In this document: positions 1 through 31,217 of the stretch, piece by piece | Layout of the letters: each line of letters starts with the position of its first letter | Numbering within the stretch: the stretch's first letter is position 1 | From: a virus | Strand: one strand, 5' to 3' | DNA: 31,217 bases | IMG/VR virus record: IMGVR_UViG_3300037497_000052 | Coordinates: 1-31,217 of that record | Translations under genes and position numbers: made by a program | Notes under the pieces: model-generated | Databases searched by the model: none | What the model was told of the DNA's origin: nothing | The model's input: the letters and a program-made list of their open reading frames with translations, nothing else

Positions 1-566
1 ATGGAAAAGCACTCATCGTCCACGGATTCGACGAAAACGGTCACGCACTCCGATACCAAGTCGCGGGGGTTTGGCGGCCCGGCTACCCGGTCCCGACGGT
101 ATATGGCTACGCCATACCGGATGCTACGGCTCCTCGCATCGGCCGTATTACGTATGTTCAAAAAGATGTTACGGCTGGGTCAGTCCGCCTCTCCACTATC
201 GACGACTCGGGAGTGACCGGTCAGTTGCTCGCGGTTTATGAGCCTGACGAAGAACTGCCGCAGTATCGCCGCATCAATCTCGCGCGACCATTTTCCTGCA
301 TCCGGCTGGCCTACCGCAAGGCGACGCCGGCAGTCTCCAGTTCCTACGACCGAATCCCGCTGAAGAGCAGGCTTGGGTTCCTGCTGGCCCTGCGCGCGTG
401 CAAGGGGTATCAGGAAGTGGACCTCGCGAACGCTCACGCCTTCGAGGCGGATGCTGTCCGGTTGGAACTCGAAGCGCAGAGCGCCTCGGAGCCGTCAATC
501 GCTTTCCCGATTCAGGTCATGGACTTGAATCAGGTTCAGGACAAGTCGGATTACGAAATCTCGTGA
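1..566 (+). CDS. Tail/knob or head-tail connector-like protein, 5'-truncated by window edge
   Basis: The gene runs in from the left edge. The third frame is open from base 3 to the TGA at 564-566, giving 187 visible residues, so the start lies outside the window. The ATG at base 1 opens a different frame that is only a shadow. The N-terminal visible part is beta-rich (VWRPGYPVPTVYGYA, RITYVQKDV). The C-terminal part is helical with an Arg/Ala pattern (RIPLKSRLGFLLALRACK) and an FEADAVRLELEA helix. The gene lies directly before a hub/nozzle-like gene and overlaps its start by 4 bases (GTGA). In T7-type podoviruses this position belongs to the tail tube/adaptor protein (gp11). I infer the role from position only and do not recognise the family by sequence. 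Confidence 0.7.
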   Translation, partial: GKALIVHGFDENGHALRYQVAGVWRPGYPVPTVYGYAIPDATAPRIGRITYVQKDVTAGSVRLSTIDDSGVTGQLLAVYEPDEELPQYRRINLARPFSCIRLAYRKATPAVSSSYDRIPLKSRLGFLLALRACKGYQEVDLANAHAFEADAVRLELEAQSASEPSIAFPIQVMDLNQVQDKSDYEIS

Positions 567-2572
567 GCGACCGAATTTACGATTTTGACCGGGCCATGAT
601 TGGCGGCGCCAAGTCGGACGCCGACCCCGCCGCCCTGCCCGCCGGGTTCTATTGGATGGGCATCAACGTCGTGAACACGGGCGGGCTTCCGGGCTGCCGT
701 CCCGGGTTCGACTGCGTGGTGCGCTTCCCGGACGGCAAGATGCAAGGCGGCGCATTCTTCCGGCCCAAGATTGGCTTGGAGCAGGTCGTTGTCGTCATCG
801 ACGGAAACGTCTATGCCGCCGAGTTCCCCTTCAAGAACTTCCGCGCGCTCCCGGGCATTCGCCTGTCTGAAACGGCCAAGCAAGTTTTCTTCTGTCTGAC
901 GGAGCAAGCCGCGCGCCGGGTCACGACCGATTTGGAATCCGCCATTGAACTGATTACCCCTCGAAATGTCCTCCTCATCCAAGACGGCGGCCAGTCCGCC
1001 CCGGTGTGGTTCGACGGCTCGCAAGCGGGGCAGGACCGTAACAATCAGTATGGCATCCCCGCAGGCGGTCCGATGGTCTGGATTGGCGACCGGCTTTGGG
1101 TATCTAAAGGCAACTACGTTTTCGCCTCGGACATCGCAAACCCATTCAGCTTTCGCGAGCAAGTTTACCTCGGCGGCACCAGCGCCTTTGTCTTCCGTCG
1201 TGAAATAACCGCGATGGCGGCCTCCCCGGAGACCGAAGCCCCGCTCTTGCTCGTCTTCACCGATGAGAATTGCGAGTCCGTCGCCGCGAGCATCCGGGAC
1301 CGGGACTCGTGGGCGGCCACGCCAAACTTTCAATCGCCCGTGTTCGATGTTGGGTGCGTTTCCCAGCGGTCAGTTGTCAACCAGTTCGGCCAACTCATCT
1401 GGTTTTCCACGGCGGGCGTTACGTTCTTCGATGCCGCGGTTGCCTCCAAGCACGAATCCCGTCTTCCTGTCCGGGACTCCGAGATGGCCGTGAGCAAGGC
1501 GCAACTCTCTGGCGACCTCAGCCTGATTGCCGGCGGTTCCTTCGGCCCCTTTATGCTGATGAGCGTTCCGGCGGCCGACCGCTACAACGCGCATACGTGG
1601 GTTCTGAACAACGCGCCCATCGAATCGGTGGGCGGCGCCACTCCGGCGGCGTGGTGTGGCTACTGGCTCGGTGTGCGGCCCGTGGAGTGGCTCTACGGCG
1701 TCGTGGCGGGCGAGGAGCACGCATACTGCCTGTCGGTGGACACCGATGGAGCAAACCGGCTCTGGGAGGGTTTTCGACCCCACCGGCTCGACAATGGCTG
1801 CCCTATCACATGGGCAGTTTACTCGCGCGGCTACTTCGGCGACGGCGCTGGGCAGATGCCCGGAAAGCTCCCCGGCGGCCCGTGCCGGTTCGCGACCTCG
1901 GACCTCGCGCTGTGCAACATCGAAGACGACTTGGACCTTGCGGTCTTTGTGGCCCCGGTTGCCCGCGGGTCTTTCCGCCGAATCTACACGAAATCGTTCA
2001 AGGTGTCCCGGGGAATGATACAGCCGGACATCCCGATTCTGACGGACACGGACCTCTTCGCCTACAAGCCGCAGAGCCGGCGATTCCGAACGGCGGATGC
2101 GCGGCAGTGTGAGACAGACCCGGTAGAAGAGGGTTGCCCTGTGGAAGCTGGAGAACTTCAAGATGTCGATGACGCTTTTCAGTTACTTATTGTGGGAAGC
2201 GGACCCGCTACGCTTCGATGGACGCGCCCTCAAGCCCAGCCGGAGAAAGAGGACGCCTACGCCGACGGAGACGCATTCGACAGCGAAACGAAGCCAAACG
2301 GAGTCCGGTTCGACGGTGTTTCTGCCTCGGCCGACACGGAGCAGGAAATCGCGGATTCTCTTACCGCCTTTCCCTTCTCCGAGTTCACCGCCGCCCGGAT
2401 TGTCACTCTGACGGCTTTCGGGATTACCGCCACGGGAGTCGGCTCGGCGACCAATCCAATCTCGCAGGCATCGGTGGACCGCGTGGCCGACCGGATTGCG
2501 GAGCGGGATGCCGCCAACGGAATTCAGCAGGCAGCGCCTCCCATCTACAGCCTTAGCGGGGTGATAACATGA
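563..2572 (+). CDS. Large tail hub/nozzle-like structural protein (T7 gp12 / P22 gp10 position)
   Basis: 669 residues from the GTG at 563, whose GTGA overlaps the previous stop. An ATG at 596 is the alternative start. The N-terminus has the layout typical of podoviral tail hub and stabilisation proteins: a short acidic leader, then LPAGFYWMGINVV, GLPGCRPGFD and a PDGKMQGGAFF segment. Many short beta-strands ending in aromatic residues follow (MVWIGDRLWVS, WLYGVVAGEEHAYCLS), as expected of a beta-propeller. The last 120 residues are acidic and helical (IADSLTAFPFSEFTAARIV, ASVDRVADRIAERDA) and may contact the next tail protein. No membrane segment or signal peptide is visible. The hub role is inferred from gene order, size and the N-terminal pattern; a structure prediction showing a propeller would confirm it. 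Confidence 0.75.
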   Translation: MSDRIYDFDRAMIGGAKSDADPAALPAGFYWMGINVVNTGGLPGCRPGFDCVVRFPDGKMQGGAFFRPKIGLEQVVVVIDGNVYAAEFPFKNFRALPGIRLSETAKQVFFCLTEQAARRVTTDLESAIELITPRNVLLIQDGGQSAPVWFDGSQAGQDRNNQYGIPAGGPMVWIGDRLWVSKGNYVFASDIANPFSFREQVYLGGTSAFVFRREITAMAASPETEAPLLLVFTDENCESVAASIRDRDSWAATPNFQSPVFDVGCVSQRSVVNQFGQLIWFSTAGVTFFDAAVASKHESRLPVRDSEMAVSKAQLSGDLSLIAGGSFGPFMLMSVPAADRYNAHTWVLNNAPIESVGGATPAAWCGYWLGVRPVEWLYGVVAGEEHAYCLSVDTDGANRLWEGFRPHRLDNGCPITWAVYSRGYFGDGAGQMPGKLPGGPCRFATSDLALCNIEDDLDLAVFVAPVARGSFRRIYTKSFKVSRGMIQPDIPILTDTDLFAYKPQSRRFRTADARQCETDPVEEGCPVEAGELQDVDDAFQLLIVGSGPATLRWTRPQAQPEKEDAYADGDAFDSETKPNGVRFDGVSASADTEQEIADSLTAFPFSEFTAARIVTLTAFGITATGVGSATNPISQASVDRVADRIAERDAANGIQQAAPPIYSLSGVIT

Positions 2573-3714
2573 GCCGCGTATTTTCCTACCTCGACGTGAT
2601 GGCTATGCGAATCGTTCCGCTTCGCTATTCGGCCCCGCCCATCTGCCTTTACGCTTTCTCCAGCACTGGCTCGCAGACGGTAGTGCTGGCCCCCCTTGAG
2701 TTCAAGAGCGGGCCAACCGGTCTGTCGGTGAATCGCATTGGCGGCGGCCTCCATCTGTCGTGGGGCTCGTATCCGGGAGTCATCTGTTACACTGTTTACA
2801 AGCTGGAAGACCCGAACAATCCGCTCAGTCCCTACGTGGTAGTTGCCCAGTGCATCGAGGACACTACCATCACCATCCCAGAGACGGGTTGCGAGACTTA
2901 CATCGTGACTGCCCTCACCCCGGATGGCGAATCCCAGTCTTCCGAGACGTTCACCGTCGGGCCGGATTGTCTGGCACAAATTTTCTGGAACTCAGAGCAG
3001 TCGGTGGTCATCCCCTGCCCGGTCGGAACCACGGGGGCCGACGGGGGCTACACCACGGCAGCGGACCTGTTTGGAGCCAACTCGCAGGCGGTTGCCGACG
3101 CCAATGCGCTCGCCTACGCCAACGCGAACCTTGTGCAGCCCACCTGCGTCCCGGATGGCGGTGGCGGCGGTCCGCTGGTGTATTCCTTCGCGTTCAACCC
3201 CATGACCCAGCCGGCGGCCTGCCTCGGGTCCATGTTCGCCAGTGAGACCTCGCTGGTCCACACCGGGCCGGATTCTCCGGTCCTTCCGTTGCTCTGGTCC
3301 TACGTCGGGGACATCCCGGACGGAATGGTTCTCGCGCTGGACGAAGACGATTTTCTGGGCGGTCGCGGATTTTGGCTGGATGGGGTTCCCACCAACACCG
3401 GGGTTTACGATTTCTCAGTCGCCGTGTCGGACAGCGCGGTCCCGGCATATTCCACCATTCGGGATTACACCTTTGTCGTGGCGGAGATAGACAACGCGGC
3501 CACCCTCACGGCGGCCACGGAGGCAGTTCCCTACTCCGTAACTCTCACCCAGACCGGTGCAGTTCCTCCGGTCACGGTAAGCTGGGCGGTAACATCCGGC
3601 GTGTTGCCAGATGGACTTACTCTCGACTCCGCCACTGGAGAAATCTCCGGGACACCGACCGTTCCGGGAGTCTTCGTGTTCACTGTCACTCTATCCGGGG
3701 ACATCCCTGTCTGA
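2569..3714 (+). CDS. Ig-like tail surface protein with FN3, cysteine-repeat and He_PIG-type modules
   Basis: 381 residues; the ATG at 2569 overlaps the previous stop as ATGA. Three kinds of module are visible. Residues about 45-130 look like a fibronectin type III or Ig sandwich (GGGLHLSWGSYPGVICYTVYK). Residues about 140-195 contain an IPCPVGTTG stretch followed by SQAVADANALAYANA and a cysteine, the layout of DUF5977-like repeats. After a short Gly linker come two putative Ig (He_PIG-like) domains; the second carries LPDGLTLDSATGEISGTP, a strong signature of that family. Ig-like domains on tailed phage virions usually decorate the surface and bind weakly to cell-surface sugars. The position between the hub and the collar-like gene fits a tail appendage. 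The exact role is not known. Confidence 0.75.
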   Translation: MSRVFSYLDVMAMRIVPLRYSAPPICLYAFSSTGSQTVVLAPLEFKSGPTGLSVNRIGGGLHLSWGSYPGVICYTVYKLEDPNNPLSPYVVVAQCIEDTTITIPETGCETYIVTALTPDGESQSSETFTVGPDCLAQIFWNSEQSVVIPCPVGTTGADGGYTTAADLFGANSQAVADANALAYANANLVQPTCVPDGGGGGPLVYSFAFNPMTQPAACLGSMFASETSLVHTGPDSPVLPLLWSYVGDIPDGMVLALDEDDFLGGRGFWLDGVPTNTGVYDFSVAVSDSAVPAYSTIRDYTFVVAEIDNAATLTAATEAVPYSVTLTQTGAVPPVTVSWAVTSGVLPDGLTLDSATGEISGTPTVPGVFVFTVTLSGDIPV

Positions 3715-3715
3715 T

Positions 3716-4231
3716 ATGATTTTTCCCCTTTGTGAAAAAGAGTTTTCCATCACCGTCGCGGGAACGGGAGAATTCTTCAATCTGGAAGCGCACACTGCTT
3801 ACGCTTGGTGCGACAATGACCCGGTTCCGCTCTACGCGGCGACCATCGGTATCGGTATTTCTTCCTCCTTTGTATCACAGCAGGATGCGGAAGACGTGGC
3901 CTGCGCGGCAGCCCGAGCGGCTCTTACCGCGTCAATGCCCGGCCACTGCGCGAACTTCACCCTTGCCGCGGGGTGCAATAGCTCTCCCCCTTTGTATAGC
4001 AATGTTGCCGTCGCTGGTCTGGTTTACTACTGCGATGGTGATTGCGGAAACATTGGCAAGTTTCTGACGGGCACCTGCGTCGCCGCGGATAGCTACTACT
4101 CCCGGATTTCTCAGGTGGACGCAGATGCACAGGCGCAAGCCTTCCACCAGTATCTTGTGGATTTCGTCGCGAACGACGGGGCCGCTGAGTGCTTCCCCAA
4201 CGGACCGCCGTCCTCCTGCGGAGCTTGCTGA
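3716..4231 (+). CDS. Cysteine-rich repeat protein, tail-associated, unknown function
   Basis: 171 residues. The ATG at 3716 follows the previous stop after a single base (TGATATG). An open frame extends upstream to 3611, but that stretch lies inside the previous gene, so the ATG at 3716 is preferred. The protein contains two copies of a module that ends in a helix beginning SQ-x-DA and closing on a cysteine: FVSQQDAEDVACAAARAAL near residue 60 and RISQVDADAQAQAFHQYLV near residue 140. The same module occurs once in the preceding gene. Cysteines are frequent (WCDND, AGCNSS, YYCDGDC, SSCGAC at the C-terminus), suggesting disulfides in a secreted or virion-surface setting. There is no recognisable signal peptide. 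Probably a tail appendage partner of the preceding protein. Confidence 0.65.
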   Translation: MIFPLCEKEFSITVAGTGEFFNLEAHTAYAWCDNDPVPLYAATIGIGISSSFVSQQDAEDVACAAARAALTASMPGHCANFTLAAGCNSSPPLYSNVAVAGLVYYCDGDCGNIGKFLTGTCVAADSYYSRISQVDADAQAQAFHQYLVDFVANDGAAECFPNGPPSSCGAC

Positions 4232-4259
4232 CAGTAGCGGTAATTGACACCTTTCTGAT

Positions 4260-5084
4260 ATGAGCCTTCTCGACACAAATCTGCTGGTGCAAATGGCCCG
4301 GCTTCCGGTGGATTTCCGCGGAAGCCCGCAAGACCTCGCGGACACGATGGTCGGCAACATGCGCATCGTCTCCCCGGTGGGCACGAACTTTTTTGTCGTC
4401 GGCGACATCGAACCGACCAGCAATGTCGGCCCGTGGTTGAAGTCCGGCCGAAGCTGGTGGACGTGGAGCGAGTCCATCAAGCGGTATGCCCCGCAGGACA
4501 TCACGGAGTCGGAGAAAAACTGGTTCTGGGCAGGCGTTGATGTGCCTACCTCGACGCCCCCGCTGATTTGGCTGGAGACGAACGCCTCGGGCCGCGCGAC
4601 GGGCTGGAAGTATTTCAACGCCACGCTGAACGTCTGGGAGTTCTTCGCCGGCCCGGTGCTGGCTGGCCCCGGCGGTGTAAACGGCGCCGACCGCCCCACC
4701 AGTCCCGCCGAGTATCAGCAATTTTTCGACACCGACCTCTCGGTCCTGCTCTGGCAGGAGCGCGGTAAATGGCGCACGGTGTCCGGCGTCCCCGGCGACA
4801 TCAAGGCCGTTTTCTTTGACACGCTGGCCGAGGCGCTGGAGCACAATCCGGGCTGGGTCTATTTCGGCGAAACTGGCGCAGCCTCCGGCTTCCGTGGGCG
4901 CATCATCATGGGTGCTACCAAGGACTCGGGAGCTTCCCCCGAAGCCGCGTATGCGCCGCCGAACGACGTAGCGGCCCGGGCGAACAAGGAGACCTTCGGC
5001 GAGACCGACGGCATCACCATGTCCACGACCTCGCCCGTCCCGCTGCCGCCGCAGGTTGCCTTGTGGCATCTCATCAAGGAATAA
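4260..5084 (+). CDS. Tail collar/fibre-like protein
   Basis: 274 residues from the ATG at 4260, 28 bases after the previous stop and with no Shine-Dalgarno sequence. The central part is rich in Trp and Phe (GRSWWTWSESIKRYAP, EKNWFWAGVDV, WKYFNATLNVWEFFAG). Residues about 175-225 follow the layout of the phage tail collar domain found in fibres and microcystin-dependent proteins: a PGDIKAVFF strand, then NPGWVYFGETG, then FRGRIIMGATKDS. The C-terminus ends PLPPQVALWHLIKE, similar to the tail end of that family. The neighbours are the Ig/cysteine-repeat proteins upstream and the internal virion genes downstream. Receptor recognition or attachment of a fibre are both possible. The family assignment is by eye. 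Confidence 0.65.
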   Translation: MSLLDTNLLVQMARLPVDFRGSPQDLADTMVGNMRIVSPVGTNFFVVGDIEPTSNVGPWLKSGRSWWTWSESIKRYAPQDITESEKNWFWAGVDVPTSTPPLIWLETNASGRATGWKYFNATLNVWEFFAGPVLAGPGGVNGADRPTSPAEYQQFFDTDLSVLLWQERGKWRTVSGVPGDIKAVFFDTLAEALEHNPGWVYFGETGAASGFRGRIIMGATKDSGASPEAAYAPPNDVAARANKETFGETDGITMSTTSPVPLPPQVALWHLIKE

Positions 5085-5548
5085 TGGCGCTCCGCACCCG
5101 GCGCCTTTTTCCGTTCGAGTTCGGCCCGTATTGGCGGACGCTGGCCCCGCAGATTGACGCCTCGGTGAAGTATCACGGGAAGATGGACCCGGAGCACACC
5201 GTCGGGACGATGCTGCCGCTGCTGGAAAGCGTCCGGGCGGTGGCCTTTCTGCTCTACGACGACGAGCGACCAACGACCTGCGCGGGGATGCTCTTCGGGT
5301 TCATCGCGCCGAATATGTTCACGGGCGCTCTGGAGGGGCTGGAAGGTGGTTGGTTTGTCGCTCCTTGCGTCCGCCGGAGAAATTCAGCACTTCTTTTGCT
5401 GAAGGCGTTCGAGGAGTTCGCCAAGACCGCCGGCTGCATCCGCGTGCTGTCCGGCTCGACAATTTCGCATAGAGCGGGAGCGATGAGCCGGCTCTATCGG
5501 CGGCTCGGGTATCAGCCTCACGCGGAGGCATTCAGCAAGGAATTGTAA
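5084..5548 (+). CDS. GNAT-like internal virion protein (T7 gp13 position)
   Basis: 154 residues. The ATG at 5084 shares its first base with the previous stop (TAATG), and AAGGAA just upstream is one of the few good ribosome-binding sites in the window. The fold pattern is that of a GNAT acetyltransferase: beta strands around AVAFLLYDD and GMLFGFIA, then GGWFVAPCVRRRNSALLLLKAFEEFAKTAGC, then a final strand-helix (MSRLYRRLGYQP). The acetyl-CoA loop is degenerate (RRRNSA where R-x-x-G-x-G/A is expected), so catalysis is doubtful. T7 gp13 and its relatives (DUF2833) are GNAT-like and sit in the same place, directly before the gp14-type core protein; they are needed for assembly of the internal core. 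That role is inferred here from fold and position. Confidence 0.7.
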   Translation: MALRTRRLFPFEFGPYWRTLAPQIDASVKYHGKMDPEHTVGTMLPLLESVRAVAFLLYDDERPTTCAGMLFGFIAPNMFTGALEGLEGGWFVAPCVRRRNSALLLLKAFEEFAKTAGCIRVLSGSTISHRAGAMSRLYRRLGYQPHAEAFSKEL

Positions 5549-6498
5549 TGGACGGAGTATTTGGAGCCATTGGAAGCGTTGCAGGTGCCGCTATTTCCGC
5601 CAGCGCCACGAAGAGCGCGGCGGAGAAGCAAGCGAACGCGCTGAAGGAAGCGCGCATCTACAACTATGTCAACCTCGACCCCAACCTCATCAACGCCAAG
5701 GCCAAGGCCGCCGACATCAAGCGCGCCCAAGGGCAGATGGCGCTTCAGTCGCAGATTGACCCCAATCTGGCCGCTGCGCGAAATCTCGGTTCGGCTGCCG
5801 TGGCAAAGGGCGCTGCCGAGATTGGCTCCGCCGCGTCCGACCGCGTAGCCGCGCAGGCGGAAGGCTCTTTGGTTTCTGATGAGCGAATCGGCCAGTTGAA
5901 GGACCAACTCCTGAAGGCGGCGCTCAACGATATTTCTTCCGGCTCGACACTCCCCCCGGACCTGCAAGCGGAACTTGTCAAAGCTGGGCTAGAGAAGGGG
6001 GGAGCGGCGGGCGTCGGCTTGAATCCGAAATCGCTGGCAGGCCAGAACACGCGCCAACTTATCGGCGAGCGCGGCCTCGCTCTGCGCAACGAGCGCCTTA
6101 ACCGCGCGACGGCCTTGACCAAGTTCGCTTCGGACTTGGAACAGAACCGCACGCGGTTGCTCACGGACCTTTTCCCTCGCCTCCAAGGCCAGCAAGCCAA
6201 TAACGCGGCGCTGGGCGCGGGGGCCGTTTCTCTTTCGCAGTCCATGATGCCTTCGGCCGGACTGTCGGGCGAGAATATCGCAAGTCTCTGGCAGGCGCGA
6301 GTCCTTGGGACTAGCAACCTGACTCAGCAAATCGGCAACACGCAGGCCAGTGCCGCCGCGTCGATGGGCAACATCTACGGCAAGCTGGCCGGCGGACTCG
6401 GCGAGAGTGCCGGGAAAATCTATCAGGGCATCACGAACCCGGCGACTACCAATCCGGTAGGTAGTGGCGGAGCGACCAGCTACGGCGGGGTGGCATAA
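5548..6498 (+). CDS. Internal virion protein, T7 gp14-like
   Basis: 316 residues; ATG at 5548 in a TAATG overlap with the previous stop, with AAGGA seven bases upstream. The N-terminus is a glycine/alanine hydrophobic helix (GVFGAIGSVAGAAISASAT), as in ejected podoviral core proteins that insert into the cell envelope. Long Ala/Gln-rich helices without cysteines follow (NAKAKAADIKRAQGQMALQ, RNERLNRATALTKFASDLE), then a Gly-rich tail. It sits between the GNAT-like gene and two further core-type genes. In T7, gp14 leaves the head first and forms the outer-membrane part of the DNA channel. The assignment rests on position, size and the N-terminal helix, not on close sequence similarity. Confidence 0.65.
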   Translation: MDGVFGAIGSVAGAAISASATKSAAEKQANALKEARIYNYVNLDPNLINAKAKAADIKRAQGQMALQSQIDPNLAAARNLGSAAVAKGAAEIGSAASDRVAAQAEGSLVSDERIGQLKDQLLKAALNDISSGSTLPPDLQAELVKAGLEKGGAAGVGLNPKSLAGQNTRQLIGERGLALRNERLNRATALTKFASDLEQNRTRLLTDLFPRLQGQQANNAALGAGAVSLSQSMMPSAGLSGENIASLWQARVLGTSNLTQQIGNTQASAAASMGNIYGKLAGGLGESAGKIYQGITNPATTNPVGSGGATSYGGVA

Positions 6499-6499
6499 C

Positions 6500-7453
6500 A
6501 TGGGCACCCCTCTCAAATACACAGGCCGGACTCCTGCCGCAGCCCCGGTAAAGCCGGCGACCAATCAGGTCTGGCATCTGCCTCCGGCCTTTCGGATGAA
6601 CACCGCCCCGAAGCCCTCGGAGAAGCGGGCGGCCGGCCAGTCCTTGCTTCCCCCGGCCGCGCAGGGCAAGAAGACCACGGCTCCGCTGGCGCAGGATGAC
6701 CAGAGCCGGACGAATCGCATCCTTGAGCAGATGGGCATCACGGATACCGCCCTCGGCTCCCGGAACATTTTCGACACGCGGAAGGGCGCCAGCACGGCCA
6801 CTTTTGGAAACCCTGCTTTTGATAACAGGCCGACCATCGAATCCCGAACCGGTCCCGGCATCAAATACACGGTCCCGAAGTCCGCGGCTGCCGCCGCCGC
6901 CGCCCCCAAACTGAACGACCCGGCGCTGGCCTCCCGCGGCTCTTCCGCTGCTCCCACAGTCAAGGTAGTCGGCCAAAGCTCTGTGTATCAGGGCGAGAAC
7001 GGCGGCGGACTTGCGCAGTCAGTCAACAGCCTGAATACCTCGCAGGAAGAAGCGGCGGCCCTGCAAGAGCAGTGGCGCCAGCGTCTTTTCGGTATCGCGT
7101 TCAGTGGTCAGGGCGGAGTGGGAACCGACGAAGGACTGATGCAGCTAAGTCAGTCGCAGAACGCTCTCGGGCTGCTGAACACCAGCTTCGGAGGCAAAGG
7201 CGTGATGGGGGGCGGCCTCGACATCGCGGCCATCGTCCGCGCCCGGGCAGACTATCAAACCAAGGCGGCCGAACAGATGCGCAGAGCCGACAACGAAGGG
7301 TCTCTCCGCTGGGAACAGCAGAAGATTACTCAGGCTCCCTCTAACCCGTGGTCCTTGGAAAGTTCGTGGGACCGGGACGCCCGCAAGAAATTCAACACCC
7401 GAAACATGGAAGCTACCATCCTCGGAGTGAGTCCGTCTAGCTTCTGGTCCTAA
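6500..7453 (+). CDS. Putative virion-associated protein, unknown family
   Basis: 317 residues from the ATG at 6500, one base after the previous stop. A frame open from 6464 lies inside the preceding gene and was not used. The first 120 residues are low-complexity, rich in Pro, Ala and Lys, and probably disordered. An Ala tract (SAAAAAAAPK) follows, then a helical C-terminal half with many Gln and Arg (QEEAAALQEQWRQRLF, ADYQTKAAEQMRRADNEGS). It lies between two internal-virion-type genes and is probably a core or ejection protein as well, but I do not recognise it. Confidence 0.6.
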   Translation: MGTPLKYTGRTPAAAPVKPATNQVWHLPPAFRMNTAPKPSEKRAAGQSLLPPAAQGKKTTAPLAQDDQSRTNRILEQMGITDTALGSRNIFDTRKGASTATFGNPAFDNRPTIESRTGPGIKYTVPKSAAAAAAAPKLNDPALASRGSSAAPTVKVVGQSSVYQGENGGGLAQSVNSLNTSQEEAAALQEQWRQRLFGIAFSGQGGVGTDEGLMQLSQSQNALGLLNTSFGGKGVMGGGLDIAAIVRARADYQTKAAEQMRRADNEGSLRWEQQKITQAPSNPWSLESSWDRDARKKFNTRNMEATILGVSPSSFWS

Positions 7454-7458
7454 CTCCT

Positions 7459-9108
7459 ATGGCATTCAACGACTCGCAACCTAACGTCCTAGTCAACCCG
7501 CTCCCGTTCATCTCGGGGGTGCAAGACCCTACTGTCATCCCGCGTGCGGCGGCCAGCTACGACGCCGTGGCGCAGGGGGCACTGCAAGCCCGTGCCATCG
7601 GCGAGCCGTTCAGTCCGAAGGCAAATGCCGAGACTCAGGCGGCCATCGCCGAGGCCAACCTTCGGCGCAAGACGGCGCAGGACGAAGAAATCAATGGCGC
7701 GAAGAAGGCCATCGTGGTAGCCCAAGGCGCGGCGTCCAAGATGGCGCTCGAAGACCTGAAGTTCAACGAGAACACGCGCGGCTGGCATGAGGCTATCAAG
7801 ACGGGCCGCATGTTTGACGAGTTGCACGAGATTGCCCTCGGGGGCAGCAAGGAAGCCGCCGATGCCATGTCTTCCCTGTTTGTCATGGCCGGGCAGAGCT
7901 TACCCCGCAAGCTGAGTGGTCAGATTGACACCGAGGCGGCGCTGGCGCAACTCCCGGAGATGAATGCTTGGAACCAAGAGGTCAAGCAGGCCCGGGCCAT
8001 CCAGAACCCAGACAATCTTTTCTATCAGGAAGAGGTTCGCCCCGTCGCAGGCGGACTTCCGGGGGCCACTTACAAGACCCGGGTCCGATACAACAAGGCC
8101 ACCGGGCGCCCGTGGACGGAGGATGAGCAACGGAATGCCGTCGCCAAGGAGAGTATGACCTTCTCCCAGTGGAAAATACGCCGGGATAAACAGGGAGGCG
8201 CTCCGGTAGCTGCCCCTGCCAATGGTGCCCCGGCGAATACAGCGCCGGTCCCGGACCAGCCCGGCGCGGTGGCCCTCAACCCTCCGGCTGCCGCCAAGGC
8301 TGCCGCACTGTCCGCGGTCAACTCTGGTTCTGCGACTCCCGTCGCGGTAGCCGCAGGTGCGCTCGGGGTATCGCCAAAGGACATGCCGGCAGTCAAGGGG
8401 CTTCCTGCTGGCTTCTCCATGAACGCACTCGGGCAGGTCGTGGACTCCTTTGGCTCGGTGGTTACTGACTTCGACCCGGGCAAGAAGGAAGGCCACAACC
8501 GGACTGAATCCCAATACAAGGCGATTGACTACGCCATCCGCATGAAGCTGGGAGACGATGCGTATTCCAACCTCATCGCACAAGGGTTCAATCCGGCATC
8601 TTGGTCCACATACATGCAAGACGCGACTATCTATCCCGATTTCCTGCGGACGGACCTGATGACGGTATTCGATACGATCGTGGATTCCACGGCGAACGCC
8701 ATCCTCCGTCGCGACTCCGGCGCAGCCATTACAGCCGACGAACGGGCGAGCTACCGGAAGATGCTTTTCCCAGTTATCAACGACTCTCCGCAAGCGGTGG
8801 AGTTGAAGCGGAAGCTTCGCGTGTCCATCCAAGAGACCCTCCGACGGGAAGGCAGCGCCGAGGCGCAGCTTTCGCCCGAGGAGCTCGCCGTGCTTACTCA
8901 GGTTCGCGGCACGCACGCGCAGCTTGGCGTCAAGCTCCCGGGAGAATCCGCTCCCGCTGCCGCGGCGAATCCGCTTCCCGGCGGCGCTATGCGTAGCCCG
9001 AACCCCGGAAAATACTACGTCCAAAAAGGCACAGTCCAACCCAAGGCCCAGACCAGCGGTGTGAATATCAATATCCCGCCGCTCAATCTCCAGCCGGCAA
9101 AGAAGTAG
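7459..9108 (+). CDS. Internal virion / DNA ejection-type protein
   Basis: 549 residues from the ATG at 7459. The N-terminal 200 residues form long helices (NAETQAAIAEANLRRKTAQ), followed by a Pro/Ala linker near residues 250-290. Residues about 355-470 carry a pattern seen in many phage virion proteins: ESQYKAIDYAIRMK, then FDTIVDSTANAILRRDSGAAIT, then ERASYRKMLFPVINDSPQAVELKRK. From memory, the (A/R)-x-LR-x-[DE]-SGAAI core with a downstream FP and DSP is shared by ejection and giant polyvalent proteins. The C-terminus is Pro/Ala-rich. Its place just before the giant gene matches T7 gp15. Role inferred. Confidence 0.65.
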   Translation: MAFNDSQPNVLVNPLPFISGVQDPTVIPRAAASYDAVAQGALQARAIGEPFSPKANAETQAAIAEANLRRKTAQDEEINGAKKAIVVAQGAASKMALEDLKFNENTRGWHEAIKTGRMFDELHEIALGGSKEAADAMSSLFVMAGQSLPRKLSGQIDTEAALAQLPEMNAWNQEVKQARAIQNPDNLFYQEEVRPVAGGLPGATYKTRVRYNKATGRPWTEDEQRNAVAKESMTFSQWKIRRDKQGGAPVAAPANGAPANTAPVPDQPGAVALNPPAAAKAAALSAVNSGSATPVAVAAGALGVSPKDMPAVKGLPAGFSMNALGQVVDSFGSVVTDFDPGKKEGHNRTESQYKAIDYAIRMKLGDDAYSNLIAQGFNPASWSTYMQDATIYPDFLRTDLMTVFDTIVDSTANAILRRDSGAAITADERASYRKMLFPVINDSPQAVELKRKLRVSIQETLRREGSAEAQLSPEELAVLTQVRGTHAQLGVKLPGESAPAAAANPLPGGAMRSPNPGKYYVQKGTVQPKAQTSGVNINIPPLNLQPAKK

Positions 9109-9131
9109 TAGCCCTTGACCCGACGAGATTT

Positions 9132-9159
9132 TTCTGGCACTCTTTTGAGTATGCCAGAA
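9132..9159 (+). promoter_or_regulatory. Hairpin covering the giant gene's start codon
   Basis: TTCTGGCA (9132-9139) pairs perfectly with TGCCAGAA (9152-9159) across a 12-base loop. The ATG of the giant gene is 9151-9153, so its T and G are inside the stem and its A is the last loop base. In mRNA this could keep the start closed. The gap before it (9109-9150) also holds a TTGACC at 9115-9120, but no good -10 box follows. Eight-base arms at this spacing occur by chance a few times in a window of this size; only the position makes it notable. Confidence 0.4.
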
Positions 9160-12100
9160 TCTTTGTCCCCCGAAACGCCGCCCGAAGGATACCGCCTCGC
9201 CACGCCCGAGGAAAACGCGGAGCTTTCCAAGCTCGACACCGCTCCTGCGGCTGGTGGTCCTCCCCCGGGCTACGAAGAAGTGGGGGCCGCCGACCTTCCC
9301 GATGAGGTTCTCCGTGCGGAGGCTCTCGCCGGCAACCTCAGTCCGGCCCAGATAGCTCGGGAGAACCGGGAACGGTATCAGACAGACCCCGTATTCAAGA
9401 AGCGGCTGGCCGATGCCATGTTCGCGACCGAGGAACAGGGATTTCAGCTTTCCGACTTGAGTCTCCCGGACATGGCCAAGGGCGCCGCCCACATGGGCAA
9501 GAGCTTGGTCGAATACACCGCACAAGTTCCCCTCACTCTCCCGGGCGTTCCGGCGACGGCCAACGCAATCCGAAATTTCCTGAAACGCTGGGACACCAGC
9601 GACGCCGCGATTGACGCTTCCACCAAAGAGGGCGGAACGGTATTTGCCGCTCCACTCATCAAGGGAGCACTCCACAAACTGAACGAAGTCGCCGACTCGA
9701 TGGTCAAGCCGAAGTTGATTGCGGCCACCGAAGGCGCGCAGGTGGGCATGGCGGAACTGGTCAAAAAGGGTGCCCGCAAAGCGGCGAACCTTGTTGATTT
9801 CGACGGCAAGACGGATGAGGAACGTGCCGCCCGGCTGGATGACGCCATCGAATCCGCGGACATGATGGAAGGCATCTCCAAGGGTGAGGGCGTTTGGACG
9901 CAGCGCCTTCAGGGCAAGCATCTCGACGAGATGAAAAAGAAGGGCGTCAAGCTGGACCCGCAGACCGTCAGTGAACTCATGGCGGGCGACCCGCTTACTT
10001 TCTACGGATTCGGGAAGGCGTTCGGGGCGGGGACGGCACTTATCGGTGCTTCGGGCCGGGTGATTGCGCGGGCGCCCACGTTCGCCGCAGCGCAGGCGAC
10101 CAAGAACGCTTTGCGGACGGCGCAGGTTGCCAAGCTCTCTGCCGACGCCCGCCTCGCCGGAATCGCGTCCGCTGAGAATGCCACCGCAGCCGAAGCAGCA
10201 GCCGCGAATCTTCGGGCGGCCAAAGCGGGCATGACCCCCACCGCCAAGCTTTTCGCGGGGGCCGAAGATTTGGCTGGTGGGATAAAGACCATACCGCAAA
10301 AGCTGGTTGGCGCAAGCTTCTGGTCGGCTGGAAAGACGGGAGAACTGGTGGCGACCGTCGCCAAATGGGCAGGAAAAGCAGCCCCGGCTATCGGGCTGGT
10401 CAAAGGCTTTGCAGAAGGCGGTCCCATCGGCGCACTGGCCGGACTCAAGGCCGGCGAAATGTCGGGGAAACTCATTCAGGCAGGCGCTATCCGGGCGGGC
10501 GTGCGTACGGCCAAGGTCAGCAACTTCGGAAAATCCGTTTACAAAGACGCGGCCACGACTCCCGCACAGCAGGCGACCATCGACCTCGCGGCGGGCGCTG
10601 GCAAGGTAGCGGGGGGAGCCTCCAAGGGTCTTGCCATCGACCTCGGTGTCGGCGCGGCGACCTCTGAGAGTCCTGAAGACACGCGCGGCATCACTCCGCT
10701 GGGCGCTATCTTCGGCGCGGCCCACGCGGTTCCCGGCTCGGCTCGTCATTTTCTACAGAATCAGCTTCTCGCCCCGCGAAACTGGGCGGACACGAAGCCT
10801 ACGGCAACGAAGCCCTACGGAAATTTTCCGACGCTCGACGCTCTGCACGCGGAGGCTCAAGGAATCGCGTCTGAGGGCGTCAAGCAGCGCCTCGGCGCCC
10901 TGCGCACGTTCATGGACCCTACGGGGGTGGAAATCTACCAGATGCCCAGTCGCGGCGCACTGGAGAGCTTCCTAGTGGAGCAGTTCCAGAGCGAGGGGAT
11001 GACCGGAGGCGACGCACTGGCACAGGCCAAGGAATTCGCGGGGAACGCCGGTCTGTTTACACGGCTTACCGACTCCACCGGCAAAGTCCGCCGGGTGGGG
11101 CTTCTGGTTGACCCTGCCCCCGCGCCGCACGAAGCTTTTCATGGGCTGGAAGACGTTCTTGGAGCTCCGGCAGCGGAAGCCCTCCGGGACATGGCGGCCA
11201 AAGAGTATGGCCCGCGCTGGAACATCGAGGGGCGATATTATGCCAACCGGCTCGCCGGCCCGACCGGAGGACTGAAACCCTACCTACAACGGGGCGAAGA
11301 CTGGCAGCACGCCATGCTTGACGCCTCGGGCGGCGGGGATTCCACGGCTCGCTCGGTTCTGGCCGCGCGCGAATTCAAGGCGAAGCGAGACGCGGGAGCG
11401 CCCATTACGCCGGAGCAAGCACTGGAAGCCGCCGACGCGCAACTGAAGGCGATTCCCGAAGGCTGGCGAAAAGTCCTTAGCCCGGAGCACATCGAATCCG
11501 CCGCCGGGCGGTATCTCGCCTCGGAGCTTGTCGCCGAGAATTTCGACACCCTTTTCAAGCACGAGAATCCGGGGAAGCCCTCCGGGAAGTCTTTGCCGGA
11601 GCGATTCGGCCGCATCTTGGCCAACCTCTTCGAGTCAGCGGGGGCAGACCCCTACACCGGGGCGGAATCGGAAGGACTGCGAGTGCAGCCGAAGCGCAGC
11701 GTGATGCAGGCGGTCAAGGAAGTGTCCACGGGCGTCCGGGACATCCTCGGCAAAACGGAGAAGCCGACGCCGGGAGCATCCAAGGCGCCCACGGAGCCGC
11801 CCAAGCCCGGAGCGCCGGAGCCTGTCACCGAGAACCAGACCCGCGCGCAGGAAGCCGCAGCGGCCAGCGGTGACGCTCGGGTTGCCGAGTTGGTGAACCG
11901 CATCGTGGAGAACCAGAAGGCCGGCGATGCGCCGCTTCGCCTGACTTACAAGTCGGTGAAGGGTCTGCCCGGGGGAGCCGCTGAAGCCTTCCGCACCGGC
12001 CGCCGGTCTGAGCAGGAGGCCGCCTACATCAAGGAGGGTCTCTCTTCGATGGACATGGACACGCGCAACGCGGTCCAGAAGATTCACGCGCACACCCGCT

Positions 12101-15100
12101 TCGAGTTCGTGAAGGGTGGGAAAGAAGTCCAATCCATCGGTTACTCGCTGGAAAAACTCGTCGGCAATGTCCAGAGGACCGTCGATTGGATTCGCAAGTC
12201 GGGTAACACCGAACTTGCGAATCAGGTGCCGTATGAACGAAACACCTTCGGCACTTCCCTGTCCGAGACGGGCTGGAACCAATTCATCTCCGACGTGCAG
12301 CGATACGCAGAGAATCAGCAGAAGGGTGGAACCGGTGCTGGCGCAGAGTTGAAGCTCCCGGCCGATGCCGACGCGATGGGCGTCACGGTGCCCGCCTTCG
12401 AGGGCATGGGCGCGATGAAGCCCATCGAACAGGGCAGGGCCGACTTTATCAATATGCTCATGGGCTTCAAGCTGCCCGAGACTACTCGTGTGAGTAGAGC
12501 CGGCGGAACGCCGGGCAACGTGGTGGCACAGCGAATTGCTGGAGCCAATGAGCAGCCTTTCGTCGCACCGCGCGTAAGCGAGCCGGCGACCCCGCGCGGC
12601 GAGGGCAAACCCTTCAAGGGCTTTTCCGAGTCCATCAAGGAAGTCAATCCGGTTCGCCAAGAGTTCGAGGCGAAGGGCTTGCCGGTCAACGAACTGGTGG
12701 AAGTCGTGGAGCGCATCAACCTCAAGCATCTCGACGCGGTTACTGCCGCGCCGGAAGTCGGCTTCAAGGCTGGAGTCACCGACACCATCCGCGCCGGCTT
12801 CATGCCCGAGAAGGCAGCCGACATCATCAAGCTGCCTGCGGAGGCATTCCGCGACGAGACGATTGCTTACAAGGGTAAGAACGGCGGCGGGCTTACCGGC
12901 ATGGCGGTTGACCTCGGGGCCAAGATGACCGAGGCACAGCACGCCGACTTCGCGCAGGGTATGGAGAGCGTCAAGGGGGAGATTAAGTCTCTCATCGACG
13001 CGGGCGAGTTCCAATCGGCGATGGATATGTCGGTCAAGGGCCAGTTCTTCCGTGAGGCGATTGAAGCGGCCACGGGCGGCCCGCCGGCCGAGTTCGTGCG
13101 CCGGAAACTCAACCCGGAATATCGGGGCGCGTTGGAAAAGGGTTCTGAGACCAAGGCTTCGGAGGAAGACTTTGCGCTGGAGAATGATTTTGCCAAACGG
13201 CTGCTCGACGGGTCAGCAAAGATAGAAGAGTTCCCCTACTACAAGGACTACGAACAAACGCTTTCGCAGGAAGCCACCCTGCTGCCCGCGGGTGCCGAGA
13301 AAGTCCTTTTCGTGGGGACCGGTCCAGTTCCTCTCTCCGCGCATCTGCTGGCTCGCGAAGGGAAAAGCGTAACGGGGTTGGAGATTGACCCGGGAGCGGC
13401 GGAGACCGGCCGGAAGGTGCTGGCTAAACTCGACACCCCGGCAAGTGTGCTGGTGGGCGACGCTACCACGTTCAAGAACTTCGGCGACTACGATGCCGTG
13501 GTGCTTGCCCTTGAGGCGGGGGCTACCACGAAACAGAAGAACGGAATCCTCGCCAACATTCGTGAGCAGATGAAGCCGGATGCGGTTCTGTTGGCCCGCG
13601 GCGCGAAGACCGAGGCGGAAGGGTTTCCAACCCTCGGGGATGAGGTCAAGAATTTCAAGGAGACGGGAACGGTTGACACCTTCGGAGGACTGTCCCGGAC
13701 TGCCCGGCTTGAAGTAAAGGCCATGCCGGAGGAAGGCAGCGACCGACCCGCGTTCTACTCCCGCCTTACCCGAACCGTGGAGCAATCGCCGCAAGGCCGG
13801 GCCAGCGGCGCACAGTGGAAGGCCACCATCAAGGGCAGCAAACTCGGGGCAAGCGAGGGCGAGATGGATTTGGTGGGTGTGAGGGACTTGGAAGACGGCA
13901 CGACTTACACCAAGCAGGAAGTGCTGGACTACCTGAAGGCCAATGAAGTAGTGGTGAAGGACGTGACGCTGGGCGAAAAGCCGGAATACAAGTGGTCACA
14001 GACGAACCCGGAAACGGGCAAAGTGTCAGCGGACGTCTATTACTTAAAGGACGCCAACGGAAAAGCACTTAACGGGATGGTTTTTCTTAGCTCTGATAAA
14101 ACGTGGCACGCCCGGTATAAGAATAATGCTACTCTACTGGGATACGACACGCCGCAGGACGCGATGGCTATGCTGGAGGAAGGGTATGGACTTCCGAATG
14201 ATGTTAAAGCCCACTTCTCCAACTACCAGTTGCCCGGCGGGAAGGAAGGCAGCTACCGGGAAGTGCTGTTGACGGTGCCCAGTAACCGCAATTATTCCAC
14301 GGACCCCATCGCCGCCAAGGTGGCTGCAAAGTATGGCATCCCCTATGGGGAAGCGTCCGCGCACAAGCTGGGTGCTGCGGGTGCCGACAATCTGGAAATC
14401 GCAAGTTGGATGGAGGGCACCAACCGAGGTGCCCGGGAAGATTGGAAGGACGGCCACTCGAACTACTCCAGCATCGCCAATCCCATCGTTCGGCTGCGCT
14501 TTAACGAGCGCACCACGGCGGGCGGCAAACGGATGCTTTTTCTGGAGGAAGTGCAAGCTCCGCAAAAGGGCGAGTTCGAGAAGATGCCCAAGCTGTTTCA
14601 GGACAAGTGGCGGGACATCGCATTCAAATGGGCGCTGCGACATGCGGCGGAGAACGGATTCGAGGCCGTGGGCTGGACTACTGGCGAACAGCAGGCCGCT
14701 CGATACGACTTGAGCAAACAAGTCACGGCGGTTCACTACAATTCGGAGTCGCAAAAGCTGACAGCCGAAAATCTGAATGCGCGCGTGCTCAATCAGGAAG
14801 GCGTTACGCAGGAGAAGCTCTCAGATTATATCGGCAAGGATGCCGCGGCCAAGCTGATGACTCAGGCACCCGGCCCGACCGGAATCAGGACGCTGCGCGG
14901 GGACGATTTGAAAGTCGGCGGTGAAGGCTTGGCGAAGCTCTACGATTCTGATTTCCGTAACGTGGTCAACAGCCTGCCCGCGGTGAAGAAATCCGGGCAG
15001 AAGGTGGGGACCAGCCAGATTGTAGATGGGGAAGCGTTCGCAACTGAATCCTTTAACGCCTATCTAAAACGCACAGGACTTTACACGGATGAAGGCAGAG

Positions 15101-18100
15101 CGTCCTATATGCGTGACCGCCTGAAAACACCAGAACCCACCGTCGGGGTTCACAGCCTCGACCTCACCCCCGCCATCCGCGATTCCGTGATGGCCGGACA
15201 AGCGGCATTCATGCCGGAAGGAACGACGGCTCGCACGCTGCCCGTGGAAGGTAAGTCCGAGTTCTGGCTTCGCCCGGATGGGACGGTCCTCCAAGACCCG
15301 AATAAGTCACACGCCCGCATGGGCGCGGATGAACTGGGCCTGAAGAAATACAACGATAACAAGCCGGATGACTACACCGCCGTTTACAATGAGATGTATT
15401 CCAAGGGCTACGTGCGGGGCTACCGGGGCGGTATGGACATCAAGTTGGAGAATCCAGACACCCAGAAGATGAGTCGGGCACAGCGCGCGACGGCGGAGGC
15501 TATCTCCTTCGAGATTGAAGCTCCCGCGCGATTCGGCAGCGAGGCGCAGTTCGGATTCAAGGGCAACGTCGGAAAATTCTTTTCGCCGAACGAACGGGAT
15601 AACCCGGAAGTCACGAAGGTCATGGAGGAGCAGACCCGCCGAAAGACTGGCGAGTTTGACCCGAACCGTCAGGCTGCCGCGATGCCGGAGAAACCGCTGC
15701 GGGAGCCGTCTCCTGCGGATGAGGCCAATGCCGAGGAGCACCGTAAGTCGATGGCTGGCTACGAAGCAAGGGATGCAGCCGACCGAAAGTATTTCCGGGA
15801 CCGCATGGACCGGATGGATTACCTCCGGGGCCAAGCCACGGGCGACATGATTGAAGCAACGGGCGAGGAAGCATGGTATGCCAAGCCCGTCCGGGAGCAG
15901 GAAGCCGCCATTTTCGACCGCATGGTTGAACTCAACGGCGGGAGCGAAAACTTCGACCCTCCCAAGAGGGGTAAGGGTAAGACCCAGTTCATGCCCACCG
16001 CGGATGAGTGGGAAGCCAAGATGGCGGCCATACCAGAGGGCACCGTCTTTACCCGCCCAGTGGAGGAAAAGAATAACCCGAAGGTATTCACCTTGGAGGC
16101 CCGTGACCCGAAGGGACGCCAACTTGGGTATGTCACGAGCAAGCGACTCCGGGATGGGTCCGCGGAAATCACGATGGTTTATGTTGACCCGGAATACCGA
16201 GGACAGGGAATCGGAGAATCTCTCGTGTCGCAAGCGGCGGAGCATTGGATTACTGATGGGGCCACCGCGATTGCCGCGAAGACGGTATCCCCCGAAGGGA
16301 AGCGGCTAATTGAGAAAACCCTCGGCACGGCGGAAGTAGAACTCCCGGAGGGAGAGGCGCGGCGTTACTCGGGGATGGAGGTCTCTCGTTTCATGCCAAC
16401 CGCAGCCGAGTGGGAAGCCAAGATGGCGGCCAAGCGGGGCGCCAACAAGGACAAGGTTGAAGAGGTCGTTCAGGAAGCCGAGGAAGCCATCGGTATCGCC
16501 GGCACAGTGCAACTGAAGCAGGACAAGAAGCTGCCCGGTTCGATGAGCGGCGTGCTGAAGCTGATTCACTTCGGGGCTTCGGGACTCACGGAGACCAACC
16601 CGCAGAAGATGGGTTCCGGGATTGCGACCCCCACGGACATGCAGGGCGCCGCGAAGACCTACTTTTTCAATGAGGGGTCAAAGATGCAGGCGGACATTAC
16701 CCTGCGCGACCGCGGGGGTAAGTATGGCGTCCGGGTTGACGGCAACGGCGTCTATGACTTGAACAAGGACGTGCTGGACATCCTCAGCAATCCGAACCGC
16801 TGGGCGCGGGATGAGACGCTCAAGAAAGCGGGCTACACTGGGTTTCACGTCAACGTCCCGGACGGCCGGGAAGTCACCATCCTCTACAAGCCGGTGGCGG
16901 TGACTCCCATCGACCTTGGGCGGGCCTTCACGCGCGCGGTGTCCGCTCCCGGGTCCAAGTTCATGCCGGAGCAGCAGGATACCTTCCTCGGAGAACTCGG
17001 GCAGGGGCAAAAGGAATACGACCGCGCGGCCCTCAACCGGATGACCGTGGACGACCTGAAGGCACACTATCCCGAGGCCATCGTGGGCCGTCCGAAGGGC
17101 GAGGAGATTTCCTCGAACGTAGAAGGCTCTCCCCTCGCCAAGAAGGCGGGCAGCCGGGAAAAAGCCATCAAGGCTTTTTCCGACAAGCTGGTGGAGTTCT
17201 ACAAACAGAACGAAGGCGACCCGGCGCTGAAGGCAGGCGAGGAGTGGTATTCAAAATTCACCCCGCTGCTCAAGAAGGAGTTTGGAAAGGACGCTCCCAT
17301 CTTCGCCGAGTTGCTCGCGGCGACCAGCCCGCAGACGAACCCGGAGGTCAATTTTGGATTCGCCTACGACGCATACCAGAACTTCAAGTCTGGTAATTTC
17401 GACAAGCAGGTTGCCAAGTTCGTCGAGGGTCTGGCCAAGCTGGACACGGGGGAACTGGCGAAGGTTTACGCCCGGGACCAGAAGGCCGGCAAGACCAAGG
17501 ACAACCCGGCAAACCCTTCGGACGCTACCTATATCGCCCACTGGATTGACAAGCATGACTTGGTTCTGCGCGGCTCTGGGGGGAACCGATTCGGTCTGCA
17601 TTCCGTCCCGGTGCTCCGCGTGCTGGCTCGCAAGTGGCTGGACCTGAATTCGGGTCCGAAGACAGCCAACTTCGTGAAGAACCTCTTGGGCACGGGCGAC
17701 GAAGCGACGATTGACATCTGGGCCGACCGGACCATGCGCCGCGTGGGTTATGAAGGCTTCAAGGACCGCTGGCGGATTCTGCCAGAGAACGTCCAAAGCG
17801 TGACGGAAGCAGACTTCGCGTTTAGTCAGGAGGCGTTTAGCCATGCCGCCGGACAGTTGGGACTCAAGCCCTCCGCCCTTCAGGGTGCGCTCTGGTTCGC
17901 GGAAAAAAAGCTCTGGTCTGACAAGGGATGGGGACGCCTTGACCTCGGGGATTACCGGGCGGAAATGGCGAAGATTCCGCTCCTCAAGCGTGGCGCCGAA
18001 CAACGGCAAGCGCACCAGAAGGCCATGAACAAAGCGAAGACGATGGAGGAGCAGGATTTGTTTCAATCAGGGCTTGACGTAAGGCCAAGGATGAAGCAAA

Positions 18101-18111
18101 TTGGATACTGA
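9151..18111 (+). CDS. Giant polyvalent internal virion protein (2,986 aa)
   Basis: The start is the ATG at 9151; the frame is open back to a TTG at 9115, but that stretch looks like leader. Visible domains, by residue:
- 11-41: two P-x-GY repeats.
- 286-500: Ala/Gly-rich helices, possibly membrane-active.
- 660-664: HEAFH, with ELVAE at 792-796, a zincin-like metalloprotease pattern.
- 870-895: Pro-rich linker.
- about 930-1130: phage module with a DFINMLMGF/PGNVVAQ signature.
- 1361-1500: nicotianamine-synthase-like methyltransferase (FPYYKDY; FVGTGPVPL; EID).
- 1557-1910: conserved phage domain with WTTGEQQAARYDLSK.
- 2033-2140: FWLRPDG domain.
- 2283-2412: GNAT (RGQGIG at 2350-2355).
- 2465-2600: HFG domain.
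- 2660-2965: HhH-GPD-like, K2837 and D2855.
F-M-P linkers separate several domains. Polyvalent proteins are known to be carried by phages and delivered to the host. Position and size match T7 gp16, so ejection with the DNA is likely but inferred. No lytic transglycosylase motif was recognised. Confidence 0.85.
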   Translation: MPESLSPETPPEGYRLATPEENAELSKLDTAPAAGGPPPGYEEVGAADLPDEVLRAEALAGNLSPAQIARENRERYQTDPVFKKRLADAMFATEEQGFQLSDLSLPDMAKGAAHMGKSLVEYTAQVPLTLPGVPATANAIRNFLKRWDTSDAAIDASTKEGGTVFAAPLIKGALHKLNEVADSMVKPKLIAATEGAQVGMAELVKKGARKAANLVDFDGKTDEERAARLDDAIESADMMEGISKGEGVWTQRLQGKHLDEMKKKGVKLDPQTVSELMAGDPLTFYGFGKAFGAGTALIGASGRVIARAPTFAAAQATKNALRTAQVAKLSADARLAGIASAENATAAEAAAANLRAAKAGMTPTAKLFAGAEDLAGGIKTIPQKLVGASFWSAGKTGELVATVAKWAGKAAPAIGLVKGFAEGGPIGALAGLKAGEMSGKLIQAGAIRAGVRTAKVSNFGKSVYKDAATTPAQQATIDLAAGAGKVAGGASKGLAIDLGVGAATSESPEDTRGITPLGAIFGAAHAVPGSARHFLQNQLLAPRNWADTKPTATKPYGNFPTLDALHAEAQGIASEGVKQRLGALRTFMDPTGVEIYQMPSRGALESFLVEQFQSEGMTGGDALAQAKEFAGNAGLFTRLTDSTGKVRRVGLLVDPAPAPHEAFHGLEDVLGAPAAEALRDMAAKEYGPRWNIEGRYYANRLAGPTGGLKPYLQRGEDWQHAMLDASGGGDSTARSVLAAREFKAKRDAGAPITPEQALEAADAQLKAIPEGWRKVLSPEHIESAAGRYLASELVAENFDTLFKHENPGKPSGKSLPERFGRILANLFESAGADPYTGAESEGLRVQPKRSVMQAVKEVSTGVRDILGKTEKPTPGASKAPTEPPKPGAPEPVTENQTRAQEAAAASGDARVAELVNRIVENQKAGDAPLRLTYKSVKGLPGGAAEAFRTGRRSEQEAAYIKEGLSSMDMDTRNAVQKIHAHTRFEFVKGGKEVQSIGYSLEKLVGNVQRTVDWIRKSGNTELANQVPYERNTFGTSLSETGWNQFISDVQRYAENQQKGGTGAGAELKLPADADAMGVTVPAFEGMGAMKPIEQGRADFINMLMGFKLPETTRVSRAGGTPGNVVAQRIAGANEQPFVAPRVSEPATPRGEGKPFKGFSESIKEVNPVRQEFEAKGLPVNELVEVVERINLKHLDAVTAAPEVGFKAGVTDTIRAGFMPEKAADIIKLPAEAFRDETIAYKGKNGGGLTGMAVDLGAKMTEAQHADFAQGMESVKGEIKSLIDAGEFQSAMDMSVKGQFFREAIEAATGGPPAEFVRRKLNPEYRGALEKGSETKASEEDFALENDFAKRLLDGSAKIEEFPYYKDYEQTLSQEATLLPAGAEKVLFVGTGPVPLSAHLLAREGKSVTGLEIDPGAAETGRKVLAKLDTPASVLVGDATTFKNFGDYDAVVLALEAGATTKQKNGILANIREQMKPDAVLLARGAKTEAEGFPTLGDEVKNFKETGTVDTFGGLSRTARLEVKAMPEEGSDRPAFYSRLTRTVEQSPQGRASGAQWKATIKGSKLGASEGEMDLVGVRDLEDGTTYTKQEVLDYLKANEVVVKDVTLGEKPEYKWSQTNPETGKVSADVYYLKDANGKALNGMVFLSSDKTWHARYKNNATLLGYDTPQDAMAMLEEGYGLPNDVKAHFSNYQLPGGKEGSYREVLLTVPSNRNYSTDPIAAKVAAKYGIPYGEASAHKLGAAGADNLEIASWMEGTNRGAREDWKDGHSNYSSIANPIVRLRFNERTTAGGKRMLFLEEVQAPQKGEFEKMPKLFQDKWRDIAFKWALRHAAENGFEAVGWTTGEQQAARYDLSKQVTAVHYNSESQKLTAENLNARVLNQEGVTQEKLSDYIGKDAAAKLMTQAPGPTGIRTLRGDDLKVGGEGLAKLYDSDFRNVVNSLPAVKKSGQKVGTSQIVDGEAFATESFNAYLKRTGLYTDEGRASYMRDRLKTPEPTVGVHSLDLTPAIRDSVMAGQAAFMPEGTTARTLPVEGKSEFWLRPDGTVLQDPNKSHARMGADELGLKKYNDNKPDDYTAVYNEMYSKGYVRGYRGGMDIKLENPDTQKMSRAQRATAEAISFEIEAPARFGSEAQFGFKGNVGKFFSPNERDNPEVTKVMEEQTRRKTGEFDPNRQAAAMPEKPLREPSPADEANAEEHRKSMAGYEARDAADRKYFRDRMDRMDYLRGQATGDMIEATGEEAWYAKPVREQEAAIFDRMVELNGGSENFDPPKRGKGKTQFMPTADEWEAKMAAIPEGTVFTRPVEEKNNPKVFTLEARDPKGRQLGYVTSKRLRDGSAEITMVYVDPEYRGQGIGESLVSQAAEHWITDGATAIAAKTVSPEGKRLIEKTLGTAEVELPEGEARRYSGMEVSRFMPTAAEWEAKMAAKRGANKDKVEEVVQEAEEAIGIAGTVQLKQDKKLPGSMSGVLKLIHFGASGLTETNPQKMGSGIATPTDMQGAAKTYFFNEGSKMQADITLRDRGGKYGVRVDGNGVYDLNKDVLDILSNPNRWARDETLKKAGYTGFHVNVPDGREVTILYKPVAVTPIDLGRAFTRAVSAPGSKFMPEQQDTFLGELGQGQKEYDRAALNRMTVDDLKAHYPEAIVGRPKGEEISSNVEGSPLAKKAGSREKAIKAFSDKLVEFYKQNEGDPALKAGEEWYSKFTPLLKKEFGKDAPIFAELLAATSPQTNPEVNFGFAYDAYQNFKSGNFDKQVAKFVEGLAKLDTGELAKVYARDQKAGKTKDNPANPSDATYIAHWIDKHDLVLRGSGGNRFGLHSVPVLRVLARKWLDLNSGPKTANFVKNLLGTGDEATIDIWADRTMRRVGYEGFKDRWRILPENVQSVTEADFAFSQEAFSHAAGQLGLKPSALQGALWFAEKKLWSDKGWGRLDLGDYRAEMAKIPLLKRGAEQRQAHQKAMNKAKTMEEQDLFQSGLDVRPRMKQIGY
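15985..16029 (+). repeat. Direct repeat, left copy, before GNAT domain
   Basis: Codes for QFMPTADEWEAKMAA. The last 25 bases of the match (16006-16030) are identical to 16408-16432, 402 bases downstream. The two copies flank the GNAT domain exactly. Confidence 0.85.
16387..16431 (+). repeat. Direct repeat, right copy, after GNAT domain
   Basis: Codes for RFMPTAAEWEAKMAA, same frame as the left copy at 15985-16029; 25 bases are identical. Recombination between the copies would delete precisely the GNAT domain and keep the frame (spacing 134 codons). Confidence 0.85.
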
Positions 18112-18112
18112 T

Positions 18113-18301
18113 ATGAGCGCAACGAACGAACGACGGTCCTCTAAAATGGCCTTGACGAAACTCATGGCCGCTGCCGCGGTCATCGCAGGCCAGACCACGC
18201 AGGATTACGACCCCCTCTGGGCGGAGGTTGAGCTATCCCTTGCCCGAATGGAGAAGCCCTCGAAGAACCGCGAACCGGTTGTCCGGGGCCGCGCGAATTG
18301 A
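18113..18301 (+). CDS. Small protein, unknown function (62 aa)
   Basis: 62 residues from the ATG at 18113, one base after the giant gene's stop (TGATATG), which suggests translational coupling. An in-frame TTG at 18101 lies inside the giant gene and is less likely. The sequence has a basic start, a short hydrophobic Ala-rich helix (MALTKLMAAAAVIAG) and a charged tail (KPSKNREPVVRGR). The helix is too short and too weak to call a holin. Function unknown; a small virion or morphogenesis protein is possible. Confidence 0.5.
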   Translation: MSATNERRSSKMALTKLMAAAAVIAGQTTQDYDPLWAEVELSLARMEKPSKNREPVVRGRAN

Positions 18302-18313
18302 CACTTCTCCTGC

Positions 18314-18967
18314 ATGGAACCGACAATCGCTCCCGCCCCTCTGGCCGCTGCCGTGCAGGCCGAACCCACCGTCCTGCCCGCCGCTGGCACCACGCCCGTC
18401 GCACCAGTTGAGGGCGAAGCCGCTCCGCCGGCGGCTACCTTCCCGCCGGAGGTCATGCAGATTCCTGCCTTTCAGGCGCTTTTCGCCGGCCAGCCGCCAG
18501 CGGTGTCTGGTTCCCTGAAGGAAATGAACAAGTCCCCGGAGGCAGACGCTCTGCGAAAGCACAAGGATTTGCTGATGGAAGCGGGAATCGGGCTTTACCG
18601 GTCAATGTCCGGCGACACCGGAGTCATCTTCAACCAGTTCTACATCTCCCCCCAGCAACTCAAAGACGCGGACAATGCGGGCACCCTGATGGAAATCGCG
18701 CCGTCGATTCAAGAGGTCAATCAGTCCGTGGCCACGTCAGGAGACGCCCACCCCGTTCTGACGCACTCGGGGGAGGTTCCGGGGTCTTTTGCCAGCGCGC
18801 CCGCTCCGACGATGCCTACGGCCTCCGCAGCGCCGGGGCCAAGCCCTTCCACAACTGGCAAGCTCGCCACTGCCCGGAAACAGCAGGTGCTCCCGGGTTC
18901 TCCTACCTCTGGACCTCGCCCGGGCGGCGGACGGGTGCTCAATTCGATTCTGAAGCAGGTCGTGTAA
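18314..18967 (+). CDS. Pro/Ala-rich protein, unknown function, last + strand gene
   Basis: 217 residues from the ATG at 18314, 12 bases after the previous stop. The first 60 residues are Pro/Ala/Val-rich and probably disordered. The middle is a compact helical part (EADALRKHKDLLMEAGIGLYRSM, then GVIFNQFYISPQQLKDAD), and the C-terminal 60 residues are again Pro/Ser/Gly-rich and end in a basic amphipathic helix (LNSILKQVV). The 3' end overlaps the convergent minus-strand gene by 29 bases. No family recognised; the position at the end of the late block suggests a virion or maturation role. Confidence 0.6.
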   Translation: MEPTIAPAPLAAAVQAEPTVLPAAGTTPVAPVEGEAAPPAATFPPEVMQIPAFQALFAGQPPAVSGSLKEMNKSPEADALRKHKDLLMEAGIGLYRSMSGDTGVIFNQFYISPQQLKDADNAGTLMEIAPSIQEVNQSVATSGDAHPVLTHSGEVPGSFASAPAPTMPTASAAPGPSPSTTGKLATARKQQVLPGSPTSGPRPGGGRVLNSILKQVV

Positions 18968-19655
18968 ACGACCTCTCCCGCTCGGCGTCGATAACTTCCT
19001 GCTCGTTGGCCCGGTCGGTGCCTCCGTCGGCATAAACGTAGGCCCCCACATGCTCGCCACCAATCCGCGGAGTTGAGAACTCTTTGGCCTTTTCCTCGGG
19101 AAAAAACGAGAAGCCGTCGTGGATAAGGCAGTCACCTACGATTCGAGGATACAGGTGCTCCGAAAGAAAGGGCTGGTCTGAGTTCCTCGGCATACCCACC
19201 TGCCGCCCGCGGTCCAGCCAGTCGCGCAGCCTCGCCCGGACATCCCGGAAACTGTCTGCTTTGATACCATACATCCCCGCCATGACCCGAGAGTCATGGC
19301 AAGGATGGTCGCGCATAAGGTGGGCCGTCTTCCCGGAAGCCACCCACTCCACTACTGCCGTGGTCTCCCGCAGGGACGGGCTAGAGTCAATGTCCCGGAC
19401 AAGCAGCCGCTCAACCTCCGGGTCTTCGGCCGCTAGGTGCCGCCAGAATTTACAGGAGCCCGGCTCCTCTTCTACCCTGACTATCTGGCAACCGAGAGCT
19501 TCTAGCCGGCGTATGTCGTCGGTTGATTCTTCCCGAGACACGTAGAACCGATACGTCCAGCCGGGATAGTATTGCTCCCGGAGTAGAGCGTTGCGAAGCG
19601 CGCCGACCCGATAGATTTCACGGGACCCCCAAAGGGAAAAGGCAACCAAATTCAC
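18939..19655 (-). CDS. Glycosyltransferase-like protein
   Basis: 238 residues. The best start is the GTG at 19655, which overlaps the previous stop as GTGA and places M/V-NLVAFSLWG at the N-terminus. A longer frame opening at 19730 only adds sequence from inside the neighbour. The layout is that of a nucleotide-sugar glycosyltransferase: an N-terminal strand, an RVGALRNALLREQYYPGW helix, a Rossmann-like DDIRRLEALGCQIVRVE, then LLVRDIDSSPSLRE with a D-x-D (D88, D90). HLMRDHPCH and MAGMYGIKAD follow. The R-D-x-D-S and RDHPxH motifs recur in bacterial and viral glycosyltransferases as I remember them. It ends the early operon, next to the phosphoesterase. The acceptor could be phage DNA, a virion protein or host surface sugar; nothing here decides. 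Confidence 0.7.
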   Translation of the reverse strand: MNLVAFSLWGSREIYRVGALRNALLREQYYPGWTYRFYVSREESTDDIRRLEALGCQIVRVEEEPGSCKFWRHLAAEDPEVERLLVRDIDSSPSLRETTAVVEWVASGKTAHLMRDHPCHDSRVMAGMYGIKADSFRDVRARLRDWLDRGRQVGMPRNSDQPFLSEHLYPRIVGDCLIHDGFSFFPEEKAKEFSTPRIGGEHVGAYVYADGGTDRANEQEVIDAERERSFTRPASESN

Positions 19656-20908
19656 AGGACCGGAAAGGGAACCGAATACGGCTTCTGGTCCGGGATGCCC
19701 TTGAATCCTTCCAGCAGCAGGTCGTAGCACGCGCTACGCCCATATCCCGGGTGGACGAAGAAGAACTTCTGCGACGGCGCGCACGGGTTGAAGGAGTTCA
19801 TCAAGCCGAATCCGTCCATGCCCGGAAAACCCCCGTTGATGATGACTTCTCCCTGCGCGTGCGGCAGCGTGATGGGCCGGTGAAAATGCCCGAACAGATA
19901 GTAGTTTGGAGCCTTGCGCCCGGCCTTGGAAAACAGTTGCGAGGTCGTGGACACCTGCCGCGCGATGGCGTGGTTCGGGATGCCCAGCGCCTTGTCGCCG
20001 CCGCGAAGATGGTCCCCGTGGCCGGCGAAGAAGGTGAAGCCCTGAACATCGAACAGCGCGAACGGCTGCTTGTCCAGATTCCACTTGATGCTAGGCACGT
20101 CCTTGGTCAACGCCTGCACGTAGGCATAGAGGAACATGTCGAGGTTCGAGTAACGATTATCCGTCGGCATCTTGTGCTGAGTGCTCCACCGAGGATGGTT
20201 TCCCACTGCCGTTTCGATTTCCACTGAGGGGAAGTAGGGCGACAGGTTGCGGAGGAACTGGGCGATTGCATGACCGGCGCAGTAGAACTGGGTGAACAGA
20301 GTATTCGCCTGCCCCGCCTCGACCGAGTGCGCCAGATTGCCGTGAATCATGTCGCCAATCATGGCGACAACCAGCTTGTCGATGGGCATGGTGGTGTGGT
20401 CCTGCCTGATGGAGATGATGCCCGTCTCCAGCCGGCGGAGGCGGCGGAGGAACTGCGGGAACCCGTAGTTGCCGAAGCCGAGGGTCTGGTCGGCGTCAAT
20501 AACTTGGCCGCAGTGAGTGTCCGAGAACATGAGGACCGCGGTCTGCGGGCTGCTCTTGTGCTTTGGCGTCTTGGTGTAGGAGAAGGGTGCCGGCTGGTAG
20601 CTCTTCGGCGCCAACTCGTGCGCAATGTCCACCAGCACTTCAGCCCCGGTCTTCACCGCGCGGGCCTTCGACAACTCGGAGGACAGGCGGACCGATTCGC
20701 GGCGCCAGTATTCCTCTTTGCTCTCCGCGCCGGAGACTTCTGCGGAAGCCCTTTTCCCCAGTTTGTTGCGGGTGATTATCCCGGAGAGGGCATCCACCGA
20801 AGTTCCGAGGGTTTTTGCTATCTCGGTGCGCCCCTTGCCAGCGGCAAGTAGCTCGGAGACTTGGTTGAGGGTCTGCTGGTCTTTCTTTGGTCGTGGCATA
20901 GGAGTCAT
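19652..20908 (-). CDS. Calcineurin-like metallophosphoesterase with N-terminal helix-turn-helix
   Basis: 418 residues from the ATG at 20908, which overlaps the resolvase stop as ATGA; an ATG three codons on is an alternative. The N-terminus (about residues 10-50) is a helix-turn-helix of the resolvase/homeodomain kind (GRTEIAKTLGTSVDALSGIITRNKLGK). From about residue 125 the metallophosphoesterase motifs appear in order: SDTH (D130, H132), GDMIHGN (D186), GNHPR (N237, H238), GHGDH (near 297-300) and GHFHR (340-343). All expected metal ligands are present, so the enzyme should be active. The DNA-binding head suggests a nucleic-acid substrate, possibly nuclease or repair activity, but a regulatory phosphodiesterase is equally possible. 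It sits among replication and resolution genes. Confidence 0.85.
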   Translation of the reverse strand: MTPMPRPKKDQQTLNQVSELLAAGKGRTEIAKTLGTSVDALSGIITRNKLGKRASAEVSGAESKEEYWRRESVRLSSELSKARAVKTGAEVLVDIAHELAPKSYQPAPFSYTKTPKHKSSPQTAVLMFSDTHCGQVIDADQTLGFGNYGFPQFLRRLRRLETGIISIRQDHTTMPIDKLVVAMIGDMIHGNLAHSVEAGQANTLFTQFYCAGHAIAQFLRNLSPYFPSVEIETAVGNHPRWSTQHKMPTDNRYSNLDMFLYAYVQALTKDVPSIKWNLDKQPFALFDVQGFTFFAGHGDHLRGGDKALGIPNHAIARQVSTTSQLFSKAGRKAPNYYLFGHFHRPITLPHAQGEVIINGGFPGMDGFGLMNSFNPCAPSQKFFFVHPGYGRSACYDLLLEGFKGIPDQKPYSVPFPVL

Positions 20909-21480
20909 TTGACTGGCATTCGACGCAGGTTTTGAAACGCCCATTTCCAGAGATGGAGGGCATCCACCGCGTTGTCGTCGAGAACGCGGTCGTAGTGGGA
21001 GTCGAAAAGTCCTTTGGGGTGCGGCTGGAATCGGCTGGACACGGCAGCCTTGGCCATGCCCGCCTTCTTCAGTCCCCCGCTGCCCGCGAATTTCTTCAGC
21101 GTGGCGACAGGAACGCAGTCAGTGACAACTTCGTGCGCGTTCGCGGCCAGCCATAGCGCCGCCCGGAAGGAGGACCACAGTTGCACCTGATATGTGTAGG
21201 TGGCAAATTCCACGTCCTCGAAAACCACAATGTCCACGGGAAGCTGAGTCAGCCGATGCGTCAGCCAGTCGTAGAAGCGGCCCACGCGCGGGTCGTTCCG
21301 ACGGGTCATGCGGGTGATGCCCCAGCCCCGTATCTCCTCCTTGGTGGCGAGGGCTTCGGAACCCACTTGAATCTCGGACTCGCCGTAAATACCGTCCCGG
21401 CCCATGCGGCAGTAGGCCCAGCCGAAGGTGGTGCCCAAGTCGATTGCGAGGATGGACGGAACTTTGAAGATTTCACTCAT
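20905..21480 (-). CDS. RuvC-like Holliday junction resolvase / RNase H-fold nuclease
   Basis: 191 residues from the ATG at 21480; the start overlaps the end of the sigma-like gene by 8 bases (ATGAGTGA). The RNase H-fold acidic residues are visible: ILAIDLGTTFGWAY (D14), VVFEDVEF (E88) and LDDNAVDALHL (D169 and D173). Between them are VPVATLKKFAGSG and a Lys-rich GLKKAGMAK segment, as in phage RuvC-type resolvases. The length fits this family. It is expected to cut branched DNA formed during replication and recombination before packaging. A longer open frame to 21606 lies inside the sigma-like gene and was rejected. Confidence 0.8.
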   Translation of the reverse strand: MSEIFKVPSILAIDLGTTFGWAYCRMGRDGIYGESEIQVGSEALATKEEIRGWGITRMTRRNDPRVGRFYDWLTHRLTQLPVDIVVFEDVEFATYTYQVQLWSSFRAALWLAANAHEVVTDCVPVATLKKFAGSGGLKKAGMAKAAVSSRFQPHPKGLFDSHYDRVLDDNAVDALHLWKWAFQNLRRMPVK

Positions 21481-22129
21481 GCGATACCCCCATTGCCTTT
21501 CGTAGTTTTCCCAGCGCCCGGGCGAAGGTGCTCTGCATGGCCGCGCGAGACACGCTCCGCTTGTCGCCCATTTCGCGAAAGTTAAGCCCCTCGCGGAAGT
21601 CTGCAATGACCGACTGCTCTTTCTTCGTGAGGCTCTTCAGGTGCGGCTCCAGCTTGGCCCAGAGTTCCGCCCAGTGCATCCTGTCGAAATCCATTGTCTC
21701 GCTTCCGCCAATCTCGGGATTTTCTTCATGGTAAAGGTCAATCTCGCCGGTTTCCGGGTGCCCCTCCCGGCAGACTTCCAGAGAGACTCGGGTCATGCGG
21801 GGAATAATATCCACCGCGCTGAACGCCCGGAAGACCTCGCCGCGAATGTAGGGCTTGGCGTAAGCGAAGAAGCGGCAGCCACCGTTCGGTTTGAAGTTCT
21901 TCACGGCCCGGCGGAGGGCTTCGTAGGCAAGACTGACAAGCTGCCCTTCGTCGAACTTGTTCCGTCCGAAGTGGTGGGCGTAAGCGTAGCCCTCGCGCAT
22001 GGAGTATAGCACGAGGTTTTCCCGGAAGACGGCCTTGGTCTCCTCCGATTCGGCCCCGAAGATTTTGGAATAAAGGTCAGCCTCAATCTCCGGGGAGATT
22101 TTCTCAGGCCATGCGTCAAAAAGATTCAT
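21473..22129 (-). CDS. Sigma-70-like transcription factor
   Basis: 218 residues from the ATG at 22129, one base after the primase-helicase stop (TGATATG). Region 2 is visible at about residues 40-110: NLVLYSMREGYAYAHHF, FDEGQLVSLAYEALRRAVKNF, then GGCRFFAYAKPYIRGEVFRAF, the usual run of region 2.1-2.3 with aromatic residues for promoter melting. Region 4 lies near the C-terminus: LKSLTKKEQSVIADFREGLNFREMGDKRSVSRAAMQSTFARALGKLRK, a helix-turn-helix for the -35 box. The region between them is short and acidic, with no clear region 3. Phage sigma factors redirect the host RNA polymerase to late promoters; since no phage RNA polymerase is seen here, this is the likely late-gene switch (inference). 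Confidence 0.85.
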   Translation of the reverse strand: MNLFDAWPEKISPEIEADLYSKIFGAESEETKAVFRENLVLYSMREGYAYAHHFGRNKFDEGQLVSLAYEALRRAVKNFKPNGGCRFFAYAKPYIRGEVFRAFSAVDIIPRMTRVSLEVCREGHPETGEIDLYHEENPEIGGSETMDFDRMHWAELWAKLEPHLKSLTKKEQSVIADFREGLNFREMGDKRSVSRAAMQSTFARALGKLRKAMGVSHE

Positions 22130-22130
22130 A

Positions 22131-24320
22131 TCAAAGATTATCCGGGTCTCCTTGGGGGACGGAGAAAGTGGTGTGGCGGGAGTCCAATTCAAATCGTTTG
22201 AAGGTCCAGACGCGCGTTCGGCGCGAGCCAGTTTCGGCGGAGCACTCCAGCACGCCCTCCTTGTGAATGGTTTCCAGATGCCGGTTCACCGACTCCAAAC
22301 GGAGCGCCCGCAAGATGGACTCATTCAGCGGGTCCGAGAAAAGCAGACGATGGAGAGCATTCACGGTCCCGCGCCAGTGCTCCGCTGTGGGGTTGTCGTG
22401 GAAATATCGGCCAAGGGAGTCAATCAAAAGCTCGGCGAACGGCGCCGCTTTTGAGCCTTGGTGCGCTTTTTCAATCATGGACGGCTCGTGGTGCGGCTTG
22501 GTGCCAAAGCGGGACTGTCCGACAAGCTCCGCCGGGGGTTCCCAGTCGGATAGCCAGCGGCCGAAGAACGGAATCTCGGCGGCGAGGGTGCTTTGGATGG
22601 CGTAGCGGTCTGGAAAAGTTATCGTCGGGGCCGACACGCATCGGAAGAACGAAAGCTTGTCCGCGCTCGATTCATCCAGCGTCGGCAAAATGCGCGTGGC
22701 CGTGTAGTCGAGGTTCAGGGTGATGATAATGCGGCCCATCCACGGAATCGTCATCGGGTGCTCGAACTTCTTGTGATAGCGAAAGTTGTGGTTGGCCGTC
22801 ATCTTCTTCAGGTGACTGCCGAAGCGGGAGCGGTTGGCCTCGGTGTCAATCATGGTCTCATCGTCCAGAGACCAGACCGGGCTCCCAAACAGGTCCGCGC
22901 CGAAGTTGTCCTCTCCCATCATGAAGTCGCGGGCGTCCGCGTATCCTCCCATGAGCCGGCCGACGACCTCGCGATTCAGCAGCGTCTTGCCGATGCCCGG
23001 GCCGCCGGCAAGGAAGATGTTCTGGCCGGCCTGCGGCAGCCCGACAAGAGCGCCCTTGTAGAAGTGCCGCAGCCACGCGAGGAAAGCCCATTTCTGCTCC
23101 GCCGGGTCGAAAATGGTGTCCAGCAGTTTCGAGATGAACGGGAACCGGCCAGCGTCGCCGAAAGTGGTAGCCTCTTCCGACGGGCGGACCAGAATGTCGC
23201 CAGCGAGGTTCAACACCCGGAGGCTGCCCACTTCGTTGACTCCCCCTGGATGGTAGAGCATCGGGGCCGCGCCGCTGATTCGCGCTTGGTTGCGAATATG
23301 ACTCAGCGCCCGGTCAACCTGCGCGGTGCCTGACGAGTCGGGCTTTGCCGCCAGCCGAATGTCGGTGACAAGATGCGCTCGAAAGTCCGCGGGCGTCTCA
23401 AAGTAGAAATTGCCGTCAGGCAGTTTCCGCCAGTATTGTCGGCCGTCGAAGTAGCAGTTCGCCGTTGCGGTGCCGATGCGGTCAATCTCATACTTTTTGA
23501 CGAATTCCGCGCCCAGCAATTCGGACCACGGATAGAAGGGGCGCTCCGCGTGCCCCGAGAAGGAGTAAAAACCGTTTTTCTTGAGGATGGCCGACTTTTC
23601 GGAGGTCGATTCAGGAATCCAGAAGGACGGGCCTTGCGAGTCGAGGGCGAAGGAGTCGGGCCAGTTAAAAGAAGGGTAGCGTTTTTTCAACTCCGCTTCG
23701 ATTACGTCCAACGGAATCTCCGGGCCTTCCGCCGGCTGCTTGAAGTGATAGTCCCGCGCACAGGCCACCACGAACGCCTGCGTGACCGTCTGAGGCACGT
23801 TTCCGTGCCCGGTAGCCTTCCAGTCGCACCCATTGCAAAAGAGGCGCTCCGGGGCTTCCAGCGCGCCTACGTCCAGCCCGGGGAGATATTCCAGTCCGAA
23901 GAACTTCTTGGCCGCCTTGTGGACGAACAGGGAGAACTCGAAGGAATCCACCAAGACCGGAACCTCGAAGACGAAGACCAGCCGGACGTTCCCGCCGACA
24001 CTGCGCTCGGTCCACGTCGGCTTCACCGGAAGCTTGGAGATGCCGCGCGCAAGAGTTTCGTCCAGCATCGGGACATCGTAGTCCGCCACCAGCCCGTGAA
24101 GCAGCCGGGGCGGGTTTGTTTTGCTGGGCCGCGCGTTCGGGTTCGCCGGTTCGACCGCAGTGTAAAAGTTGTGCTCCGTGCTCGGGTTCTTATACCATTC
24201 CTGCCGGGCGCTCTTATTCTGGCGGACGTGCGGAGTCAACGTAACGGAGGGCGTGACAAACTCCCACGGCAGGCCCGGTGATAAGTCCAGCCGGGTCAGG
24301 TTGGTGGTGGTGTAGAACAT
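22131..24320 (-). CDS. Primase-helicase (AEP-like primase plus SF3-type helicase)
   Basis: 729 residues from the ATG at 24320. The N-terminal half looks like an archaeo-eukaryotic primase: HGLVADYD with D80 and D82, then GGNVRLVFVFEVPV, then GLDVGALEAPERLFCNG. The C-terminal half is a hexameric helicase ATPase: NIFLAGGPGIGKT (Walker A, 439-446), VWSLDDE (Walker B, 482-488) and GRIIITLNLDYTA (SF3 motif C with its Asn). A DUF-type linker of about 150 residues lies between the two. The C-terminal 120 residues look like a winged-helix tail. It lies next to the DNA polymerase and provides priming and unwinding at the fork. The order of domains is that of plasmid/phage primase-helicases. A hairpin of 8-bp arms ends five bases before its start. 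Confidence 0.85.
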   Translation of the reverse strand: MFYTTTNLTRLDLSPGLPWEFVTPSVTLTPHVRQNKSARQEWYKNPSTEHNFYTAVEPANPNARPSKTNPPRLLHGLVADYDVPMLDETLARGISKLPVKPTWTERSVGGNVRLVFVFEVPVLVDSFEFSLFVHKAAKKFFGLEYLPGLDVGALEAPERLFCNGCDWKATGHGNVPQTVTQAFVVACARDYHFKQPAEGPEIPLDVIEAELKKRYPSFNWPDSFALDSQGPSFWIPESTSEKSAILKKNGFYSFSGHAERPFYPWSELLGAEFVKKYEIDRIGTATANCYFDGRQYWRKLPDGNFYFETPADFRAHLVTDIRLAAKPDSSGTAQVDRALSHIRNQARISGAAPMLYHPGGVNEVGSLRVLNLAGDILVRPSEEATTFGDAGRFPFISKLLDTIFDPAEQKWAFLAWLRHFYKGALVGLPQAGQNIFLAGGPGIGKTLLNREVVGRLMGGYADARDFMMGEDNFGADLFGSPVWSLDDETMIDTEANRSRFGSHLKKMTANHNFRYHKKFEHPMTIPWMGRIIITLNLDYTATRILPTLDESSADKLSFFRCVSAPTITFPDRYAIQSTLAAEIPFFGRWLSDWEPPAELVGQSRFGTKPHHEPSMIEKAHQGSKAAPFAELLIDSLGRYFHDNPTAEHWRGTVNALHRLLFSDPLNESILRALRLESVNRHLETIHKEGVLECSAETGSRRTRVWTFKRFELDSRHTTFSVPQGDPDNL

Positions 24321-24325
24321 CGGTT

Positions 24326-24360
24326 ACTGGGCGCAAGATGGGGGGCGGGTGTCGCCCAGT
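24326..24360. repeat. Inverted repeat before the primase-helicase gene
   Basis: ACTGGGCG (24326-24333) and CGCCCAGT (24353-24360) are perfect 8-base arms around a 19-base G-rich loop. They fill most of the 46-base gap between the polymerase stop and the primase-helicase start. On the minus strand the 3' arm ends five bases before the ATG and no T-run follows, so it is not an ordinary terminator. It could be an operator, a translation-control hairpin or part of an origin. An 8-base inverted repeat can also arise by chance. Confidence 0.5.
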
Positions 24361-24366
24361 CAAGCA

Positions 24367-26352
24367 CTATTTCATGTAATGATGGCTCGTTTGCGCTTCG
24401 GCGGCAATGGGGCAGCCCTTCAGCCATGCCGGCGTCTGGCTCATAATCTGGACGATTTCCTGCTCCGGGTAGTCCAGTGAAACCTCGGTTACTGCTTCGT
24501 CGTGCGCTGTGAAAAGGCATCGAATCTGCTGCTTGGTCATGTCCACCAGTTGCACTCCGAACACGTCCCGGGCCGTCGCCTGCGTAATGTTCTCCGTCAG
24601 TTTCCCGCCGTAGAAGCCCTTGCGCTTCCCACCAACATACGCCGTGTAAACGACCTGTTTCTTCGGCTTCCCTGTTTCCTTGTCCACGACAATCTTCATC
24701 TCCGCCCGGACATCTTCGTAGGTCATCTTGCGGCCAGAAGGAAGGACCATCGTGAAGTCATGGCCAACGGACGCCTTGAAAGCCTCATCCAGCGACTTCC
24801 ACATATTCACGATTTTTGGATTGCGCGCCCGGAAGTCGGCCACGGTTTCCTTACTGAATTTCCCGTAGCCGCTGACGATGCACTCGTCCCCGGTGATGGG
24901 GTGCTCGACAATCATGGTCTTCGGGTCGTTGACCGTGATGTCCAGCCCGGCCAGCGTCTTCGCCATCCCGATGAACTTTTCCCAACCGCACTGGTAGCCG
25001 AGGCCAAGCTCGCGGGCCTTGGCCAGCGCGTATTTGCCCTTGTCCTCTTTCTTCAGATTCCCACCGGTCCAGCCCATCGACTGCCGCGCATGCGCTTCGT
25101 AGGGCGACATTCCTTCGGAAACCAACTTGAGTTTATTGGTGTCCTTGACCAACCAAGCAAGCACGCGCGGCTCAATCTGCGCGAGGTCGGAAATGACCAG
25201 TTTGTGCCCGGGGCGGGCGACGATGAGCTTGCGAATGTCAATGGCGCTACGCACCCACTCCGGCCAAGTGCCCTCTTCGTCGTGCTGGCGCATGGCCAGA
25301 AAAATCCGCTGTTCGTCCGTCTCCATCAAGCCCTTCTCATTGCAGAAAATCGGCTCCTTGCGGGGATTCTGGACGTTGAATTTCCCATCGCCGGACCAGC
25401 GGCCCGTGTGAGCGCCAAAGTATTTTAGCGCGAAGGGCATGACCGGAAAGCCCTCGCCATAGACCAGACGCTCTTTGATGAGGAGCATCTGCTTGTAGGC
25501 TTTGTTGACGGAGCGCCACGAACTCAGCGCGAGAATCCACGGGTGCTTCGGAGCGTAAATCTTTTCCCACTTCGCGTAATCGTCCTCATACTTTCGGAGT
25601 GGGGGGCAGGGGATGCCCGCCCGCCGGCAGGTTTCCATCGCGGCCTTCGTGCTGGTGGGTTTGCCTGACGGCTCATCGTTGTCTTCGTCGTCTGCGTCCT
25701 TCACCCACGGAATCAGTTCCTCCGTGTTGTTCAGCATCTCGAAAAGCTCGACGATGTAGCGGTTCAACAGTTCCACGTCAATGTGGACGCCCTTGCGGCC
25801 CTGCTCAATCGTCAGGCTGGACAAGTCGCGCTCCACCTGCGGCCACCTGTGACCGTGCTCCGCCCAGATGCGGTGGCAGCGCCAAGCGTCCTTGCGGGCG
25901 TATTCGAGCATGACCTTTTTCTGGTCCGGCGTGAAGTCAGGCCAGTGCAGGTTGTTCGCGTCACTGCGCGCCGACTTGTCAACGCGGTCATTGAAAAGCT
26001 TCAGGCTGGCGTCCGCGAGCGCCCGACGGTTGCAGAGGTAGGTGGAGAGATTCGCGGTGCAAATCCATTCCTTCGGAACCACGCTCGCCGGGATGAGTTT
26101 GCGGCGCTTCATCTCAGCGAAGACCTCGGAATCGAATCCGGCGTTGTGCGCCAGCAGCGTGCGACCGTGAACCTTGTCCCAGTTGAACTCAGTGGGGTGC
26201 CCCGCCCACGAGGTTTCCCCGTCCGAGACGGAAACCATGTATGGGTCGAAGAGAGCGTGACTTACATAATGAACTGGAAGCATTCGAGTCAACGAGTATT
26301 TCAACTTTGAACTGTAGAAAGTTTCAAAGTCAACGGCAAGGGGGACGCTCAT
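24367..26352 (-). CDS. DNA polymerase, family A, with 3'-5' exonuclease
   Basis: 661 residues from the ATG at 26352, overlapping the zinc-ribbon gene's stop as ATGA; a TTG eight codons upstream is less likely. Exonuclease motifs are complete: AVDFETF (D8, E10), HNAGFDSEVF (D74) and YARKD (Y151, D155). The polymerase part has HTGRWSGDGKFNVQNPRK, motif A VISDLAQIEPR (D389), an O-helix region KARELGLGYQCG, the GGKLTENITQATARD signature and motif C AHDEA (H617, D618, E619). All catalytic residues are therefore present. This should be the replicative, proofreading polymerase of the phage. Motif A has Pro where many relatives have Leu (IEPR rather than IELR), which is seen in some phage polymerases. 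Confidence 0.95.
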   Translation of the reverse strand: MSVPLAVDFETFYSSKLKYSLTRMLPVHYVSHALFDPYMVSVSDGETSWAGHPTEFNWDKVHGRTLLAHNAGFDSEVFAEMKRRKLIPASVVPKEWICTANLSTYLCNRRALADASLKLFNDRVDKSARSDANNLHWPDFTPDQKKVMLEYARKDAWRCHRIWAEHGHRWPQVERDLSSLTIEQGRKGVHIDVELLNRYIVELFEMLNNTEELIPWVKDADDEDNDEPSGKPTSTKAAMETCRRAGIPCPPLRKYEDDYAKWEKIYAPKHPWILALSSWRSVNKAYKQMLLIKERLVYGEGFPVMPFALKYFGAHTGRWSGDGKFNVQNPRKEPIFCNEKGLMETDEQRIFLAMRQHDEEGTWPEWVRSAIDIRKLIVARPGHKLVISDLAQIEPRVLAWLVKDTNKLKLVSEGMSPYEAHARQSMGWTGGNLKKEDKGKYALAKARELGLGYQCGWEKFIGMAKTLAGLDITVNDPKTMIVEHPITGDECIVSGYGKFSKETVADFRARNPKIVNMWKSLDEAFKASVGHDFTMVLPSGRKMTYEDVRAEMKIVVDKETGKPKKQVVYTAYVGGKRKGFYGGKLTENITQATARDVFGVQLVDMTKQQIRCLFTAHDEAVTEVSLDYPEQEIVQIMSQTPAWLKGCPIAAEAQTSHHYMK

Positions 26353-26597
26353 AGTAGTTTGGTTCGTAGATACCAAGCCCGCTTCCGAGTGTCAAATCGG
26401 TTCTTGTTTTCAGCAATCCACCGGTTGTGTGTCTGCTTTGACCTTTCCTTATTACCCAGATACCACTTGGAGGTTCGCAGGCACGCGCATGACTTGCAGA
26501 TATTACTACGCCCATCCTTATTCCCCCGGTTGCGATGGAACTCTACATCTGTTCGTTTGCAGACAGAACAGCGTTTGACTGGACTCTCCTCCGCCAT
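26349..26597 (-). CDS. Small zinc-ribbon protein, HNH-endonuclease-like
   Basis: 82 residues from the ATG at 26597, three bases after the SprT-like stop; GGGAG lies upstream. Two C-x-x-C pairs (CSVCKRTDVEF and NICKSCACLRTSKWY) form a zinc ribbon of the kind that opens many phage HNH endonucleases, followed by an Asn/Arg-rich helix (NKERSKQTHNRWIAENKNRF). No HNH catalytic motif is left, so it may be a DNA-binding remnant. Local base use differs: bases 26401-26460 hold 26 G+C and 26461-26520 hold 31, against 40 in the neighbouring block 26581-26640. This suggests recent arrival. Confidence 0.65.
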   Translation of the reverse strand: MAEESPVKRCSVCKRTDVEFHRNRGNKDGRSNICKSCACLRTSKWYLGNKERSKQTHNRWIAENKNRFDTRKRAWYLRTKLL

Positions 26598-26600
26598 ACG

Positions 26601-27257
26601 CTATTCGTCTCCCTCTCCGCCGTCGTCGTCCTTCGGGGGCAGCGGCTTCTCCGACTTCATCTCTCCGTGCTTTGGGCAGTGGGGCAGCCCGACTTCTTCC
26701 ATCCACTTGCGGGACAGGCGAACGGTATATCCGCACTGCGGGCACTCGCACTTGAGTTGCCGGCAGGTGTCTTTCTTGGTCAGCGACTTCATGGAGTCCA
26801 GCTTCCCGTTCGGGTAAGCCCCCAGCTTCTCCGCCCAGCCCTTGATATATTCCAGTAGCTCCGGGCCGGCAAACGTCGCCGTCATCTTTCCGTCGAGGCC
26901 CACGGCCAGCGCGCACTTCTTGAAGACCTTGCCGTGCTTGGCATCCAGTCCGACAACCGCGTGAACAACTTCGTGGACCAGCGTGGCAAGAACATCGTTC
27001 TCGACGGTCACGTTATTGAGCCACGGAGAGATGAAGATTTGAAATTTCTTGTCCGAGGACGCCTCGCTGGCCCAGCACTCGCCGACGCGGCGCTTCTTCG
27101 CAGCCAGACCACTCTTCGAGGGCCAGCCGCAGGCGACCTGCAAGTTCACGGGGACTTCGTAGTCCTTGCCTTTGAACAGCGGAGTCATCAAGGCCACGGC
27201 GGCGAGGAGCCAGCTTTCGCGAGTTGCGTGGGCAGCGGGGATAGGTGTGTCTTTCAT
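26601..27257 (-). CDS. SprT-like zinc metalloprotease
   Basis: 218 residues from the ATG at 27257. The protease motif is HEVVHAVVG (H95, E96, H99) with the third ligand in DAKHGKVF (H108), the SprT/Spartan pattern. A C-terminal zinc ribbon follows (CECPQCGYTVRLSRKW, then LPHCPKHGEM; C170/C172, C175, C194, H197), and an acidic tail (DDDGGEGDE). SprT-like proteins in cells digest DNA-protein crosslinks; phage copies are common but little studied. It is the first gene after a terminator and a candidate promoter, so it may start a transcript that runs through the polymerase. Confidence 0.85.
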   Translation of the reverse strand: MKDTPIPAAHATRESWLLAAVALMTPLFKGKDYEVPVNLQVACGWPSKSGLAAKKRRVGECWASEASSDKKFQIFISPWLNNVTVENDVLATLVHEVVHAVVGLDAKHGKVFKKCALAVGLDGKMTATFAGPELLEYIKGWAEKLGAYPNGKLDSMKSLTKKDTCRQLKCECPQCGYTVRLSRKWMEEVGLPHCPKHGEMKSEKPLPPKDDDGGEGDE

Positions 27258-27264
27258 GTGGGCG

Positions 27265-27295
27265 ATAGACTGAAGGAAAAAATCGGGAGTGTCAA
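27265..27295 (-). promoter_or_regulatory. Candidate promoter before the SprT-like gene
   Basis: A perfect TTGACA lies on the minus strand at 27295-27290, directly after the terminator. At 17-20 bases downstream the sequence reads CAGTCTATC, a poor match to TATAAT. A phage sigma factor with a different -10 could still use it. The start codon of the SprT-like gene is 33 bases downstream of the TTGACA. Confidence 0.3.
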
Positions 27296-27297
27296 TG

Positions 27298-27330
27298 AAA
27301 AATCGGAGGAAATTTTCATCTCCTCCGATT
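27298..27330 (-). terminator. Intrinsic terminator with GNRA tetraloop
   Basis: On the minus strand the transcript reads AATCGGAGGAGAT, GAAA, ATTTCCTCCGATT: 13 pairs (one G-U) around a GAAA loop, followed by a short T-run (TTTTT counting stem bases) and then C. It lies 17 bases after the stop of the putative ssDNA-binding gene and before the SprT-like gene. It is the clearest intrinsic terminator in the window. The perfect 10-base arms are 27301-27310 and 27321-27330. Confidence 0.85.
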
Positions 27331-27347
27331 ACGAATTCACGCTGCGA

Positions 27348-28253
27348 TTACTCGCCCGCGTCCTGCGCCTCTTCCGCGGTCTGCGCGGCCACCGCTGCCG
27401 GAGCGAGAAGCTCCGCGACCCAAGCGAGGAACGCCGGAGTATTGCGGTCCTTCGGGACGCACGAAGGCACCCAAGCCTTGTTCGTGCCGAAGGTCTGTTC
27501 CACCGCCGTCATGCTGAACGACCAAGACGGATACCCGGCTTCCTTCAGGCAGCCCGTTTTGCGGGCCGTGAAGAACACGCGCTTCGCAGCCGCCGTGTAG
27601 GCGGTGCCCTTCATGTTCCACAGGCCGAGGGCGACCCGCTTGCCGTCCACCGTGTAAACGAAGACCGCTTCGTCCTCTTCCGTGCGCGGCTCAATCGGCA
27701 TGAGATGCGCCGGGCGAGTGACCACGACCATCGCCGTCGCGAGCGGCTGGAAGAGCTTCATGCCCTTCAGTTGCTTCAACTGCCACTCGGCGTAATCGAG
27801 CGTTCCACCGTTCGCCGTGACCTGCTGCTCGGTGTTGCAGATGATGCCCCGGGCGCCGCCCACCGTCTTTTCGACGTAGCGGATGGGCCGGAAGCCGAGG
27901 ACCGTGATTTCCACCGGGGCCGTCGCCGCGCGGATGGTGTTGCCTGTCTTGGCATCGAACTTCGGGGGAGTCCAGATGCTCGTGTTCATTCCGAACACGA
28001 TACTGCCGGGTTCAAAGGTGTCTTTGATGAACCCGATGTTCTGCGAGATGTTGACGGTGGGCAGGATGATTTGCGCGAAGGAGGGCATATCGTCGCCCAG
28101 CATCGGGTCGGCCTTCCTTGCCACGGCCATCCCGGGGGCTTGCGCTGCCTCTTCGGCCGGAACACCAGTTCGGCGGTTGAGAGCCTCCGCGTTCGCCAAG
28201 TCGGCGGCCACATTGGCGTCATCGGTTTGATTACTGAAGTTTACTTCACCCAT
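27348..28253 (-). CDS. Putative ssDNA-binding or recombination-accessory protein
   Basis: 301 residues from the ATG at 28253, preceded by an A-rich leader (AACACAAAAAACCT) and no Shine-Dalgarno. After a disordered, Ala/Asn-rich N-terminus, the segment ILPTVNISQNIGFIKDTFEPGSIVFG starts a beta-rich domain (EITVLGFRPIRYVE, ATAMVVVTRPAHLM, AVFVYTVDGKRVALGLW). The C-terminus is Ala-rich and acidic (AQTAEEAQDAGE), as in many ssDNA-binding proteins. It lies between a RecB-like nuclease and a terminator. No definite family is recognised; single-strand binding is a guess from context, beta content and the tail. It could also be a core recombination protein. Confidence 0.55.
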   Translation of the reverse strand: MGEVNFSNQTDDANVAADLANAEALNRRTGVPAEEAAQAPGMAVARKADPMLGDDMPSFAQIILPTVNISQNIGFIKDTFEPGSIVFGMNTSIWTPPKFDAKTGNTIRAATAPVEITVLGFRPIRYVEKTVGGARGIICNTEQQVTANGGTLDYAEWQLKQLKGMKLFQPLATAMVVVTRPAHLMPIEPRTEEDEAVFVYTVDGKRVALGLWNMKGTAYTAAAKRVFFTARKTGCLKEAGYPSWSFSMTAVEQTFGTNKAWVPSCVPKDRNTPAFLAWVAELLAPAAVAAQTAEEAQDAGE

Positions 28254-28279
28254 AGGTTTTTTGTGTTGTCCGTATTGTG

Positions 28280-29668
28280 TTATGTCGCTTGTTGTTTGTC
28301 CTTCTTGACTGCGACGGCTTTCAGGAAGGAAAATTCTGGACCTTTTTGCATCGCACCGCTGGACAGGAGCGCGGTCTTGAACTCTTCGATTTTGGCGGTC
28401 TTGGTTCCCCGGGGGGCGGCGTCCGAAATCAGCCCTTCGAGATTGCCAAGGCCATACTCCGCGATGCCCTCCAGTTCGGCGGCGGTGACATACCGCTGGG
28501 CCACCGTCTTGAACATCGCCTTGTCCACCAGTTCCCGGTTCGACTTTTTCTGGAGAGTATATCCGACAGGAATATCCGACTCACCGCGAATCACCCGGTC
28601 AGTCGTGATGCGCTTGAACGCCTCCGCCCAAGTGACGACAATCTGCCCAAGGCGCAGGCAGAGCGCCGTGTCTTTGGAGTCGTGCAGGCTGGTCGGCGTG
28701 ATGTTGTCCGGCACTTCGCCGGGAAAGAATTTGTCGGCCACCTTCAGGACCAGCGCAGCGACCTTCGTGCAGCGCCCGATGCGCCCACAGAAATTACAGA
28801 CCGGGACTTGCGGTAAGGCCCAATCGAAGTTGCCCATTGTCCGGGCCGTTTTCACCCGCTCCACGATGGTCGTCACGCGAAGATAGAGTGTCGGAGCTTC
28901 GTGGCGGAAAAAGGTGTGCTCCGTGTAGTGGTCGATGTGCGGCTGGAAGAAGATGAAGCGCACTTCGTCCACGTTCGGGAAGAGCTTGAACAGGCCCAGC
29001 GTGTAGGCGATGGCCTGCAAGTTGTTCGCCGTTTCCTCAACAGGCCACTGGCCGAATTTCCAGTCCATTGCCAGTGCGTGCTTGCCCGACAGAATCACAG
29101 CATCCACGAAGCCGCCGGTCGTGCAGTTCGTGTCGATGAGGGTGAACACGCCTTCCTTGTGGTCCCCGAGAATGTGATGCTGGCGGTTGTCGATGGGAAG
29201 ATAGATTTCCCGCACTTCGTAAACGAGTCCCGGGTCCGGGTTGCCGCCTGCGATGATGCGCTCGCGGGCTTCCATGAGCAGGGTCTTTTCCCGCTCGAAC
29301 AAGTCCATGCACTGCGCGACGGCCGCGGCCTCTTCGTCCTTCATGGAGCCGTCATCGTGGCCCGTCTCGCTCGCGGCGTGCTGCTTGGTGCCCCGCTCTG
29401 CCGCCTCGGAGGTTCCTCCCCGGCCAGCATAGCAGGGACAAGCTTCCAAGTTCTGCAACTGGCTCGGAGAGGTTGGGTGGTGCGGACGCTCGTGCGCGTT
29501 GTCCTCCGCTGCGGCTGCTACCGCGGCAGCAGCGGATGCTGGACTTGCTGGAGACACGGGCGCGGAGGGGAAAGCTTCGGAGTGCGTCGGCGGTGAAATC
29601 GGTGTATCCAGTGAACCGGGGACGATTTCTTCGTCTCGGACGAACATTGAAATGTTTGTGTGACTCAT
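28280..29668 (-). CDS. PD-(D/E)XK nuclease with Fe-S-type cysteines (Cas4/RecB-like, DUF2800-like)
   Basis: 462 residues from the ATG at 29668, overlapping the helicase stop as ATGA; GGAAG lies eight bases upstream. The first 60 residues are Pro/Ser/Ala-rich and probably disordered. Then comes the phage RecB-like layout: SPSQLQNLEACPCYAG (C77, C79), AERGTKQHAASE, GGFVDAVI (D189), ALAMDWKFGQ (D202, K204) and NNLQAIAYTLGL. A C-x-x-C-x5-C cluster follows (VCNFCGRIGRC, C291, C294, C300), which with C77/C79 can hold a 4Fe-4S cluster as in Cas4 and AddB. The fold and motifs fit an exonuclease for recombination or host DNA breakdown, probably paired with the helicase upstream. Confidence 0.8.
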   Translation of the reverse strand: MSHTNISMFVRDEEIVPGSLDTPISPPTHSEAFPSAPVSPASPASAAAAVAAAAEDNAHERPHHPTSPSQLQNLEACPCYAGRGGTSEAAERGTKQHAASETGHDDGSMKDEEAAAVAQCMDLFEREKTLLMEARERIIAGGNPDPGLVYEVREIYLPIDNRQHHILGDHKEGVFTLIDTNCTTGGFVDAVILSGKHALAMDWKFGQWPVEETANNLQAIAYTLGLFKLFPNVDEVRFIFFQPHIDHYTEHTFFRHEAPTLYLRVTTIVERVKTARTMGNFDWALPQVPVCNFCGRIGRCTKVAALVLKVADKFFPGEVPDNITPTSLHDSKDTALCLRLGQIVVTWAEAFKRITTDRVIRGESDIPVGYTLQKKSNRELVDKAMFKTVAQRYVTAAELEGIAEYGLGNLEGLISDAAPRGTKTAKIEEFKTALLSSGAMQKGPEFSFLKAVAVKKDKQQAT

Positions 29669-31182
29669 AATTTTTCTTCCAGTAAGTCGAGTGTTGATGC
29701 TTTCGACAGGCGCATGAAATCAGGAAAGAAATCCCCTGTCAAGAGGGAATCCAAAGAATTCACCCGCTTGTTCAAAGTTCGCCTCATCTGCTCTTCATAC
29801 GTCCCGGCAGCGAGGATGACTTTGTAAATCGCCGGGGACTTGCCGCCCACTCGCGGCAGCCGGCCAAGCACCTGCTTGAGCGAAGTAACCTTGTGCATGG
29901 GCATGACCAGCCCGACGCGAGGGTGCCCGCCATGCTTGTCGTGCAGGCTTACCGCCACGCCGCCAGCTTCGTTGTTGGCCACGATGACCCGGCTGCGGTT
30001 CGATTGGAAATTCTCGATGCACTCCTGCCGGGCTGCCGGGCTGCCGGTTTGCCTTCCGTCAATCAGGCAGGTGGTGTGCAGCCGGGCGCAAAGTTCGTCC
30101 ACCGTCTGCCGGTAGTTCACGAACAACGCGACCGAATACCCCTTGGCCAGATAGTCGCGGGTCAGTTCCTCGGCCACGGGCACCTTCATCAATTCGAGCT
30201 TCTGAAGGATACGCAGGATTTTCGTGAGTGGGTGCTCCGGGTCCGCGTCAAAGCTTTTCTTCTCCTCCAGCGCCGCCAGAGCGTCCGCCATACTCCGATA
30301 GAGCGAGTCCACTACCTGCGGATTTTCAATGTCGTAGCAGTCCGCGGTGACGATGCGCTCCGGGAAGCCCGGAATGTCCGACGTGCGGACGCAGACACCG
30401 CGCGAAGGGAAAATCTCGTGGTGGATGTCCCGCATAATGCCCACCTGTTTGTCCGCTCCAGCCAGCCAGCGGAAGCCCTGCATCCCGGGGACAGTGCCGC
30501 ACCTGTGCCGGCGTGCCCAGCGATAGAAGTCCGGGCCGCCTGCGTGCAGCCCCAGAAGCTCGCCAAGGCCCCAGAGGTTGAGAGGGCTACAAGCGGGCGT
30601 CGCCGTCAGGGAAAGCGTCTGGATGCCCTGCCGCTTCGCGGAAACGAGCATCCTGCCGTTCAGTGTGTCGATGCCCCCCATCCGGTGCGCTTCGTCGAAG
30701 ACGATGCGCTTGACCGCGCGGTTCCAGATGAATTCCCCGTAACGCCACTCCTTTTTCTTCGGGATGAGGCAGTGGATGCCCAGATGGTGCGCGTAGCACG
30801 GCTCGAACTTGTCCAAGTCCACGATGCGCTGACAGCACTGGCACTTGAAAAACTTCTCCGACAAATACCCGGGCGGCGGCTGGTTCTTCCATCGTCCGAA
30901 GGGCGTGCGCCCGGTGCGAACCATCTCGATGCCCATCGAGCTAACGGAGTCCCCGAAGTGGTTCGCGGCTTCCTTCCACGCTGACACGACAATCTTCGGG
31001 CACAGCACGAGCGTCGGCAGCGGGCGGGCGGCGAGAACGGCAGCGGCCACGTAGGTCTTGCCGGTGCCTGTTTCGGACCCGTCCAGCAGGTGCGGGGTGT
31101 GTTCCCACAAGTCGGCGAGATGCTGCGCCGGCCCGGGCTGGTGGGGCAACAGGCCGGTGAGGATGGACGGCGGGAGCTTCAA
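29665..31182 (-). CDS. SF2 DEAH-type helicase with inserted zinc-binding segment
   Basis: 505 residues from a TTG at 31182, which overlaps the previous stop as TTGA; there is no ATG before the Walker A, and the TTG fits the 4-base overlap habit of this operon. Motifs are in order: SETGTGKT (36-43), LVLCPK (Ia), FDEAHRMG (162-169), LTATP (192-196), VANNEAGGVAVSLHD (V) and QVLGRLPR (VI, 437-444). Between motifs I and II is an insertion with KCQCCQ and CYAHH...HC (C114, C117, C129, C138), probably a zinc finger. It resembles phage SNF2/DEAD helicases and may remodel forks or drive the neighbouring nuclease. Confidence 0.9.
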   Translation of the reverse strand: MKLPPSILTGLLPHQPGPAQHLADLWEHTPHLLDGSETGTGKTYVAAAVLAARPLPTLVLCPKIVVSAWKEAANHFGDSVSSMGIEMVRTGRTPFGRWKNQPPPGYLSEKFFKCQCCQRIVDLDKFEPCYAHHLGIHCLIPKKKEWRYGEFIWNRAVKRIVFDEAHRMGGIDTLNGRMLVSAKRQGIQTLSLTATPACSPLNLWGLGELLGLHAGGPDFYRWARRHRCGTVPGMQGFRWLAGADKQVGIMRDIHHEIFPSRGVCVRTSDIPGFPERIVTADCYDIENPQVVDSLYRSMADALAALEEKKSFDADPEHPLTKILRILQKLELMKVPVAEELTRDYLAKGYSVALFVNYRQTVDELCARLHTTCLIDGRQTGSPAARQECIENFQSNRSRVIVANNEAGGVAVSLHDKHGGHPRVGLVMPMHKVTSLKQVLGRLPRVGGKSPAIYKVILAAGTYEEQMRRTLNKRVNSLDSLLTGDFFPDFMRLSKASTLDLLEEKL

Positions 31183-31217
31183 AACTTCTGTTCGATGTCG
31201 AGGAGGCGCTCGGGGGT
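31179..31217 (-). CDS. C-terminal end of an unknown protein, cut by window edge
   Basis: Thirteen codons are visible: TPERLLDIEQKF and then TGA at 31181-31179. This frame is supported by the TTGA overlap with the helicase start, the habit of the whole operon. The reading continues past the right edge, so the function cannot be told. Confidence 0.5.
   Translation of the reverse strand, partial: TPERLLDIEQKF

Follow-up and report, generated by a model that had tools for sequence, protein, structure and literature searches.

The 31,217-base virus record analyzed here (the window) encodes a giant protein with a segment resembling nicotianamine synthase (NAS), and the question it raises is what an enzyme domain of this kind would do inside a phage protein. 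The open frame yields 2998 amino acids when read from TTG 9115 or 2986 amino acids from ATG 9151, the latter being the likely start within the 2998-codon frame. Residue numbers used here count from TTG 9115 and are 12 higher than those of the original prediction, which counted from the ATG. The protein and its main parts are as follows.

9115 to 18111, plus strand: giant polyvalent-type protein (open frame, domain matches, and a module that recurs in phage polyvalent proteins)
11128 to 11142, plus strand: HEAFH (HExxH) at residue 672, a motif alone, without a Pfam match
12805 to 13752, plus strand: NAS cassette, residues about 1231 to 1546, between an FMPE motif and the FYSRL start of the shared module
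13735 to 15225, plus strand: shared module, residues 1541 to 2037 (~490 residues), common to 14 other phage contigs (IMG/VR; L002 and L015 to L027)
16066 to 16293, plus strand: GNAT acetyltransferase domain (PF00583, E = 1.8e-9)
17632 to 17901, plus strand: DUF7178/phrog_3842 domain (profile matches), present in related polyvalent proteins too

The HEAFH sequence is a possible zincin-like peptidase motif. The tripeptide FMP occurs five times in the giant protein (window positions 12799, 15208, 15988, 16390, and 16960; residues 1229, 2032, 2292, 2426, and 2616), against 0.15 expected from shuffles, apparently at domain boundaries and twice within FMPTA[DA]EWEAKMAA, and these repeats are a possible linker or processing motif. 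The replication genes of the window (polymerase, helicase, and exonucleases) follow the giant gene on the other strand. An assembly chimera was ruled out by the continuous frame, by the matching GC3 (0.74 for the NAS cassette versus 0.73 for the whole ORF), and by the shared module starting directly after the cassette.

The segment was assigned to the NAS family by its profile scores, its closest structures, and its predicted fold. The Pfam NAS model matched it at 57 bits (cutoff, 27.1 bits), compared to at most 29.7 bits for generic methyltransferase models (Methyltransf_25, with 29.6 bits on the same stretch; Methyltransf_11 gave 23 bits). In a phmmer search of the PDB, archaeal thermonicotianamine synthase (MtNAS, 3fpe) came first with an E value of 2.5e-10, followed by CntL (7e-7) and then an ordinary methyltransferase (0.0026). 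A profile built from 18 cellular NAS-family proteins, with the window left out, recovered the phage domain at 85 bits (E = 2.5e-25) and reported none of 1000 shuffles, so a chance motif match was ruled out. In the AlphaFold2 model, the core (residues 1350 to 1539) had a mean pLDDT of mostly 75 to 94, and the first six Foldseek matches in the PDB were MtNAS and CntL chains, with MtNAS first; since the AlphaFold alignment included three NAS homologues, this fold match is supporting but not fully independent of sequence. Profile positions 1 to 52 of PF03059, which make up part of the N-terminal helical domain, were unmatched, and the model there is helical with a pLDDT near or below 50.

Cellular members of PF03059 provide a scale for these scores: CntL of Pseudomonas aeruginosa scored 45 bits, CntL of Paenibacillus (whose gene adjoins an opine dehydrogenase) 39.6 bits, and CntL of Staphylococcus aureus 17 bits. 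Because its score lies above theirs, the phage domain is, as judged from sequence, a more typical member than those CntLs. Its identity to any homologue is 17 to 31%, and in a tree it forms its own long branch whose placement within NAS is unresolved (the NAS of Halocatena is nearest by path, unsupported). We are highly confident that the segment is a NAS-family (S-adenosylmethionine [SAM] 3-amino-3-carboxypropyl transferase) domain, as had been proposed from its motifs, rather than a DNA or protein methyltransferase of the ordinary kind; NAS is the top-scoring profile, and its match takes in both the FPYY and the GTGPVPL segments. The proposed span of 13231 to 13650 is a real NAS segment, but the domain is larger, with a Pfam match that begins upstream and a similarity to MtNAS that extends beyond that match to about residue 1540. 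Its landmarks are the following.

13108 to 13611, plus strand: Pfam NAS (PF03059) match, residues 1332 to 1499 (E = 2.6e-15)
13180 to 13182, plus strand: catalytic Glu E1356, aligned with MtNAS E81, CntL E84, and AtNAS1 E77 (family alignment)
13231 to 13251, plus strand: FPYYKDY motif, in which Y1379 aligns with MtNAS Tyr107 and AtNAS1 Y106 (family alignment)
13309 to 13332, plus strand: motif I, FVGTGPVP, NAS-type, without the acidic residue that methyltransferases have here
13381 to 13389, plus strand: EID, the acidic strand-2 end, which in class I SAM folds binds the ribose
13516 to 13527, plus strand: AGAT, a four-residue insertion at the place of plant VGMD, also present in two other NAS proteins (L036 and L037)
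13597 to 13599, plus strand: invariant Arg R1495 (alignment); the subsequent GxR/K..(L/F)YP signature is not kept

The motifs sit at the DNA positions originally given for them, namely FPYYKDYEQTLSQEATLL at 13231 to 13284 (from residue 1373), FVGTGPVPLSAHLLA at 13309 to 13353 (from residue 1399), and EIDPG at 13381 to 13395 (from residue 1423); the residue numbers given with them (1361, 1387, and 1411) were 12 low. The glutamate singled out in the original prediction as the conserved one of the family, E1374, is E1386 in our numbering and turned out to be a common, semiconserved, noncatalytic residue. The catalytic glutamate is E1356, which lies upstream of the span first proposed and is invariant (17 of 17 homologues); among phages, the domain comes from this one alone in the collections searched. 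Its counterpart in MtNAS, E81, was placed by way of a Desulfosarcina homologue (L009) aligned to 3fpe/3fpg, and the substitutions E81Q and E84Q are named in PDB titles. The position of Y1379 is kept in 15 of 18 proteins and is missing from CntL. In MtNAS, Glu81 and Tyr107 deprotonate the acceptor amine (PMC10491745), and in AtNAS1, E77 and Y106 are essential, with E77Q and Y106F both dead (PMC10248798). An FxGxGPxP motif I without the acidic residue of methyltransferases is the form found in NAS (PMC1282579), and G1401, G1403, P1404, P1406, K1475, and R1495 are all conserved in the phage domain.

The acceptor side of the domain is different. The GxR/K..YP stretch is lost, NNT/DT has become SRT (with N replaced by R1528), and the C-terminal signature of metallophore makers (R..xGx[RK]..[LF].YP, then [ND]T) is absent apart from R1495. 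That the donor-side residues are kept while those of the acceptor side are changed suggests that the enzyme is active on another acceptor, and we consider it probable that the phage domain is an active SAM-dependent aminocarboxypropyl transferase.

The closest solved structure by both sequence and fold is MtNAS (PDB 3fpe to 3fpj), with which the phage domain shares the Glu81/Tyr107 pair and motif I. The identity is 31% over 160 aligned columns; the phage domain has the extra AGAT, its counterparts of the acceptor-side RTYTGMR..LY.P and VNNT are changed, its N-terminal helices are unrecognizable, and it is fused within a protein of 2998 amino acids. CntL, the enzyme of staphylopine and pseudopaline synthesis, belongs to the same family, and its RRLLDG/KRLLDG stretch and catalytic Glu align with the phage domain; however, CntL lacks the tyrosine of FPYY..Y, which the phage domain has, and is encoded beside cntM and transporters, which the phage domain is not. 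With plant and halophile NAS, the domain shares the FPYY motif and a four-residue insertion at the place of the plant motif VGMD (PMC10248798), although it has neither VGMD proper nor the C-terminal signature. The motifs PFNxxGN and RxxYYxxC of the azetidine-2-carboxylate synthases AzeJ and VioH (PMC11794875) are absent from residues 1241 to 1545.

The surroundings of the domain bear on how it would be deployed. Directly behind it lies the shared module, whose sequences from eleven of the contigs that have it align at 40 to 56% identity. The module has no Pfam or NCBIfam match, and its predicted structure (pLDDT, 65) has no confident fold match in the PDB; this recurrent module may deserve a domain family of its own. 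None of the 14 polyvalent relatives has a NAS match. The region N-terminal to the module holds ART-PolyVal, LPD22, GGDEF, helicase/methylase, GNAT, DUF7178, or clamp domains instead, a repertoire typical of phage polyvalent proteins (PMC5512222). The giant protein resembles these in being large and multidomain, in its GNAT and DUF7178 domains, and in the module that it shares with carriers of ART-PolyVal, LPD22, and SNF2-methylase domains; it differs in that its effector is a NAS-family domain, and the word nicotianamine is absent from the main text of the polyvalent-protein survey (PMC5512222). Four relatives (L017, L018, L024, and L025) have a gene for a phrog_376 tail protein upstream. Given the domains that occupy the same place in the relatives and the upstream tail gene, the best reading is that the NAS domain is one occupant of an exchangeable effector slot preceding the shared module; the protein itself is, by analogy, probably packaged and ejected with the phage DNA. 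The original description of a virion protein is thus supported only indirectly, through relatives that are polyvalent and in several cases downstream of a tail-protein gene. In the window itself, the genes upstream of the giant gene are nearly unrecognizable in profile scans, with one weak virion-protein match, and an upstream gene of 549 amino acids yielded no relatives among IMG/VR viral contigs.

Two relatives carry nucleotide-related domains of interest in their own right. The giant protein of L002 (frame 2 to 15355) combines a 2'-5' RNA ligase/Acb1-like domain (residues about 674 to 758), an SNF2 helicase, and a region weakly matching an N6A methylase, and a possible injected anti-CBASS activity can be read from this sequence. 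In that of L024 (7301 to 10000), a GGDEF domain was matched (E = 5e-17), which would possibly make it an injected synthase of cyclic dinucleotides.

Searches beyond these relatives returned no second viral example. IMG/VR viral contigs scanned with the domain or its profiles yielded no viral relative, although such scans depend on short patterns that are conserved, and divergent relatives may escape them; the top matches listed from BFVD were generic methyltransferases or unnamed proteins only; and none of the open-access papers searched deals with a phage nicotianamine synthase by title or abstract. In INPHARED, three NAS matches were found in GenBank records labeled as phage, OR845003.1, OR849964.1, and OQ572412.1 (L004, L006, and L005/L007). 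We rejected all three: OR845003 and OR849964 carry an apparent S. aureus cntL, and in OQ572412 a cntL of the P. aeruginosa type is flanked by opine-dehydrogenase-like and TonB-receptor-like frames, so that each is most likely bacterial DNA. These Staphylococcus and Pseudomonas phage records thus hold apparent host chromosomal metallophore genes, a contamination of the phage collection. As far as IMG/VR, INPHARED, and BFVD show, the family is new to viruses. Cellular NAS-family genes occur in a few percent or less of sampled genomes. Some Desulfobacterota-type genomes (L009, L040, L041, L042, and L043) have two different NAS-family genes side by side, from two separate clades, which possibly form a two-step metallophore pathway, and a Candidatus Roizmanbacteria protein (L008, 4257 to 5618) has a NAS-family domain fused to a long N-terminal region of no assigned function.

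Several other readings of the domain were weighed. An ordinary small-molecule, protein, or DNA methyltransferase that merely resembles NAS would account for the weak Methyltransf_25 and Methyltransf_11 matches and for a 48.8-bit match to the PADLOC mad2 (HsdM-like) model, but NAS outscores these models with a match that takes in E1356 and FPYY, which lie outside the Rossmann core; motif I is without the acidic residue, and the place of motif IV reads DYDAVVLALEAG, without NPPY or [DNS]PP[YFW]. We regard this as very unlikely. The mad2 match was also dropped as a link to a defense system: the model is HsdM-like and matches every genome tested, and when 16 of the HsdM-like proteins that it retrieves were made into a profile, the window was not reported even with filters off. 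As a general observation, PADLOC PDLC04134 (mad2) matches 297 of 297 genomes and all 14 controls, so its hits alone are unfit to call MADS. A catalytically dead, SAM-binding sensor or scaffold would fit the loss of part of the C-terminal signature, but the catalytic pair, motif I, K1475, and R1495 have all been retained despite 17 to 31% identity, and we think such a role improbable. The original prediction had also offered synthesis of a metal chelator. Membership of the NAS family is in its favor, but no opine dehydrogenase, racemase, or transporter was found among the genes scanned in the window, the acceptor-side GxR/YP and NNT are altered, the domain is buried in an ejected-type protein, and few turnovers would be expected. 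Because the acceptor-side signature is lost and no opine-metallophore genes were seen, metallophore synthesis by the phage domain is unlikely, and we attach next to no probability to a phage-made chelator of the nicotianamine or staphylopine kind.

Two further readings keep the enzyme active and change its target. The domain might break SAM in bulk, by transfer to an abundant amine or by self-cyclization or a lyase-type reaction, and so starve restriction and methylation, as an analogue of T3 SAMase. The catalytic pair is kept, and the product expected, methylthioadenosine, is the same as that of T3 SAMase, an enzyme that depletes host SAM but is reported to be dispensable for overcoming restriction (PMC8406200). 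Like Svi3-3 SAM lyase and the SAM-AMP lyases, T3 SAMase is a phage enzyme that acts on SAM or a SAM derivative with methylthioadenosine-type products; those enzymes, however, have a PII-type fold, are free-standing, and are expressed after infection, whereas the phage domain is modeled with a Rossmann SAM fold of class I. An injected protein can be taken to reach about ten copies per cell, and the cellular SAM pool to be of the order of 100,000 molecules. Fungal and moss NAS enzymes work at 0.2 to 0.8 nkat/mg (PMC10248798), equivalent to about 0.01 to 0.03 per second for a 35-kDa enzyme, at which rate the injected copies would achieve about a thousand turnovers per hour against that pool. SAM consumption that blocks host methylation, as originally suggested, is therefore chemically possible but quantitatively weak for a few injected copies, and we consider it unlikely. 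Alternatively, the domain might erase an immune messenger derived from SAM, such as the SAM-AMP of type III CRISPR systems, or some other nucleotide signal of low copy number. A low turnover would suffice for this, a SAM-AMP lyase has already been described from a phage (PMC12255297), and relatives carry nucleotide-signal enzymes (Acb1/2'-5' ligase-like in L002 and GGDEF in L024); no sequence feature favors SAM-AMP over SAM, though, and the known SAM-AMP lyases have a different fold, making this a rather slim prospect.

We instead favor, tentatively and at slightly less than even chances, a virion-delivered NAS-family aminocarboxypropyl transferase that serves as an exchangeable effector cassette in a giant polyvalent phage protein. 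The protein would be packaged in the virion and ejected with the phage DNA, and its NAS domain would take SAM as the donor, converting SAM and an amine acceptor into an aminocarboxypropyl-acceptor and methylthioadenosine. The acceptor would be an amine other than Glu or His, most likely, by analogy, one on a host target present in few copies, be it a protein, an RNA, or a defense-related small molecule; the ADP-ribosyltransferases in the same slot of relatives would likewise mark host targets by means of NAD. A low-copy target is the better fit because the injected copies would be too slow to drain SAM, unless the domain is far faster or is made after infection. This whole scheme, low-copy target included, is a little more tentative again.

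Further effectors could be sought in the slot ahead of the shared module. Injected phage effectors are known that use NAD (ADP-ribosylation) or methylate DNA, and a NAS-family domain in an injected protein would add aminocarboxypropyl transfer to these chemistries. The family is otherwise known from plant, fungal, archaeal, and bacterial cells, and this domain would be its first representative encoded by a virus. The reading makes a sharp prediction, SAM in and methylthioadenosine out, dependent on E1356 and Y1379. More speculatively, and with somewhat less confidence, this may be the first virus-borne NAS-family enzyme, one that is delivered with the phage genome and aminocarboxypropylates a host or immune component or destroys a SAM-derived immune signal. 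If true, it would represent an undescribed chemistry of early counterdefense or takeover, in which SAM plays the part that NAD has in phage ADP-ribosylation.

Follow-up and report, generated by a model that had tools for sequence, protein, structure and literature searches.

Bifunctional HhH-GPD DNA glycosylases use a Lys as the nucleophile for both base excision and β-elimination, and AGOG depends on K140 and D172, the counterparts of K249 and D268 in human OGG1 (PMC9638937). Members of OGG2 (MjOgg, SsOgg, and TmOgg) have an all-helical HhH-GPD fold with no Fe-S cluster, a Lys (of GYK) and an Asp (of IDR) separated by 18 residues, and a polar residue four positions before the conserved Trp of the last helix. 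Endonuclease III (Nth) has a GxKTAN...(V/I)D motif with an 18-residue spacing and an Arg five residues after the Asp (D+5), and it carries a four-Cys 4Fe-4S cluster. OGG2-type glycosylases are also present in Fusobacterium and Rhizobium plasmid records; that of the Rhizobium plasmid has the sequence GMGPKQAS, very similar to GPKTA in the protein described below.

Brig1 and T4 endonuclease V are DNA glycosylases that act in phage–host conflict, and the latter does not have the HhH-GPD fold. Brig1 is a monofunctional member of the uracil-DNA glycosylase superfamily (PMC11078745). Phage polyvalent proteins are multidomain, have a zincin-like motif and GNAT and transferase domains, are encoded beside structural genes, and are proposed to enter with the injected DNA and to be cleaved by zincin peptidases (PMC5512222). 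The main text of the survey of these proteins (Iyer et al. 2017, PMC5512222) mentions no DNA glycosylase. Lastly, stand-alone proteins of ~200 aa, typified by gp115 of Mycobacterium phage Kumao, belong to DUF7178 (PF23802), which Pfam lists as of "unknown function" and for which our literature search found no naming. In several phages, stand-alone relatives are already annotated as "glycosylase", "N-glycosylase", or "N-glycosylase/DNA lyase".

The window analyzed here, all 31,217 nucleotides of virus record IMGVR_UViG_3300037497_000052 (31.2 kb), has a single plus-strand frame that encodes a giant protein of 2,998 aa from a TTG at 9115, or of 2,986 aa from an ATG 12 codons on (table 1). An HExxH motif and nicotianamine synthase (NAS)-like transferase, GNAT, and predicted HhH-GPD domains are found in this one large protein. 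Relatives encoded in other phage contigs are 2,207–3,058 aa in length, and HExxH[GSA] is at a similar place in 11 of 13 giant proteins. In the window and in a 75-kb relative, the gene comes after virion structural and tail-fiber-like genes on the same strand, and replication genes are on the opposite strand. PHROG and Pfam scans of the 75-kb relative gave no name to most neighbors of the giant gene and did not place terminase or portal. By analogy, this layout is that of phage polyvalent proteins, and we infer, from architecture and gene position only, that the giant protein is probably carried in the virion and delivered with the DNA.

The window has additional features of note. The NAS-like region, an unusual domain for a phage polyvalent protein, has a weak match to the staphylopine enzyme CntL and has little or no coverage among 12 relatives. 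Residues ~2430–2590 (16400–16900, plus strand; LIHFGASGL...), located before the glycosylase domain, are ART-PolyVal-like by eye, and a Pfam search of these residues gave no match. A second GNAT acetyltransferase gene (5063–5548, plus strand) is within the structural gene block. Two adjoining genes (2569–4231, plus strand) match DUF5977, include a putative Ig domain, and are probably tail-fiber/adhesin-like. The replication block includes a gene for a SprT-like metalloprotease (26601–27257, minus strand), and in Microbacterium phage Cece, a SprT-like gene is three genes away from a DUF7178 gene. Proteases of the SprT type act on DNA–protein crosslinks, and a link between the SprT-like protease and base excision is conceivable.

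Table 1. Features of the giant gene and of its C-terminal domain (window coordinates; residues numbered from the TTG unless stated).
Feature	Coordinates	Strand	Basis or remark
Polyvalent-type protein, 2,998 aa	9115..18111	+	Single open frame; alternative ATG at 9151
HEAFH, zincin-like metallopeptidase motif, residue 672	11128..11142	+	In the constant N-terminal part
NAS-like SAM-dependent transferase domain, residues 1349-1498	13159..13608	+	PF03059, E 1.3e-13, above cutoff; in the variable middle
GNAT acetyltransferase domain, residues 2318-2393	16066..16293	+	PF00583, E 1.8e-9; in the variable middle
OGG2-like HhH-GPD domain as modeled, residues 2640-2984	17032..18066	+	AlphaFold2; best PDB matches are DNA glycosylases
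DUF7178, first half	17155..17439	+	HMM profile positions 8-105
SPQTNPEVN element, first helical part	17326..17352	+	S99 and N107 (domain numbering) invariant; S67 and N75 in stand-alone proteins
Insertion of ~64 residues	17440..17631	+	Gap between HMM pieces and in profile alignment; absent from stand-alone DUF7178 proteins
Helix-turn-helix stretch, counterpart of the HhH motif	17593..17688	+	Model helices 188-198, 202-205, and 209-219; aligned to HhH of endonuclease III and OGG2
DUF7178, second half, with catalytic motif	17632..17901	+	HMM profile positions 108-188, E 4.8e-10
Predicted Schiff-base lysine K2849 (K2837 from ATG)	17659..17661	+	Unchanged across all 24 polyvalent and 17 stand-alone sequences; pairs with the OGG2 Lys
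Predicted catalytic aspartate D2867 (D2855 from ATG)	17713..17715	+	Unchanged across all 24 polyvalent and 17 stand-alone sequences; pairs with the Asp of both endonuclease III and OGG2
QGALW motif	17881..17895	+	Q and W invariant in both groups; aligned to M-D-x3-W of OGG2

The C-terminal part of the giant protein matches DUF7178 at 17155–17901 (E of 6.8e-11 for the whole protein; 42.9 bits for the whole protein and 50.7 bits for the domain alone, with a curated cutoff of 27). It also matches PHROG 3842, which likewise carries an "unknown function" label. A preliminary description of the window had placed an HhH-GPD glycosylase-like domain with an intact Lys–Asp pair at 17128–17970, which is essentially the domain recovered here, with the Pfam match in two pieces around an insertion. 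Both motifs, GPKTANFVKN (17653–17682) and TIDIWADR (17707–17730), are in frame in the ORF, and the residue numbers given at that time, K2837 and D2855, hold when counted from the ATG and correspond to K2849 and D2867 from the TTG. By eye, endonuclease III has SAQATDVSVN at a place like that of SPQTNPEVN in the domain. No match to PF00730 (HhH-GPD) was found for the domains at E values up to 10, nor in phage Kumao, and matches to Pfam families besides DUF7178 are weak and at chance level only. Searches of PDB sequences with the window domain, its alignment, and the Kumao protein returned no glycosylase; colicin and chitin synthase were returned and were rejected as chance matches of helices. 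The relation to HhH-GPD is visible solely by profile–profile comparison and fold.

In comparisons with hhalign, stand-alone DUF7178 matches OGG2 with an E of 5.1e-6, and the polyvalent domain (the version in giant proteins) matches OGG2 with an E of 7.3e-4, values limited by the small size of the OGG2 profile (two whole proteins and four PDB fragments). The alignment of the stand-alone family spans the GPK...ID motif and the terminal Q-x3-W, which is matched to D-x3-W of OGG2, and Lys and Asp are in register both in this alignment and in that of the polyvalent domain. Against endonuclease III, the E values are 7e-4 for DUF7178 and 1.6e-3 for the polyvalent domain, the latter again with Lys and Asp in register. 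As a yardstick, the profiles of OGG2 and endonuclease III, a known distant pair, match with an E of 5e-9. Scores against endonuclease III and OGG2 (30.6–41.6) exceed those of all 60 column-shuffled controls in each comparison (maximum of 21.1), and the resemblance is therefore beyond that expected by chance. A narrower, mainly S-CBP2-like subfamily of stand-alone proteins is related to OGG2 weakly by sequence (P of 0.012), but its fold match is the strongest.

Models of both versions of the domain have the two-domain, all-helical glycosylase fold and match glycosylases well above unrelated chains. The AlphaFold2 model of the polyvalent domain (24 sequences; pLDDT 89.0, pTM 0.83) is most similar in the PDB to MjOgg (Z of 10.5, rmsd of 3.7 over 180 residues), with further matches to TmOgg (Z of 9.8), endonuclease III of D. 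radiodurans (7.5), AGOG (6.7), and MutY (6.1). Every PDB chain with a Z of at least 4.9 is an HhH-GPD DNA glycosylase, and the first unrelated chain has a Z of 4.3 over 59 residues. Foldseek matched this model to 3knt with a probability of 0.99, yet with an E of 0.29. Because middling Z scores can arise by chance for helical folds, the test was repeated on the compact stand-alone family (pLDDT 94.7, pTM 0.89). Its model matches MjOgg and SsOgg with a Z of 12.9, all 50 among the PDB matches listed are HhH-type DNA glycosylases or homologues, and Foldseek gave a probability of 1.00 and an E of 0.013. As modeled, the fold of the domain is HhH-GPD, and by predicted fold and sequence profile, the nearest HhH-GPD family is OGG2. 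The preliminary description had likened the domain to endonuclease III; motif, profile, and fold matches bear out this likeness, but OGG2 is nearer, and the analogy has been corrected.

The helix-hairpin-helix anticipated by that description is present in the model around K210 (domain numbering of K2849), as a helix, a short N-S-G turn, and a helix. The hairpin is without the usual G-x-G, which OGG2 has, and its loop is not Pro-rich. K210 is the second residue of the post-turn helix, and D228 is directly before the next helix. The domain shares with OGG2 the fold, the Lys–Asp spacing, the IDxH/IDxW motif, and the polar residue before the last Trp, but the two are only ~10–15% identical, and the domain differs in having the insertion of ~64 residues and a C-terminal extension and in being located in a giant multidomain phage protein. 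Other phage proteins, with names that refer to ART-PolyVal or large-polyvalent-associated domains, are among the viral models that match the fold; hence, fusion to a glycosylase is not unique to this phage group.

Relatives of the domain are encoded by 11 further contigs (35–56% identity), and an alignment search found 35 loci, some of which share contigs. No relatives of the polyvalent version turned up in a scan of genome contigs, and within these data it thus appears to be restricted to phages. The 24 distinct polyvalent domains that were aligned all have the Lys and the Asp at a spacing of 18, together with the Trp at D+2 and the Arg at D+5. Stand-alone proteins are more variable. A total of 128 phage records match Kumao gp115, and 17 homologues were chosen across hosts for alignment (23–52% identical to the first of the set). 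Only 12 positions are invariant among them, and these include the Lys and the Asp. Their spacing ranges from 17 to 21 residues (18 in 9 of 17), residue D+2 is a His in ten, as in endonuclease III and OGG2, and a Trp in seven, as in the window, and the Arg at D+5 is present in just six and is thus not general. Polyvalent and stand-alone domains are homologous (profile comparison, probability of 98.7%, E of 2e-16) and have the same invariant Lys and Asp, but the insertion and all other parts of the polyvalent protein are absent from stand-alone proteins. The two are on separate sides of a tree in which branches are long and the insertion of one group may add to the split. In NCBIfam, a homologue from a Tunturiibacter phage points to N-glycosylase/DNA lyase with an E of 0.16, too weak by itself. 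Two DUF7178 proteins are probably misannotated, gp111 of Tunturiibacter phage Tunturi_3 as "portal protein" and gp106 of Rhodococcus phage Madraxi as "glycosyltransferase".

The active site is predicted to be intact. In all 24 aligned polyvalent sequences, the domain is free of Cys, as expected from the missing 4Fe-4S cysteines reported earlier for the window; this excludes a cluster of the endonuclease III type, and such an absence is normal for OGG2 and AGOG. The residue aligned with K2849 is a Gln in the MjOgg–DNA complex 3knt and a Lys in 3fhf, and thus appears to be the residue that was removed for substrate trapping. Judging from sequence and model, the domain is probably a bifunctional glycosylase/AP lyase in activity. 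Specificity for 8-oxoguanine cannot be assumed, as the domain has the insertion and runs on past W2927 of the conserved Trp motif, whereas OGG2 ends soon after this Trp. Some glycosylase homologues, Mag2 for one, are reported to bind damaged or abasic DNA (4hsb and 4b23 are among the fold matches), and the domain could likewise have lost catalysis and serve in the virion core as a DNA-binding module. This is highly improbable, since all 41 sequences keep the Lys and Asp despite the divergence of the stand-alone proteins, and such residues are normally the first to erode upon loss of function.

The fold could also be used to modify bases rather than to remove them, as may be the case for some thymidine hypermodification enzymes. 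The aGPT-Pplase2 protein, for instance, may have a glycosylase-like fold. It is reported as a component of phage systems for thymidine hypermodification (PMC11955845). Pfam, however, gives the domain no match above chance level but DUF7178, and the invariant Lys–Asp pair is the signature of a glycosylase/lyase. A search of 17 records for Tet/JBP partners in thymidine hypermodification found none, in a setting where controls were also silent and records may be fragments, so that the search was without a positive control. We regard base modification as improbable.

The glycosylase domain is the best-conserved part of the giant protein and is a fixed rather than an exchangeable module. It is present in the giant proteins of all 12 relatives, with 40–66% identity per 60-residue bin across residues 2641–2940, and in all 17 records tested, it sits inside such a long frame. 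The N-terminal part (~421–1320) is moderately conserved across these relatives (27–42% identity per bin), and the middle (1381–2580) is covered by at most one or two of the 12. That the domain is the most constant part while the rest varies suggests that the phage uses it on DNA very early in infection, though its constancy fits any core role and not only repair. One such use is against the host: the injected domain would excise unmodified or host-marked bases and nick the host chromosome, thereby stopping host functions and freeing nucleotides. The domain is bundled with a host-modifying GNAT and a SAM-dependent transferase, a combination seen in polyvalent proteins with a supposed role in attacking the host (PMC5512222), and glycosylases can kill through base excision, as Brig1 does on T4 DNA (PMC11078745). 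Yet it is the module that is fixed and the host-directed middle domains that vary, and an arms race with host DNA marks would favor the opposite. Nor is there a sign, in the empty Tet/JBP search of the 17 possibly fragmentary records, which had no positive control, of a DNA modification by which the phage would protect itself. We therefore consider a host target fairly unlikely.

Many stand-alone homologues are encoded near the ends of linear phage genomes, in roughly the outermost tenth at either side. The early genes of such phages are often near genome ends, and the position fits action on DNA at the outset of infection. Such an early-arm position, along with the association with polyvalent proteins that bear counter-defense domains (PMC5512222), could also be taken to suggest that the target is a modified base to be excised, or a DNA mark to be processed, that host defense recognizes or makes on the incoming genome. 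However, the hosts of phages with stand-alone DUF7178 proteins are wide-ranging and unrelated, from Mycobacterium to Prochlorococcus, which favors a general substrate such as DNA damage and makes counter-defense quite unlikely. Likewise, a fixed module in a family spread across phages of many hosts is better fit by a general substrate, such as oxidized purines, than by a target of an arms race.

Of the three roles raised in the preliminary description, namely attack on host DNA, repair of incoming DNA, and removal of modified bases, repair is the most likely. We infer, with somewhat better than even confidence, that the C-terminus is an OGG2-like glycosylase/AP lyase that is probably carried in the virion and most likely functions in base-excision repair of the incoming phage genome. 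In the proposed mechanism, the giant protein would enter the cell with the DNA, and the glycosylase domain would perhaps be released by the zincin-like peptidase of the same chain. K2849, at the start of the post-hairpin helix, would act as the nucleophile at C1' of a damaged or modified nucleotide, assisted by D2867. The base would be removed, a Schiff base would form with the sugar, and the strand would be nicked by β-elimination. The most likely job is the repair of the entering phage genome by base excision, with oxidized purines as the first candidate substrate.

The superfamily and its fold have long been known. What appears to be new, from sequence profiles and models, is the assignment of DUF7178 to the OGG2 side with a predicted intact active site, and a glycosylase fixed at the C-terminus of giant polyvalent-type proteins, in a group of uncultured phages, looks undescribed. 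A broader proposal, which we hold more tentatively, is that in this group of uncultured 70–75 kb phages, an injected base-excision enzyme is the one obligatory C-terminal module of the giant polyvalent protein and acts, ahead of any phage gene expression, on either the incoming genome or host DNA, and that the whole of DUF7178 comprises phage-specific OGG2-like glycosylases. A family listed by Pfam as unknown and present in phages of many hosts thus gains a fold, a predicted active site, and a testable chemistry. A predicted DNA glycosylase, apparently not described before in this setting, is added to the functions of giant phage proteins that are proposed to enter the cell along with the genome, as a fixed module and not as variable cargo. 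If the enzyme is active, these phages would bring a ready-made DNA repair or DNA-attack enzyme into the cell.
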